Assembly (NCBI RefSeq): GCF_000211835.1
Contig: NZ_AEGR01000014.1
Coordinates: 1-60,223, forward strand
From: Hylemonella gracilis ATCC 19624
Lineage (GTDB): Bacteria > Pseudomonadota > Gammaproteobacteria > Burkholderiales > Burkholderiaceae_C
Reading direction: 5' to 3'
DNA: 60,223 nucleotides
The notes beneath the pieces are model-generated. The model was not told where the DNA came from. It searched no databases and saw only the letters and a program-made list of their open reading frames with translations. The position numbers were made by a program, and so were the translations under genes. This document shows, piece after piece, positions 1-60,223 of the stretch; position 1 is the stretch's first letter; each line of letters begins with the position of its first letter.

Positions 1-2
1 GC

Positions 3-2135
<2,133 letters not shown>

Positions 2136-2167
2136 ACAGGCGACTGCATCCACAGTCCATCACTCCT

Positions 2168-2260
2168 CACGCAGGCCCTTGGGCTTTTGGGGATCCCGAC
2201 AATTTGGATTTGCGCAGCAAATCGTATGAGGAGCGGTCCCCAAGCCCAAGGGCCTGCGTG
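2168..2260. repeat. Nested palindromic element between convergent genes
   Basis: Outer arms at 2168-2193 and 2237-2260 are inverted copies of about 24 bases (CACGCAGGCCCTTGGGCTT and its complement); the left arm carries two extra T. Inside is a second perfect hairpin, GATTTGC-GCA-GCAAATC at 2207-2223. It lies between the stop codons of the SpoT-type gene and greB. It could be a bidirectional terminator, but there is no T-run, so a REP-like palindrome is also possible. Confidence 0.75.
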
Positions 2261-2271
2261 CCGCCTGCCAC

Positions 2272-2829
2272 TCAGGCTCCCGATTTGGGGTAGCTCACTT
2301 CCAGCACCTCGATCTCCTCGACGCCAGCCGGTGTCACCAGCTTGAGCACATCACCCACGCGCGCCTTCAGCAGCGTACGCGCCACCGGCGAGATCCAGCT
2401 CACCTGGCCGCGCAGATTGTCCGCCTCGTCGATGCCCAGGATGGTGATGGTGCGCTCCACTCCCGCGCCATCGGCGTAAGTCACCGTCGCGCCGAAGAAC
2501 ACCTGATCGCTGCCATGGTGCACGCTCGGGTCCGCCACTTCAGCGATCTCCAGGCGCTTGGTCAAGAAGCGGATGCGCCGGTCGATCTCGCGCAGGCGCT
2601 TCTTGCCGTAGAGGTAGTCCCCGTTCTCGGAACGGTCGCCGTTGCTGGCCGCCCAATGCACCACCTCCACGACCTTGGGGCGCTCCTCGTCAATCAGCTG
2701 CATCAACTCGGCGCGCAGCCGCGCGTAGCCGGCGGGTGTGATGTAGTTCTTGCCACCCGCGGGCAGGGCGGGCAGGCCGATGTCCTCGTCGTCATCGGCG
2801 TCGGTTTCGCGGGTGAAGGCTTTGCTCAT
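2272..2829 (-). CDS. greB: Transcription elongation factor GreB
   Basis: Binds the RNA polymerase secondary channel and stimulates cleavage of backtracked RNA. The 185-residue product starts MSKAFTRE; this internal ATG is chosen over an upstream ATG nine codons earlier because GreA/GreB proteins begin close to this motif. The N-terminal coiled coil is seen from about YITPAGYARLRAEL through KKLREIDRRIRFLTKRLE, and the C-terminal FKBP-like domain follows (VFFGATVTYAD through LKLVTP). An acidic stretch (DADDDED) precedes the coiled coil. The GreB assignment over GreA rests on the YLYGKKRLREIDRR coiled-coil signature. It is a single gene, convergent with the upstream SpoT-type gene and preceded on its own strand by tRNA-Arg. 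Confidence 0.92.
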   Translation of the reverse strand: MSKAFTRETDADDDEDIGLPALPAGGKNYITPAGYARLRAELMQLIDEERPKVVEVVHWAASNGDRSENGDYLYGKKRLREIDRRIRFLTKRLEIAEVADPSVHHGSDQVFFGATVTYADGAGVERTITILGIDEADNLRGQVSWISPVARTLLKARVGDVLKLVTPAGVEEIEVLEVSYPKSGA

Positions 2830-2881
2830 GGCGCAAGAATCGGGCGAGTCGGGCAAATGGGGCGATCAAAGGAAATATCCC

Positions 2882-2918
2882 AAAAGGAAAAAGCCCGCAA
2901 CCTTGCGGTTGCGGGCTT
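2882..2918 (-). terminator. Intrinsic terminator of tRNA-Arg
   Basis: A perfect 12-bp stem (2891-2902 with 2907-2918, GCCCGCAACC core) with a 4-base loop. On the minus strand it follows the tRNA and runs into TTTTTCCTTTT. The plus strand also reads into nine T, so it could work both ways. Confidence 0.85.
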
Positions 2919-2924
2919 TTTTTT

Positions 2925-3001
2925 TGGTGCGGCTGGCAGGAATTGAACCCACGACCCCTTGGTTCGTAGCCAAGTACTCTATCCAACTGAGCTACAGCCG
3001 C
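2925..3001 (-). tRNA. tRNA-Arg (anticodon ACG)
   Basis: The reverse strand folds as a complete cloverleaf: acceptor GCGGCTG paired with CAGCCGC, D-arm AGCTCAGTTGGATAGAG, anticodon loop CTACGAA (anticodon ACG, reading CGU and, after deamination, CGC and CGA), a T-arm containing GGTTC, and an encoded CCA at 2925-2927. No duplicated 3' end indicating an integrated element was seen nearby. Confidence 0.97.
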
Positions 3002-3041
3002 GAAGCTGCGCATTGTAGCAGAAGTTTTTCGGCTTTCGCGC

Positions 3042-3980
3042 TCAGTCTTCCAACAACAGGCTGCTGGCGATGGCGGCCGCGGCGGTGCGGGTCTCCACGC
3101 CCAGCTTCTCGAAGATGTGCTCCAGATGCTTGTTGACCGTGCGCGGGCTCATGCCCAGGATGTCGCCGATGTCGCGGTTGGTCTTGCCCTTGGCGAGCCA
3201 GGACAGGACTTCGGTCTCGCGCGGGGTGAGCGCCGCGCCGCTCAGGCGGCGCTGAGACGGATCACGGGCCACGGCCTCGGCGGCGGCGAGCGGCAGATGC
3301 CGCAGCAACACCATACGCTCGCCCGGTCCGCCCGGCCCCAGGTGACGGGCCTGCAACTGACTGCCGTCGGACAAGGTCACCAGCGCCTCGCCCTGCTCCA
3401 GCAGCTGCAGCAGCCAGTGGCGCACGGCGGCCTCCCCTTCAGCGAGCGCCGGGATCTGCTGCAACCAGCGCGTGGCTTGGGGTGAACGCCAGGCCACGCG
3501 GCCCTGGCTGTCGAGCAGCAGCACCCCCAGACCGGCCACGTCCACGGCTTCGCGCGCCAGCCGGCTCACGTGCGCATTGCGCAGGTGCGTGGCCAGCCGC
3601 GCCAGCACCTCGGGGATGCGCAGGGGCTTGACCACGTAGTCCACGCCGCCGCAGGCAAAGCCCTGCAGGATCTGCTCGGTCTCGGCCAGACCCGTCATGA
3701 AGATCACGGGCACATGGGCCCAAGACGGTTCGGCCTTGAGCCGGCGGCAGAGGGAGAAACCGTCTTCCCCGGGCATGAGCGCGTCCAACAGCACCGCGTC
3801 GGGCACGCCCATCTCGAAACGCTCCAGCGCCTCGGTGGCGTCGCGCGCGACCAACACGGTGTAGCCCTCCAGGGCCAAGGCGTCGCACAGCATGCGCAGG
3901 GTTTCGGGCGCATCGTCCACCACCAGCACCACGTGGGATATCGGTGAAGCAGCGGCAGCGGACTCAGACAGGGGCAGCAT
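3042..3980 (-). CDS. LuxR-family response regulator paired with the NCS1-kinase
   Basis: Two-component response regulator of 312 residues. The receiver domain spans about 15-130, with the acidic pair VDD at 21-23, phospho-acceptor D66 (LLDALMP), T96 and K118 (VVKPL). A linker of about 110 residues resembles a degenerate PAS-like region. A LuxR/FixJ-type helix-turn-helix lies at the C-terminus (LTPRETEVLSWLAKGKTNRDIG, then MSPRTVNKHLEHIFEKL). The start codon overlaps the 3' end of the upstream kinase gene by 17 bases, so the two are co-transcribed and probably translationally coupled. I infer it is phosphorylated by that kinase and acts at the divergent kinase/urtA promoter region. The linker fold is uncertain. 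Confidence 0.9.
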   Translation of the reverse strand: MLPLSESAAAASPISHVVLVVDDAPETLRMLCDALALEGYTVLVARDATEALERFEMGVPDAVLLDALMPGEDGFSLCRRLKAEPSWAHVPVIFMTGLAETEQILQGFACGGVDYVVKPLRIPEVLARLATHLRNAHVSRLAREAVDVAGLGVLLLDSQGRVAWRSPQATRWLQQIPALAEGEAAVRHWLLQLLEQGEALVTLSDGSQLQARHLGPGGPGERMVLLRHLPLAAAEAVARDPSQRRLSGAALTPRETEVLSWLAKGKTNRDIGDILGMSPRTVNKHLEHIFEKLGVETRTAAAAIASSLLLED

Positions 3981-6900
3981 CTTCGGTCTCTCTCAGACGG
4001 GCGATCAGCGCGTGAAAGTCGAAACGGTCCACGTAAGCGACCAGGACCTGCAGCGTCTCGGCCAAGGCTGGTGCCTGCTCGGCGTATCCCCGCAGCAGGC
4101 TGCGCAGGCCACTGGCATTGCCCTGGCGGGCCAGCGCGATCAGGCGCTCACGCAGTTCCTCGGGCAGGGGCAGGGCCCCCACCGAGGCCAGCGCTGCGAG
4201 GGGCTGGGCGTCGACGCGTTGCGCCTCGTGCACCCATTCGAGCTGAAGCACGCGCGCCAGCAGGTCCAGCAGCTCGGACTCGATCACGGGTTTGTTGACG
4301 AAACCACGTGCGCCCACGGCGGCCAGCAGCTCGGGGCGGTTCTCGAAGGGATCGGCCGAAACCAACAGGATGGGCAAGATGGGCGCGACGTCACGCATCA
4401 ACTGCGCAGTCTGCCAACCATTGAGGTCGTCCATGTTGATGTCGAGCAACACCGCATCGGGCAGGCGCTGCTGCACGATCTCCAGCGCCTCGCGTCCGCT
4501 CGCGGCTTCGCGCACGACGAAACCCAGAGGCAGCAGCAGGCTGGCCAGCAACTGGCGTTGCACGGGCTGGTCGTCCACCACCAGCAGGGTGCGGCGCGGG
4601 TCCAGGTAACCCGCGATGGGCCGCAGGGCATTGGCAACCGGGCGGGCCGGCGGTTCGATCTCGCGCAGGTACAGGCGCACGCTGAAGGTGCTGCCGTGGC
4701 CAACCTCGCTTTGCAAGATCAACTCGCCCCCCATCAGCTCGGTCAGCAGATGGGTGATGGCCAAGCCCAGGCCCGTGCCGGCCTCGCTGGAACGACGGCC
4801 CGCGCTGCCGCGCTCGAAGGGCATGAAGATGCGCTCCTGGTCCTGCGGTGCGATGCCGATGCCGGTGTCCTCGATATCGAAGCGCAGCACCTCGTGCCGG
4901 CAGTCCACGCGGAACACGATGCGCCCCCGATCCGTGAAACGCACCGCGTTGGCCAGCAGATTGATGAGGATCTGACGCAAGCGCTTGGCGTCGGCGCGCA
5001 CCCAAGCGGGGACTCGGCCCAGGGTTTCGAGCCGGAAGGCCAACCCCTTGCCCTCGGCCTGGGGCTGGACCATGCGCGCCAGCTCGGAGAGGAACTCCTG
5101 GAAAGGCAAGGGGGCCGGATCGAGTCGCAGGCGGCCGGCCTCGATGCGCGCCAAGTCCAGCAGCCCATCGATCAGCGCGTGCATGTGTTGGCCGCTTTGC
5201 TGGATGGTGGTGACCGCCTCGCGGGCGCCCCCCTTCAGCGCGTTGCCGCGCAAAAGGATTTGCGCGTAGCCCAGGATGCTGTTGAGCGGCGTGCGCAACT
5301 CGTGCGTCATGCCCGCGACGTAACGGGTCTTGGCTTGGCTGGCGGATTCCGCGGCTTCCTTCGCGCTCTGCAACGCCTCGTCGGTGCGCTGGTGGGCATC
5401 GATTTCCTTCTGCAGCAACTGGGTCTGGCGCTCGGACTCATCGTGCGCCATGCGCCGGCTCTCGGTGGCCAGCACCACCCACCAGGCGCAGACGGCGGCC
5501 AACACGGCCATCAGAGAGAAGGCCTTGATGAAGGGCAGGCGCAAGGCCTCGGCATGCGCCGCGCCTTGCAGGCTTTCCTGCACGTAGACCACGCCCAGCA
5601 GAAACGCCATCAGCGCGGACAGCCCGAGAAAAACGGCGAAGTACTGCGCGACGCGGAAGTTGAAGCGGTTGTTCAAGCTGGCCGGCAGCACCCAGGTCAG
5701 GGCCAAGCGCACTTGGTCGGCCGCGCGCGCCTCGCTCTTGCAGCGATCGTGGCAGCGTGACTCGAGCGAACAGCACAAGGAACAGATGGGGGAGCCGTAG
5801 GCCGGGCAATGCGCCATGTCGGCGCTCTCGAAGTGGTTGTCGCAGACGCTGCAGCGCACCAGCTCGCCCGGCTTCCAAGGCGAAGGGTCGTGGCGCGCGA
5901 GGTAGTAACGCCCCCGCGTGGCCCAGGCCAACAGCGGTGCGGTGAGCATGGCCGTGAACAGCGCGATGAAGGGCGCGAAGGCCTCGGCCCAGACGCCCAG
6001 CAGGCCCGCGTAAGCCACGCAGGCCACGGCCGCCGCCAGCAGCATCGCGCCCAGGCCCACGGGGTTGAGGTCGTACAGGTAAGCGCGGCGGAACTCCACG
6101 CCCGGCGGGCTGAGCCCCAGGGGCTTGTTGATCACCAGATCGGCCACCAGCGCGCCGACCCAGGCGATGGCCACGTTGGCGTACAGGCCCAGCACGTGTT
6201 CGAGCGCGCCGAACACGCCCAGCGTCATCAGCAGCATGGCGATGATGACGTTGAACACCAGCCAGACCACGCGCCCCGGGTGGCTGCGCGTGATGCGCGC
6301 GAAGAAATTGCTCCAGGCCAGCGAGCCCGCGTAGGCATTGGTCACGTTGATCTTGACCTGGGAAATGATGACGAAGATCACCGTCAGCCACAAAGCCAGC
6401 GTCGGGCTGTCGACCGCGCGCATGTAGCCCACCAAGAACATTTGCGTGGGTTCAGCCGCCTGGCCAGGCGAAGCGCCGTACTGCAAGGCGACAAAGGCCA
6501 GGAAGGCGCCAGCCAGCATCTTGAGCATGCCCATGACGATCCAACCTGGGCCGGCCAGCAGCACGCAGCCCCACCAGCGCCAGCGGTTGGTGCGCGTGCG
6601 CTCGGGCATGAAGCGCAGGTAGTCCACCTGCTCGCCCACCTGCACGATGAGCGAGAACGCCACGGTGGCGGCGGCGCCGAACATCAGCGGCTCGAACTCG
6701 CTGCTGCCCGAGGTCAGCCCCGACAGGCTGGTGAAATCGCGGTAGAGCTGCGGCTGCTCCAAGGCGAACCAGGCGAAGGGCCACAGCAGCAGCACGACCC
6801 AGACCGGCTGGGTCCAGGTCTGCAAGCGCGAGATGAAGGTGATGCCGTAGAGCACCAGGGGAATGATGACCAGCGAGGACAGCACGTAGCACCAGACCAG

Positions 6901-7347
6901 CTGCCAGCCCAAGGCCATTTCCAGTGCCAGGGCCATGATGGCCGCCTCCAGCGCGAAGAAGATGAAGGTGAAGCTGGCGTAGATCAGCGAGGTGACGGTG
7001 GAGCCCAGGTAACCGAAGCCCGCGCCGCGCGTGAGCAGGTCCATGTCGAGGCCGTGACGCGCCGCATACACGGAGATCGGCAGGCCGGTCAGGAAGGTGA
7101 TCAGCCCCATCACCAGGATGGCCCACAGCGCGTTGCCAAAACCGTAACTCAGCGCGATGGCGCCCCCGATCGCCTCCAGCGCCAGGAAGGACATGCCCCC
7201 GAACGCGGTGTTGGCGACGCGCCACTCGCTCCATTTGCGTGCGCCGCGCGGGGTGTAGCGCAGGGCGTAGTCCTCCAGGGTCTCGTTGGCAACCCAGGAG
7301 TTGTAGTCGCGGCGGATCGGGAAGATGCGCTGCCGGGCGGTATTCAT
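3964..7347 (-). CDS. NCS1 permease-histidine kinase-receiver hybrid (transporter-like sensor)
   Basis: A 1127-residue membrane protein starting MNTARQRIF at 7347, with an upstream AGAGG ribosome-binding site; a longer frame begins 16 codons earlier. Residues about 12-485 form a purine/cytosine permease (NCS1) domain with a run of about 12 hydrophobic segments. A cysteine-rich insert follows (about 499-537: CSVCDNHF, CPAYGSPIC, CC, CHDRC). Two more membrane segments precede a coiled coil, HisKA with H682 (MTHELRTPLNS), HATPase with the N-box NLLANAVRF, DTGIGIAP and GTGLGLAI, a receiver with acceptor D969 (LLDIN) and K1019, and an 80-residue helical tail without an obvious Hpt histidine. By analogy with CbrA-type kinases I infer that the permease half senses, and may carry, the ligand. 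Ligand unknown; urea, amides or nucleobases are candidates. Confidence 0.92.
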   Translation of the reverse strand: MNTARQRIFPIRRDYNSWVANETLEDYALRYTPRGARKWSEWRVANTAFGGMSFLALEAIGGAIALSYGFGNALWAILVMGLITFLTGLPISVYAARHGLDMDLLTRGAGFGYLGSTVTSLIYASFTFIFFALEAAIMALALEMALGWQLVWCYVLSSLVIIPLVLYGITFISRLQTWTQPVWVVLLLWPFAWFALEQPQLYRDFTSLSGLTSGSSEFEPLMFGAAATVAFSLIVQVGEQVDYLRFMPERTRTNRWRWWGCVLLAGPGWIVMGMLKMLAGAFLAFVALQYGASPGQAAEPTQMFLVGYMRAVDSPTLALWLTVIFVIISQVKINVTNAYAGSLAWSNFFARITRSHPGRVVWLVFNVIIAMLLMTLGVFGALEHVLGLYANVAIAWVGALVADLVINKPLGLSPPGVEFRRAYLYDLNPVGLGAMLLAAAVACVAYAGLLGVWAEAFAPFIALFTAMLTAPLLAWATRGRYYLARHDPSPWKPGELVRCSVCDNHFESADMAHCPAYGSPICSLCCSLESRCHDRCKSEARAADQVRLALTWVLPASLNNRFNFRVAQYFAVFLGLSALMAFLLGVVYVQESLQGAAHAEALRLPFIKAFSLMAVLAAVCAWWVVLATESRRMAHDESERQTQLLQKEIDAHQRTDEALQSAKEAAESASQAKTRYVAGMTHELRTPLNSILGYAQILLRGNALKGGAREAVTTIQQSGQHMHALIDGLLDLARIEAGRLRLDPAPLPFQEFLSELARMVQPQAEGKGLAFRLETLGRVPAWVRADAKRLRQILINLLANAVRFTDRGRIVFRVDCRHEVLRFDIEDTGIGIAPQDQERIFMPFERGSAGRRSSEAGTGLGLAITHLLTELMGGELILQSEVGHGSTFSVRLYLREIEPPARPVANALRPIAGYLDPRRTLLVVDDQPVQRQLLASLLLPLGFVVREAASGREALEIVQQRLPDAVLLDINMDDLNGWQTAQLMRDVAPILPILLVSADPFENRPELLAAVGARGFVNKPVIESELLDLLARVLQLEWVHEAQRVDAQPLAALASVGALPLPEELRERLIALARQGNASGLRSLLRGYAEQAPALAETLQVLVAYVDRFDFHALIARLRETEDAAPV

Positions 7348-7420
7348 GAATGCGCCTCTTTCTGGGGACACGGGCATGCCCACGCGGGTGCACAAGCAAG
7401 AAGTGTTCTCGCGCTGGCGT

Positions 7421-7447
7421 ACGTCGGCGATACGTTGATTGACGTAT
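7421..7447. promoter_or_regulatory. ACGT-core repeat in the kinase/urtA divergent promoter region
   Basis: Three ACGT cores begin at 7421, 7432 and 7442, spaced 11 and 10 bases, so they lie on the same helix face. The last two form the perfect inverted repeat ATACGT-TGATTG-ACGTAT (7430-7447). The stretch lies in the 218-base gap between the divergent kinase gene and urtA and is a plausible operator for the LuxR-type regulator. A further TGACGTC lies at 7488-7493. Confidence 0.45.
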
Positions 7448-7565
7448 GGGACGGTGGCGGGGCTCTCCCTAATCTTCGGACAGCGGTGACGTCGTGTCGC
7501 GCGGCACCTGGCTGAAGGTGAAGGCCGGTGCTCTTGGTTCCCACCATTCTCAGCAGGAGTGCCCC

Positions 7566-8834
7566 ATGAAGAAATCGTCCGTCCCCACCCCGCCGCAGGC
7601 CGCCGGCCTGCAGCGCCGCCAGTTGCTGCAGGGCCTGGGAGCCCTGTCCATCGCCGGCCTGCCCGCGCTCGGCCACGCGGCCGCGCCGCCCACCGCGGCG
7701 GTCAACACGACCAAGCTGGCCGTGACCGACACCGAAGTGACCGTGGGGCAGCTGCATTCCTCCACCGGCACCATGGCCATCTCCGAGACGGGCTCCATCC
7801 AGGCCGAGCAACTCGCCATCGACCAGATCAACGCCATGGGCGGCATCCTGGGCCGCAAGATCAAGGTGATCAAGGAAGACGGCGCCTCCGACTGGCCGAC
7901 CTTCGCCGAGAAGTCCAAGAAGCTGCTGGTCAACGACCACGTGGCCGCCGTCTTCGGCTGCTGGACCAGCGCCTCGCGCAAGGCGGTGCTGCCGGTGTTC
8001 GAGAAGGAAAACGGCCTGCTGTACTACCCCACCTTCTACGAAGGCCTGGAGCAGAGCAAGAACGTGATCTACACGGGCCAGGAAGCCACGCAGCAGATCA
8101 TCTACGGCCTGGATTGGGGTTCGAAAGAGAAAAAAGCCAAGACCTTCTTCCTGGTCGGCTCCGACTACATCTGGCCGCGCACCTCGATGAAGATCGCGCG
8201 CAAGCACATTGAGTCGGTGGGCAAGCTGGGCAAGGTGGTCGGCGAGGAGTACTACCCCCTGGGCAACACCAACTTCAACTCCCTGATCAACAAGATCAAG
8301 GTCGCCAAGCCGGACTGCATCTTCGCCGCCGTGGTGGGAGGCTCCAACGTGGCTTTCTACAAGCAGCTCAAGGCCGCGGGCATCACCGGCGCCAAGCAAT
8401 TCCTGCTCACCCTGTCGGTGACCGAGGACGAAATGACCGGCGTGGGCGGCGAGAACTTCGAAGGCTTCTACAGCTCGATGAAGTACTTCCAGTCGCTGGA
8501 CAACGAGAACAACAAAAAGTTCGTCGCCGCCTTCAAGGCCAAGTACGGCAAGGACGCGGTGATCGGCGACGTGACGCAAGCCGGTTACCTCGGCCCCTGG
8601 CTGTGGAAGGCCGCGGTCGAGAAGGCGGGCAGCTTCGACGTGGACAAGGTCGTGGCCGCTTCGCCCGGCATCGAACTCAAGACCGCGCCCGAAGGCTACG
8701 TGAAGCTGCACGAGAACCACCACCTGTGGAGCAAATCGCGCATCGCGATCGGCAACAAGGACGGCACCTTCAAGGTGGTGTCCGAGTCGCCCAAGCTGAT
8801 CGAGCCCGATCCCTTCCCCAAGGGTTACCAGTAA
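7566..8834 (+). CDS. urtA: Urea ABC transporter substrate-binding protein UrtA
   Basis: Periplasmic binding protein that delivers urea or short amides to UrtBCDE. The 422-residue product starts MKKSSVP at 7566, after an AGGAG site. The N-terminus has a twin-arginine-like signal (RRQLLQG followed by a hydrophobic stretch and GHAAA), so export may be by Tat. The mature part is a type I periplasmic binding fold; TEVTVGQLHSSTGTMA, VFGCWTSASRKAVLPVFE and YYPTFYEGLEQSKN are typical of UrtA. It is first in the urt operon, diverges from the permease-kinase gene, and is separated from urtB by a strong hairpin that should raise its relative expression. Confidence 0.95.
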   Translation: MKKSSVPTPPQAAGLQRRQLLQGLGALSIAGLPALGHAAAPPTAAVNTTKLAVTDTEVTVGQLHSSTGTMAISETGSIQAEQLAIDQINAMGGILGRKIKVIKEDGASDWPTFAEKSKKLLVNDHVAAVFGCWTSASRKAVLPVFEKENGLLYYPTFYEGLEQSKNVIYTGQEATQQIIYGLDWGSKEKKAKTFFLVGSDYIWPRTSMKIARKHIESVGKLGKVVGEEYYPLGNTNFNSLINKIKVAKPDCIFAAVVGGSNVAFYKQLKAAGITGAKQFLLTLSVTEDEMTGVGGENFEGFYSSMKYFQSLDNENNKKFVAAFKAKYGKDAVIGDVTQAGYLGPWLWKAAVEKAGSFDVDKVVAASPGIELKTAPEGYVKLHENHHLWSKSRIAIGNKDGTFKVVSESPKLIEPDPFPKGYQ

Positions 8835-8859
8835 GCAGGTACCGGACTCCGCGAGGGGT

Positions 8860-8908
8860 CGGGGTGGCGGCCCGGGTTGGAACGGGGAATGGTCGCCACC
8901 CCGTTTTT
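8860..8908 (+). terminator. Attenuating hairpin between urtA and urtB
   Basis: A perfect 10-bp stem (CGGGGTGGCG at 8860-8869 with CGCCACCCCG at 8894-8903) is followed at once by TTTTT. It lies inside the operon, so I read it as a partial terminator or 3' stabiliser that makes the binding protein more abundant than the membrane components. Confidence 0.75.
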
Positions 8909-8968
8909 CCGCTTCGCGCCCGCGGACCCACACGGACGCGGGCACACGCTCAGACAGGCAGGTGACAC

Positions 8969-9883
8969 ATGGAATTCTCGGAAATACTCAACATCACCCT
9001 CATGCAGGGCTTCGCGGGACTGAGTCTGTTCTCGGTGCTGCTGCTGATGGGCCTGGGCCTGGCCATCATCTTCGGCCAGATGGGCGTGATCAACATGGCG
9101 CATGGCGAATTCATGACCATCGGCGCCTACACCGTCTTCCTCCTGTCCACGCTGACGGAGAAATTCGCGCCAGACCTCGTGCCCTTCTATTTCCCCGTCT
9201 CCATCATCGTGGCCTTTGTGCTGGCCTTCGTCGCGGGCTGGCTGGTGGAATGGGGCCTGATCCGTTTTCTCTACAAACGTCCGCTGGACACCCTGCTCGC
9301 CACCTGGGGCTTGAGCCTGGCGGTCCAGCAGGTGTTCCGCTCGGCCATCGGCCCCAAGGAAGTCAGCCCCACGCTGCCCGAGTGGCTGATGGGTTCCTGG
9401 GCCCCGCATGAAGGTCTGGACATCCCGATCAACGGACTGTTCGTGCTGGCGCTCACCGCCGTGGTGACGGGCGGTGTGCTCATCGCTCTGTACAAGAGCC
9501 GCTGGGGCCTGCGGGTGCGCGCCACGGTGAGCAACCGCACCATGGCCAATGCCATCGGCATCAACACCAGCCGGACCGACCGGCTCACCTTCGCCATCGG
9601 CTGCGGCATCGCCGGCGTGGCGGGCGCGGCTTTCACCACCATCGGCTCCACGGGCCCAACCAGCGGTTCGCTCTACATCGTCGACTCCTTCCTCGTCGTG
9701 ACCTTCGGCGGCGCGGCCAGCCTGCTGGGCACCGTGGCCTCGGCCTTCGGCATCGCGCAGACGCAGTCCATCGGCGAGTTCTTCATCACCGGCTCCATGG
9801 CCAAGGTGCTCACGCTCTCGCTGATCGTCGTGATTCTCATGATCCGCCCGCAGGGCCTGTTCGCCAGCAAGGTCCGCCGCTGA
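8969..9883 (+). CDS. urtB: Urea ABC transporter permease UrtB
   Basis: Inner-membrane permease of the LivH type, 304 residues, about eight hydrophobic segments. Diagnostic stretches are LGLAIIFGQMGVINMAHGEFM near the N-terminus, YKSRWGLRVRATVSNRTMANAIGIN in the cytoplasmic loop that contacts the ATPases, and the C-terminal MIRPQGLFASKVRR. UrtB proteins are often longer because of an N-terminal periplasmic domain; this one starts directly at the permease core, which is the shorter variant. The ATG at 8969 lies 10 bases after a CAGGCAGGTG stretch. urtC follows after 28 bases. Confidence 0.94.
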   Translation: MEFSEILNITLMQGFAGLSLFSVLLLMGLGLAIIFGQMGVINMAHGEFMTIGAYTVFLLSTLTEKFAPDLVPFYFPVSIIVAFVLAFVAGWLVEWGLIRFLYKRPLDTLLATWGLSLAVQQVFRSAIGPKEVSPTLPEWLMGSWAPHEGLDIPINGLFVLALTAVVTGGVLIALYKSRWGLRVRATVSNRTMANAIGINTSRTDRLTFAIGCGIAGVAGAAFTTIGSTGPTSGSLYIVDSFLVVTFGGAASLLGTVASAFGIAQTQSIGEFFITGSMAKVLTLSLIVVILMIRPQGLFASKVRR

Positions 9884-9911
9884 TCCCGCCTTTCACCTCC
9901 GGAGTCCTCTC

Positions 9912-11147
9912 ATGAACCAATTCACCGCGTGGATCACCCGCAAGGGCCTGGGCAAGGTGCTCATCCTGGCCCTGGTGCTGCTGGTGCTCTTTCCCCTGAC
10001 CTTCGACATCTTCCGCCTCAACCTCGTGGGCAAGTACCTCAGCTATGGCTTCGTGGCGCTCGGCCTGGTCATGCTCTGGGGCTACGGCGGCGTGCTCAGC
10101 CTGGGCCAGGGCGTGTTCTTCGGCCTGGGCGGTTACGCCATGGCCATGTTCCTCAAGCTGGAGGCCAGCGACCCGGTCAGCACCAAGATTCAATCCACGC
10201 CGGGCATTCCCGACTTCATGGACTGGAACCAGCTCACCGCCTTGCCGCTGTGGTGGGAGCCCTTCAAGCACCTGCCCTTCGCGCTGATCGCGGTGGTGCT
10301 GATCCCGACCCTGCTGGCCTTTGTCATTGGTTATGCCATGTTCAAGCGCCGCGTCGGCGGCGTGTACTTCGCCATCATCACCCAGGCCGTGGCCTTGATC
10401 CTGACCGTGCTCATCGTCGGCCAGCAGGGCTACACCGGCGGCATCAACGGCATGACCGACCTCAAGACCCTGATGGGCTGGGACATCCGCACCGACGGCG
10501 CCAAGTACCTCCTGTACTACCTCTGCGCCTTCCTGCTGCTGGGCACCATCCTGCTGTGCCTCTGGATCCAGAAGAGCAAGCTGGGCACTCTGCTGCTGGC
10601 CATGCGCGACAAGGAAGACCGGGTGCGCTTCTCGGGCTACGACGTGGCCATGTTCAAGGTCTTCGTCTTCTGCCTGGCCGCCGCGCTGTCGGGCATCGGC
10701 GGGGCGCTGTTCACGCTGCAGGTGGGCTTCATGTCGCCGTCCTTCGTGGGCATCGTGCCCTCGATCGAGATGGTGATCTACGCGGCGGTCGGCGGGCGCA
10801 TGAGCCTGGTTGGCGCGGTCTACGGCACGCTGCTGGTGAACTTCGGCAAGACCTACTTCTCCGAGACCTTTCCCGACCTCTGGCTGTTCCTGATGGCCGC
10901 GCTCTTCATCGGCGTGACCATGGCCTTCCCCGAGGGTCTGGCGGGCCTGTGGGCGCAGAAGGTGGTGCCGTGGTGGCGACGCAAGCAGGCCGAGCGCCAG
11001 GCCATCCGCGCCGCGGTGCGCCGCGACGCCAACAGCCCAAACAGCCCCACCACCCCGGCCAGTCCTGTCGAAGGGCAAGGCGCGGCGCCCGGGCCACGCG
11101 CCACCGCCCCAGGCCCCACCACGACGCTCAGCGGCCAGCGCGCCTGA
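9912..11147 (+). CDS. urtC: Urea ABC transporter permease UrtC
   Basis: Second inner-membrane permease (LivM type), 411 residues, forming the channel with UrtB. Recognisable parts are YLSYGFVALGLVMLWGYGGVLSLGQG near the N-terminus, GQQGYTGGINGMTDL in the middle, and RDKEDRVRFSGYDVAMFKVFVF in the loop that meets UrtD/UrtE. The last 60 residues or so are a hydrophilic tail rich in Pro, Ala and Thr (SPNSPTTPASP, ATAPGPTT) that is unlikely to be part of the membrane core. The ribosome-binding site CCGGAG precedes the ATG. urtD begins 32 bases downstream. Confidence 0.94.
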   Translation: MNQFTAWITRKGLGKVLILALVLLVLFPLTFDIFRLNLVGKYLSYGFVALGLVMLWGYGGVLSLGQGVFFGLGGYAMAMFLKLEASDPVSTKIQSTPGIPDFMDWNQLTALPLWWEPFKHLPFALIAVVLIPTLLAFVIGYAMFKRRVGGVYFAIITQAVALILTVLIVGQQGYTGGINGMTDLKTLMGWDIRTDGAKYLLYYLCAFLLLGTILLCLWIQKSKLGTLLLAMRDKEDRVRFSGYDVAMFKVFVFCLAAALSGIGGALFTLQVGFMSPSFVGIVPSIEMVIYAAVGGRMSLVGAVYGTLLVNFGKTYFSETFPDLWLFLMAALFIGVTMAFPEGLAGLWAQKVVPWWRRKQAERQAIRAAVRRDANSPNSPTTPASPVEGQGAAPGPRATAPGPTTTLSGQRA

Positions 11148-11179
11148 GCCGCCCAACCGGATACCCCAGGAGCCCCACC

Positions 11180-11923
11180 ATGAGCAACACCAACTTTGCC
11201 CTGGCCGTGGAAGACCTCACGGTCTCCTTCGACGGTTTCAAGGCCATCGACAACCTCACCCTCTACATCGACAAGAACGAGCTGCGCGTGATCATCGGCC
11301 CCAATGGCGCGGGCAAGACCACGCTGCTGGACCTGATCTGCGGCAAGACCAAGGCCAGTGGCGGCAGCATCAAGTTCAAGAACGAGGAACTCACCGCGCT
11401 GGACGAACACATCCGCGTGCGCCGCGGCATCGGCCGCAAGTTCCAGACGCCCTCGATCTACGAGAACCTCAGCGTGTTCCAGAACCTCGAGGTGTCCTTC
11501 CCCTCGGGGCGCTCGGTGTTCGGCGCGCTGGGCTTCAAGTGCACCGACGAGGTGAAGGCCCGCGTGCAGGTCGTGGCCGAGGAGATCGGCCTGGCCGAGG
11601 TGCTGGACAAGGAAGCGGGCCTGCTCTCGCACGGCCAGAAGCAGTGGCTGGAGATCGGCATGCTGCTGATGCAGGAGCCCGAGCTGCTGATGCTGGACGA
11701 ACCCATCGCCGGCATGAGCGCGCGCGAACGCGAACTCACGGCCGACCTGCTCCAGCGCATCTGCAAGAACCGCTCGGTGATCGTCATCGAGCACGACATG
11801 GAGTTCGTCAAGCAGATCGCGCACAAGGTCACGGTCATGCACCAGGGAAAGATCCTCGCCGAGGGCTCCATGGAAACGGTGCAGGCCGATCCCAAGGTGA
11901 TCGACGTTTATCTGGGCCATTGA
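11180..11923 (+). CDS. urtD: Urea ABC transporter ATP-binding protein UrtD
   Basis: Cytoplasmic ATPase of the LivG type, 247 residues, powering urea uptake. Starts MSNTNFALAVEDLTVSFDG, with CAGGAG upstream. Walker A is GPNGAGKTT, the Q-loop region contains GRKFQTPSIYENLSVFQNLE, the signature is LSHGQKQWLEIG, Walker B is LLMLDEP and the H-loop is VIVIEHDMEFV. A far longer frame read from inside urtC in another phase is only an overlap artefact. It is co-transcribed with urtE, whose ATG lies 11 bases after the stop, preceded by GAGGAG. Confidence 0.95.
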   Translation: MSNTNFALAVEDLTVSFDGFKAIDNLTLYIDKNELRVIIGPNGAGKTTLLDLICGKTKASGGSIKFKNEELTALDEHIRVRRGIGRKFQTPSIYENLSVFQNLEVSFPSGRSVFGALGFKCTDEVKARVQVVAEEIGLAEVLDKEAGLLSHGQKQWLEIGMLLMQEPELLMLDEPIAGMSARERELTADLLQRICKNRSVIVIEHDMEFVKQIAHKVTVMHQGKILAEGSMETVQADPKVIDVYLGH

Positions 11924-11934
11924 GGAGTCACACC

Positions 11935-12624
11935 ATGCTCAAAGTCACCGACATGTACACGGCCTACGGCCAGAGTGAGGCGCTGCACGGCATCTCTTTC
12001 GAGGGGCGCAAGAACGAGACGGTCGCCATCATGGGCCGCAACGGCATGGGCAAGACCACGCTGTTCAAGAGCCTGATGGGCGTGCTGCCGCTCAAGTCCG
12101 GCCAGATCGAGGTCGACGGCCAGGACGTCTCGAAGGACGAAAGCTACCGCCGCGTTGCCAAGGGCATCGCCTACGTTCCCCAGGGCCGCATGATCTTCCC
12201 CACGCTGACAGTGGAGGAAAACATCCAGACCGGTCTGGAGAACGCCAAGGTCCGGCGCATCCCCGAAGAGATCTACGCGCTCTTTCCCGTGCTCTGGGAC
12301 ATGCGCCGACGCAAGGGCGGCAACCTCTCGGGCGGCCAGCAGCAGCAATTGGCCATCGCGCGCGCGCTCGTGACCGACCCCAAGGTGCTGCTGCTCGACG
12401 AGCCCACCGAGGGCATCCAGCCCTCGATCATCAAGGACATCGCCAAGGCGCTGAACGAGATCCGCAAGCTGCGCGAGATCACCATCGTCGTGTCCGAGCA
12501 AGTGCTCTCCTTCGCGATGGACGTGGCCGACCGCCTCTTCGTCATCGAAGGCGGCCGCTTGGTGCACGAAACACCGCGCGCGCAGACCGACGTGCAGCGC
12601 ATCAAGTCCTACCTCTCCGTCTGA
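11935..12624 (+). CDS. urtE: Urea ABC transporter ATP-binding protein UrtE
   Basis: Second ATPase (LivF type), 229 residues. Starts MLKVTDMYTAYGQSEALHG with a GAGGAG ribosome-binding site that overlaps the urtD stop region. Walker A GRNGMGKTT, signature LSGGQQQQLAIARAL, Walker B LLLDEPTEGIQ and an H-loop region with VVSEQ in place of the usual VEH, as is common in UrtE/LivF. The EGIQPSII stretch separates UrtE from amino-acid LivF proteins. It completes urtABCDE, and fmdA follows after 33 bases on the same strand. Confidence 0.95.
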   Translation: MLKVTDMYTAYGQSEALHGISFEGRKNETVAIMGRNGMGKTTLFKSLMGVLPLKSGQIEVDGQDVSKDESYRRVAKGIAYVPQGRMIFPTLTVEENIQTGLENAKVRRIPEEIYALFPVLWDMRRRKGGNLSGGQQQQLAIARALVTDPKVLLLDEPTEGIQPSIIKDIAKALNEIRKLREITIVVSEQVLSFAMDVADRLFVIEGGRLVHETPRAQTDVQRIKSYLSV

Positions 12625-12657
12625 CCACTTTCAACCGCCACCCTTAGGAGCAACACC

Positions 12658-13890
12658 ATGGCTGACACCCTGATCAAAGTCGACCTCACCAAGCCCGCAC
12701 CGAGCAACGAGATGGTGCACAACCGCTGGCACCCGGACATCCCGATCGCGGTCTGGGTCAACCCCGGCGAGGACTTCGTGCTGGAGACCTACGACTGGAC
12801 CGGTGGCTACATCAAGAACAACGACAGCGCCGACGACGTGCGTGACATCGATCTGTCCACCGTGCATTACCTCTCGGGCCCCGTGGGCGTCAAGGGCGCC
12901 CAGCCCGGCGACCTGCTGGTGGTGGACCTGCTGGACATCGGCGCCAAGCAGGACAGCCTCTGGGGTTTCAACGGCTTCTTCAGCAAGAAGAACGGCGGCG
13001 GCTTCCTGACCGACCACTTCCCGCTGGCGCAGAAGTCCATCTGGGACATCAACGGCATGTTCACCAAGAGCCGTCACGTTCCAGGTGTGGAGTATGCGGG
13101 CCTGATCCACCCCGGTCTGATCGGCTGCCTGCCGGACAAGAAGATGCTGGACGAGTGGAACCGGCGCGAGGGCGAACTCATCGCCACCGATCCCAAGCGC
13201 GTGCCCGGACTGGCCAACCCGCCGTTCGCCGGCACCGCGCACTGCGGCAAGGCCCAGGGCGAAGTCAAGGGCAAGATCGCCTCCGAAGGTGCCCGCACCG
13301 TGCCGCCGCGCGAGCACGGCGGCAACTGCGACATCAAGGACTTGTCGCGCGGCTCGCGCATCTTCTTCCCCGTGTACGTGGACGGTGCCGGCCTCTCGGT
13401 GGGCGACCTGCACTTCAGCCAGGGCGACGGCGAGATCACCTTCTGCGGCGCCATCGAAATGGCAGGCTGGGTGCACATGCGCGTCAGCCTCATCAAAGGC
13501 GGCGTGGCCAAGTACGGCATCAAGAACCCCATCTTCAAGCCCAGCCCCATCACGCCCAACTACAAGGACTACCTGATCTTCGAAGGCATCTCGGTCGACG
13601 AGCAAGGCAAGCAGCATTACCTGGACGTGACCATCGCCTACCGCCAGGCCTGCCTGAACGCCATCGAGTACCTGAAGAAGTTCGGCTACAGCGGCGCCCA
13701 GGCTTACTCCATCCTCGGCACGGCGCCGGTGCAGGGCCATGTGAGCGGCGTGGTGGACGTGCCCAACGCGTGCGCCACGCTCTGGCTGCCGACCGAGATC
13801 TTCGACTTCGACATCAACCCCACGGCCGCCGGCCCGGTGAAGTTCATCGACGGCAGCATCCAGATGCCGATCTCGCCCGACGTGAAGTGA
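12658..13890 (+). CDS. fmdA: Formamidase (acetamidase/formamidase family)
   Basis: Hydrolyses formamide, and possibly acetamide, to the acid and ammonia in the cytoplasm. The 410-residue length matches FmdA of Methylophilus-type formamidases. Conserved stretches include HNRWHPDIPIAVWVNPGEDF, GPVGVKGAQPGDLLVVD, PGVEYAGLIHPGLIGCLPD, VPPREHGGNCDIKDLSRG and HFSQGDGEITFCGAIEM. TTAGGAG precedes the ATG. Position directly after urtABCDE suggests the transporter also serves short amides, as proposed for fmdDEF-type transporters in methylotrophs. fmdB follows after 26 bases. Confidence 0.95.
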   Translation: MADTLIKVDLTKPAPSNEMVHNRWHPDIPIAVWVNPGEDFVLETYDWTGGYIKNNDSADDVRDIDLSTVHYLSGPVGVKGAQPGDLLVVDLLDIGAKQDSLWGFNGFFSKKNGGGFLTDHFPLAQKSIWDINGMFTKSRHVPGVEYAGLIHPGLIGCLPDKKMLDEWNRREGELIATDPKRVPGLANPPFAGTAHCGKAQGEVKGKIASEGARTVPPREHGGNCDIKDLSRGSRIFFPVYVDGAGLSVGDLHFSQGDGEITFCGAIEMAGWVHMRVSLIKGGVAKYGIKNPIFKPSPITPNYKDYLIFEGISVDEQGKQHYLDVTIAYRQACLNAIEYLKKFGYSGAQAYSILGTAPVQGHVSGVVDVPNACATLWLPTEIFDFDINPTAAGPVKFIDGSIQMPISPDVK

Positions 13891-13916
13891 GCGTCAGTCA
13901 GCACCAGGAGCCCCGC

Positions 13917-14270
13917 ATGCCCACCTACGACTACGCCTGTCCGGACTGCGGCGGCTTCGACGCGCTGCGCTCGGTCTCACAGCGCGACGAGCCCTGTGCT
14001 TGCCCGGACTGCGGCACGGCCGCCCCCCGGGTCTTCGTGGCCGCGCCGCGCCTGGCCTGCCTGAGCAGCGAGACACGAGCCGCGCACGAGACCAACGAGC
14101 GGGCCGCGCACGCGCCCCGCTCCTCGCGCGATGGCGACTACGGGCGAATGCGACATCCGGCGGGATGCGGGTGCTGCTCGGGGTCCTCGTCCAAGCGCAG
14201 TTCGACGGTGCGTGCCCCCGATGGCTCCAAGTCCTTCGCAGGCAAACGCCCTTGGATGATCAGTCATTAA
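13917..14270 (+). CDS. fmdB: FmdB-family zinc ribbon protein
   Basis: A small cytoplasmic protein (117 residues) with a zinc ribbon at its N-terminus: MPTYDYACPDCGGFDAL followed by CACPDCG, two CxxC knuckles about 17 residues apart. The C-terminal half is low-complexity and charged, with a HPAGCGCCSGSSS motif giving further cysteines. FmdB proteins are repeatedly found beside formamidase or amidase genes and are thought to be regulatory, but their biochemical role is not established. CAGGAG precedes the ATG. Confidence 0.85.
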   Translation: MPTYDYACPDCGGFDALRSVSQRDEPCACPDCGTAAPRVFVAAPRLACLSSETRAAHETNERAAHAPRSSRDGDYGRMRHPAGCGCCSGSSSKRSSTVRAPDGSKSFAGKRPWMISH

Positions 14271-14273
14271 AGC

Positions 14274-14352
14274 TCCCCCCAGGCTGCGCGCACCTTGTGC
14301 GCTCCGCCACCCCCTCAAGGGGCAACACCAGCGGCCCGGCCAAGCCGGTTCC
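14274..14352 (+). repeat. Intergenic repeat, copy A
   Basis: About 79 bases containing CCCCCAGGCTGCGC, then GCTCCGCCACCCCCT, AAGGGGC, CACCAGCGGCCCGGC and AAGCCGGTTCC. Diverged copies in the opposite orientation occur at 40917-41001 and 42293-42372. All lie between genes; the centre can pair (CCCCT/AGGGG). It fills most of the fmdB-amiE gap. Confidence 0.8.
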
Positions 14353-14417
14353 GCGGTGTTCGCACATAAGACTCGCCCCCGCCCCGCATTGCGATGAATC
14401 AATGAGAGGATGAAACC

Positions 14418-15455
14418 ATGATCCACGGCGACATATCCAGCAGCAACGACACGGTCGGCGTGGCCGTTGTCAATTACAAGATGCCGCGCCTGCACACCAA
14501 GGCGGAAGTCCTGGCCAACGCCCGCAAGATCGCGGACATGGTGGTGGGCATGAAGCAGGGCCTGCCCGGCATGGACCTGGTGATCTTCCCGGAGTACAGC
14601 ACGCACGGCATCATGTACGACGCGAAAGAGATGTACGAGACCGCCGCCGCCGTGCCCGGCGAGGAGACGGCCATCTTCGCCGACGCCTGCCGCAAGGCGA
14701 AAGTGTGGGGCGTGTTCTCGCTGACCGGAGAGCGGCATGAGGAGCACCCGAACAAGGCGCCCTACAACACGCTCATCCTGATGAACGACCAGGGCGAGAT
14801 CGTGCAGAAGTACCGCAAGATCATGCCCTGGGTGCCCATCGAGGGCTGGTACCCCGGCAACTGCACCTATGTGAGCGATGGCCCCAAGGGGCTGAAGGTC
14901 AGCCTCATCATCTGCGACGACGGCAACTACCCCGAGATCTGGCGCGACTGCGCCATGAAGGGCGCAGAGCTCATCATTCGCTGCCAAGGTTATATGTACC
15001 CGGCCAAGGATCAACAGGTGCTGATGGCCAAGGCCATGGCCTGGGCCAACAACAGCTACGTGGCCGTGGCCAACGCGACCGGCTGGGATGGCGTCTATTC
15101 CTACTTCGGCCACAGCGCCCTGATCGGGTTCGACGGCCGCACGCTGGGGGAATGCGGCGAGGAGGACATGGGCGTGCAGTACGCGGCCCTGTCCAAGAGC
15201 CTCATCCGCGACTTCCGCAAGAACGGCCAGAGCGAGAACCACCTCTTCAAGCTGCTGCACCGCGGCTACACGGGCAAGATCAACTCAGGCGAAGGCGACA
15301 GCGGCGTGGCTGCCTGCCCGTACACCTTCTACGGCCAGTGGATCAACGACCCCGAGGGCACGCGCAAGCAGGTGGAGTCGTTCACGCGCAGCACCGTGGG
15401 CACGCCCGAATGCCCGATCGAGGGCATACCGAACGCACCGGCGGTCCATCGCTGA
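14418..15455 (+). CDS. amiE: Aliphatic amidase
   Basis: Nitrilase-superfamily amidase that converts short aliphatic amides (acetamide, propionamide, acrylamide) to acid and ammonia. The 345 residues align almost without gaps with Pseudomonas AmiE from the start ([19 protein letters not shown]). The catalytic triad is intact: E59 (FPEYS), K134 (KYRKI) and C166 (LIICDDG). The related formamidase AmiF is an alternative, but the N-terminal sequence is AmiE-like. No amiC or amiR is present, so regulation differs from Pseudomonas. AGAGGATG precedes the start. The MoxR-type ATPase gene begins 27 bases downstream on the same strand. Confidence 0.92.
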
Positions 15456-15482
15456 CATGCCCCGACACAAGCGCCGACCGTG

Positions 15483-16298
15483 ATGAACGCGGGTGCCGAT
15501 CCACTGGCGGCCTACCGCGTTGACGCCGCGCCCTGGTACCGGTCGTCAGCGCGCGAAGTCGAGCTGTACGAACGAGCCTGGGTGCACCGCCTGCCCCTGC
15601 TGCTCAAGGGCCCCACGGGCTGCGGCAAGACGCGTTTCGTCGAGCACATGGCCTGGAAGTTGGGGCGCCCCCTGGTCACCGTGGCCTGCAACGAAGACAT
15701 GACGGCGGCCGACCTCGTGGGCCGCTGGCTGCTCGACGCGCAGGGCACCGTCTGGCAGGACGGTCCGCTGACGCTGGCGGCGCGCCACGGCGCCATCTGC
15801 TACCTCGACGAGGTGGTGGAGGCGCGCCAGGACACCACGGTGGTGATCCACCCGCTGACCGACGCGCGCCGTCTGCTGCCGCTGGACCGCAAAGGCGAAC
15901 TGCTGCGCGCGCATGCGGACTTCCAGCTCGTCGTCTCTTACAACCCGGGCTACCAGAGCCAAGCCAAGGACCTCAAGCCCTCGACGCGGCAACGCTTCGC
16001 CGCGCTGGCCTTCGACTATCCGCCGCCGGAGGTGGAGACCGATATCGTGGCGCACGAAGCGGGCGTCACGATGGAACTCGCGGCGCGCCTGGTCGGCCTC
16101 GCCCGCCGCACGCGCGCCTTGCGCGAGCACGGTCTGGAAGAAGGCGCTTCGACCCGCATGCTGGTCTACGCGGGCCGCTTGATCCGCGACGGCATGGACC
16201 CGCGCGACAGCTGCGCCATGACCCTCACCCAGGCGCTGACCGATGACCCCGATCTGAGCGCCGCCCTGCGCGAGCTGGTGCATGCCACTTTCCCCTGA
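15483..16298 (+). CDS. MoxR-type AAA ATPase of the CbbQ/NirQ/NorQ family
   Basis: AAA+ ATPase of 271 residues from the ATG at 15483; a GTG is immediately upstream. Walker A is GPTGCGKT at 43-50, with [13 protein letters not shown] typical of the CbbQ/NorQ branch, Walker B ICYLDEV near 106, sensor-1 region VVSYNPGYQ and the arginine-rich STRQRFAAL. Family members work with a VWA partner to remodel metalloenzymes (Rubisco, NO reductase). The partner follows with a 17-base overlap. No Rubisco or NO reductase gene is nearby, so the client is unknown. The position between amiE and ureA suggests an amidase- or urease-related role, which is inference only. Confidence 0.88.
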
Positions 16299-18045
16299 CA
16301 CCCAGGCACCCGGCTCGGACCCAGGTCTCACCGTGCCGAGGCTGCTGCTGCGCGCGCTCAGCCTGCGCGGCCTCACGGTGCAGCACCTGCCCACGGGTGC
16401 ATCCGGTGCATCCGGTGCATCCGGTGCATCTGGTGCATCTGGTGCATCTGGTGCATCCAGCACAGCGCATCCCCAACCGTTACCCCTAGCGTTACCTGCC
16501 TCCACGCGCCCCATCCTCACGGCCACGCACCTGCTGCTGCCCGCGCTGACGCCAGCACTGCAGCGGGCCGCCGTGGCGCATGCCGCCGCCCATCTGCTGC
16601 ATTCCGCGCCCGCTCAACCTCCGAATGGGCTGCGGCCTCTGGCCCAGGTCGTGGTCGGCGCCATCGAGGATGCGCGGGTCGAGCAACTGCTCGCGCGTGA
16701 GCTGCCCGGCGTGCGCGCCTGGTTCGATGCGCCGCTGCGCGCGGCCTGGCAGGCAGACGGATTGAGCTTCTTCGCCCTGCTGTCGCGCCTGGACCTGGCC
16801 CTGCATGACGAACGGTGTCCCGATGACCATCACTGGGTGAACAAGGCGCGCACCGCCTTCGATGCCGCTCGCCGCGCGCACGGGCTGGAGGACGCCGCGG
16901 CCTTTCGCCGGCTCGCGTCCATCCTCGCCAACGACCTCGGCCAGATGCGCGTGCGCCACGAGCCACGGCAGCTGGCCGTGCCCGCGCCGTATCGGGATGA
17001 CCACAGCCACCTGTGGGCGCACAAGCGCAATGCCGAGGAAACACAGAACTTGCCCGCGCCCGAGGCACCTCCCCCCGTCGGGCGCCCCGCCACCGCATCG
17101 CCTCCCTTGACCCCATCACCGAGGGACGAAGCCGCAGCGGCTGGGCGAGACACGCCGACACTGCACCTCTACCCCGAGTGGGACCGGCGCCTCGAACGCC
17201 TGCGTCCCGACTGGTGCACGCTGCACGAGTGGGCGCCTGTGCAGGCCGTGGAAACGCCCAGCGATGCCGGTCTCGGGCGCACACGCCTCCCGTCGCGCCT
17301 CCCGCTGCCATCACGCCCGTCGGTTGGCCCCGGCCGCCGATTGCGCCGCCAATTCGAGGGCGATGAGCTCGACCTGGACGCGGCCATCGACGCCGTGCTG
17401 AGCCGCCGCCTGCAACAGACGCACGACGGACCGGTCTTCCAACGCCGGGCCCCTCAGCAGCCGCCCTGCAGTCTGCTGCTCCTGCTCGACAGTTCCCTGT
17501 CCACCGCGGACCAGGACGCCCAAGGACGCAGCCTGCTGGCGCTGGAACAAGTGGCCGCCTGGCAGCTCGCGCGCACCGTGCTGGCGGCTCGGGGCCGCAT
17601 CGCGATCCATGCCTTCCACTCGGACTCCCGAGCGCGCGTGCATTACCGACGCCTGCTCGATTTCGGTCAAGCCCTGGATGCTCGCGCGCAAGCGCGGTTG
17701 GAAGCCCTGCAGCCGGCCTGGTCCACGCGCTTGGGGGCGGCCCTGCGCCATGCGACCCGGCTGCTGACCGCAGAACCCGCCGAACGACGCGCCGTGCTCG
17801 TGCTCAGCGACGGCGCGCCCAGCGACATCGACGCGCATGACCCGCGTGACTTGGTCGAAGACGCTCGTCAAGCCGTGCGGGAAGCCGCCCAGCGGGGCCT
17901 GCCGGTCTATGGCCTGATCGTTGACCCGGGTGCCGCCACCTGTGCGCGACGCATCTTTGGGGTGCATCGCCATCGCGTTCTTGCGCGCACCGCCCCCTTG
18001 CAACGCCAATTGGCGGCCTTGCATGCACACATTTCAGGCATTTGA
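16282..18045 (+). CDS. VWA-domain protein, NorD/CbbO-like partner of the AAA ATPase
   Basis: A 587-residue cytoplasmic protein. The C-terminal von Willebrand A domain (from about residue 395) has an intact MIDAS motif DSSLS starting at D403, and later [13 protein letters not shown]. The N-terminal half contains the conserved [14 protein letters not shown] helix of NorD/CbbO proteins. A (Gly-Ala-Ser)7 stretch sits at about residues 39-59, encoded by a 9-base tandem repeat, and a Pro-rich linker lies near the middle. The gene overlaps the ATPase gene by 17 bases, so equal expression is likely. In known pairs the VWA protein acts as the substrate adaptor. NorD itself is usually somewhat longer. 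Confidence 0.85.
16396..16458 (+). repeat. 9-bp tandem repeat, seven copies, inside the VWA gene
   Basis: Seven head-to-tail units of GGTGCATCC or GGTGCATCT (three CC units, three CT units, one CC unit) encode Gly-Ala-Ser seven times. The near-identity of the units points to recent slippage; change in copy number would keep the frame. Confidence 0.97.
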
Positions 18046-18053
18046 TTTGAAAT

Positions 18054-18070
18054 TGCTCCGTTGTGGTGCA
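18054..18070 (+). promoter_or_regulatory. NtrC-like binding site upstream of ureA
   Basis: TGCTCC-GTTGT-GGTGCA matches the enterobacterial NtrC dyad TGCACC-N5-GGTGCA with one mismatch. It lies about 50 bases upstream of the sigma-54 -24 element described next. Confidence 0.55.
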
Positions 18071-18109
18071 TCATGCCCCTCGTGTGCCGCAGGAATGCAA
18101 GGGCACTGG

Positions 18110-18125
18110 CGGCATGCCTATTGCA
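18110..18125 (+). promoter_or_regulatory. Sigma-54 promoter for the urease operon
   Basis: CGGCATGCCTATTGCA matches TGGCACG-N4-TTGCA except at two positions. GG (18111-18112) and GC (18123-18124) have the required 10-base spacing. Transcription would start near 18136, about 24 bases upstream of the ureA ATG. Confidence 0.65.
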
Positions 18126-18159
18126 TACACGGCTGTTCAAAGAGGGAAGACATAGAACC

Positions 18160-18462
18160 ATGGAACTCACGCCCCGTGAAAAAGACAAGCTGCTGATCTT
18201 CACCGCCGCCTTGCTGGCCGAGCGGCGCAAGGCGCGCGGCCTCAAGCTCAACTATCCGGAGGCCGTGGCCTTCCTCAGCGCCGCCGTGATGGAGGGCGCG
18301 CGCGACGGCAAGACCGTGGCGCAACTGATGAGCGAAGGCCGCACCCTGCTCACGCGCGACGAGGTCATGGACGGCGTGCCCGAGATGATTCCCGACATCC
18401 AGGTCGAGGCGACCTTCCCCGACGGCACCAAGCTCGTGACGGTCCACCAACCCATACCCTGA
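18160..18462 (+). CDS. ureA: Urease gamma subunit
   Basis: Smallest structural subunit of nickel urease, 100 residues, the usual length. [14 protein letters not shown], the [12 protein letters not shown] helix and [21 protein letters not shown] are highly conserved UreA stretches. The gene is first in the urease operon and lies 114 bases after the VWA gene, with an NtrC-like site and sigma-54 promoter in the gap. AGAGGGAAG serves as ribosome-binding site. ureJ follows 74 bases later. Confidence 0.97.
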
Positions 18463-18536
18463 ACCTCCGGTGCGGTCCGCCGCACAGGCTGGCCGCGCCC
18501 TCTGCTTCACACGCACACGACACGCAAGGACCCCGC

Positions 18537-19112
18537 ATGAAACTGCACCGTCTCTCCCCCCTCTTGCTGCTTGGCGCCAGCCTGGCCGCGTCCGCGCATG
18601 TGGGCGCGGATGGCGGCGGGCACCATGGTTTCCTCGCCGGCTTCAGCCATCCTTTCTTCGGGCTGGATCACCTCGCCGCCATGCTGGCCGTGGGCGTCTG
18701 GAGCGCGCTGGCGGTGCGTCGCATCTGGGTCGCTCCGCTGGCCTTCGCGCTCACGCTGCTGGCCGGTGCCTTGCTGGCGCAGGCGGGCCTGACCTTCCCC
18801 GCCGTCGAGCCCATGATCGCGGCCTCGCTGCTGGTCGTCGGCCTGCTGCTGGCCTTGCGCGCCCAGCTGAGCGCGGCAGCCGCGGCGGCCCTGGTCGCGG
18901 TGTTCGCGCTGTTCCACGGCGCGGCGCACGGCAATGAACTCACAGGCGCACCCGCGCTGGCCGGCATGGTGCTGGGCACGGCCTTGCTGCATGGCGCCGG
19001 CCTGCTGCTGGGGCGCTGGCTGCACAACCGGCACGTGCTGCTGGCGCGCGCCGTCGGCCTCGTGGTCGCGGGCTTCGGTCTGTTCACGGGCGCCCTGCTC
19101 GTCGCGGGTTGA
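18537..19112 (+). CDS. ureJ: HupE/UreJ-family membrane protein
   Basis: A 191-residue integral membrane protein with a signal-like N-terminus and about six hydrophobic segments. The family hallmark [18 protein letters not shown] is present, with the second conserved region [12 protein letters not shown]. HupE/UreJ proteins are secondary nickel or cobalt transporters; within a urease operon it most likely supplies nickel for the active site. It lies between ureA and ureB, a common arrangement in Burkholderiales. The ureB ATG follows four bases after its stop codon. Confidence 0.92.
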
Positions 19113-19116
19113 AACC

Positions 19117-19422
19117 ATGATCCCCGGCGAACTGCTGATCGACGACGGCGCGCACCCGCTCAACCCCGAGCGGCGCACCCATACCGTGGTGGTGAAGAAC
19201 ACTGCCGACCGCCCCATCCAGGTCGGCTCGCACTACCACTTCGCAGAGACCAACGGCGCGCTGGACTTCGACCGCGCCGCCGCGCGCGGCATGCGGCTCA
19301 ACATCGCCAGCGGCACGGCCGTGCGCTTCGAACCCGGCCAGCAACGCACGGTGGAGCTGGTGGACTTCAGCGGCGAGCGCCGGGTCCACGGCTTCCGTGG
19401 CCTCGTGCAAGGAAAACTCTGA
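19117..19422 (+). CDS. ureB: Urease beta subunit
   Basis: Structural urease subunit of 101 residues, the usual length. [11 protein letters not shown] at the start, [25 protein letters not shown] and [15 protein letters not shown] are characteristic. Immediately follows ureJ and precedes ureC by 28 bases, so the structural genes form one transcript. Confidence 0.97.
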
Positions 19423-19450
19423 AGCCTCACGCTCAACGGAATATCACGCC

Positions 19451-21193
<1,743 letters not shown>

Positions 21194-21217
21194 GGCTGCA
21201 ATGTCAAGGATGCGGTC

Positions 21218-21613
21218 TCAGATGTGGTCGCGTATCCAATCGGCAAAGACGTTCTGTTCCATCTCGCCCGTGGCCACGGACAGCATGGTCAACACGCAAT
21301 CGGCGTCACTTGCCTCCAACTCGTGCCCGTTGAGCATCAGGAACAATTCAACCGCGACAAAAGCCGTGCGTTTGTTGCCGTCGATGAAGGGGTGTTTGCG
21401 TGCCAAGCCACAACCGTAAGCTGCGGCCAGATCGGCGACGTCGGGCTGCCCATAGGCCGCCAGTTGCTGCGGGCGTGCCAATGCCGAGGCCAGGCCATTC
21501 GGGTCGCGAACGCCAGACATGCCGCCGTGTTCGGCCAGTTGCTCCGCGTGCACCGCATCCAGCACAGCGGGGTCGATCCAGACCCAATCCGGCACATTGC
21601 CGCCGCGCGTCAT
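21218..21613 (-). CDS. doc: Doc/Fic-family toxin
   Basis: A 131-residue death-on-curing-type toxin. The active-site motif HPFIDGNKRTAF (H74, K81) has the Lys of the Doc subgroup rather than the Arg of canonical Fic AMPylators, which suggests kinase-type modification of EF-Tu as known for P1 Doc. The start is the ATG at 21613, which shares ATGA with the antitoxin stop, so translation is coupled. A longer frame extending upstream through the antitoxin is not used. The module lies antisense between ureC and ureE. Confidence 0.88.
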   Translation of the reverse strand: MTRGGNVPDWVWIDPAVLDAVHAEQLAEHGGMSGVRDPNGLASALARPQQLAAYGQPDVADLAAAYGCGLARKHPFIDGNKRTAFVAVELFLMLNGHELEASDADCVLTMLSVATGEMEQNVFADWIRDHI

Positions 21614-21834
21614 TTGGCCAGCTGACGCAGCACCTCGCGGCGCTTCTTCATGATGCGACGCGCGGCCTCCATCTGTGCCTCGAACTCCGGGCTGTAGGCC
21701 GTGAGCGTCACCCCGTTGGCCGCGTCGGTGACAAACAGCGTATCGCCCTTTTCCACCTTCAGGCGCGCCAGCACCTCCTTGGGCAGGATGACACCCAGGG
21801 AGTTGCCGATCTGGGTCAGTTTGAGTGCGGTCAT
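21610..21834 (-). CDS. AbrB/MazE-type antitoxin
   Basis: A 74-residue protein starting MTALKLTQIGNSLGVILPKEV. The SpoVT/AbrB swapped-hairpin domain covers the first 50 residues or so, and a basic C-terminal helix (RRIMKKRREVLRQLAK) is expected to wrap the toxin. It is translationally coupled to the downstream Doc-type toxin by a four-base overlap. AbrB-type antitoxins usually bind their own promoter; a perfect inverted repeat lies just upstream. An alternative ATG is four codons earlier. Confidence 0.85.
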   Translation of the reverse strand: MTALKLTQIGNSLGVILPKEVLARLKVEKGDTLFVTDAANGVTLTAYSPEFEAQMEAARRIMKKRREVLRQLAK

Positions 21835-21850
21835 GGCGCTGCCCATTCGT

Positions 21851-21866
21851 TATAACAGTTGTTATA
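21851..21866 (-). promoter_or_regulatory. Inverted repeat in the toxin-antitoxin promoter
   Basis: TATAAC-AGTT-GTTATA is a perfect palindrome 17 bases upstream of the antitoxin start. It is AT-rich against a GC-rich background and also resembles a -10 box, so it may be an overlapping promoter and autoregulatory operator. Confidence 0.5.
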
Positions 21867-21897
21867 TTAGCCATCCTCCTTCCCCACCGCAAGCCAC

Positions 21898-22539
21898 GTG
21901 ATCACCGTCTCCAAACTGCTCTCCCAAGGCCAGGGCCTGGCCAAGGTCCTTGTGCAACGCGCGCCCACCATCGAACTGGACTGGGACGTGCGACAGAAAA
22001 GCCGCTTCGCCGCCACCGACTCCTCGGGCCGCGAGCTGGGCGTCTTCCTGCCACGCGGTACCGTGGTGCGCGGCGGCGACGTGCTGGTGGCCGAGGACGG
22101 ATCACTCATCCGCGTCGTGGCTGCACCCCAGCCCGTGCTGCGCATCACCGCCTGCACCGAACACGGCTCGCCCTTCGACCTGACCCGCGCCGCCTACCAC
22201 CTGGGCAACCGCCATGTGCCCATCGAGCTTCGGCCCGACCACCTGAAAATCGAACCCGACCATGTGCTGGCCGACATGCTGCGCGCCATGCACCTGATCG
22301 TGACCGAACAGCAGGACGCCTTTGAACCTGAAGGGGGCGCCTACGCGCAAGGGCATGGCGGTCATGGTCACGACCATGGGCACAGTCACGACCACGACCA
22401 CGGCCACGATGACCACCACGGGCACGATCACGGCCACGCGCACACACATGCGCCAGGACAGGAAAGCCATAGCCACGCGGGTCATGCGCACGATGATCAT
22501 GACCACGACCATGGACATGCGCACCACCACAAGCACTGA
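21898..22539 (+). CDS. ureE: Urease accessory protein UreE (nickel chaperone)
   Basis: Binds nickel and delivers it to the UreG complex. The 213-residue product starts with GTG at 21898. The N-terminal domain is normal ([32 protein letters not shown]) and the metal-binding domain contains YHLGNRHVP. The tail, from about residue 150, is extremely rich in His, Asp and Gly ([19 protein letters not shown] and more), which typically allows storage of several nickel ions. The start follows 64 bases after the divergent antitoxin gene. The last 23 bases overlap ureF. Confidence 0.94.
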
Positions 22540-23275
22540 GGCGGCCTCACCCGCGCTGTCGCCGGCCAGCCTGCTGCACCTGATCTGGCTGGCCTCACCC
22601 GCACTGCCGGTGGGGGGGTTTTCGTACTCGGAAGTACTGGAAGCCGCGATCGACGCGGGCCTGGTGAACGGCGAAGCGCAGGCCGCCGACTGGCTGGTGG
22701 AACAACTGCACCTCACGCTCGCACGCTCGGACCTGCCTGTCATTGCCCAGGTCCTGCGCGCCTGGCGACGGGGCGACACCACATGCATCCGTGCCCTCAA
22801 CAGCTGGCTGCTGCAGACCCGCGAAAGCGCCGAGCTGCGCCTGCAAACCGAACAGATGGGCCGTTCCTTGCGCGAATGGCTGCGCCACCTGCCTGGAGCC
22901 GACGCCACCGCGCTGGACTTCGCCGCCACCTTGGAACCCAGCTACCCCGTGATGTACGCGCTCTGTGCCGCAGGGCCGATGCAAGCGCAGTCCGATGCGC
23001 GCGCCGATGCTGGTACCGGGAACGCTGGCGAACGGGACGTGTTGCTGGCCTACGCCTTCGGCTGGGCTGAGAACATGATGCAGGCCGCGCTCAAGGCCGT
23101 ACCCCTGGGACAAACCTCGGGCCAACGCATCCTGGCTCGGCTCGCCACTGAGATTCCCGCCGCCGTCGAACATGCGCTGCAGTTGCCCGACCAAGACCGC
23201 CAGGCCTACAGCCCCATGCTCGCCATCCTGAGCAGCCGGCACGAAACCCAGTACTCCCGACTTTTCCGCTCCTGA
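22517..23275 (+). CDS. ureF: Urease accessory protein UreF
   Basis: Forms the activation complex with UreD and UreG and gates GTP-dependent nickel transfer. I place the start at the ATG at 22517 ([11 protein letters not shown]), which overlaps the His-rich end of ureE by 23 bases; the open frame extends further upstream only as a Thr/Met-rich shadow of ureE. The 252-residue product contains [65 protein letters not shown] and a C-terminal [14 protein letters not shown], all typical of UreF. Confidence 0.93.
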
Positions 23276-23307
23276 ATTGCCGGAGCGCCAGCCAGCAAGG
23301 AAACACC

Positions 23308-23958
23308 ATGAACACTCCCGCCCTGCATCACATCCCGAACCGCTCCAAGCCCCTGCCGCCCCTGCGCGTCGGCATCGGCGGCCCGGTCGGCTCCGGCAAG
23401 ACCACCTTGCTTGAAATGCTCTGCAAGGCCATGCGCGAGAAGTACGACCTCGTCGCCATCACCAACGACATCTACACCAAGGAAGACCAACGCCTGCTCA
23501 CCATCAGCGGCGCGCTGCCCGCCGAACGCATCATGGGCGTGGAAACCGGTGGCTGCCCGCACACCGCCATCCGCGAGGACTGCTCCATCAACCTCGAAGC
23601 CATCGACCGCATGCTGAAGGAGTACCCCAACGCCGACATCGTGTTCGTGGAATCCGGCGGCGACAACCTGGCCGCCACCTTCAGCCCCGAGCTGAGCGAC
23701 CTGACCATCTACGTGATCGACGTCGCGGCCGGAGAAAAGATCCCGCGCAAGGGCGGCCCCGGCATCACCAAGAGCGACCTCTTCGTCATCAACAAGACCG
23801 ACCTCGCCCCGCATGTGGGCGCGAACCTGGACATCATGAAATCCGACACGGAGCGCATGCGCGGTGCGAAACCGTTCGTGATGACCAACCTGAAAACGCT
23901 GGCGGGCTTGGATCAGGTGGTGGGGTTCATTGAGCAGCGGGGATTGCTCAAGGCCTGA
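23308..23958 (+). CDS. ureG: Urease accessory GTPase UreG
   Basis: SIMIBI-class GTPase that drives nickel insertion into urease. 216 residues. The P-loop is [10 protein letters not shown] at 24-33, with the conserved [22 protein letters not shown] (nickel-binding CPH), [17 protein letters not shown] and the NKTDLA guanine-specificity motif. It ends the urease operon, 32 bases after ureF, and converges on an acetyltransferase gene with only five bases between stop codons. Confidence 0.97.
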
Positions 23959-23963
23959 AGCCG

Positions 23964-24494
23964 CTAACCATCCACCGGCTGCTCCGGCGTCTCCAAGATC
24001 AACTGATACAGCGCGAGGTCTAGCCAGCGCCTGAACTTGAAGCCGGCCTGCTGAACGACGCCGCAAGGCTTGAAACCGAGCTGCTCATGCAAGGCGATGC
24101 TGCCGCTGTTGGTGGCGTCGATGGCGCCGACCATCACATGCACCTGCTGCGCGCGGGCGCGTTCGATGATGGCCTGCAGCAGCTTGCGCCCCAGGCCCTT
24201 GCCACGGTGGGCGTGGTGCACGTAGACGGAATGCTCCACCGTGTACTTGAAGGCCGGGAAGTTGCGGAAGGTGCCGTAGCTGGCGAAACCCAGCAGTTCG
24301 CCTTGCCCATCGTCATCGTCGACAAAGCCGATGACCGGAAAGCCGCCCGCGCGCTTGGCCTGGAACCAGGTGCTCATGCTGTCCATGCTGCGCGGCTTGT
24401 AGTCGTACAGGGCCGTGGTGCGCACGATGGCGTCGTTGAGAATGGCGAGGATGGCTTCGCCATGGGCTTCGAGGGTGCAATCGATCAGTTGCAT
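23964..24494 (-). CDS. GNAT-family N-acetyltransferase (phosphinothricin acetyltransferase-like)
   Basis: A 176-residue cytoplasmic acetyltransferase, started at MQLIDCTLEAHG rather than an ATG eight codons upstream because the core fold begins here. ILNDAIVRTTALYDYKPRSMDSM and the acetyl-CoA loop HRGKGLGRKLLQ (the R/QxxGxG/A motif) identify the Pat/Bar-like branch, whose members acetylate phosphinothricin, methionine sulfoximine or related amino acids. The physiological substrate cannot be read from the sequence. It lies alone between ureG and slyD. Confidence 0.88.
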   Translation of the reverse strand: MQLIDCTLEAHGEAILAILNDAIVRTTALYDYKPRSMDSMSTWFQAKRAGGFPVIGFVDDDDGQGELLGFASYGTFRNFPAFKYTVEHSVYVHHAHRGKGLGRKLLQAIIERARAQQVHVMVGAIDATNSGSIALHEQLGFKPCGVVQQAGFKFRRWLDLALYQLILETPEQPVDG

Positions 24495-24609
24495 GGTGTG
24501 GTGGGTGGATGCGCGCAATCGGGCGCATCGGGCTCGGAGAGGACCGTCTGGTCACTTCGCCAGGTTCCGAGGCCCAGACGGATATCGAGTTGCGGGAGCC
24601 GCGAGCACT

Positions 24610-25089
24610 TCAGTGTTGATGTCCGCCGTCGCCATGCACATGGCCGTGGGCGATTTCCTCGGCCGTGGCGGCGCGCACGTCGAGCACGGTGCATTCCAGC
24701 TTCAGCGCCAGGCCGGCCAGCAGGTGGTTGCCGTCCAGGTGCACCTGCGGCCCCTTGATCTTGACCACCCGGAAATGCATGGGTTGGCCGTCATCGCTGC
24801 GGCCCTCGAGGTGCCCGCCGACTTTCACGCCGGGGGGAAATTCACTCTTGGGAATGACGCGCACCAGGCTCTCGTCACGCTCGCCAAAGGCATCCTCGAC
24901 CGGCAGCGTGATCTTGAGCTGGAAGCCCTTTTCCTGGCCCTCCAGCGCCGCCTCGACCTTGGGGAAGATGTTGCCGTAACCGCCGTGCAGGTAGGCGCTG
25001 GGTTCGCTGCCGTCCTCGAGCAGTTGGCCGCTGCTGGCTTCGGTGAGGCGGTAACGCAGGGTTACCGCAGTGTCCTTGGTGATTTTCAT
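24610..25089 (-). CDS. slyD: FKBP-type peptidyl-prolyl isomerase SlyD
   Basis: Prolyl isomerase and chaperone, 159 residues from MKITKDTAV; an ATG five codons earlier is less likely. The FKBP domain is interrupted by the IF chaperone insert (about 70-125: EDAFGERDESLVRVIPKSEFP). The short C-terminal tail has several histidines (HGHVHGDGGHQH), a reduced form of the nickel-binding tail of enterobacterial SlyD. Given the urease operon next door, a role in nickel supply is possible. It is divergent from grxD. Confidence 0.9.
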   Translation of the reverse strand: MKITKDTAVTLRYRLTEASSGQLLEDGSEPSAYLHGGYGNIFPKVEAALEGQEKGFQLKITLPVEDAFGERDESLVRVIPKSEFPPGVKVGGHLEGRSDDGQPMHFRVVKIKGPQVHLDGNHLLAGLALKLECTVLDVRAATAEEIAHGHVHGDGGHQH

Positions 25090-25151
25090 GGTGAGTGCAG
25101 GCACAAAAAGGAAGTGAAATAATCGCGGGAATCTTCCGGAGGAAACCGATT

Positions 25152-25475
25152 ATGAGCGACACCCAGCAACGCATCGACCAGCTCGTCAAGGGCAACGACA
25201 TCCTGCTGTTCATGAAGGGCAGCGCCAGCTTCCCGATGTGCGGCTTTTCCGGCCGTGCCATCCAGATTCTCAAGGCCAGCGGCGTGGACCCGAAGACCGT
25301 GAAAACGGTCAATGTGCTGGAAGACGACGAAATCCGCCAGGGCATCAAGGAGTACAGCAACTGGCCGACCATCCCGCAGCTCTACGTCAAGGGCGAGTTC
25401 ATCGGCGGCTCGGACATCATGATGGAGATGTACGAAAGCGGTGAGCTGCAAAAGGTGCTGGCCGCCACGGCCTGA
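25152..25475 (+). CDS. grxD: Monothiol glutaredoxin (Grx4 type)
   Basis: A 107-residue CGFS-type glutaredoxin that carries [2Fe-2S] clusters with glutathione and, in other bacteria, a BolA partner. The active-site motif is SFPMCGFSGRA, followed by the conserved NVLEDDEIRQGIKEYSNWPTIPQLY and the glutathione-binding GGSDI. The ATG at 25152 is preceded by CCGGAGGAAA; the frame extends 19 codons upstream without a good site. An 8-bp hairpin (CGCCCCA/TGGGGCG) lies just after the stop. Confidence 0.95.
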   Translation: MSDTQQRIDQLVKGNDILLFMKGSASFPMCGFSGRAIQILKASGVDPKTVKTVNVLEDDEIRQGIKEYSNWPTIPQLYVKGEFIGGSDIMMEMYESGELQKVLAATA

Positions 25476-25656
25476 GTCGCCCCAGTGGGGCGGCACGTCC
25501 GCCCTCCTCCCCTTCACTGATCGTTTCAAAAAAGCTGCAAGCCGGGCCTGCTTCCCGGCTTTGCCATCTTGAGCACTGGCCCGGCTTGTGCTTGAATGTT
25601 TCCAGGCCGATCATCCATCGCCTTAGCCGATCGGCTGTTGCCTGGAGAGTTGAACG

Positions 25657-26655
25657 ATGGCGTCACCGCATTCCCTGGTTCCGCAAGGTTCCGCCTTGCG
25701 TTTGCCGATCGCACGCATGCGCAGCGTTTTCGAGCCCGGCGAGGTCGAGCGCAAGTTGGCCAAGCTGACCGAGCGCGAGCACGACAACCTGCGCAGCACC
25801 TATGCCCGCATGCTGGAGCGAGGGCCAGAACGCTTCCAGGTCAAGCCCGCGGGTGTGCCCGACATGAGCGCGCTCTACGACGATCTGCCCAATTTCACCG
25901 AGGTGCTGGACGACGTGAAGCGCCACGTGGCCCTGAGCCAGGACAGCGGCGATGGTCTGGAAATCACCCCCATGCTGCTGCTCGGTCCGCCGGGCGTGGG
26001 CAAGACCCACTTCGCACGACAGCTCGCCGCCTTGCTGGGCACGGGCATGAGCCTGGTGCCCATGAGCGCGATGACGGCGGGTTGGCTGCTCTCGGGCGCC
26101 TCCTCGCAGTGGAAGGGTTCGCGCCCGGGCAAGGTGTTCGAAGCCCTGGTGGACGGCCAGTACGCCAACCCGGTCATCGTGGTCGACGAGATTGACAAGG
26201 CGGCGGGTGAGGCGCAGTACGACCCGCTGGGTGCGCTCTACGGCCTGCTGGAGCACGACACGGCGCACGCTTTCGTGGACGAGTTCGCCGAGGTGGCCAT
26301 CGACGCAAGCCAGGTCATCTGGATCAGCACGGCCAACGACGAGCGTGCCATCCCCGACCCCATCCTCAACCGCATGAACGTGTTCGAGGTGCCCGCGCCC
26401 ACCCGGGAGCAGGCGCGCGCCATCGCGCAGCGGCTGTACCGCGCGATCCGCCAGGAACACGGTTGGGGCCAACGCTTCGCGCCCGAGGCGTCGGACGAGG
26501 TACTGGACGCACTGGCCGAACTCGCGCCCCGCGAAATGCGGCGCGCGCTGATGACAGGTTTCGGCAACGCACGCCTGGCCGAGCGCGACGCACTCGCGGC
26601 GGAAGACCTGCCGCGCCCAGGCCATGGCAAGACCCGCGCAGGTTTTCTGCAGTAG
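25657..26655 (+). CDS. Lon-like AAA ATPase without protease domain
   Basis: A 332-residue AAA+ ATPase of unassigned function. Walker A is GPPGVGKTH (G110 onward), Walker B VIVVDEIDK, sensor-1 region WISTANDE, and an arginine-finger region NRMNVFEV, followed by a helical lid domain (ALAELAPREMRRAL). The order resembles the ATPase module of Lon, but there is no Ser-Lys protease domain and the N-terminal 90 residues are short and basic. It stands alone between grxD and convergent proS, 180 bases after grxD. It may be a stand-alone chaperone-type ATPase. Confidence 0.8.
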   Translation: MASPHSLVPQGSALRLPIARMRSVFEPGEVERKLAKLTEREHDNLRSTYARMLERGPERFQVKPAGVPDMSALYDDLPNFTEVLDDVKRHVALSQDSGDGLEITPMLLLGPPGVGKTHFARQLAALLGTGMSLVPMSAMTAGWLLSGASSQWKGSRPGKVFEALVDGQYANPVIVVDEIDKAAGEAQYDPLGALYGLLEHDTAHAFVDEFAEVAIDASQVIWISTANDERAIPDPILNRMNVFEVPAPTREQARAIAQRLYRAIRQEHGWGQRFAPEASDEVLDALAELAPREMRRALMTGFGNARLAERDALAAEDLPRPGHGKTRAGFLQ

Positions 26656-26687
26656 TTTTTCTGCGGTAACCGGCTCGGGTCAGCGAC

Positions 26688-28433
26688 TCAGCGCTTGAGC
26701 TTGCCCAGCACGAACGCCGCCGCGTCGCCCACGGCCAGCGGCGTCGCCTCGGCGTCGCGGCGGTGCTGGTATTCGACCTTGCCTTCCTTGAGCGTGCGGT
26801 CACCGATGGTGACGCGGTGCGGCACGCCAATCAGTTCCCAGTCGGCGAACATGGCGCCAGGGCGCTCGCCGCGGTCGTCCAGGATCACGTCCACGCCAGC
26901 CGCGAGCAACTCGGCGTAGAGTTTTTCGGCGGCGGTCTTGACCTCAGGGCTGCGGTCCGGGTTGATAGGGCAAACCACCACGGTGAACGGCGCGATGGCG
27001 TCGGGCCAGATGATGCCCTTGGCATCATGGTTCTGCTCGATGGCCGCGGCCGGCAGACGCGTGATGCCGATGCCATAGCAGCCCATCTCGAAGAACTGGG
27101 GCTTGCCGTTCTCGTCCAGGAAGGTCGCGTTCATGGCCTTGCTGTACTTGGTGCCGAGGTAGAAGATGTGGCCGATCTCGATGCCGCGCTCGATCGCCAG
27201 CACGCCCTTGCCGTCCGGCGACAGATCGCCTTCGACGACATTGCGTAGGTCCGCCACCAGCGCCGGCTCGGGCAGGTCACGACCCCAGTTCACGCCGGTC
27301 AGGTGGAAGTCCACCTCGTTGGCGCCGCAAATCCAGTCGGCCAGCACAGACACTTCGCGGTCGGCGACGACACGCACCGGCTGCTTCAGGTTCAGCGGCC
27401 CCAAGTAACCCGGCTTACAGCCGAAGTGCGCGACGATTTCGGCCTCGGTCGCGAAGCGGAAGCCTTGCTCGAACCCCGGCAGCTTGCCCACCTTGACCTC
27501 GTTCATGTCGTGGTCACCGCGCAGCAGCAGCAGCCAAATCTGGCTCTTGGCGACTTCGCCCTTGTCGTTCAGCTCGTCCGTGGCCAGCACCAGGGATTTG
27601 ACGGTGGTCTGCAGCGGTACGTTCAGCAGTTCGGCCACGTCCGCACAGGTGCTCTTGCCGGGCGTCGGCGTCTTGGTCAGCGGCTTGCTTGCGGCGGGGC
27701 GTGGCCCCTTGGGAGCGAGGGCTTCGGCCTTCTCGATGTTGGCCGCGTAGTCGCTCGTCGGGCAGTAGATGATGGCGTCTTCACCCGTGGCGGCGATGAC
27801 CTGGAACTCTTCGGACAAATCGCCGCCGATGGCGCCGCTGTCGGCGGCCACGGCGCGGTAACGCAGGCCGAAACGGTCAAACGCGGCGCGGTAGGCCTGC
27901 GCCATGGCTTGGTAGCTGATCTGGGCGCTGGCCGGGTCGCGGTCGAAGCTGTAGGCGTCCTTCATGATGAATTCGCGCCCGCGCATCAGTCCAAAGCGCG
28001 GACGGCGCTCGTCACGGAACTTGGTCTGGATCTGGTACAGGTTGCGAGGCAGCTGTTTGTAGCTCTTGAACTCCTGGCGCGCGATGTCCGTCACCACCTC
28101 TTCGCTGGTGGGCTGGACCACGAAGTCACGCTCGTGGCGATCCTGAATGCGCAGCAGCTCGGGGCCCATCTTCTCGAAGCGCCCCGTCTCCTGCCACAGC
28201 TCCGCAGGTTGAATTACCGGCATGGTCAGCTCGATGGCACCCGCACGATTCATCTCCTCGCGCACGATGGCCGCCACCTTGTTGATCACCCGCAAGCCCA
28301 TGGGCATGTAGGTGTAGATGCCGGCGCCCAGCTTCTTGATCATGCCGGCACGGGTCATGAGCTGGTGGCTCACAACCTCGGCGTCGGCGGGAGCTTCCTT
28401 GAGTGTAGAAATGAGGAACTGGGAGGCTTTCAT
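26688..28433 (-). CDS. proS: Prolyl-tRNA synthetase
   Basis: Class II aminoacyl-tRNA synthetase charging tRNA-Pro; a tRNA-Pro gene lies about 5 kb away. 581 residues, the bacterial type. Motif 1 region [13 protein letters not shown], motif 2 [25 protein letters not shown], a long editing insertion (about 224-410) and motif 3 in [18 protein letters not shown] are present, then the anticodon-binding domain ([10 protein letters not shown] to [16 protein letters not shown]). It is divergent from rppH. Confidence 0.97.
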
Positions 28434-28490
28434 GGGGAGAAGGGCGGAACTGGGGGCCTGAAGCAGACCTGATCACAAGAGGAGCCCACT

Positions 28491-28518
28491 TTGATCCGGC
28501 GCGAGGGCCGTGCATAAT
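28491..28518 (+). promoter_or_regulatory. Sigma-70 promoter of rppH
   Basis: TTGATC (28491-28496) and CATAAT (28513-28518) with 16 bases between them, 31 bases upstream of the rppH ATG. Confidence 0.55.
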
Positions 28519-28548
28519 GGACTCAGTTTAAAAATTTGGGGTTTGATT

Positions 28549-29247
28549 ATGCTTGACCGGGACGGCTTTCGGCCCAACGTCGGCATCATCCTGCTCAACC
28601 AGAAGAACCAGGTTTTCTGGGGCAAGCGCATCCGCACCCATTCCTGGCAGTTCCCGCAAGGCGGCATCGACCGGGGCGAAACCCCGGAACAAGCGATGTT
28701 CAGGGAACTGGGCGAGGAAGTCGGGCTCAAGCCGGAACATGTGCGCATCGTCGCCCGGACCCGCGACTGGTTGCGCTACGAGGTGCCGGACCGCTACATC
28801 CGACGCGAAGCACGGGGCCACTACAAGGGCCAGAAACAGATCTGGTATTTGCTGCAGTTGCTGGGGCAGGACTGGGACTTGAACCTGCGGGCCACCGATC
28901 ATCCAGAATTCGACGCTTGGCGTTGGAACGATTACTGGGTCCCGCTGGAAGCCGTGATCGAATTCAAACGCGGCGTCTACGAAATGGCGCTGACGGAACT
29001 GGCCCGCTTTCTGCCGCGCGCTGAACAGCGCAACCGCTATCTGCGCCAGGGACAGCGTCCAACCCGGGAAGTGCGTGAAGGCCGCGACATGGGGCCGCGC
29101 GGCACGGGTCTGCCGACTCTGCATGGTCACGAACTGGAACTGCCCCCGGGCGCCAGCTTCGACCCCGATCCCCAAGCGGCGTATGTGCTGCCTCCGGAAA
29201 CGCCGCATGGCGTGGACGAGGCCTGCGGCGAGCGCAAGGACACCTGA
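28549..29247 (+). CDS. rppH: RNA pyrophosphohydrolase RppH
   Basis: Removes pyrophosphate from 5' triphosphate RNA and starts mRNA decay. 232 residues from [15 protein letters not shown]; an upstream ATG is out of the conserved region. The Nudix box [22 protein letters not shown] is intact, with [16 protein letters not shown] before it. The catalytic core covers the first 160 residues; the remaining 70 are a hydrophilic tail ([17 protein letters not shown]) longer than in the 176-residue E. coli protein. Confidence 0.93.
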
Positions 29248-29355
29248 GCACGGGTGCCTAGCCCCACTCGACTGAACAGAGCCCATCTTTGAAAGAGGGG
29301 CCTGCGAGGACAAGCCACCCCAGGGCGTGCTGGCAGAGCTTGAATCAGACCGATG

Positions 29356-31595
<2,240 letters not shown>

Positions 31596-31613
31596 TCAAC
31601 GATTAGAAATGAC

Positions 31614-31651
31614 AAACCCTGCGCCCCACCGGCGGTGTGGGCGCAGGGTTT
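31614..31651 (-). terminator. Hairpin between rpmA and obgE
   Basis: AAACCCTGCGCCC at 31614-31626 pairs with GGGCGCAGGGTTT at 31639-31651. On the minus strand it is followed by GTCATTT, a poor T-run, so partial termination that lowers obgE relative to the ribosomal proteins is likely. A second small hairpin (AGCGCCC/GGGCGCT) lies at 31661-31680. Confidence 0.6.
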
Positions 31652-31693
31652 CTTGCGGGGAGCGCCCAAACAGGGGCGCTCAGGCCGCTGGCA

Positions 31694-31951
31694 TCACGCC
31701 GCGGTCACGTTGACCGTGTGCTTGCTCAGCGCGCCCTTGGTCGCGAAGGACACCACGCCGTCCGCCAAAGCGAACAGGGTGTGGTCCTTGCCAACACCGA
31801 CGTTCACGCCGGGGTGGAACTTGGTGCCACGCTGGCGCACGATGATGGCGCCGGCGCTGATCTGCTGGCCGCCAAAGACCTTCACGCCCAGCATCTTGGG
31901 CTTGGAATCACGCCCGTTTCGCGTCGAGCCGCCGCCTTTTTTCTGTGCCAT
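31694..31951 (-). CDS. rpmA: 50S ribosomal protein L27
   Basis: 85-residue ribosomal protein near the peptidyl transferase centre. [19 protein letters not shown] at the start, [25 protein letters not shown] and [12 protein letters not shown] are hallmark L27 stretches. Twelve bases separate it from rplU. The N-terminus lacks the cleavable extension seen in Firmicutes. Confidence 0.98.
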
Positions 31952-31963
31952 GTCTGCTGCTCC

Positions 31964-32275
31964 TTATGCGGAGATGGCGCCGATCTGCAGCTCGGTGAAC
32001 TGCTGGCGGTGCCCCTGGTGTTTCTGATAGTGCTTGCGACGGCGCAGCTTGAAGATGCGCACCTTGTCGTGCTTGCCATGTGCCACCACGGTGGCCTTGA
32101 CAGTCGCGCCGGACAGCAGGGGCGTCCCGACCTTGAGCTCGGCGCCGTTTCCGACGGCCAGCACCTGGTCGATGACGATCTCCTGGCCCACGTCCGCAGC
32201 AATCTGTTCTACTTTGATCTTTTCGCCAGCGGCAACGCGATACTGCTTGCCACCGGTTTTTATGACCGCGTACAT
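31964..32275 (-). CDS. rplU: 50S ribosomal protein L21
   Basis: 103-residue protein that binds 23S r[57 protein letters not shown] and [24 protein letters not shown] are typical L21. It is the first gene of the rplU-rpmA-obgE-proB transcript, with a promoter about 100 bases upstream. Confidence 0.98.
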
Positions 32276-32377
32276 ATTGACCTCTTGAGAAATCGGTTTC
32301 CGACTCCTTAACCCTGCTTCGATGTGAATCAGCGGGCATCAGGAATCCCCCGCAGACGGATTTCCACGGAGCCCAAG

Positions 32378-32407
32378 ATTCTATCACGGCCGGCTGTTTT
32401 CGGCCAA
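32378..32407 (-). promoter_or_regulatory. Promoter of the rplU operon
   Basis: On the minus strand TTGGCC (32402-32407) and TAGAAT (32378-32383) are 18 bases apart, about 100 bases upstream of rplU, leaving a leader of some 95 bases. Confidence 0.5.
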
Positions 32408-32471
32408 CGACCGCCCGTGGCCGGTGCGGGGGACTGACGCCATGGCATTCATCCGAAAACCGGGGCGATCA

Positions 32472-32501
32472 TCAACAAGCCTCAACCCCGCTTCCTATAA
32501 T
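32472..32501 (+). promoter_or_regulatory. Promoter of ispB
   Basis: A consensus -10 TATAAT at 32496-32501 with a weak -35 TCAACA at 32472-32477, spacing 18, 34 bases upstream of the ispB start. Confidence 0.55.
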
Positions 32502-32535
32502 CGCGCACTTCTTTCGTTCGCCCTCATCCACCGTC

Positions 32536-33534
32536 GTGTCTTCATCCCCCCCTCCCTCCCCGCTCAGCCTGATCACCGACGATATGCGGGAAGTGGACCG
32601 GGTCATCAGCGAGCGACTCGATTCGGGCGTGCCCCTGGTGGGTCAGGTTGCGCGCTACATCATCGGCGCGGGTGGCAAGCGCCTGCGCCCGGCCCTACTG
32701 CTGCTGGTCAGCGGCGCTTTGGATTACCGGGGGCCCCACCGTCATTCGCTCGCCGCCGTGGTGGAATTCATCCATACCGCGACCTTGCTGCACGACGATG
32801 TGGTGGACGACTCCAAGTTGCGCCGGGGCAACCCCACCGCCAACGAAACCTTTGGCAATGCGGCAAGCGTGCTGGTCGGCGATTTTCTGTATTCGCGGGC
32901 CTTCCAAATGATGGTGGAAGCGCAAAGCATGCGCGTCATGGAAGTGCTGGCCGAAGCCACGAATGTGATCGCCGAGGGTGAAGTGCAGCAGTTGATGAAC
33001 ATGCACAACGCCGATCTGAACGAGGCGGGTTACGTGCACGTCATCCGTTCCAAGACGGCAAAACTGTTTGAAGCCAGCGCTCGCTGTGGCGCCATCCTGG
33101 CTGGAGCGGACAAGACGCTTGAAGCCGCCTGCGCCGATTACGGCCAGGCTTTGGGCACCGCCTTCCAAGTCATCGACGACGTGCTCGACTACGCAGGCGA
33201 CGCCCATGTCATGGGCAAGAGCTTGGGTGACGATCTGCGCGAGGGCAAGGCCACGCTGCCCCTGATCGCCGCCATGCAGCGTGGCACCGAATCCGAGCGC
33301 CAGCGGATACGCAGCGCCATCGAGAGCGGCCTCGGCGAAGACGAGACCCGCAACGCGCAGGTCCTACAGGAAGTGATAGCCGTCGTGCGTCGCACAGGCG
33401 CTTTGGAGGTGGCCCGCGCCGCCGCAAGCCGCGAGGCGGAACGCGCGATTGCCGCCCTCCAGGGCCTGTCCGTGAATCCGCACAGCGCCAGTTTGGTACA
33501 ATTGGCGACTCAGCTGCTGGCGCGTCAGTCATGA
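32536..33534 (+). CDS. ispB: Octaprenyl diphosphate synthase
   Basis: Builds the polyprenyl side chain of ubiquinone. 332 residues with a GTG start at 32536 (MSSSPPPSP); an ATG at MREVDRV 16 codons later is an alternative. Both aspartate-rich motifs are intact: FARM LLHDDVVDDSKLRRG and SARM QVIDDVLDYAGD, with GGKRLRP near the N-terminus. Divergent from rplU, the standard arrangement. A tRNA-Pro gene follows. Confidence 0.95.
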   Translation: MSSSPPPSPLSLITDDMREVDRVISERLDSGVPLVGQVARYIIGAGGKRLRPALLLLVSGALDYRGPHRHSLAAVVEFIHTATLLHDDVVDDSKLRRGNPTANETFGNAASVLVGDFLYSRAFQMMVEAQSMRVMEVLAEATNVIAEGEVQQLMNMHNADLNEAGYVHVIRSKTAKLFEASARCGAILAGADKTLEAACADYGQALGTAFQVIDDVLDYAGDAHVMGKSLGDDLREGKATLPLIAAMQRGTESERQRIRSAIESGLGEDETRNAQVLQEVIAVVRRTGALEVARAAASREAERAIAALQGLSVNPHSASLVQLATQLLARQS

Positions 33535-33590
33535 TGTGACGAGCAGCGTCAATGCACGGTTTCGTCGTGGATGCCGTGGGTTGAATCAGT

Positions 33591-33667
<77 letters not shown>

Positions 33668-33675
33668 ACCAATTC

Positions 33676-33710
33676 AAGGGTTAGCAGCCAAGCGGCCGCT
33701 AACCCTTTTC
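33676..33710 (+). terminator. Intrinsic terminator of tRNA-Pro
   Basis: A 10-bp stem AAGGGTTAGC (33676-33685) with GCTAACCCTT (33698-33707) followed by TTC ATTT. The next 135 bases, up to pilC, hold no recognisable gene. Confidence 0.8.
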
Positions 33711-33845
33711 ATTTGGCATGACGACGCGCTGTCTTCGCATCGGCATCGGCAAGACGTCAGAAATTCGCGCACTCAAGAAGGTGCTCTTTAGCACCATCGC
33801 ACTGTGAAAACAGATGCCCCGTTACAGGCACCCCAGCGGTGAGCG

Positions 33846-35093
33846 ATGATGAATGTCATGCCCTACAACGCCGCGTCAGTTGAATCCAGCACGCTTACCC
33901 CTGCCGTCAATTACGCTTGGGAGGGCGAGGACGCAGCGGGTCGCAGGGTGCGGGGTGAATTGCGCTGCGCCAATCCGCAAGAGGTCAGACTGGCCTTGCG
34001 TCGTCAGGGCATTTTGCCCACGAGGATTCAGCGGCGATGGTGGGCCACGCCGAAGCGCAGAATCAGTCCAAAGGACATTGCTGTCTTCACCCGGCAGTTC
34101 GCAGCGATGACGAAAGCGGGCGTCCCGCTGCTGCGCGGCTTCGACATCGTGGCGCGCGGACAAGCCAACGCCAGCCTGACCGCCCTGCTGCTGAACATCC
34201 GCACCGACGTGGAGGCAGGAACCCCGTTGAGCAAGGCCTTCGGCAGGTACCCGCGCCATTTCGACCGCCTCTACTGCAGCCTAGTCGAAGCGGGCGAGAC
34301 GGCCGGCGTGCTGGACGCCATGCTCGAACGGCTGGCCCTTCATCTGGAAAAAGCGCTGGCGCTGCGCTCCAGAATCCGAGCGGCGTTGATGTACCCCGCA
34401 GTGGTGGTCGCAACGGCCACGCTCGTCGTGTCGATCATCATGGTGTTCGTGATTCCCGCTTTCCATGAAGTATTCCGCTCTTTCGGTGCGGACCTGCCCG
34501 GTCCAACACGGGTGCTGATTGGCATGAGCGAGTTCATGGCACGGTGGTGGCCCCTGCTACTGACGCTGCTGGTCACGGCATTGTGTGCAGCTGCACACGC
34601 GCTGCAACGCCAGCCTGGGCTGCAAGCCTGGCGGGATCGCACCTTGCTTGTCCTTCCAATCTTCGGTCCTCTGATCGAAAAGGCCTGTCTCGCGCGATGG
34701 ACGCGCACGCTCGCCACCCTGCATGGTGCTGGGGTGCCGATGGGACAAGCCCTGGCGGCCGTGCGGGGCGCTGCGGGCAACCGCGTGTATGACACAGCGA
34801 CCGGCCACGTTCAGCAGGAAATCGGCCTGGGCACCAGCCTGGCAATCGCGATGGAACGCAGCGGGGCGTTCCCGGACTTGGTGTTGCAAATGTGCGCGAT
34901 TGGCGAGGAGTCCGGCGCAATCGACACGATGCTGGGCAAAGTGGCTGACTTCTACGAGACCGAGGTCAGTGATCTGCTCACGGGGCTGTCCAGTCTGATC
35001 GAACCCCTGATCATCCTGTTGCTGGGTTTGGTGATCGGCGGCATCGTGGTCGCACTCTACCTGCCCATTTTCCAACTCGGTCAGATTGTCTGA
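33846..35093 (+). CDS. pilC: Type IV pilus inner-membrane platform protein PilC
   Basis: GspF/PilC-family platform that couples the assembly ATPase to pilin polymerisation. 415 residues with two tandem T2SF domains (about 75-200 and 275-400): FTRQFAAMTKAGVPLLRGFDIV and MYPAVVVATATLVVSIIMVFVIPAF in the first, and WTRTLATLHGAGVPMGQALAAV and LIEPLIILLLGLVIGGIVVALYLPIF in the second. It is followed by pilD after 12 bases. The pilB ATPase gene that normally precedes pilC is not present in this window. Confidence 0.95.
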   Translation: MMNVMPYNAASVESSTLTPAVNYAWEGEDAAGRRVRGELRCANPQEVRLALRRQGILPTRIQRRWWATPKRRISPKDIAVFTRQFAAMTKAGVPLLRGFDIVARGQANASLTALLLNIRTDVEAGTPLSKAFGRYPRHFDRLYCSLVEAGETAGVLDAMLERLALHLEKALALRSRIRAALMYPAVVVATATLVVSIIMVFVIPAFHEVFRSFGADLPGPTRVLIGMSEFMARWWPLLLTLLVTALCAAAHALQRQPGLQAWRDRTLLVLPIFGPLIEKACLARWTRTLATLHGAGVPMGQALAAVRGAAGNRVYDTATGHVQQEIGLGTSLAIAMERSGAFPDLVLQMCAIGEESGAIDTMLGKVADFYETEVSDLLTGLSSLIEPLIILLLGLVIGGIVVALYLPIFQLGQIV

Positions 35094-35105
35094 GGAGGCC
35101 GGCGC

Positions 35106-36062
35106 ATGACCTTGGGCATCGGCTTGCAAGACGCGGACTTTGTCGGCGCTTTCGCTCTGTTGGGTTTGTTGATCGGCAGCTTCCTCAACGTGGTGGTGCA
35201 TCGACTGCCCAGGATGATGGAGCGGCAATGGCAGGCCGAACTCAACGCGACAGCCGCCGCAAACCCCGACTCAGCCACTCCCAATGCACCCGCTCAGCTA
35301 GAGTTGTCGCTACTGAGACCGGGCTCCCACTGCCCACGCTGCGGTCATGTCTTGCGCTGGCATGAGAACATCCCTCTGCTGAGTTACGCTGTGTTGCGCG
35401 GTCGCTGCTCGGCCTGCCAAGGCTCCATCGGCCTGCGCTATCCCTTGGTGGAGCTAGGCACGGCCTTGCTGTTCGCCGGGTGCGCCGCGCTCTCAGGCGG
35501 CACGCAACTGCCCAACGTGCTCAACGCGCTGGCTTGGTGCGGCTTCTGCGCCACCCTGCTGGCCCTGGCCTTGATCGATCTGGACACCTACCTGCTGCCC
35601 GACCCACTGACCCAGCCATTGCTCTGGGCTGGCCTGGGCGGGGCCGCACTGGGCTGGACCGGAACAGCCCTGACAGATGCCTTTTGGGGCGCCGCGGCCG
35701 GCTACTTGAGCCTGTGGCTGCTGGCGGCGGCCTTCCACTGGATCACAGGCCGCGAGGGCATGGGCCACGGTGATTTCAAGTTGCTTGCGGCGCTCGGAGG
35801 CTGGCTGGGTTGGGCGACCTTGCCGCCGATGTTGTTGCTGGCATCCAGCCTGGGCGCGCTGGTCGGGCTGGCCGTGTTGTGGCGGCAAAGGCGCGCGACG
35901 GTGCAGACCATGCATAGCGACTCCGCCCAGCCAACACCGCTCTACATCCCCTTCGGACCATTCCTCGCAGCCGCGGGGCTGGTGCTCATGGCGTCGGGCC
36001 ATGACGCGTTTTACTCCGCCTTGGGGCTGCGCCTGACGGATGTTGGGCTCGTGCTGAAATAG
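35106..36062 (+). CDS. pilD: Prepilin peptidase PilD
   Basis: Inner-membrane aspartic protease and N-methyltransferase that processes type IV prepilins. 318 residues. The first cytoplasmic loop has the paired zinc motif CPRCG and CSACQ with HENIPLLSY between. Catalytic aspartates are in LIDLDTYLLPD and GMGHGDFKLLAALGGW. About eight membrane segments. It lies between pilC and coaE, the usual proteobacterial order. Confidence 0.95.
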   Translation: MTLGIGLQDADFVGAFALLGLLIGSFLNVVVHRLPRMMERQWQAELNATAAANPDSATPNAPAQLELSLLRPGSHCPRCGHVLRWHENIPLLSYAVLRGRCSACQGSIGLRYPLVELGTALLFAGCAALSGGTQLPNVLNALAWCGFCATLLALALIDLDTYLLPDPLTQPLLWAGLGGAALGWTGTALTDAFWGAAAGYLSLWLLAAAFHWITGREGMGHGDFKLLAALGGWLGWATLPPMLLLASSLGALVGLAVLWRQRRATVQTMHSDSAQPTPLYIPFGPFLAAAGLVLMASGHDAFYSALGLRLTDVGLVLK

Positions 36063-36067
36063 CGCCC

Positions 36068-36745
36068 ATGCCCCCGGCCAACCTCCACACGACTCAGCCC
36101 CTCGCCAGTCCATCGGTCACGTTGCGCCTGGGACTGACCGGTGGCATCGGCAGCGGGAAAAGCACGGTTGCGTCCATGCTGGCTGGACGGGGCGCCGTGG
36201 TGATCGATGCGGACGCGATCTCCCGTGCATCCACGGCACCGGGAGGGGCCGCGATCGATGCCTTGCGCGCGGCTTTTGGCTCGGAAATGATCGCTGCAGA
36301 TGGCGCGCTGGATCGCGTGCGCATGCGGCAGCGTGTGTTCGCCGACCCGTCCGCGCGTCTGCAACTCGAAAGCATTGTCCATCCCTTGGTGCACGCACAA
36401 ACCGAAGCGCGAACTGCCGAGGCGCTCGCCGCTGGGGCACCCTGCATCGTCTACGACGTGCCGCTGCTGGTGGAATCCAGCGCGGCAAACCGCCTCGACG
36501 GGCGCCGCACTTGGCGTGAACAGCTCGACCGGATTCTGGTCGTGGACTGCAGCCCAGCCACCCAGATCGCACGGGTTGAGGCGCGCAGCGGTTTGGCTCG
36601 CAGCGAGGTCGAGGCCATCATGGCGCAGCAGGCCCGCCGTGATCAACGGCTGAAAGCCGCCGACCACGTGATTTGTAACGAAGGTATCAGCCTGGCCGAG
36701 CTGGAAGTACAGATCACTGCTTTGGTGACATTGCTGGGCTTTTGA
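36068..36745 (+). CDS. coaE: Dephospho-CoA kinase
   Basis: Last step of coenzyme A synthesis. 225 residues from MPPANLHTTQ; the conserved core begins at TLRLGLTGGIGSGKST (P-loop), so a slightly later start cannot be excluded. IDADAISRA, LESIVHPLVH and VYDVPLLVESS are typical of CoaE. Five bases separate it from pilD, and its stop overlaps the upstream extension of the zapD frame. Confidence 0.95.
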   Translation: MPPANLHTTQPLASPSVTLRLGLTGGIGSGKSTVASMLAGRGAVVIDADAISRASTAPGGAAIDALRAAFGSEMIAADGALDRVRMRQRVFADPSARLQLESIVHPLVHAQTEARTAEALAAGAPCIVYDVPLLVESSAANRLDGRRTWREQLDRILVVDCSPATQIARVEARSGLARSEVEAIMAQQARRDQRLKAADHVICNEGISLAELEVQITALVTLLGF

Positions 36746-36792
36746 CACGGTATTTGCCCGCAGAGCCCATCCCTCGGACCATTTGCCCGGCT

Positions 36793-37578
36793 ATGATTGC
36801 CGCAGAGTCCGCGCCCACTGATGTGATCACTTACGAATACCCCTTCAACGAACGCATACGGACCTACCTCCGACTGGAGAGTCTGTTTCGCCGCCTGCTC
36901 GAACTGGTCGCGCGCGAGGAAGCGCTGGACCACCACTACGCACTCGCCAGCCTGTTCGAGGTGATGGAAGTCGGCATGCGCTCCGACCTGCGCGCCGAAG
37001 TGCTGCGCGATCTCGAAAAGCAGAAGCAGATGCTCAACGGCTACCGCGACAAGCCTGGCATCGCGCAAGCCGTGCTGGACGAAGTCCTGCAGCAGCTCGA
37101 CGAAAGCTACGGCCAGCTCACCAGCCTGACGGGCAAGACCGGGGCCATGCTGATGGAAAACGAGTGGCTGATGGGCATCCGCAGCCGCATCAACATCCCT
37201 GGCGGGGCCTGCGCCTTCGACCTGCCGGCCTACTTCGCCTGGCAAAACGAGAGCGCCGAGCGTCGCCGCGCTGACTTGCACCGCTGGATCAGCCCCCTGA
37301 CGCCCTTGGCCGCGGCCATCACCCTGCTGCTCACCCTCCAGCGTGATTCGGGCGTGCCGCAGAAGGTGCTCGCCAATGGCGGGCAGTACCAGCAGACCCT
37401 GCCGCAGGGGCGTGCCTTCCAATTGCTGCGCTTGGTGATCGACCCAGCGCTGGGGCTCATCCCCGAAATCAGCGGGAACCGCCTGATGCTGTCCATCCGC
37501 CTGATGCGCAAGGACGACAACGACCGCCTGCACGCCTGCACCGAAGACACAAGCTTTGAGCTGACTCTCTGCGCTTAA
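36793..37578 (+). CDS. zapD: Cell division protein ZapD
   Basis: Cross-links FtsZ filaments in the division ring. I place the start at [29 protein letters not shown] (36793); the frame is open for 17 codons upstream, overlapping coaE. 261 residues, mostly helical, with the C-terminal [16 protein letters not shown] region as in YacF/ZapD. The coaE-zapD-yacG order is conserved in beta- and gammaproteobacteria. Confidence 0.92.
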
Positions 37579-37597
37579 AAGAGTCGAGGTTTCCGTG

Positions 37598-37822
37598 ATG
37601 AATCGCCCCCCGAGCGAAACGAAGCCGCCGCATCAGACCCGTGTGGTGCCTTGCCCGCGCTGCGGTGGCGACAGCATTTACGCAAGCAGCAACCCTTACC
37701 GCCCGTTCTGTGGCGAACGCTGCAAGAAGATGGACCTGGGCGCCTGGGCCAGTGAAAGTTTTCGCGTGCCCACCGAGACGCCTCCGGAAGACGAGCAGTA
37801 CGGTGACCCGCGCCTGCAGTGA
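37598..37822 (+). CDS. yacG: DNA gyrase inhibitor YacG
   Basis: A 74-residue zinc-finger protein with [32 protein letters not shown], the four-cysteine YacG motif, then SESFRVP. E. coli YacG binds GyrB and blocks gyrase. The ATG at 37598 is preceded by GAGGT; a GTG is directly upstream. It ends the pilC-pilD-coaE-zapD-yacG set. Confidence 0.93.
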
Positions 37823-37848
37823 AACGACAGCAGGTTCGGCGCGGATGT

Positions 37849-38808
37849 TCACATCCGCGTGCAGCGTGCGGCCCGTTCCGCAGCGGCGCGCAGGCGGTCC
37901 TTGAGAGCCGCCGGGGCCAGCACCTCGAAATCCACCTCCAGCGCCAGCAGCCAGTACACCAGCGGGTCCAGCCCGTGTGCGCCCCACTCCAACAGGCAGC
38001 GCTGGGCGTCCAGCGGCTGCACCACGCCAGCCGAGGGCGGGATGCGGCGCACCATGACCTCGTGGGACGCATGCAGCACGACGCGGGCCTGTTCGGGGTA
38101 GGGCGCCACCGCCAGGGACCGCGACACGTAGGCACGCAGGTCCCCGCCCTCGGGCCCGGCACGCGGCGCGAAATGCGCGCCCACCACGGGCTCGCCCACG
38201 ATGCGGTCAAGGCGGAAGGTGCGCCAGTCCTTCCTCGTGAGATCCCAGGCCACCAGATACCAGCGCTGCCCCGTGTGCACCACGCCCTGCGGCTCCAGCT
38301 GGCGCACCGCACCGCGTCCATGGATGTCGGTGTAGCTCAGCTCCAAGCGCAGTTGGTCACGGCAGGCCGCCGCCAGCGTGGCCAGCAGGGTGGCATCCAC
38401 GGTGGGGCCTGTGCGGTCCAGGGGCAAGATGGCCGAACGCAGCGCGTCCACGCGTCGGCGCAAGCGCGCGGGCATGGCCTGCTCCAGCTTCACCAGCGCC
38501 CGCAAGGCGGGCTCCTCGATGCCGCCCACCGCGCCGGCCGTCGCGGTGCGCAAGGCGATCGACACCGCCAACGCCTCGTCATCGTCCAGCATCAAGGGTG
38601 GTAGTGCCTGACCCGCGCGCAAGGCGTACCCGCCCGCGACACCACTGCTTGCGTGCACCGGATAACCGAGCTGGCGCAGCCGGTCAATGTCGCGCCGCAG
38701 TGTGCGTGGGTGCACGGCCAGACGCTCGGCCAGCTCAGCGCCAGCCCAATGGCTGCGGGTCTGCAACAGGGACAACAAGCGCAGCAGGCGAGAAGACGAG
38801 CTCAGCAT
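37849..38808 (-). CDS. WYL-domain transcriptional regulator (YafY type)
   Basis: A 319-residue regulator starting MLSSSSRLLRLLSLLQ; an earlier ATG 14 codons upstream is less likely. The N-terminal DeoR-type winged helix includes LAVHPRTLRRDIDRLRQLGYPV, the WYL domain contains GQRWYLVAWDLTRKDWRTFRLDRI, and a WCX region ends the protein. WYL domains sense nucleic acids or nucleotides in some regulators, but the effector is not predictable here. It is divergent from the glutathione S-transferase gene, with an inverted repeat between them, so it probably controls that gene. Confidence 0.9.
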   Translation of the reverse strand: MLSSSSRLLRLLSLLQTRSHWAGAELAERLAVHPRTLRRDIDRLRQLGYPVHASSGVAGGYALRAGQALPPLMLDDDEALAVSIALRTATAGAVGGIEEPALRALVKLEQAMPARLRRRVDALRSAILPLDRTGPTVDATLLATLAAACRDQLRLELSYTDIHGRGAVRQLEPQGVVHTGQRWYLVAWDLTRKDWRTFRLDRIVGEPVVGAHFAPRAGPEGGDLRAYVSRSLAVAPYPEQARVVLHASHEVMVRRIPPSAGVVQPLDAQRCLLEWGAHGLDPLVYWLLALEVDFEVLAPAALKDRLRAAAERAARCTRM

Positions 38809-38814
38809 GGCCGA

Positions 38815-38863
38815 ACTGTAGCTTTGATTGAGGGCCAAAATTGTCCGCAATGCAACCTACAGT
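38815..38863. promoter_or_regulatory. Inverted repeat between WYL regulator and GST genes
   Basis: ACTGTAG (38815-38821) and CTACAGT (38857-38863) are perfect inverted copies 35 bases apart in the 90-base divergent gap. This is a candidate operator for the WYL regulator. Confidence 0.4.
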
Positions 38864-38898
38864 GCGGCCACCTTTTGACCCCTACCAAGGAGCTTTCC

Positions 38899-39507
38899 AT
38901 GTCCCTCGTCCTCTACTGGCACCCCATGTCCAGCGCCACCCCCATCGCCTGCGCCCTGACCGAACTGGGCGTGCCGCACGAGCGCGTGAAGATCGACATC
39001 CACGCGGGCGAGCAACGCCGCCCGGACTACCTGGCGCTCAACCCCAACGGCAAGGTCCCAACCCTCACCGTGAACGGCGCACCGATGTTCGAAGCCCTGG
39101 CCATCCACCTTTGGCTGGGCCACAGCTTCGGCGTGGAACGCGGGCTGTGGCCCAAAGGCGGCACGCCCGAACACCTGCAGGCCATGTCCTGGTGCACCTG
39201 GGCTTATGTCACGTATGGGGCGGTGTTGGTGCGCCTGCAGATCGCCACGCAGGGGGAGGACGCACTGCGCCACCCGGTCCATGCCGAAGCGGCCCGCCAG
39301 GTGCTGGATCAATTGCTGGCCCTGCTGGACGCGCGCCTGGCCCAGCAGCCCTGGATGCTGGGGGCCGACTACTCGCTGGTCGACCTGGTGGTGGGTTCCG
39401 TCATGGGCTACAGCGTCTACCTCGGCGCGCCGGTGGACGCGCACCCGCACGTCAAGGCCTGGCTGACGCGCGTGCAAGCGCGGCCAGCGATGCAGATCAG
39501 CGCCTGA
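38899..39507 (+). CDS. Glutathione S-transferase family protein
   Basis: A 202-residue cytosolic GST. The thioredoxin-like N-terminal domain has LYWHPMSSATPIACALTELGVPHE, LNPNGKVPTL and MFEALAIHLWL (cis-Pro and the glutathione-binding acidic residue). The C-terminal helical domain has the N-capping motif YSLVDLVV. AAGGAG precedes the ATG. Substrate is unknown. It converges with mutT; their 3' ends overlap by 11 bases. Confidence 0.88.
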   Translation: MSLVLYWHPMSSATPIACALTELGVPHERVKIDIHAGEQRRPDYLALNPNGKVPTLTVNGAPMFEALAIHLWLGHSFGVERGLWPKGGTPEHLQAMSWCTWAYVTYGAVLVRLQIATQGEDALRHPVHAEAARQVLDQLLALLDARLAQQPWMLGADYSLVDLVVGSVMGYSVYLGAPVDAHPHVKAWLTRVQARPAMQISA

Positions 39508-39922
39508 GCGAGGCGCGCGATTCGGCTTCGGCTTGCAGCCAATCCAGCACCGGATAGGCCCCCGGCAGCACAGGGGAGACGGTGAGCGGGAAGGTCTGCC
39601 AGGCCATCTGCTGGCCTTCGCGCATCTCGAATTCGCCCGACCAGGCGCGCACCTTGCACCAGTGCAGGCGCACCAGGGCGTGCGGGTAGTCGTGCTCGGT
39701 GACCTTCCAGACCTCGGCGTCGGCGATGGCCACGCCCAGCTCCTCGATCAGTTCGCGGCGCAGGGCCTGGGCCACGGTTTCACCCGCCTCCAGCTTGCCG
39801 CCGGGGAACTCCCAGTAACCGGCATAAGGCTTGCCCTCGGGCCGGCTGGACAGCAGCAAAGCACCGTCATCCCGGATCAGGATGCCGACGGCGACCTCGG
39901 TGTGCTGGCGCGGTTCGCTCAT
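39497..39922 (-). CDS. mutT: 8-oxo-dGTP diphosphatase MutT
   Basis: Nudix hydrolase that removes oxidised dGTP from the nucleotide pool. 141 residues from MSEPRQHTEVAVGILI; the frame is open for 47 codons upstream but with no family similarity. The Nudix box GGKLEAGETVAQALRRELIEELG is complete, preceded by SSRPEGKPYAGYWEFPGG, which fits MutT. Placed downstream of argJ and the DUF815 gene, as in other Burkholderiales. Confidence 0.9.
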   Translation of the reverse strand: MSEPRQHTEVAVGILIRDDGALLLSSRPEGKPYAGYWEFPGGKLEAGETVAQALRRELIEELGVAIADAEVWKVTEHDYPHALVRLHWCKVRAWSGEFEMREGQQMAWQTFPLTVSPVLPGAYPVLDWLQAEAESRASLRR

Positions 39923-40007
39923 GAGAACCGCCCAAGGGTCGTGAGCGTACCGGCCAGGCGCCCCTTGGGCGCGACGTGGACGGCAAGAAGCAAGGCGCGG
40001 CCCGTCG

Positions 40008-40889
40008 TCATGCGCCGTGCCGCCCAGCGTAATCACGCGCGAATTGGTAGGCCACGCGCCCACTGCGCGAACCGCGCTCCAGCGCCCACACCAGGGCCTC
40101 GGGCTGCGCCTGGGTGATGGCGGCCTCGCTGACTCCGAAGGAGCGCAACCACTGCGCGGCGATGCTCAGGTACTCGTCCTGGCTGAAGGGGTAGAAACTC
40201 ACCCACAAGCCGAAACGCTCGGACAGGGAAATCTTTTCCTCCACCACCTCGCCCGGATGGATCTCGCCATCCTCGCTGGTGGTGTAAGTCAAGTTGTCCT
40301 TCATGTGCTCGGGCAGCAGGTGACGGCGGTTGCTGGTCACGTAGATCACCACGTTCGGCGTGGCGGCGGCGACCGAGCCGTCCAAAATGGACTTGAGCGC
40401 CTTGTAGCCGCCTTCGCCATCTTCGAAGCTCAGGTCGTCACAGAAGATGATGAACTTCTCGGGCCGCTGGGCGATCACCTCGACGATGTCGGGCAAGTCC
40501 ACCAAATCGCTCTTGTCGACCTCGATCAGGCGCAGACCTTGGTCGGCATAGGCGTGCAAGCAGGCGCGGATCAGCGAGGACTTGCCCGTGCCGCGCGCGC
40601 CCGTCAGCAGCACATTGTTCGCGGGCAGGCCGCGCACGAACTGCTCGGTGTTACGCAGGATCTTGTCCTTCTGCGGTTCGATTTCCTTCAGGTCATCCAG
40701 TTGCATGCGCCCGACGTGGCGCACCGGCTCGATGAGCCCCTGGCCCGAACTGCGCTTGCGGTAACGGAAGGCGATGGACGCGGCCCAGTCCGGCTGGGCG
40801 AAGGCGCCCGCGGGCAAGGGCAAGATGGCTTCCACACGGGCCAGCACCTGCTCCGCGCGTTCCAGCAGACGTAGGAATTGTTCGTTCAT
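40008..40889 (-). CDS. DUF815-family ATP-binding protein
   Basis: A 293-residue AAA-type ATPase. P-loop TGARGTGKSS, Walker B-like FIIFCDDLSFEDGE, and conserved YVTSNRRHLLPEHM and SLSERFGLWVSFYPF define the DUF815 family. Its function is not established. It lies between argJ and mutT in a conserved neighbourhood. Confidence 0.9.
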   Translation of the reverse strand: MNEQFLRLLERAEQVLARVEAILPLPAGAFAQPDWAASIAFRYRKRSSGQGLIEPVRHVGRMQLDDLKEIEPQKDKILRNTEQFVRGLPANNVLLTGARGTGKSSLIRACLHAYADQGLRLIEVDKSDLVDLPDIVEVIAQRPEKFIIFCDDLSFEDGEGGYKALKSILDGSVAAATPNVVIYVTSNRRHLLPEHMKDNLTYTTSEDGEIHPGEVVEEKISLSERFGLWVSFYPFSQDEYLSIAAQWLRSFGVSEAAITQAQPEALVWALERGSRSGRVAYQFARDYAGRHGA

Positions 40890-40916
40890 GGTGAGAGTTT
40901 ATTCGCGGGCACCCGC

Positions 40917-41001
40917 AGAACCGGCTTTGCCGGGCGGCTGGGTGCGCCCCCTGCGAGCGGGGTGGCTTGGCGACCGACACGCAGGACGCGCAGCCCGGGG
41001 A
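40917..41001 (-). repeat. Intergenic repeat, copy B
   Basis: In reverse orientation to copy A. Shares GAACCGGCTTTGCCGGG, CGCCCCCTGC/GGGGTGG and GCGCAGCCCGGGG. It occupies the gap between argJ and the DUF815 gene and is the most diverged of the three copies. Confidence 0.75.
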
Positions 41002-41004
41002 TGT

Positions 41005-42249
41005 TCAACTCCGATAGTCGGCGTTGATGGACACGTAATCGTGGCTGAAGTCACAGGTCCAGACGGTGTCGGCGGCCTGTCCACGCCCCAGCACCACGCG
41101 CACGGTGATCTCGCTTTGCTTCATCACGCGCTGACCATCCTCTTCGCGGTAGTCCGGGTGACGTCCGCCCTTCACGGCCACGTGCACGTCATCGAGGTAG
41201 AGGTCGATGCCGCCTTGATCCAGGTCGGTGATGCCGGCATAACCCACGGCGGCCAGGATGCGGCCCAGGTTGGGGTCGCTGGCATAAAACGCGGTCTTCA
41301 CCAGAGGCGAATGCGCGATCGCGTAGGCGGCCAGGCGGCATTCCTCGGCGGTCCGGCCGCCCTCCACCCGCACGGTGATGAACTTGGTCGCCCCTTCACC
41401 GTCGCGCACCAGGGCTTGGGCCAATTGGCGTGCCACGGCCAGCAGCGCGCTCTTGAGCGCGCGGCCCTCGGCGCTGTCCAACGAGGTGATTTCCGCGTGC
41501 CCGGCCTGGTTGCTGGCGATGAGGATGAAAGAGTCGTTGGTCGAGGTGTCGCCGTCCACCGTCACGCGGTTGAAGGAACCCTCGGCGAGTTCGAACGCGA
41601 GTTGGCGGGCCACGGCGGGGCTGACTTTCGCATCGGTGGCGAGGTAGCCCAGCATGGTCGCCATGTTGGGACGGATCATGCCCGCGCCCTTGCTGATGCC
41701 CGTGATGCTGATGGTCGCACCGCCGATGTCGGCACGCGCGCTGACGGCCTTGGGCAAGGTGTCCGTGGTCATGATGCCCTCGGCGGCACGCAGCCATTGC
41801 GCGCCCGAGGCTTCGCCCTTGGCATCGGCCAGTGCGGCAGGCAGGCCCGCAACAATGCGTTCGACCGGCAGCGGCTCCATGATGACGCCGGTCGAGAACG
41901 GCAAGACCTGCTCGCGTGCAACGTTCAAATGTTTGGCCAGCGCATCGCAGGTTTCGCGCGCGCGGCGCAGACCGTCGGCACCGGTACCGGCGTTCGCGTT
42001 GCCCGTGTTGATCACCAAGGCACGAACGCGGTTGTTGACCTGGGCCAGATGCTCGCGGCAGATCTGCACCGGCGCGGCGCAGAAACGGTTCTGCGTGAAC
42101 ACGCCAGCCACCGTCGCGCCCTCGTCCAGCAGAAAGACCGTCAGATCCTTGCGATTCGCCTTGCGAACACCGGCTTCGGCCACGCCGATGCGCACGCCCG
42201 CGATGGGCAACAGATCCACCGGATTCGGCGCGGTCAAGTTAACGGGCAT
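41005..42249 (-). CDS. argJ: Bifunctional ornithine acetyltransferase/N-acetylglutamate synthase
   Basis: Recycles the acetyl group in arginine synthesis and can also make N-acetylglutamate from acetyl-CoA. 414 residues. The self-cleavage site NMATMLGY is present, with the nucleophile T198 becoming the N-terminus of the beta chain. NTGNANAGTG and [11 protein letters not shown] are typical. It is flanked on both sides by copies of the intergenic repeat. Confidence 0.96.
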
Positions 42250-42292
42250 AGCAGAACTTTCTGAGTCGGGGAGTCTTTGCGCAGGACGCCGT

Positions 42293-42372
42293 GGAACCGG
42301 CTTTGCCGGGCCACTGGCGTCGCCCCCTGAAAGGGGGGTGGCGGAGCAAACGAAGGGAGCGCAGCCTGGGGG
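42293..42372 (-). repeat. Intergenic repeat, copy C
   Basis: Same family as copies A and B: GGAACCGGCTTTGCCGGGCC, CGCCCCCTGAAAGGGGGGTG, GCGCAGCCTGGGGG. Fills the secA-argJ gap and ends one base before the secA stop codon. Confidence 0.85.
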
Positions 42373-45117
42373 TTAGCTCAATCTCCCGTGGCAATGCTTG
42401 TACTTCTTGCCGCTACCACAGGGGCAGGGGTCGTTGCGACCCACCTTGGGCACGGCGGCCACCGCGGTGGCGGCATCCAGCCGGGTCTCGGCCTCGCCGG
42501 TTTCCGTGGGCGCGGTGTAACGCACATTGCTCAGGTGTTCGCCCTGCTGCTCCAGCGCCTCGGCCGCCTGGCCGATCTGCTCGCTGGACTGCACGCGCAC
42601 CGTCATCAGCATGCGGGTCACGTCGTTCTTGATGGCGTCGAGCAGGAGGCCGAAAAGCTCGAAGGCCTCGCGCTTGTATTCCTGCTTGGGCTGCTTCTGC
42701 GCGTAACCGCGCAGGTGAATGCCCTGGCGCAAGTAGTCCAGCGCGCTCAGGTGCTCGCGCCAGTGGGTATCGATGCTCTGCAACAGCACCATGCGTTCGA
42801 ACTGCGTGAACTGCTCGGTGCCGACCAGGTCCACCTTGGACTTGTAGGAGGCGTGGGCGGCGGCGAGCACCTGCTCCAGGATGTCCTCGTCGCTGATGGC
42901 GTCGGCCTGCTCCACGGTCTGGCGCAAGGGCAAGTTCAGCTGCCATTCGTCATGCAACGCCTTTTCCAGGCCGGGCAAGTCCCACTGCTCCTCCACCGAT
43001 CCCTCGGGCACGTACTGGTGCACGAGGTCGGTGAAGCAACCTTCGCGCAGGCCGGCGATCTGGGCCGAGAGGTCGGGCGCGTCGATGATGGCGTTGCGCT
43101 GCTGGTAAATCACCTTGCGCTGATCGTTCGCCACGTCGTCGTATTCGAGCAACTGCTTGCGGATGTCGAAGTTGCGTGCCTCGACCTTGCGTTGCGCGCT
43201 TTCGATGCTGCGCGTGACGATCCCCGCCTCGATGGCCTCGCCCTCGGGCATCTTGAGGCGCTCCATGATGGCGCGCACGCGGTCGCCCGCGAAGATGCGC
43301 ATCAGCGCGTCGTCCAGGCTCAGGTAGAAGCGCGACGAGCCCGGGTCACCCTGACGGCCCGAGCGGCCGCGCAGCTGGTTGTCGATGCGCCGACTTTCAT
43401 GCCGCTCGGTGGCAATGATGCGCAGGCCGCCAAAGGCCACCACTTTTTCGTGCTCTTCAGACCACTGCGCGCGCAGCGCCTCGATCTTCTTCTGCTTCGC
43501 CGCCGCGTCCAGCGCCGGATCGGCTTCCACGGCCTCCACCGTTTTTTCGACATTGCCGCCCAGCACGATGTCCGTGCCACGGCCCGCCATGTTGGTGGCG
43601 ATGGTGATGGCTTTCAGACGTCCCGCCTGGGCGATGATGTCCGCTTCGCGCGCATGCTGCTTGGCGTTGAGCACCTGGTGCGGCAGCTTGGCGGCGTCCA
43701 GCAACTTGTCGATGATCTCGGAGTTCTCGATCGAGGTCGTGCCCACCAGCACAGGCTGACCGCGCTCATAGCATTCGCGGATGTCGGCGATGGCGGCTTG
43801 GTACTTCTCTTGCGTGCTTTTGTAGACACGGTCGAGCTGATCCTGGCGCCGGCTGGGCCGGTGCGGCGGAATCACCACCGTCTCCAGGCCGTAAATTTCC
43901 TGGAACTCGTAGGCCTCGGTGTCGGCCGTGCCGGTCATGCCGCCCAGCTTGCCGTACAGACGGAAATAGTTCTGGAAGGTGATGCTGGCCAGGGTCTGGT
44001 TCTCGGCCTGGATCTTCACGCCTTCCTTGGCTTCGACGGCCTGGTGCAGACCATCACTCCAGCGCCGGCCCGTCATCAGGCGGCCCGTGAATTCGTCAAC
44101 GATGACAACCTGTCCCTCCTGCACGACGTAATGCTGGTCGCGGTGATAGAGGTGCCGCGCGCGCAGGCCCGCGTTCAAGTGGTGCATCAGCGAGATGTGG
44201 GCCGGGTCGTACAGGCTCGCACCCTCTGGCAGCAGGCCCGCCTGGGCCAGCAAGGCCTCGGCCTTCTCGTGACCAGACTCGGTCAAGAAGACTTGGTGGC
44301 TCTTCTCGTCCACCGTGAAGTCGCCGGGCTTGATGACACCCTCGCCCGTGCGCGGATCGGCCTCACCCTCCTGGCGGGTGAGTTGCGGGGCGAGCTTGTT
44401 GATGGCCAGGTAGAGGGCCGTGTGGTCCTCGGCCTGTCCACTGATGATGAGCGGCGTGCGTGCTTCATCGATCAGGATGGAATCCACCTCGTCCACGATG
44501 GCGTAGTGCAGGCCGCGCTGCACGCGGTCCGCCGCCTCGTAGACCATGTTGTCACGCAGGTAGTCGAAGCCGTATTCGTTGTTGGTGCCGTAGGTGATGT
44601 CGGCGGCGTAGGCGGCCTGCTTCTGCTCCCGCGGCATCTGCGGCAGGTTAATGCCCACCGTCAGGCCCAGGAAGTTGTAGAGCCTCTCCATCCAGCGCGC
44701 GTCTCGGCTGGCGAGGTAATCGTTCACCGTCACCACGTGCACGCCCTGACCGGCCAGGGCGTTCAGGTACACCGCCAACGTGGCGGTCAAGGTCTTGCCC
44801 TCGCCCGTGCGCATCTCGGCCACCTTGCCCTGGTGCAGCGCCATGCCGCCGATCAGCTGCACATCGAAGTGACGCATCTTCATCACACGCCGCGAAGCCT
44901 CACGCACCACGGCGAAGGCTTCGGGCAACAGCTTGTCGAGGCTCTCGCCTTGAGCGACTCGCTGGCGGAATTCGGACGTCTTGGACTGCAGGGCCGCGTC
45001 GTCCAGTTGGGTCAGGGCCGGTTCCAGCGCATTGATGCGCGTGACCACGGCGCGGTACTGCTTGAGCAGGCGCTCGTTGCGGCTGCCAAAGATTTTGGTG
45101 AGGATGTTGATGCCCAT
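42373..45117 (-). CDS. secA: Preprotein translocase ATPase SecA
   Basis: Motor of the Sec protein export pathway, 914 residues. Walker [18 protein letters not shown]-type motif [16 protein letters not shown], the preprotein cross-linking domain, [13 protein letters not shown], and [18 protein letters not shown] are all present. The C-terminal zinc-binding SecB site is intact ([17 protein letters not shown]). Upstream is an M23 peptidase and a DUF721 gene, the usual betaproteobacterial order. Confidence 0.98.
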
Positions 45118-45291
45118 GAACGCGACGCGTCCCGGCCAGCCTCCGCGCCGCTTGGGCGGGACGGGCCCGGGACTCTTATCCGGTGACCGATAGATTGAGT
45201 GTGAAAGCTCGCCGCCCGCGTGCTAGGCCGACGGGCGCGGCTGAACGGCGCATTCTACCCGTCGGGTAGAACACCTCTTAGAGCCGAGGGG

Positions 45292-46404
45292 TCAGCGCGG
45301 AGCCACCAGCGGGACCGGCGCTTTGCCCGCGACCGGGGCCTGGGCCGCTGCGACCGCGGCGTGAGCGGCGTCGAGATGGGCGGATTCCAGAGGCGCGGCG
45401 TCCGTGCCCGTTTCAACGACGCGCCCAGGCTTGGGCGGCAAGTCGCTCGGCTGGATGGTCGCCGCGAAACGCAACTGCTGGTCCAACCGGCTGCGGCTGG
45501 CGTTCATGAATTTGTTGGGGTCCTGCGGCACGCCACGCACCAGCACCTCGAAGTGCATGTGGGGGCCCGTCGAGCGGCCCGTGTTGCCGGACAAGGCCAC
45601 ATGCTGTCCACGCTTGACGAGGTCACCCTTCTTGACCAGCAACTTGGAGTTGTGGGCATACCGGGTGATCATGTCCTTGCCATGGTCGATCTCAACCAGA
45701 TTGCCGTAGTCAGGCCGCAGCTCGGAAGTGACGACCACGCCGCCAGCCGCCGCGAGCACGGGCGTGCCCAGCGGGGTCTGGTAATCGATGCCCGTGTGCA
45801 GGGCCGCTCTACCCGTGAACGGGTCAATGCGCCAGCCAAACCCGGAGCCAAAGCCAAACTCCACGGGATGTGAAGTCGGGATCATCATGGTGCGCACCTT
45901 CTGCTCGAACAGGCGAGACTCGGCCACGGCCATCATGTCCGTGCGACGGCGCGTGGCACGCTCCAGATCGGACATGATTTTTTGCAGTTCTTGCATGGAC
46001 AAGGGGCGGCTATCCAAGCCCTCGACCAAAGCGCCGCCCTGACCCGGCTTGGCGCGCACCTGAGCAGGGTCAATGCCGGCCATGCCGGCCACGCGCTCGC
46101 TCAGGGATTCAAGCTGTAGCAGCTTGGCTTGCATCTCGCCAATGCGACGTGCCATGGCATCGAGGTTGTCACGCATGAACCGCTCGCGCAGGGCCATCTC
46201 GTCCTGCACCATCCAGCGGACCAAGGAGCCGATCACCGGCCAATTCTCGCGGGCGCCTTTCAAGAACACCCAGTGGTACAGGCCCGCAGCGGCCATGAGC
46301 AGCACGAGCATCGCCGTCACACCCGCGAGCAGCAACTGCGTGCCACTCAAATGGATGGAGGGCCGCTTGGACACCCAGGAGGGGTCCGTGATAATCACAT
46401 GCAT
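45292..46404 (-). CDS. M23-family metallopeptidase (LytM domain, membrane-anchored)
   Basis: A 370-residue periplasmic protein anchored by an N-terminal membrane segment (about 25-48). A coiled coil follows (MRDNLDAMARRIGEMQAKLLQLESLSERV), then a LytM domain from about 200 with HxxxD (HTGID) and HxH (HMHFEV) zinc ligands, which suggests an active D,D-endopeptidase. The C-terminal tail is Ala/Pro-rich. A hairpin TTCTACCC-GTC-GGGTAGAA lies at 45253-45271 between this gene and secA. Confidence 0.9.
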   Translation of the reverse strand: MHVIITDPSWVSKRPSIHLSGTQLLLAGVTAMLVLLMAAAGLYHWVFLKGARENWPVIGSLVRWMVQDEMALRERFMRDNLDAMARRIGEMQAKLLQLESLSERVAGMAGIDPAQVRAKPGQGGALVEGLDSRPLSMQELQKIMSDLERATRRRTDMMAVAESRLFEQKVRTMMIPTSHPVEFGFGSGFGWRIDPFTGRAALHTGIDYQTPLGTPVLAAAGGVVVTSELRPDYGNLVEIDHGKDMITRYAHNSKLLVKKGDLVKRGQHVALSGNTGRSTGPHMHFEVLVRGVPQDPNKFMNASRSRLDQQLRFAATIQPSDLPPKPGRVVETGTDAAPLESAHLDAAHAAVAAAQAPVAGKAPVPLVAPR

Positions 46405-46507
46405 CGTCTTCCCTTTCCGTTGCAGGCCAGTTCGAAGCGCCAGGCCTCGCTGTCCGGCGGCGAAACGCCGGCATCACGCCCTTGATTATCGGCAAACGCC
46501 GCTTTGC

Positions 46508-46828
46508 ATGAACGCCCATCCGTCGCGCCATCACCCGCCTCTGAGCCTGCAAGAGGCTGCCCAAGCATCGCCGGTATTGGCACGCTTGAGCGAACTGAGC
46601 CGGGAATCACAAGCCCGGCTACTTGCCATTCGACCGATATTACCAGCGGTGTTACATTTTGCGGTGCAGGCAGGCCCCATCGAGGGGCGCAATTGGTGTC
46701 TGATTGTTAAAAATAATGCAGCCGCCGCGAAAATTCGACAGTTGATACCCGCATTCGAGGCACAACTGCGCATTCGGGGACTGGCAGTGGACAGCATCCG
46801 GATCAAGGTGCAGTCATCAGCCGATTGA
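46508..46828 (+). CDS. DUF721 (DciA-like) protein
   Basis: A 106-residue protein starting MNAHPSRHH. It has the small KH-like DUF721 core: LLAIRPILPAVL, GRNWCLIVKNNAAAAKIRQLIPAFEAQLRIRG. DciA proteins load the replicative helicase in bacteria lacking DnaC. The frame is open far upstream across the divergent M23 gene; the start is chosen from the family length and the divergent layout. Position opposite the M23-secA pair is conserved. Confidence 0.8.
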   Translation: MNAHPSRHHPPLSLQEAAQASPVLARLSELSRESQARLLAIRPILPAVLHFAVQAGPIEGRNWCLIVKNNAAAAKIRQLIPAFEAQLRIRGLAVDSIRIKVQSSAD

Positions 46829-46848
46829 CCAAACGCACAACCGCAAAG

Positions 46849-46886
46849 CAAAAAACCCGTCACGCTGGCAAACAGTGTGCGGGCTT
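46849..46886 (-). terminator. Terminator of tRNA-Thr
   Basis: On the minus strand an imperfect stem (GCCCGCACACTG with CAGCGTGACGGGT) is followed by TTTTTT. It also closes the DUF721 gene from the other side. Confidence 0.65.
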
Positions 46887-46922
46887 CACATATTGAGTGG
46901 CAGCAGCTTGCGCCAGTCTGCG

Positions 46923-46998
46923 TGGTGCCGCCTGTCGGATTCGAACTGACGACCTACCGCTTACAAGGCGGTTGCTCTACCAACTGAGCTAAGGCGGC
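46923..46998 (-). tRNA. tRNA-Thr (anticodon TGT)
   Basis: Cloverleaf on the minus strand: acceptor GCCGCCT with AGGCGGC, D-arm AGCTCAGTTGGTAGAGC, anticodon stem ACCGC/GCGGT around CTTGTAA (anticodon TGT), T-arm CAGTTCGAATC, encoded CCA at 46923-46925. Confidence 0.97.
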
Positions 46999-47217
46999 AC
47001 GGCCCGCATTCTAGTTCCATATCTGCTGGGTACGCTGGCACGCCCCTCTGCCGCTCCCAAGAACGCGCGGACCGGTCACCGTCGTTCAATCCGTGAAGAC
47101 GATAGCCCATATTGTCGCGTTGGGCACTCCGCCTCAGCGCCTAATCTGATATGAGCAACAAGACCCAAACGCTGGCCGTTGTTCCAGGTTAGCCACAATT
47201 AACGAAGGAAAACCATA

Positions 47218-47295
47218 ACTTCAGGGTTTTTACGCGACTGATTGCAAAGAGACATCTGGTGGAATGCATCGGGCTTCCTTGCATGAGGAAGTGAC
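47218..47295 (+). promoter_or_regulatory. Conserved leader block upstream of porin 1
   Basis: Contains ACTTCAGGGTTTT, TCTGGTGGAAT and CTTCCTTGC-A-TGAGGA in the same order and nearly the same spacing as a block upstream of porin 2 (50151-50228, minus strand). The last part can fold as CTTCCT/AGGAAG. The rest of the 338-base gap before the gene shows no other feature. Confidence 0.7.
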
Positions 47296-47336
47296 TATGG
47301 ATTCCTACCAATGACTAACTTGTGGAGACATTCATC

Positions 47337-48590
47337 GTGAAAAAAACTCTGATAGCAGCCGCCGCCCTGGCCGCCACCACCGGCGCAATGGCGTTTGACG
47401 TTTCCCTGCGTGGCCGGCTGGACGCCGGCTATGCCGACACCACCTACACCCGTGGCGACGGCAAGTACACCGACTCCGGCGTCGTGTCGCACAACGCTGC
47501 GTCCAGCATGTTCAATATCCAAGGCAGCGAGGATCTGGGCGACGGCATGACGATGAGCTTCAAACTGGAATCCGACGTTTACACCGCCAACGGCAACACG
47601 GGTGTCAGCGGCGCTGGCACGACCGGTCTGACCCCTTACAACAGCTACCCCGGCGACACCACCGGCGGGCTCTTCAACCGCGCCTCCCGTATCGATCTGA
47701 CGACTGGTTACGGTTCCATCGGTTTCGGCCGCGACTACACCCCGCTGTTCACGCTGGCCGCCGCCACTGACCTCAACGGTCTGTCGCGCATCTCCACGGT
47801 GAACTCACCCGGGGCAGGCGTCGGGACAACTCTGCCGAACCAGATTTTCTACAAAACGCCGGTTCTTTTCGGCGGCATGGTGGTCAATGCGAGCCTCTGG
47901 ATGGACGACAACTCGAAGGAGGACAGCATCTCACTCAACACCACCACGGGTGCCGCCACGACCACTGCCGGCAAGACGACACGCACAAGCAAGGGCGGAA
48001 CCCTCACCGTCACCTACGGCAGCCCGCTTTCGACCTATCTCGCCGCGGGCGTGGGTCAAGTCAAGTTCCAGGGCGGGGCGTCGGCGGGCGGCGCGGTGAC
48101 CTTGTCGGCGCTTCCGGCCTCTGGCCTGTACCCAGGCTCCCCGATCATTGCAGGCCATAAAACCCAAACCATCACCGGCGCGACCCTGGCTGCCAGTACA
48201 GTGATGGGGCCCATCAAGCTGGCGGGCAACGTGATCACCTACGACTCGACCTACGACAAGAATAATCTGCAAACTGCAGCGTTCGGGGACCTTGAGTTTT
48301 CCGGATCCGAAGTCAACTTCGGCGCCCAGTACACGATGGGAGCGATGCGCTTGGCTGCGCAGGTGGGCGTGAACCAGCGCAAGGCCGAATTGAACAACTC
48401 TGTCGAGCAGAAAGGTACCGATTTTGTGCTGGGTGCTTACTACGATCTGTTCAAGAACACCTACGTTTACGTCAAGACCGGTGTGGTGAACTCGTTTGAC
48501 GAGAAGAAGCCCAGCGGCACCGGCTACCTCACCACGATGGGCAAGCAGGACGACACGTCCAGCGCCATCGGTTTTGTGACCAACTTCTGA
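47337..48590 (+). CDS. Gram-negative porin 1
   Basis: Outer-membrane trimeric porin of 417 residues. A GTG start at 47337 gives the signal peptide MKKTLIAAAALAATTGAMA, with cleavage before FDVSLRG; GGAGA precedes it. Porin features are SMFNIQGSEDLGDGMTMSFKLESD, LFNRASRIDLTTGYGSIGFGRDYTP (loop 3 region) and a C-terminal beta strand ending in phenylalanine (SSAIGFVTNF). Convergent with a second porin. Confidence 0.92.
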   Translation: MKKTLIAAAALAATTGAMAFDVSLRGRLDAGYADTTYTRGDGKYTDSGVVSHNAASSMFNIQGSEDLGDGMTMSFKLESDVYTANGNTGVSGAGTTGLTPYNSYPGDTTGGLFNRASRIDLTTGYGSIGFGRDYTPLFTLAAATDLNGLSRISTVNSPGAGVGTTLPNQIFYKTPVLFGGMVVNASLWMDDNSKEDSISLNTTTGAATTTAGKTTRTSKGGTLTVTYGSPLSTYLAAGVGQVKFQGGASAGGAVTLSALPASGLYPGSPIIAGHKTQTITGATLAASTVMGPIKLAGNVITYDSTYDKNNLQTAAFGDLEFSGSEVNFGAQYTMGAMRLAAQVGVNQRKAELNNSVEQKGTDFVLGAYYDLFKNTYVYVKTGVVNSFDEKKPSGTGYLTTMGKQDDTSSAIGFVTNF

Positions 48591-48640
48591 TCCTCCTTGA
48601 TCGCTCGCGGGCCGAGCCCCGCTTGCGAACTGAAGCTTCA

Positions 48641-48674
48641 CCCCCTGCCGCGGGAACGCGGCAGGGGGTTTTCT
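48641..48674 (+). terminator. Terminator of porin 1
   Basis: A perfect 12-bp GC-rich stem CCCCCTGCCGCG/CGCGGCAGGGGG with a GGAA loop, followed by TTTTCTG. Confidence 0.92.
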
Positions 48675-48811
48675 GTTCGGGTAACACGGCCAAGCAGGGA
48701 GGCCGAAAGGGATCTGCGGTGCGACGATGGATTAAGACGTATGCCATCCACGTGACACAACGCCGCACACGGGTAGCCTGATGCTCGGCCGTCTTGTGAG
48801 GACGCCCAACA

Positions 48812-48850
48812 AAAAACCCCTGCCATGGCCTCACGGCCAGTGCAGGGGTT
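48812..48850 (-). terminator. Terminator of porin 2
   Basis: On the minus strand AACCCCTGC pairs with GCAGGGGTT, with an inner GGCC stem, followed by TTTTTTG. Confidence 0.88.
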
Positions 48851-48889
48851 TGACGTTCAGACCTTGAGCTGACTTGCGTCAGCCGACGA

Positions 48890-50044
48890 TCAGAACTTGA
48901 CGCTCAGACCGAACAAGGTGGTCGTGACGGAGTCGTTCGCCTTGACATCCGAGGACACGACCTTGATCTTCTCGTCGAGCGACGTGGAGATGTAACGGGC
49001 GTAAACGGCCGTGTTCTTGCTCAGCGAGTAGTCCAGGCCAATGGCAAACTGCTTTTCGTCGCCGCCCAGCGTCTTGGCGTACGTTTCGAACTTGTCGTCA
49101 TACGTCAGAGTTTGGTATTGCAGACCCAGCTTCAGCGCTTCAGACAGCGGAACCGTGGCTTGCACGTTGTAGCCCGTGTTCAACGTGTCGCCGTCGTACG
49201 ACAGTTGATGGTAGCCGCCGCCGATGGTGGCAAAGCCAAAGTCGTACGCCACACCGGCAGTGATGTAGTCACGCTTGGCGCCGGCGATTGTTTGAGCAGC
49301 GGTAGGAGCAGCAGCAGCATGGAAAGCGCTGCTCTCATCTTCGCTGCGGCTGTTGAAGGCTGCGGCGACGGTCAGGCCACCGGTCTTGAAGATCGCGCCG
49401 GCGTCAATCAGGGAGCTCGTCGCTTGCCCGTCCTTGCCATTGCCCGTCTTCTCCGAGGCAGGCACGTAGTTCAGAGACACGACGAGGCCGCTCAGGCTGG
49501 GCGAGTCATAACGGATGGAGCTGTTGTAACGGGTTTCGGCAATACCGAACAGACTGACGGTCTTCACGGTATTACTGTTGGTGTTGGAGGTGGAACCGGT
49601 GGTGTTGTCGTTGCCAATAACGTTGGTGCCGCCAGCGGTGGTGCCGCCCGCCGTAGCGCGGCCGCCATCCTTGGTGCCGAACATGCCGTAACGGACAGCG
49701 CCGTTGACGTTGTGGACCACAGCGTTGGGCGTGCCCAGACGCAGGGTACCGAAGCCACCTTGCAGACCCGCGAACTTCTCGCCGCCCAGGAAAACGCCAT
49801 TCGATTCAAAAGGCGAGAAGTCATGCTCGTACAGGAAGATGGCCTTCAAGCCGTCGCCCAAGTCTTCGCTGCCCTGGAACGTGACGTTGGTGGTGCCACG
49901 GCCATCACGGCCGACGGTGGTCGTGGAGTTCGCGCCGGTGTCGGTCAGACGCACGGTGGTATCGACTTCGCCAGTGATCTTCAGGTCAGCCATCGCGCCA
50001 ACAGCAGCCGTCAGGGCCGCCACGGCAATCAGGGTCTTTTTCAT
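48890..50044 (-). CDS. Gram-negative porin 2
   Basis: Outer-membrane porin of 384 residues starting MKKTLIAVAALTAAVGAMA (signal peptide), cleaved before DLKITGEV. TNVTFQGSEDLGDGLKAIFLYEHDFSPF and FAGLQGGFGTLRLGTPN are the porin hallmarks, and the final strand ends in FGLSVKF. It is not a close copy of porin 1 outside these family motifs, but the two share a leader block and probably common control. A Ser/Thr/Asn-rich loop lies around residues 140-165. Confidence 0.93.
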   Translation of the reverse strand: MKKTLIAVAALTAAVGAMADLKITGEVDTTVRLTDTGANSTTTVGRDGRGTTNVTFQGSEDLGDGLKAIFLYEHDFSPFESNGVFLGGEKFAGLQGGFGTLRLGTPNAVVHNVNGAVRYGMFGTKDGGRATAGGTTAGGTNVIGNDNTTGSTSNTNSNTVKTVSLFGIAETRYNSSIRYDSPSLSGLVVSLNYVPASEKTGNGKDGQATSSLIDAGAIFKTGGLTVAAAFNSRSEDESSAFHAAAAPTAAQTIAGAKRDYITAGVAYDFGFATIGGGYHQLSYDGDTLNTGYNVQATVPLSEALKLGLQYQTLTYDDKFETYAKTLGGDEKQFAIGLDYSLSKNTAVYARYISTSLDEKIKVVSSDVKANDSVTTTLFGLSVKF

Positions 50045-50150
50045 GTGGAAAGTTCTCCAAAGGTTAAACAAGAGGTCCCAAGACTGGGTTCTTCAAGAGG
50101 CCGATACAGCAGCAGGCCGTGAAGCCGTGCGAGACTGGGTTGGACCCCTG

Positions 50151-50228
50151 GTTCACCTCCTCAAGCAAGGAAGTTGGGCGCTATTCCACCAGAAGCCCCC
50201 ACCCAAGACAACGTGAAAACCCTGAAGT
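50151..50228 (-). promoter_or_regulatory. Conserved leader block upstream of porin 2
   Basis: Reverse-strand counterpart of the block at 47218-47295: ACTTCAGGGTTTT, TCTGGTGGAAT, CTTCCTTGC-T-TGAGGA. It lies about 107 bases upstream of the porin ATG. Confidence 0.7.
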
Positions 50229-50602
50229 CACCGCTTTGTCATACGCGATGTGGTTCTGAGGCAACAAATGCCGAGGGCCAAATTTCCAGGGGTGATAACC
50301 ATATCGCCAAGTTGGTGGCTCAACACTTTCCCCTCGTTACACACGGCGTGTCGTGCCGCCTGTCTTGACCAAAGTCAGTGACCGGCCAGTCAGCGTCGCT
50401 GTCCCAGTCACCAGTGCGTTGATTGCAAAAGAGGGCCTGGGTTCTGTCGCACCTTCGCGCCAACGCCAGCTGTGTGAGATCTCTGTCTGAGATGGCAGGT
50501 TGCATGCCACCTTCACCCCCAACGTCGCCACAACGTCGCCCCGTTTGATCTGGATCAGCTTGCAGGATGCCCCGAGCTGACGCGCCGAGGCACAATCCCC
50601 CC
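50229..50602. other. Gap of 374 bases without a recognised gene
   Basis: Lies between the porin 2 leader and coq7. A minus-strand frame of 91 codons (50337-50612) is open but resembles nothing I recognise and has no convincing start. The porin 2 promoter probably lies in its first part. Confidence 0.6.
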
Positions 50603-51280
50603 ATGCGTTCAAGCCCGATGCCCGAGTCTTTCTCCGACGCCCTGCTCACCGCCGCCGACACGGCGCTGCGCACCCTGTTCGCGCCGCCTCGCGCGGCCCG
50701 CCCCACACCTCGCCCCATACCTCGCACTACGCCCTCTGCACCGGGCTCCGCACAGGCTCAGGAACTGAGCGCGCAAGACCAGCGTTTGTCGGCCTCCTTG
50801 ATGCGTGTGAACCACGTGGGTGAAGTCTGTGCCCAGGCCCTGTACACAGCGCAAGCCTTGGCCACGCCAGACCCCGTGCTGCGTCGGCACTTCATGCGTG
50901 CCTGCAACGAAGAAACCGATCACTTGGCCTGGACCCGCCAGCGTCTGGACGAACTGGGCTCACGCCCCTCCCTGTTGAATCCGCTGTGGTATGCCGGGGC
51001 CTTCGGCATTGGGCTGGTGGCGGGCCGCATGGGCAATGCCATCAGCCTGGGATTCGTGGTGGAAACGGAGCGCCAAGTGGAAGCGCACTTGGACAGCCAC
51101 CTTGAACGCCTGCCGGCCGGCGACGCGGCCTCGCGCGCGATCGTGGCCCAGATGAGCAAGGACGAGGCCGGTCACGCATCAGAAGCGCTGGACGCGGGCG
51201 CCGCCGAGTTGCCTGGCCCCGTCAAGGGCCTGATGCGGATGGCCGCCAAGGTGATGACGACCACCGCGCATCACCTCTGA
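50603..51280 (+). CDS. coq7: Ubiquinone biosynthesis hydroxylase Coq7
   Basis: Di-iron monooxygenase that hydroxylates the demethoxy-ubiquinone ring. About 225 residues; start taken at MRSSPMPE (50603), with MPESFSD five codons later as alternative. Two EXXH repeats form the iron site: NEETDHLAW and MSKDEAGHA, with VNHVGEV and [10 protein letters not shown] supplying the other ligands. It lies next to the lpxC end of the division cluster. Confidence 0.93.
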
Positions 51281-51338
51281 TTTATCAGCGAGGCGGGGAA
51301 TGGCCCCACAGGCGCCGCCAGCCGGGGTCGCTGCGATC

Positions 51339-51515
51339 TCAGGCGATGCGGGAAACGATCAAGACCGCGAAAAACAGCAACGCGGCGATGATGGTCCACT
51401 TGAGCGTGAGCAGGCCCCAACGGCGGTAGCGGGACTGACCGGTGCCCGCGTAAAAGGCAAAGCAGACGGCCGCGCCCATCAGCAGCAAGAGCATGGCCCA
51501 GCGAAACAGCAGCAT
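51339..51515 (-). CDS. Small hypothetical membrane protein (twin transmembrane)
   Basis: A 58-residue frame, MLLFRWAMLLLLMGAAVCFAF at the start, with two hydrophobic segments (about 5-22 and 39-55) joined by the basic loop GTGQSRYRRWG. It lies 63 bases downstream of lpxC on the same strand and is GC-consistent with its neighbours. The regular hydrophobic pattern and the well-placed start and stop favour a real gene. I do not recognise a function. Confidence 0.65.
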   Translation of the reverse strand: MLLFRWAMLLLLMGAAVCFAFYAGTGQSRYRRWGLLTLKWTIIAALLFFAVLIVSRIA

Positions 51516-51578
51516 CGGTAAAAGACTCGCTAGTTGTTGTTGTGGAAAAAAACTGCTCAGACGGACGCGGCGAGGGAT

Positions 51579-52502
51579 TTACCAGGCGCGCGCCAGTTGC
51601 GCGTAACCCTTGGGCGCGAGCTTTTCGTTCTCGAAAGTCACGACCTCCCAGGCGTCTTCTTGCGCCAGCAGCTCCCGCAACAGCTTGTTGTTCATGGCAT
51701 GGCCCGAACGGAAGGCGGAATAGCTGGCCAGCAAGGGCTTACCCAGGATGTAGAGGTCACCCATGGCATCAAGGATCTTGTGCTTCACGAACTCGTCGTC
51801 GTAGCGCAGGCCTCCGGCGTTGAGCACCTTGTAGTCGTCCATGACGATGGCGTTGTCCATGCCGCCACCCAGGGCCAGACCGTTGGCGCGCATCATCTCC
51901 ACGTCCTTGGTGAAGCCGAAGGTGCGCGCGCGGGCGATGTCACGCGAGTAGTTGTGCACGCTCAAATCAAACTCGACGCGCTGGCCGGTGGAGTCGACCG
52001 CGGGATGATGAAAGTCAATCTCGAAGCTGAGCTTGTAGCCGTGGAAGGGGTCCAGGCGCGCCCATTTGACGTTCTGCCCCTCGCCCTCACGCACCTCGAT
52101 CGGCCGCTTGACGCGCACGAACCGCTTGGGCGCGTTCTGCAACTCGATGCCCGCGCTTTGCAGCAAAAAGACGAAGCTGGCGGAGGAACCGTCCAGAATG
52201 GGCACTTCCTCGGCCGTGATGTCGATGTAGAGGTTGTCGATGCCCAGGCCGGCGCAGGCCGACATCAGGTGTTCCACCGTGTTCACCCGCGCCCCCCCAT
52301 GGCTCAGGGTGGAGGCCATGCGGGTGTCGCTGACGGCCAGCGTGCCCACCGGAATGTCCACCGGCTCGGGCAAGTCCACGCGACGGAACACGATGCCCGT
52401 GTCCGGCTGCGCCGGACGCAGCGTGATTTCCACGCGCTGCCCGCCATGCAAGCCCACGCCCACCGCGCGGGTCAGGGATTTGAGGGTACGTTGTTGCAAC
52501 AT
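51579..52502 (-). CDS. lpxC: UDP-3-O-acyl-N-acetylglucosamine deacetylase
   Basis: Zinc deacetylase, committed step of lipid A synthesis. 307 residues from [10 protein letters not shown]. Zinc and catalytic residues are visible: H78 in NTVEHLMSA, the [10 protein letters not shown] motif, and [10 protein letters not shown]. Two-domain LpxC fold with the [17 protein letters not shown] stretch. It follows ftsZ, separated by a 236-base gap containing a large hairpin. Confidence 0.96.
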
Positions 52503-52619
52503 GGCCGCTATTTTAAGTAAGTAGGCCCTCACGGGCCCTGTTCAACGGCAGAAACCTTGACTATCGCGGCAATAGTTTGCTTGTGATGACAAACGATCCC
52601 GCCTCTGAACACATCTCGC

Positions 52620-52744
52620 GATTGACGGAATGGAAAGCGTAGCGAGCGGGTCGAGGTTGCGGCGAAGCGCGCAGCCGTACTTCTTGTACGGCGAGCACTG
52701 CAGCTGCAAGATCGGCCCGCGCAGTCGCTTTACATCCGTCAATC
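52620..52744. repeat. Extended 125-nt hairpin between ftsZ and lpxC
   Basis: Outer arms GATTGACGGA (52620-52629) and TCCGTCAATC (52735-52744) are perfect inverts; AAAGCG/CGCTTT continue the stem. Then GCGGGTCGAGGTTGCGGC pairs with GCTGCAAGATCGGCCCGC with few mismatches and wobble pairs, and the tip is GCCGTAC-TTCTT-GTACGGC (52674-52692). The right arm includes the ftsZ stop codon. Candidate structured RNA, terminator or dispersed REP-type repeat. Confidence 0.85.
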
Positions 52745-54193
52745 CGCTTGCTTGCGCAGGAACGCGGGGATCTCCAGGTCTTCCATCCCCCCCGCCGACA
52801 GCGCGTCGACCTTGGCCGCGGCCTGGGTACGGTCGCGGGTGCGCCAGACGGCGGGTGAAGCCATCTGGTTGTAGTCGGCCTGCGGCGCTGCGGGCGGCGT
52901 CATGCCGGGCAGATTGCCCTGCGCGGCGGCGGCACGCTCGGCCACCCGGGCCTGGGCGGCGGCGCGCGCGGCACTGGACGAGGCCGCCAGGGACGCGGCA
53001 CTCGGCTGGCTCAGGGGCGCGTTGTAGGGCTGGGACGGCGCAAATGGCTGGGCCGCGGGTTGGGACATCGGCTGGCCCAGGGGCTGGGTCAGCGTCGGCG
53101 GCGCGGACACAGGCGCCGCGTTGATCGGGTTGTTCAGCGTCGGGACCTGCATGGGCGCACCGACGGCATCGTGCGTGCCGGTGCGCAGCACCTGCAAGGG
53201 AGGCGCCGTGCGGCGCCCACCCTGGCGGATGGACAAGCCGGTGGCCACGACGGTCACGCGCAGGTCTTCGCCCAGGGTGTCGTCGTACGCCGTGCCGAAG
53301 ATCACCATGGCCTCGGGGGCCGCGTAGGCGCGGATGGTGTTCATGGCCAGCTTGGTCTCGGCCAGCTTGAAGTTCTCCTTGGACGCCGTGATCAACACCA
53401 GCACGCCGCGCGCGCCCGACAGGTCAATGCCTTCCAGCAGCGGGCTGGCCACAGCCTGCTCGGCGGCGATGCGCGCACGGTCCGGGCCGCTGGCGCGGGC
53501 CGTGCCCATCATGGCCTTGCCCGGCTCGCCCATGACGGAGCGCACGTCGTTGAAGTCCACGTTCAGTTCGCCGGGCGTGGTGATGATCTCGGCAATACCG
53601 CCCACTGCGTTCTTGAGCACGTCGTTGGCGTAGGAGAAGGCTTGGGCCTGGGTGATTTCATCGCCCAGCACTTCGAGCAGCTTCTCGTTGAGCACGACGA
53701 TGAGCGAATCGACATTGGCTTCCAGCTCGGCCAGGCCCGCGTCGGCGTTGATCATGCGGCGCCCGCCTTCCCATTCGAAGGGCTTGGTCACCACGGCCAC
53801 GGTCAAGATGCCCATCTCGCGCGCGATGCGCGCGATCACCGGCGCCGCGCCCGTGCCCGTGCCGCCGCCCATGCCCGCGGTGATGAACAGCATGTGCGCG
53901 CCGTTGACGGCCTCGCGGATTTGGTCTTCCGCCGCCTCGGCCGCCTCGCGCCCCTTCTCGGGTTTGCTGCCCGCGCCCAACCCGCTGCGGCCCAGCTGAA
54001 TCTTGCGCGCCGCGCTGCTGCGGCCCAGGGCCTGGGCGTCCGTGTTGGCGCAGATGAATTCCACGCCCTGCACGTCGCGCTCGATCATGTGCTCGACCGC
54101 GTTGCCGCCGCCGCCGCCCACGCCAATGACCTTGATCTGCGTGCCGCGGTCGAATTCGGATTCGTCGATGATTTCGATGTTCATGCTGCTCAT
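52739..54193 (-). CDS. ftsZ: Cell division protein FtsZ
   Basis: Tubulin-like GTPase forming the Z ring. 484 residues, longer than the usual 380-400 because of an extended Pro/Gln/Ala-rich linker (about 345-470). GTP-binding motif GGGTGTGAAP, T7 loop region NVDFNDVRSVM, and the C-terminal peptide LEIPAFLRKQAD that binds FtsA and ZipA. AAGGAG six bases upstream selects the ATG at 54193 over the internal MNIEIIDE. It is separated from ftsA by 191 bases with no gene. Confidence 0.97.
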   Translation of the reverse strand: MSSMNIEIIDESEFDRGTQIKVIGVGGGGGNAVEHMIERDVQGVEFICANTDAQALGRSSAARKIQLGRSGLGAGSKPEKGREAAEAAEDQIREAVNGAHMLFITAGMGGGTGTGAAPVIARIAREMGILTVAVVTKPFEWEGGRRMINADAGLAELEANVDSLIVVLNEKLLEVLGDEITQAQAFSYANDVLKNAVGGIAEIITTPGELNVDFNDVRSVMGEPGKAMMGTARASGPDRARIAAEQAVASPLLEGIDLSGARGVLVLITASKENFKLAETKLAMNTIRAYAAPEAMVIFGTAYDDTLGEDLRVTVVATGLSIRQGGRRTAPPLQVLRTGTHDAVGAPMQVPTLNNPINAAPVSAPPTLTQPLGQPMSQPAAQPFAPSQPYNAPLSQPSAASLAASSSAARAAAQARVAERAAAAQGNLPGMTPPAAPQADYNQMASPAVWRTRDRTQAAAKVDALSAGGMEDLEIPAFLRKQAD

Positions 54194-54384
54194 AGCTTGC
54201 TCCTTGCTATCCGTGTCAGTTGCCTTGATTGATTGAATTTCCGTCTTGCCTTTCGGCTTGTTGTTCTCATGCGTCGGCCCTCATCCGCTGGCACGCGCCC
54301 GTCGCCAGCGACGCCGCGGACTTCGGCCCGGGCTGCCTCGGGCACATCGGTAAAGGTAAAGCGTCGTCACGTTCGGGCCTTGCC

Positions 54385-55632
54385 TCAGAAATTGCTGATG
54401 AACCAGTCCCGCAGACGCGTGACCTTGCTCTTGACCGAATGCAGGGGATTGCCCGTGCCCACGCGGTAACCGCGCAAACGGGCCAGCCGAGCCTCCTCCA
54501 ACATGCCCATCACGGTGGCGGCGCGAGGCTGGCCGACCAGCTCGGCCCCCTTGCCGCTGAACTTCGGCACACCGCGCCGCACGGGCTTGAGAAAGATGTC
54601 CTCGCCCAGCTCGATGATGCCGGGCATCAAGGCGCTCCCGCCCGTGAGCACGATGCCGGAGGACAGCACTTCCTCGCAGCCGGACTCACGCAGCACCTGC
54701 TGCACCAGGGTGAAGATTTCCTCCACGCGCGGCTCGATGACACCCGCCAGGGCCTGCTTGCCCAGCATGCGGGGGCCACGGTCGCCCAGGCCGGGCACCT
54801 CGAGCTGGCCGTCCGGATCGGCGAGCAGTTGCTTGGCGCAGCCGTTCTCCACCTTGATGTCCTCGGCGTCCTTGGTCGGTGTGCGCAGCGCCATGGCGAT
54901 GTCGCTGGTGATCAGGTCACCCGCGATCGGGATCACCGAGGTGTGGCGGATCGCGCCGCCCGTGAACACGGCCACGTCGGTCGCACCCGCGCCGATGTCC
55001 ACCAGGGCCACGCCCAGCTCTTTTTCATCCTCGGTCAGCACCGAGAGGCTGGAAGCCAGCGGATTCAGCATCAGCTGCTCCACCTCCAGCCCGCAGCGGC
55101 GCACGCACTTGACGATGTTCTCCGCCGCGCTGGCCGCGCCGGTCACGATGTGCACCTTGGCCTCGAGACGGATGCCGCTCATGCCCACCGGCTCGCGCAC
55201 GTCCTGGCCGTCGATGATGAATTCTTGCGGCTCCACCAGCAGCAGGCGCTGATCGTTCGGGATGTTGATGGCCTTGGCCGTCTCCACCACGCGCGCCACG
55301 TCGGCCTGGCTCACCTCGCGGTCCTTCACGGCCACCATGCCGCTGGAATTGATGCCGCGGATGTGGCTGCCCGTGATGCCGGTGTAAACACTGGTGATCC
55401 TGCAATCGGCCATCAATTCAGCCTCGCGCAGCGCCTGCTGGATGCTGTGCACCGTGGCGTCGATGTTCACCACCACGCCGCGCTTGAGCCCCGTTGAGGG
55501 CGCGATGCCCAAGCCCACCAGCCGCAGTTCGCCCGCATGCGGGCCCTCGTGCATGACCTCGGCCACCACCGCCATCACCTTGGAGGTGCCGATGTCGAGG
55601 CCGACGACCAGATCCTTGTATTCCTTTGCCAT
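54385..55632 (-). CDS. ftsA: Cell division protein FtsA
   Basis: Actin-like membrane tether for FtsZ. 415 residues from MAKEYKDLVVGLDIGTSK; the frame extends about 100 codons upstream into ftsQ without similarity. Phosphate-binding motifs DIGTSKV and DIGAGATDV, adenosine motif GIVLTGGSALMPGI, and a C-terminal amphipathic helix (SKVTRLRDWFISNF) for membrane binding are present. Confidence 0.96.
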   Translation of the reverse strand: MAKEYKDLVVGLDIGTSKVMAVVAEVMHEGPHAGELRLVGLGIAPSTGLKRGVVVNIDATVHSIQQALREAELMADCRITSVYTGITGSHIRGINSSGMVAVKDREVSQADVARVVETAKAINIPNDQRLLLVEPQEFIIDGQDVREPVGMSGIRLEAKVHIVTGAASAAENIVKCVRRCGLEVEQLMLNPLASSLSVLTEDEKELGVALVDIGAGATDVAVFTGGAIRHTSVIPIAGDLITSDIAMALRTPTKDAEDIKVENGCAKQLLADPDGQLEVPGLGDRGPRMLGKQALAGVIEPRVEEIFTLVQQVLRESGCEEVLSSGIVLTGGSALMPGIIELGEDIFLKPVRRGVPKFSGKGAELVGQPRAATVMGMLEEARLARLRGYRVGTGNPLHSVKSKVTRLRDWFISNF

Positions 55633-55658
55633 AGAGGTGCGCGTCCTTCGCTTGTGCC

Positions 55659-56567
55659 TTACTTTGTCCGCGCCTTGTCCAGGGCCGCGACCGTGCTCAC
55701 GCCCCGCAGGCGCAGCGCATAACCCTGGGCGTAACGCAGATCGGCGCTTTCCAGCGCGGTGAGATCGCGCCGGTGGTGTGCCGCCACCTGAGCCGCCGTG
55801 TCCAGAAATCGTTGCAGGCGGGCCTTGACCTCGGGGGCTTCGCCGCCTCCGAGCTCGATCAAGGCCACGCTGCCCGTTCCCCGCGGTGCACCCGCGGGGA
55901 CAGCGGCCACTTGCCGCACGCCGAGCTGCCAATTGCCGCGCGGCGTGAGCACCAGGCTGGCCGTGCGCAAACCTTGCGGGGCCAGCAGCGGCTCCATGTC
56001 GCGCTGCATCGCCAGCACCTCGGTGGCGCGTGCCACCGGGCCGTCCAGGCGCGGCAGGTTCTCGGTCTCCACCTCGTCCAGGTTGGCCTCGAACACCTCA
56101 CCCTGACGGTTGAGCAGGGCCTGGGCCCCCGCGCCCTGGTCGGTGCCCTGCTCCTGGCCCCAGTAGGCGGCGGGTTGATGTTCCTCAAGGATGACGCGCA
56201 AGCGGTTCGGAAACTCGCGCTGCACCACCGCGCGCCGCACCCAGGGCTGCGCCTCGAACACGCGCTGCACAGCGGGCAGGTCCACCGTCAGGAAGGTGCC
56301 CTGGATGTGGGGCATCACACGGGCGCGCAACGTCCGCGCATTGCTGTGCCGCACATCACCCAGCACGGTCAAGCCGCTGATGGAAAACACCGGATGCTGC
56401 ATCACCCAGCGCGCGAAATAAGTCAGGGCGAGCAACACGAAAACCACCAGCAGGGCGCGCGCCAAGCCATTCATCAGCCGCACATCGAAAGTGGCGCTCG
56501 CGGGCGCGGCCTGGCCCGCCGCCGCGGAAGCGGTGGATGCGGGGCTGGCCGTCGTCTTTTTCCTCAT
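55659..56567 (-). CDS. ftsQ: Cell division protein FtsQ
   Basis: Single-pass membrane protein of the divisome that recruits FtsB/FtsL. 302 residues: an Ala/Ser-rich cytoplasmic start, a membrane segment (about 33-50), a POTRA domain beginning [24 protein letters not shown], and the beta domain with [29 protein letters not shown]. The start shares ATGA with the ddlB stop; ftsA follows after 26 bases. Confidence 0.95.
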
Positions 56568-57565
56568 GCGCCGTCACTCCGTCCGGCGCGATCAGCGGCG
56601 GTGCCCGAGGCCGGGGCCTGCGGCGCGTGATCAAGCGTGGCCGTCGCCAGCAAACGCAGGCACAGGTCCTCGTAACTGATGCCCGCTGCCTTGGCCGACA
56701 TGGGCACCAGCGAGTGTCCCGTCATGCCGGGCGAGGTGTTGATCTCCAGCAAGTACGGCGTCCGCGTCTTGGCGTCGATCATCACGTCGGCCCGCGCCCA
56801 ACCGCGGCAACCCAGCGCGTGGAAGGAACGCAGCACCAAATCCTGGATGCGCGCCTCCTCGCCTTCGGGCAAGCCGCTGGGGATGATGTATTGCGTGCCG
56901 TCGCTGAAGTACTTGTGTTCGTAGTCGTAGTTGCCGCCCGGCGCGACGATGCGGATGGCGGGCAGCGCGCGCGCGTCGGCACCGCTGCCGATCACGGGCA
57001 CGGTCACTTCGTCGCCCGCGATGAATTGTTCGCACAGCACCAGCGGGTCGTGCTGGGCCGCCAGCTGGTAAGCCTGGGCGCATTGGGTGGCATCGTTGAC
57101 CTTGGTCAAGCCGATGGTCGAGCCTTCGCGCGCGGGCTTGACGATCATGGGCGCACCCAGCTCGGCCAAGGCGGCGCGGGTTTCGTCCACGCTGGTCACG
57201 TTCTTCCAGCGTGGCGTGGGCAGGCCCTCGGCCAACCAGATGCGCTTGGTCATCACCTTGTCCATCGCGACGCTGGAGGCCAGCACGCCGCTGCCGGTGT
57301 AGGGGATGCCCAGCAATTCGAGCGCACCCTGCACCGTGCCGTCCTCGCCGAAGCGGCCATGCAAGGCGATGAAGCAGCGCGCGTAACCGTCCCGCTTGAG
57401 TTCGCCCAGCTCGCGCTGCGCCGGGTCGAAGGCGTGCGCGTCCACGCCGCGCGACTGCAGCGCCTTGAGCACGCCCGTGCCGGACATCAGCGAGACCTCG
57501 CGCTCGGCCGACGCCCCGCCCATCAGCACCGCGACTTTGCCAAGTTGACTTCCCAGAACGCTCAC
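56564..57565 (-). CDS. ddlB: D-alanine-D-alanine ligase
   Basis: ATP-grasp ligase making the D-Ala-D-Ala dipeptide for peptidoglycan. 333 residues. Start is the GTG at 57565 ([17 protein letters not shown]), which shares GTGA with the murC stop; a longer frame upstream overlaps mur[45 protein letters not shown] and [16 protein letters not shown] are conserved. Coupled to ftsQ by an ATGA overlap. Confidence 0.96.
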
Positions 57566-58995
57566 TTCACTTTCTCCACAAGCCCGGGGACAGACGCGCC
57601 CCCCAGTTCCACCACTTTCGCGGGCACGCCGCCGATCGACCCCGCGCCCATGCACATCACCACGTCACCCGCGCGCGCCAAGTCCAGAATGGTCTGGGGC
57701 ATGGCGGCGATGTCGTCCACGAACACCGGCTCCACCTTGGCCGCCACGCGCAAGGCTCGGGTCAGACTGCGCCCGTCGGCCGCGACGATGGGGCTCTCGC
57801 CCGCCGCGTACACCTCGGCCAGCAGCACGGCGTCGGCGCTCTCGCCGATGACCTTGACGAAATCCTCGAAGCAGTCACGCGTGCGCGTGTAGCGGTGCGG
57901 CTGGAACGCCAGCACCAGCCGCTGCCCAGGGAAAGCGCCACGCGCCGCGGACAAGGTCGCGGCCATCTCCACCGGGTGATGACCGTAGTCATCGATCAGG
58001 GTGAAGGTGCCGCCGCCCTTGGCGGGGATCTCGCCATAACGCTGGAAGCGCCGTCCCACGCCCTTGAACTCGGCCAGGGCCTTGAGCAGCGCCACATCCG
58101 GGATTTCCAACTCGGCCGCGACGGCGATGGCCGACAAGGCGTTGAGCACGTTGTGCCGACCCGCGAGGTTGAGCACCACCTCCAGGTCGGGCAGCACCAC
58201 GCCGTTGCGCCGCTGGGCGGTGAAATGCATCTGCCCGCCCACCGCGCGCACATTGACCGCGCGCACCTGGGCGTTGTCGCCAAAACCGTAGCTGGTGATC
58301 GGGCAATTCACCGTGTCCGCGACCTCGCGCACGGCCGGGTCGTCCGTGCAGAGGATGGCCGTGCCGTAGAACGGCATGCGGTGCAGGAAATCAACGAAGG
58401 CCTGCTTGAGCCGGCCAAAGTCGTGCCCATAAGTCTCCATGTGGTCGGCGTCGATGTTGGTCACCACCGACAGCACGGGCAGCAGGTTCAGGAAGGAGGC
58501 ATCGCTTTCGTCCGCCTCCACCACGATGAACTCGCCTTGCCCCAGGCGCGCGTTCGCGCCCGCGCTGTTGAGCCGCCCGCCGATCACGAAGGTCGGGTCC
58601 AGCCCGGCCTCGGCCAGCACGCTGGCGACCAGGCTGGTCGTGGTCGTCTTGCCGTGCGTGCCCGCGATGGCGATGCCACGTTTGAGGCGCATCAGCTCCG
58701 CCAGCATCACGGCGCGCGGCACGATGGGAATGTGCTTGTCGCGGGCGGCAAGCACCTCGGGGTTGTCGGCCTTCACCGCGGTGGACGTCACCACCGCGTC
58801 CGCGTCCGCGACGTGCTGGGCCGCGTGCCCCACGAAGGTCCGAATGCCCAGGCCCGCCAGACGCCGCAACGTGGCGCTGTCGGACAGGTCCGAGCCCGAG
58901 ATCGTGTAGCCCAGGTTGTGCAGCACCTCGGCGATGCCGGACATGCCGGCGCCGCCCACGCCGACGAAGTGAATCTGCTTGATCGCGTGCTTCAT
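57562..58995 (-). CDS. murC: UDP-N-acetylmuramate-L-alanine ligase
   Basis: Adds the first amino acid of the peptidoglycan stem peptide. 477 residues from [28 protein letters not shown]-binding [27 protein letters not shown], and the C-terminal [16 protein letters not shown] are typical of MurC. The start shares ATGA with the murG stop. Confidence 0.97.
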
Positions 58996-60080
58996 GCCGC
59001 GCCTCCCGTCAATTCTTCGCAAGCCGCCACGACCCGCTGCGTCGCATCGGTCTTGCGCAAGGCGTAAGCCGCCTCGGCCCGCCGCAGCAGCTCCTCGCGC
59101 GACGCGTTCTTCAGCAGCAGCGACAGACCCGCGGTCGTCAAATCCTTCTGCTGGATCAGCCAGCCACCGCCCGCGTCCACCAGGAAGCGTGCATTGGAGG
59201 TTTGATGATCGTCCACCGCGGCCGGGAAAGGCACGAAGAGCGCCGCAGCGCCAATGGCCGCGATCTCCGTCACCGTGCTTGCGCCCGCCCGGGCAACGAT
59301 CAGGTCGGCCTGCGCGTAGGCGCTGGCCGTGTCTTCGATGAAGGGCGTCAACTCGGCCTCCACGCCCGCGGATGCATAGTTGGCGCGCAGGGTGTCGATC
59401 TGCCGCGCACCGCTCTGATGGATGACCCGCGGACGTTCGGCTCGCGGGACGTGCGCCAGGGCCTTGGGCACGATGTCATTGAGCGCCTGCGCGCCCAGAC
59501 TCCCGCCGACCACCAGCACACGCAACGGCCCCTGGCGGCCCGCGAAACGCGTGGCGGGCGCGGGATGATTCAGGAACTCCGCGCGCAAGGGATTGCCCAC
59601 CCACTGCGCCTTGCGCAGCGCACCTGGGCGGTCGGAGGGGAAGGCCGAATACACCCGGTCGGCCACGCCCGACAGCACCTTGTTGACCAGACCGGCGACA
59701 GAGTTCTGTTCGTGCAGCACCAGGGGCTTGCCCAGCAGCACGCCCATCATCCCGCCGGGGAAGGCGATGTAGCCGCCCAGGCCCACAATCACGTCGGGCC
59801 GCACGCGGCGGATCACGACGATGCTTTGCCAGAAGGCACGCAGCAGATGGAAAGGCAGCAGGAACAGCCTGCGCAGGCCCTTGCCGCGCACGCCGCCAAA
59901 CTCCACGTGCTCGAAAGCGAAGCCGCGTGGCGGCACCAGCGTGCCCTCCATGTGCTCACGGTGGCCCAGCCAGTGCACGCGCCACCCCTGGTCACGCAAG
60001 GCCTCGGCGACCGCCAGGCCAGGGAAGATGTGCCCGCCCGTGCCGCCGGCCATGATCAGGGCGCATTTCTGGCGCTTCAT
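58992..60080 (-). CDS. murG: UDP-GlcNAc transferase MurG
   Basis: GT28 glycosyltransferase forming lipid II on the inner face of the membrane. 362 residues from [59 protein letters not shown] and [15 protein letters not shown] (donor site) are present. The start lies 3 bases inside the end of a 27-codon frame created by a tandem duplication, preceded by CGGAGG. Confidence 0.97.
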
Positions 60081-60160
60081 GCCCACCTCCGTGCATGCCC
60101 GCGGCTGCGCCGTGCAGCGCTGGCGCGCTGGTGTCCGTTTTGTTGAAACAGACAACTCAT
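60077..60160 (-). other. 27-codon frame created by tandem duplication upstream of murG
   Basis: Starts at an ATG preceded by CGGAGG and ends with a TGA that overlaps the murG ATG, giving MSCLFQQNGHQ followed by an Arg/Ala-rich tail. It arises because an 81-base unit was duplicated, so it could act as a leader keeping murG translation coupled to the upstream gene. A functional peptide is not implied. Confidence 0.4.
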
Positions 60161-60223
60161 GCCCGGCCTCCGTGCATGCCCACGGCTGCGCCGTGCAGCG
60201 CTGGCGCGCTGGTGTCCGTTTTG
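60086..60223. repeat. Direct repeat, 57 bases, period 81
   Basis: CCTCCGTGCATGCCC through GTGTCCGTTTTG occurs at 60086-60142 and again at 60167-60223, with a single base difference (G/A at the 16th position). The window ends at the second copy, so it may extend further. Confidence 0.95.
60157..60223 (-). CDS. ftsW: Probable 3' end of ftsW
   Basis: In the murein cluster ftsW normally precedes murG. The minus-strand frame ending in TGA at 60157-60159 reads KTDTSAPALHGAAVGMHGG then RA before the stop, and its stop overlaps an ATG as expected for coupled genes. Only 21 codons are visible and no FtsW motif, so the assignment rests on position. Another frame through the repeat is also open. Confidence 0.45.
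   Translation of the reverse strand, partial: KTDTSAPALHGAAVGMHGGRA

Follow-up and report, generated by a model that had tools for sequence, protein, structure and literature searches.

A hybrid sensor kinase with an NCS1-fold permease half beside urea and amide gene clusters, a candidate transporter-derived receptor

Transporter-kinases and related permeases

Histidine kinases that carry a transporter are already known, CbrA and Ks-Amt5 among them. CbrA stands with CrbS and RpuS among the SLC5-STAC kinases, in which, as in the sensor described here, a transporter half of the LeuT superfamily is fused to a histidine kinase; kinases of this type reportedly have nutrient genes as targets, a further likeness. 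Ks-Amt5 (PMC5764959) is said to join an ammonium transporter to a histidine kinase, and its likeness to the present sensor lies in the use of a transporter fold as a kinase-fused membrane sensor. The CbrA type has an SLC5 half, a STAC connector (and a PAS domain in CbrA itself) and another nutrient, and Ks-Amt5 the Amt fold and ammonium, whereas the present sensor combines an NCS1 fold with a cysteine-rich domain and a helix pair. CbrA also has a lysine at its Na2 site, K196, which resembles K332 of the sensor (accessible part of PMC13022988).

On the transporter side, CodB and Mhp1 share the fold and several pocket positions with the sensor, as computed here, and MetT shares the NCS1 fold, a comparison taken solely from the accessible text of PMC13390362. 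These three proteins carry no kinase, the Na2 ligands and the TM6 aromatic residue of CodB and Mhp1 are absent from the sensor, and PF02133 misses the sensor family. Two further kinase-free permeases are relevant: the unfused relatives L193, at 31-32% identity, and L238, a Streptomyces “allantoin permease” at 44% identity that has most of the cysteine-rich tail. The ammonia two-component system GrtK/GrtR of Burkholderia glumae was rejected as the same system: in the accessible part of PMC12918730, GrtK is a 427-residue protein with a PilS-like membrane domain and no permease, and only two-component control for a nitrogen compound is shared.

Among the papers listed in searches of the open PMC literature, none described an NCS1-kinase fusion or explained how external urea or small amides are sensed for urt-fmd clusters. 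The best overall explanation of the locus presented below, to which we assign a probability of about 0.6, is a transporter-derived receptor kinase controlling the divergent urt-fmd-ami cluster via its regulator. The sensor family is a testable candidate for the bacterial detection of external urea and small amides, and extends the short list of transporter-kinases by another transporter fold. The natural series from free permease, through permease with a cysteine tail, to kinase fusion lends itself to the study of transporters becoming receptors.

The Hylemonella gracilis locus

The window, i.e., the whole stretch of DNA analysed, comprises 60,223 nt of contig NZ_AEGR01000014.1 of Hylemonella gracilis ATCC 19624. 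The sensor is encoded on the minus strand by a single open reading frame (3964-7395 from the TTG at 7395, 3964-7347 from the ATG at 7347), divergent from a urt-fmd-ami cluster on the plus strand.

3042..3980, minus strand: response regulator, receiver and LuxR-type HTH, 312 aa; its gene start overlaps the kinase gene end by 17 bases
3964..7347, minus strand: hybrid sensor histidine kinase, 1127 aa from ATG 7347, its permease half of NCS1 fold
5908..7347, minus strand: NCS1-fold permease domain, residues 1-480 (AF2 model, Foldseek, hhalign, pocket alignment)
5728..5865, minus strand: cysteine-rich domain, residues 495-540 (its eight Cys all present in 63/63 alignment rows)
5428..5658, minus strand: extra helix pair leading into the long signalling helix, residues ~564-640 (AF2 secondary structure)
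5134..5334, minus strand: HisKA dimerisation/phospho-acceptor domain, His682 (Pfam and alignment)
4666..4992, minus strand: HATPase_c catalytic domain (Pfam and alignment)
4261..4584, minus strand: receiver domain, Asp969 (Pfam and alignment)
7431..7446, no strand: operator candidate palindrome TACGTCAATCAACGTA (minus-strand reading), between sensor and urtA (intergenic comparison)
7566..8834, plus strand: substrate-binding protein of urtA type, 422 aa (520 bits against TIGR03407, cut-off 492.75)
8969..9883, plus strand: urtB (NCBIfam)
9912..11147, plus strand: urtC (NCBIfam)
11180..11923, plus strand: urtD (NCBIfam)
11935..12624, plus strand: urtE (NCBIfam)
12658..13890, plus strand: fmdA, formamidase (NCBIfam)
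13917..14270, plus strand: fmdB-type zinc-ribbon protein (NCBIfam)
14418..15455, plus strand: amiE, aliphatic amidase (NCBIfam)
18160..23958, plus strand: urease region with ureA, ureJ/HupE-like, ureB, ureC, ureE, ureF and ureG (ureC by NCBIfam profile, the others by reading)

The matches of urtA-E, fmdA, fmdB, amiE and ureC all exceed the NCBIfam cut-offs. From its N-terminus, the sensor is composed of the NCS1-fold permease, the eight-Cys domain, the helix pair, HisKA, HATPase_c and the receiver, followed by a C-terminal stretch of ~100 residues assigned to no family. Pfam matches HisKA (672-738), HATPase_c (786-894) and Response_reg (922-1029) are all far beyond cut-off and, with the catalytic residues in place, identify a hybrid histidine kinase: H682, N796 and D827 occur in 63/63 aligned rows, and Asp969 of the receiver in 61/63, the remaining two having a gap. 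Ahead of the kinase, the AF2 secondary structure comprises helices H564-592 and H596-699, and the extra helix pair is, judging from this model, probably transmembrane.

The alignment derives from 143 sensor rows, from loci L056-L195, that pass 30% identity and 50% coverage. Excluding L129 (broken frame) and L077, L117 and L122 (cut at contig ends) left 139 complete rows longer than 850 residues, and an 80% identity filter reduced these to 63, including the window protein. Gene neighbourhoods were compared in a Pseudomonadota sample of 398 genomes, 52 of which hold the sensor, at 57 places, and in a set of named genomes with 83 sensor rows.

Fold of the permease half

Pfam and NCBIfam gave no match to the permease half of the window protein (Pfam E up to 5), PF02133 included, and Transp_cyt_pur was absent among the best 25 of the 44 Pfam families listed for the 63 relatives (E up to 10). 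The NCS1 label therefore rests on structure and profile comparisons. With the AF2 model of residues 1-700 (pLDDT 87.6, pTM 0.84), the top five PDB matches in Foldseek are all NCS1 structures of Mhp1 or CodB (2jln, 7qoa_B, 7qoa_A, 4d1a, 2x79), with a best E of 1.7e-9 and TM-scores by target length up to 0.72. SLC5-type structures rank below these five; the SLC5 half that marks CbrA kinases was thus not found. In hhalign, the probability reached 99.6% against a CodB group and 99.1% against an Mhp1 group, these being single comparisons with small groups. The free permease L193 itself passes PF02133 (36.4 bits, cut-off 23.5). The profile of the 63 rows, run against PDB sequences, matched kinases only, besides two weak zinc-finger-type entries. 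In the model, this half forms an NCS1/LeuT-type fold that is complete and comes closest to Mhp1 and CodB.

An earlier note on this DNA had described a permease-like domain, HisKA, HATPase and a receiver in one polypeptide, which the single frame, the Pfam matches and the AF2 model bear out. That note let its proposal depend on a complete transporter fold, and AF2, Foldseek and hhalign all point to one. Its NCS1 label stands as regards the fold, the hhalign comparisons and the bridge to PF02133 through L193, but not as a direct PF02133 match. It had also suggested predicting the structure of this half and inspecting the pocket, which, within the NCS1 fold, proved to keep polar residues at the polar positions of Mhp1 and to have lost the sodium ligands and the TM6 aromatic residue, as detailed below.

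The sodium site and the question of transport

The pocket residues K332, N334, N337, E134, Q236, E239 and Q240 are each found in 63/63 rows. The Na2 site on TM8, formed in CodB by T278 and T279, is missing: K332 (63/63) and I333 (61/63) occupy these positions, in the same register in hhalign. According to the accessible part of PMC9379551, mutation of CodB Thr279, the counterpart of I333, lowered transport. This argues against a true transceptor, in which the permease half would still transport amide or urea, perhaps proton-coupled via K332, and transport would drive the signal, as proposed for CbrA; the dedicated ABC importer (urt) already present at the locus does so as well. In favour of such a role, the transporter fold is complete in the AF2 model and Foldseek comparison, 5/14 free NCS1-like permeases also have R/K in the K332 column, and CbrA, with its Na2-site lysine, imports histidine by proton motive force and is termed a transceptor (PMC13022988, accessible part). 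Retained transport is on this evidence unlikely, if by a modest measure.

The cysteine-rich domain

Between the permease half and HisKA, there is no Pfam match, with a library that may or may not include a STAC model. The eight cysteines located there are invariant, against a mean column identity of 57% in the 700-residue alignment, and probably constitute a metal site. Such conservation would suit a kinase that responds to the zinc or redox state of this domain, or else to nitrogen status, and for which the permease part is only an anchor; for nitrogen status, it may be added that the sensor of L135 adjoins ammonium-transporter-like and PII-like genes, as read by eye. However, the polar pocket residues are just as invariant, and the cysteine pattern is not tied to the kinase, since most of it occurs on the kinase-free Streptomyces permease L238, which makes a signal of this kind quite improbable. 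The translation of the free permease L193 has no such cysteine tail.

Aromatic residues and the size of the ligand

NCS1 relatives bind cytosine and hydantoins, and Mhp1 N314, N318 and Q121 correspond to sensor N334, N337 and E134, which are still polar. The permease half might accordingly sense a nucleobase, a hydantoin or another ring compound, the urea genes being switched on since urea is released downstream. The aromatic pair that surrounds the ring in CodB (W108/F204) is, however, incomplete in the sensor family. At the TM3 partner, position 130, Phe is present in 49/63 rows and Leu in 14/63, while the TM6 partner is Leu/Met in 63/63 rows at position 233, or Val/Ile/Met/Leu in 62/63 at position 234 if the register is shifted by one, MAFFT and hhalign disagreeing here by one residue. 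The TM6 aromatic is conserved throughout NCS1 in the accessible part of PMC9379551, and the accessible part of PMC13390362 assigns MetT a non-ring substrate, NCS1 protein though it is. With the aromatic sandwich only partly kept, a nucleobase is the less likely ligand; stacking against a ring could still occur because of Phe 130 and the nearly invariant Phe 54, 126, 128 and 131. Phe is also found at position 231 in 41/63 rows. Sensing of a ring compound appears decidedly improbable, and a pocket with a lysine for the sodium ligands, no TM6 aromatic and its polar positions kept suits a small amide or urea.

Linkage to urea and amide genes

In the Pseudomonadota sample, 54 of the 57 sensors lie ~9 kb or less from urt/fmdA (37) or urea/urease genes (17), and 69 of the 83 sensor rows of named genomes are linked to urt/fmd/ure genes. 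For control, 20 loci that encode other NCS1-like permeases were taken (10 distant matches, 9 of another 10, and 1 further; L193 was omitted as a close relative); a single one is near such genes, and this locus also holds the sensor. The earlier note had asked whether the same architecture recurs beside urt/fmd/ure genes, and would have yielded to homologues lacking any link to nitrogen-compound genes: the counts of 54/57 and 1/20 answer in its favour. Its reading of the sensor as a transceptor for amides, urea or a nucleobase breakdown product is supported in part, the transceptor role being hypothetical. The free permease L193 is itself flanked by genes for a nitrilase-type hydrolase, an AmiC-like protein and AmiR; these amide-type neighbours count for the amide theme but against a clean control.

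The three unlinked sensors of the phylum sample are L155 and L192, at contig ends, and L187, the other sensor copy of the genome to which the window belongs, with no urea/amide gene found in its 9 kb flanks. Among the 14 unlinked named rows, nine have less than 3 kb upstream before the contig ends (L074, L099, L104, L110, L114, L117, L118, L124, L125), and five (L116, L122, L123, L132, L135) have no urt/ure match despite ~10 kb upstream. L123 adjoins genes for biuret amidohydrolase and allophanate hydrolase, which also concern NH2-C(=O) compounds. To note, L125 has a urtA fragment at its contig end.

The UrtA encoded beside the sensor is of two kinds, displaying at least 69% or 36-41% identity to that of the window; the NCBI UrtA model accepts both, and sensors are labelled “amide” or “urea” by linkage. 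The two clear kinds, and the frequent pairing of sensor and urtA, would agree with a kinase that senses, in place of free solute, the UrtA-type binding protein in its loaded state or the flux through the urt ABC transporter, an idea deserving very little credence as, in the examined stretches, the urease-linked L169, L175, L178 and L188 have no urt gene, and L173 and L185 have fmdA with no urtA match.

The intergenic palindrome

A palindrome with the consensus TACGTN6ACGTA, whose place is conserved across relatives, is a new finding of this analysis. It is exact in 15/28 non-redundant intergenic regions, whereas in 50 shuffles of the letters no dyad exceeded 3/28; the exact form is missing from the other 13/28, and 8 of 10 matches to it are reached in 6% of shuffles too. 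A paired arm change to TACGC/GCGTA is seen in 12/78 palindrome sites. The site is directly upstream of the sensor in 10/10 chosen genomes, and upstream of only 2/29 urea-labelled sensors. In the window's own genome (3.6 Mb), it occurs once and a control pattern in 2 places; since a single occurrence is close to chance expectation, rarity was dropped as evidence and only place and conservation count. The conserved palindrome before urtA adds support for control of urt, the regulator being its putative ligand.

Other candidates were set aside. A palindrome shared by urea-labelled sensors (GCGCT, spacer 4) was too weak, at 4/21 against a shuffled maximum of 2. A sigma-54 promoter was also rejected: at least 10/12 matches occur on the kinase-ward strand in 5/28 regions against ~1% of shuffles, with 8 in the window and 0/28 on the other strand. 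No sigma-70-like site was found in the sensor-urtA intergenic search.

Proposed mechanism

In the receptor kinase that we favour, the NCS1-fold half would bind a small amide-type ligand in its central pocket. In the clade of the window this would most likely be a short-chain amide such as formamide or acetamide, and in relatives that adjoin urease and the other kind of urtA it would be urea. Ligand binding would shift both halves of the permease, bundle and hash, and this movement may pass through the cysteine-rich domain and the extra helix pair to the long HisKA helix, altering autophosphorylation. The phosphate would then be handed on through the sensor's own receiver, whether in a direct step or along a relay, to the adjacent LuxR-type regulator. 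Control would run from this regulator, bound to TACGTN6ACGTA between the two divergent transcripts, to urtABCDE-fmdA-fmdB-amiE and to its own gene.

A more specific version can be offered as a tentative possibility, short of even odds. The NCS1 fold would have become a receptor dedicated to the smallest amides and probably no longer a transporter, in which a lysine stands for the sodium ligand, the TM6 aromatic is lost and the link from pocket to kinase is made by an eight-Cys domain that binds metal; the family would have moved repeatedly between short-chain amide and urea clusters, perhaps via residues 56 and 398, and would travel on plasmids as a sensor-transporter-amidase cassette. If true, NCS1 would thereby gain its first receptor, and formamide/acetamide and urea a membrane sensor.

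Distribution and variants

On the sensor tree, the amide label changes 6 times, as compared to a shuffled mean of 20.3. A sensor match covering 80% or more of the query is present in 507 of 72,556 plasmid records; among the matches listed, two Streptomyces rows aside, these are annotated as ATP-binding protein, response regulator, ArcB or generic kinase, or have no annotation. The plasmid cassettes L237 and L239 bring together the sensor, the regulator, urtABCDE and an amidase-type gene. Another member, L236 on pSymB of Sinorhizobium meliloti 1021, belongs by linkage to the urea type. A cognate-type regulator (>80% coverage, >100 bits) is matched in 51/57 stretches of the sample. The six others are L142 and L145, which carry a shorter LuxR regulator, L143 and L144, and finally L173 and L185, which differ: they represent a receiver-less variant of the sensor with fmdA nearby, recognised in L185 by Pfam and in L173 by length and a weak kinase match.

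Architecture of the sensor and its locus

The sensor gene is divergent from a urea/amide transporter gene cluster and overlaps a regulator gene:

3964-7347 (ATG) or 3964-7395 (TTG), minus strand: sensor, one open frame
3042-3980, minus strand: regulator with receiver and LuxR-type HTH, its start overlapping the 3' end of the kinase gene
Strand opposite the sensor, in order: urtA, urtB, urtC, urtD, urtE, fmdA, fmdB, amiE, AAA ATPase, VWA protein, urease region

The ATGs of urtA and the sensor are 218 bases apart. The AAA ATPase downstream of amiE is named by reading, its GvpN match being below cut-off. The VWA protein (16282-18045) carries a Gly-Ala-Ser repeat run close to its N-terminus. Counted from the ATG, the sensor is 1127 amino acids long, and Pfam matches to HisKA, HATPase_c and a receiver span residues 672-1029, recovering all three kinase parts that the earlier note had read in one polypeptide. 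The best named match is that of Hylemonella gracilis (L056, 97%).

Between permease and kinase, eight cysteines (C499, C502, C514, C522, C525, C526, C532 and C536) are each present in 63/63 aligned family members. Two further helices follow, the second running as a single long helix into HisKA in the AF2 model. A Streptomyces plasmid protein annotated as an allantoin permease is 44% identical to sensor residues 20-529, has no kinase, and possesses most of the eight-Cys pattern; the Cys tail is therefore not tied to the kinase fusion.

An NCS1-type permease half

Three lines of evidence, from modelling and sequence comparison, identify the first half as an NCS1-type permease. For residues 1-700, an AF2 model made with the 63 sequences (pLDDT 87.6, pTM 0.84) has Mhp1 and CodB entries as its five top PDB matches, with SLC5-type transporters next. 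In hhalign, the family scores 99.6% against a CodB-led group and 99.1% against an Mhp1-led group, as single comparisons with small groups. Finally, L193, a permease that stands alone, shares 31-32% identity across the domain and itself passes PF02133. The NCS1 permease half proposed earlier thus holds as a fold, but Pfam sequence models are silent: the window protein has no match in this half at E values up to 5, and Transp_cyt_pur is absent among the best 25 of 44 Pfam families in a search of the 63 relatives. The protein qualifies only in part as a member of the NCS1 transporter family, because the sequence model does not recognise it and neither the sodium site nor the full aromatic pair is kept.

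Transporter-kinases are already known. CbrA, CrbS and RpuS are of the SLC5-STAC type, Ks-Amt5 is a further case (PMC5764959), and PMC11109136 emphasises the small number of transceptors reported so far. Among the papers listed by searches of the open-access literature, none deals with an NCS1-kinase, and the predicted NCS1-type sensor would be a new addition. Both CbrA-type proteins and the sensor join a transporter half to a kinase, the former with an SLC5 half, the latter with an NCS1 fold; this anatomy lends good support to the sensor working as a CbrA-style receptor.

The predicted ligand pocket

The pocket was read from alignment of the family with CodB and Mhp1, the TM8 register agreeing in hhalign. 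The CodB sodium ligands Thr278/Thr279 are replaced by K332 (63/63) and I333 (61/63). K332 resembles K196 of CbrA, which occupies the Na2 site of a proton-driven transporter (sections of PMC13022988). It is no proof of lost transport, since 5/14 aligned free relatives carry R or K in this column. CodB sandwiches cytosine between Trp108 and Phe204 (parts of PMC9379551); the first position corresponds to residue 130 (Phe 49, Leu 14 in the 63 sequences), the second to residue 233 (Leu 56, Met 7), or to Val/Ile/Met/Leu at 234 if the register moves by one. Asn314, Asn318 and Gln121 of Mhp1 correspond to N334, N337 and E134, each in 63/63, and Q236, E239 and Q240 in TM6 are invariant. From these residues, a small polar ligand would suit the pocket better than a nucleobase between two rings. 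But Phe 54, 126, 128 and 131 are nearly invariant as well, and ring stacking thus stays conceivable.

Relatives and gene neighbourhood

The sensor search matched 59/398 Pseudomonadota genomes. Once six genomes with distant permeases only and another with just a 52-residue fragment are set aside, 57 sensor places remain in 52 genomes (52-75% identity, window not counted); all were retrieved with up to 9 kb per flank, some ending at contig ends. The sensor frames span 883-1312 amino acids, with start codons chosen by the analyst, and the kinase half of the window's sensor is matched at >150 bits in 55/57 stretches, the exceptions being L173 and L185.

A close urtA and/or fmdA adjoins 37/57 places, and a distant urtA and/or urease 17/57. 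The remaining 3/57 adjoin neither: two lie at contig ends and the third is the second sensor copy of the window's own genome, on contig C92. Among 20 control stretches around other NCS1-like permeases, searched with the same reference proteins, urea genes occur in one (L254), which is a sensor locus itself. The expectation that urt/fmd/ure genes are consistent neighbours is hence borne out, at 54/57 places versus 1/20 controls. Named loci (80 loci, 83 rows) divide into 58 with close urtA/fmdA, 11 with distant urtA/urease and 14 with neither, nine of the latter having <3 kb upstream before the contig end and five about 10 kb.

Individual neighbourhoods add further genes. In L123 (Methylovulum psychrotolerans), genes close to the sensor encode biuret amidohydrolase and allophanate hydrolase, each exceeding its NCBI cut-off. 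In L254 (G026:C5), an ordinary NCS1 permease gene (PF02133) adjoins sensor and urease genes. In L135, from a Methylococcales symbiont, reading by eye shows ammonium-transporter-like, PII-like and glutamine-synthetase-like genes near the sensor.

Amide-type and urea-type clusters

UrtA beside the sensor is either at least 69% or 36-41% identical to that of the window (hits of at least 250 residues, two 27% hits and L193 set aside). Across the 57 places, the close kind always accompanies fmdA and the distant kind often urease. "Amide" and "urea" are names by linkage, because the NCBI UrtA model (cut-off 492.75) accepts both kinds: 520 bits for the window, 531-556 for three close and 558-598 for five distant proteins. 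Import of formamide by urtABCDE adjoining a formamidase is suggested in passages of PMC13209695.

On the 63-row tree, the amide label changes 6 times against a shuffled mean of 20.3 (0/500 shuffles reach so low a number); restricted to labelled rows, the tree has 5 switches between amide and urea. Residue 398 is G or A in 36/36 amide rows and S, M or C in 18/21 urea rows, and residue 56 is also among the positions differing most. Residues 56 (TM1) and 398 (TM10) are offered as a lead to possible specificity sites, confounded by descent.

A candidate operator

Within the 218 bases separating urtA and sensor, TACGTCAATCAACGTA lies at 7431-7446. The best dyad, TACGT-N6-ACGTA, occurs in 15/28 non-redundant amide-type intergenic regions, while no dyad exceeds 3 regions in 50 letter shuffles. 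Scored over ten positions, 15 regions have 10 matches, 4 have 9, 8 have 8 and 1 has 7; shuffled regions reach 9 in 0.5% and 8 in 6%, and never 10. Low-scoring regions alone are weaker evidence, given this 6%. The relaxed TACGY-N6-RCGTA site is found in 78/95 amide, 2/29 urea and 3/19 unlabelled rows. Its paired arms in the 78 (redundant) amide rows are T/A in 59, C/G in 12 and mixed in 7, and among weaker sites the arms often covary.

In the window's own 3.6-Mb genome, the exact palindrome has a single occurrence, in the urtA-sensor gap, and a control pattern has two. A single occurrence is chance level, and the palindrome's support is therefore its position and conservation. Each of ten genomes selected for having the sensor contains TACGTCANNNNACGTA once or twice, against 0 or 1 occurrences of the control, and in 10/10 a copy precedes the matched sensor start by 80-190 bases. 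These counts, for the pattern as written, point to a regulon that would be small.

Plasmid cassettes

The sensor is matched by 532/72,556 plasmid records; in 507 of these the match covers 80% or more of the query, and 342/532 are from Klebsiella. Gene context was examined in four plasmid regions. K. pneumoniae pMB8251_1 (L237) carries sensor and LuxR regulator divergent from urtABCDE and a gene annotated as formamidase. The regulator is missing from the annotation table, and the sensor kinase bears no label there beyond ATP-binding protein. In B. vietnamiensis pBVIE02, sensor and regulator are divergent from a set of five ABC genes together with formamidase, fmdB and a nitrilase-family gene; transposase genes flank the region on both sides. 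In S. meliloti 1021, the pSymB sensor adjoins a distant-type urtA-E. A preprint on K. pneumoniae CG307 treats an acquired urea transporter with AmiF (PMC13060141); its main text contains neither "histidine kinase" nor "two-component".

Variants and further copies

The second own-genome sensor (G000:C92:43152-45380; L187:8998-12537) has its own LuxR regulator and neighbours encoding a TonB siderophore-receptor, a PepSY protein and a diguanylate cyclase; urea/amide genes were not found within 9 kb. Another UrtA-like gene (G000:C92:83906-85144) lies ~40 kb away.

L193 is an amide-type locus without kinase: at 8950-13982, a free permease of the sensor's type precedes a double carbon-nitrogen hydrolase, an AmiC-like binding protein and AmiR. 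L173 and L185 hold a permease-kinase variant without receiver (shown for L185, which retains HisKA and HATPase), with fmdA and an FmdB-like gene nearby; in L185 a separate receiver-HisKA-HATPase protein follows. Tandem pairs of different sensors, with starts 6.8-7.7 kb apart, exist in L057, L058, L065 and L195 (L057 and L195 being one genome). On the tree, the second L065 copy, labelled amide due to its tandem position with an amide-type copy, falls among urease-linked sensors.
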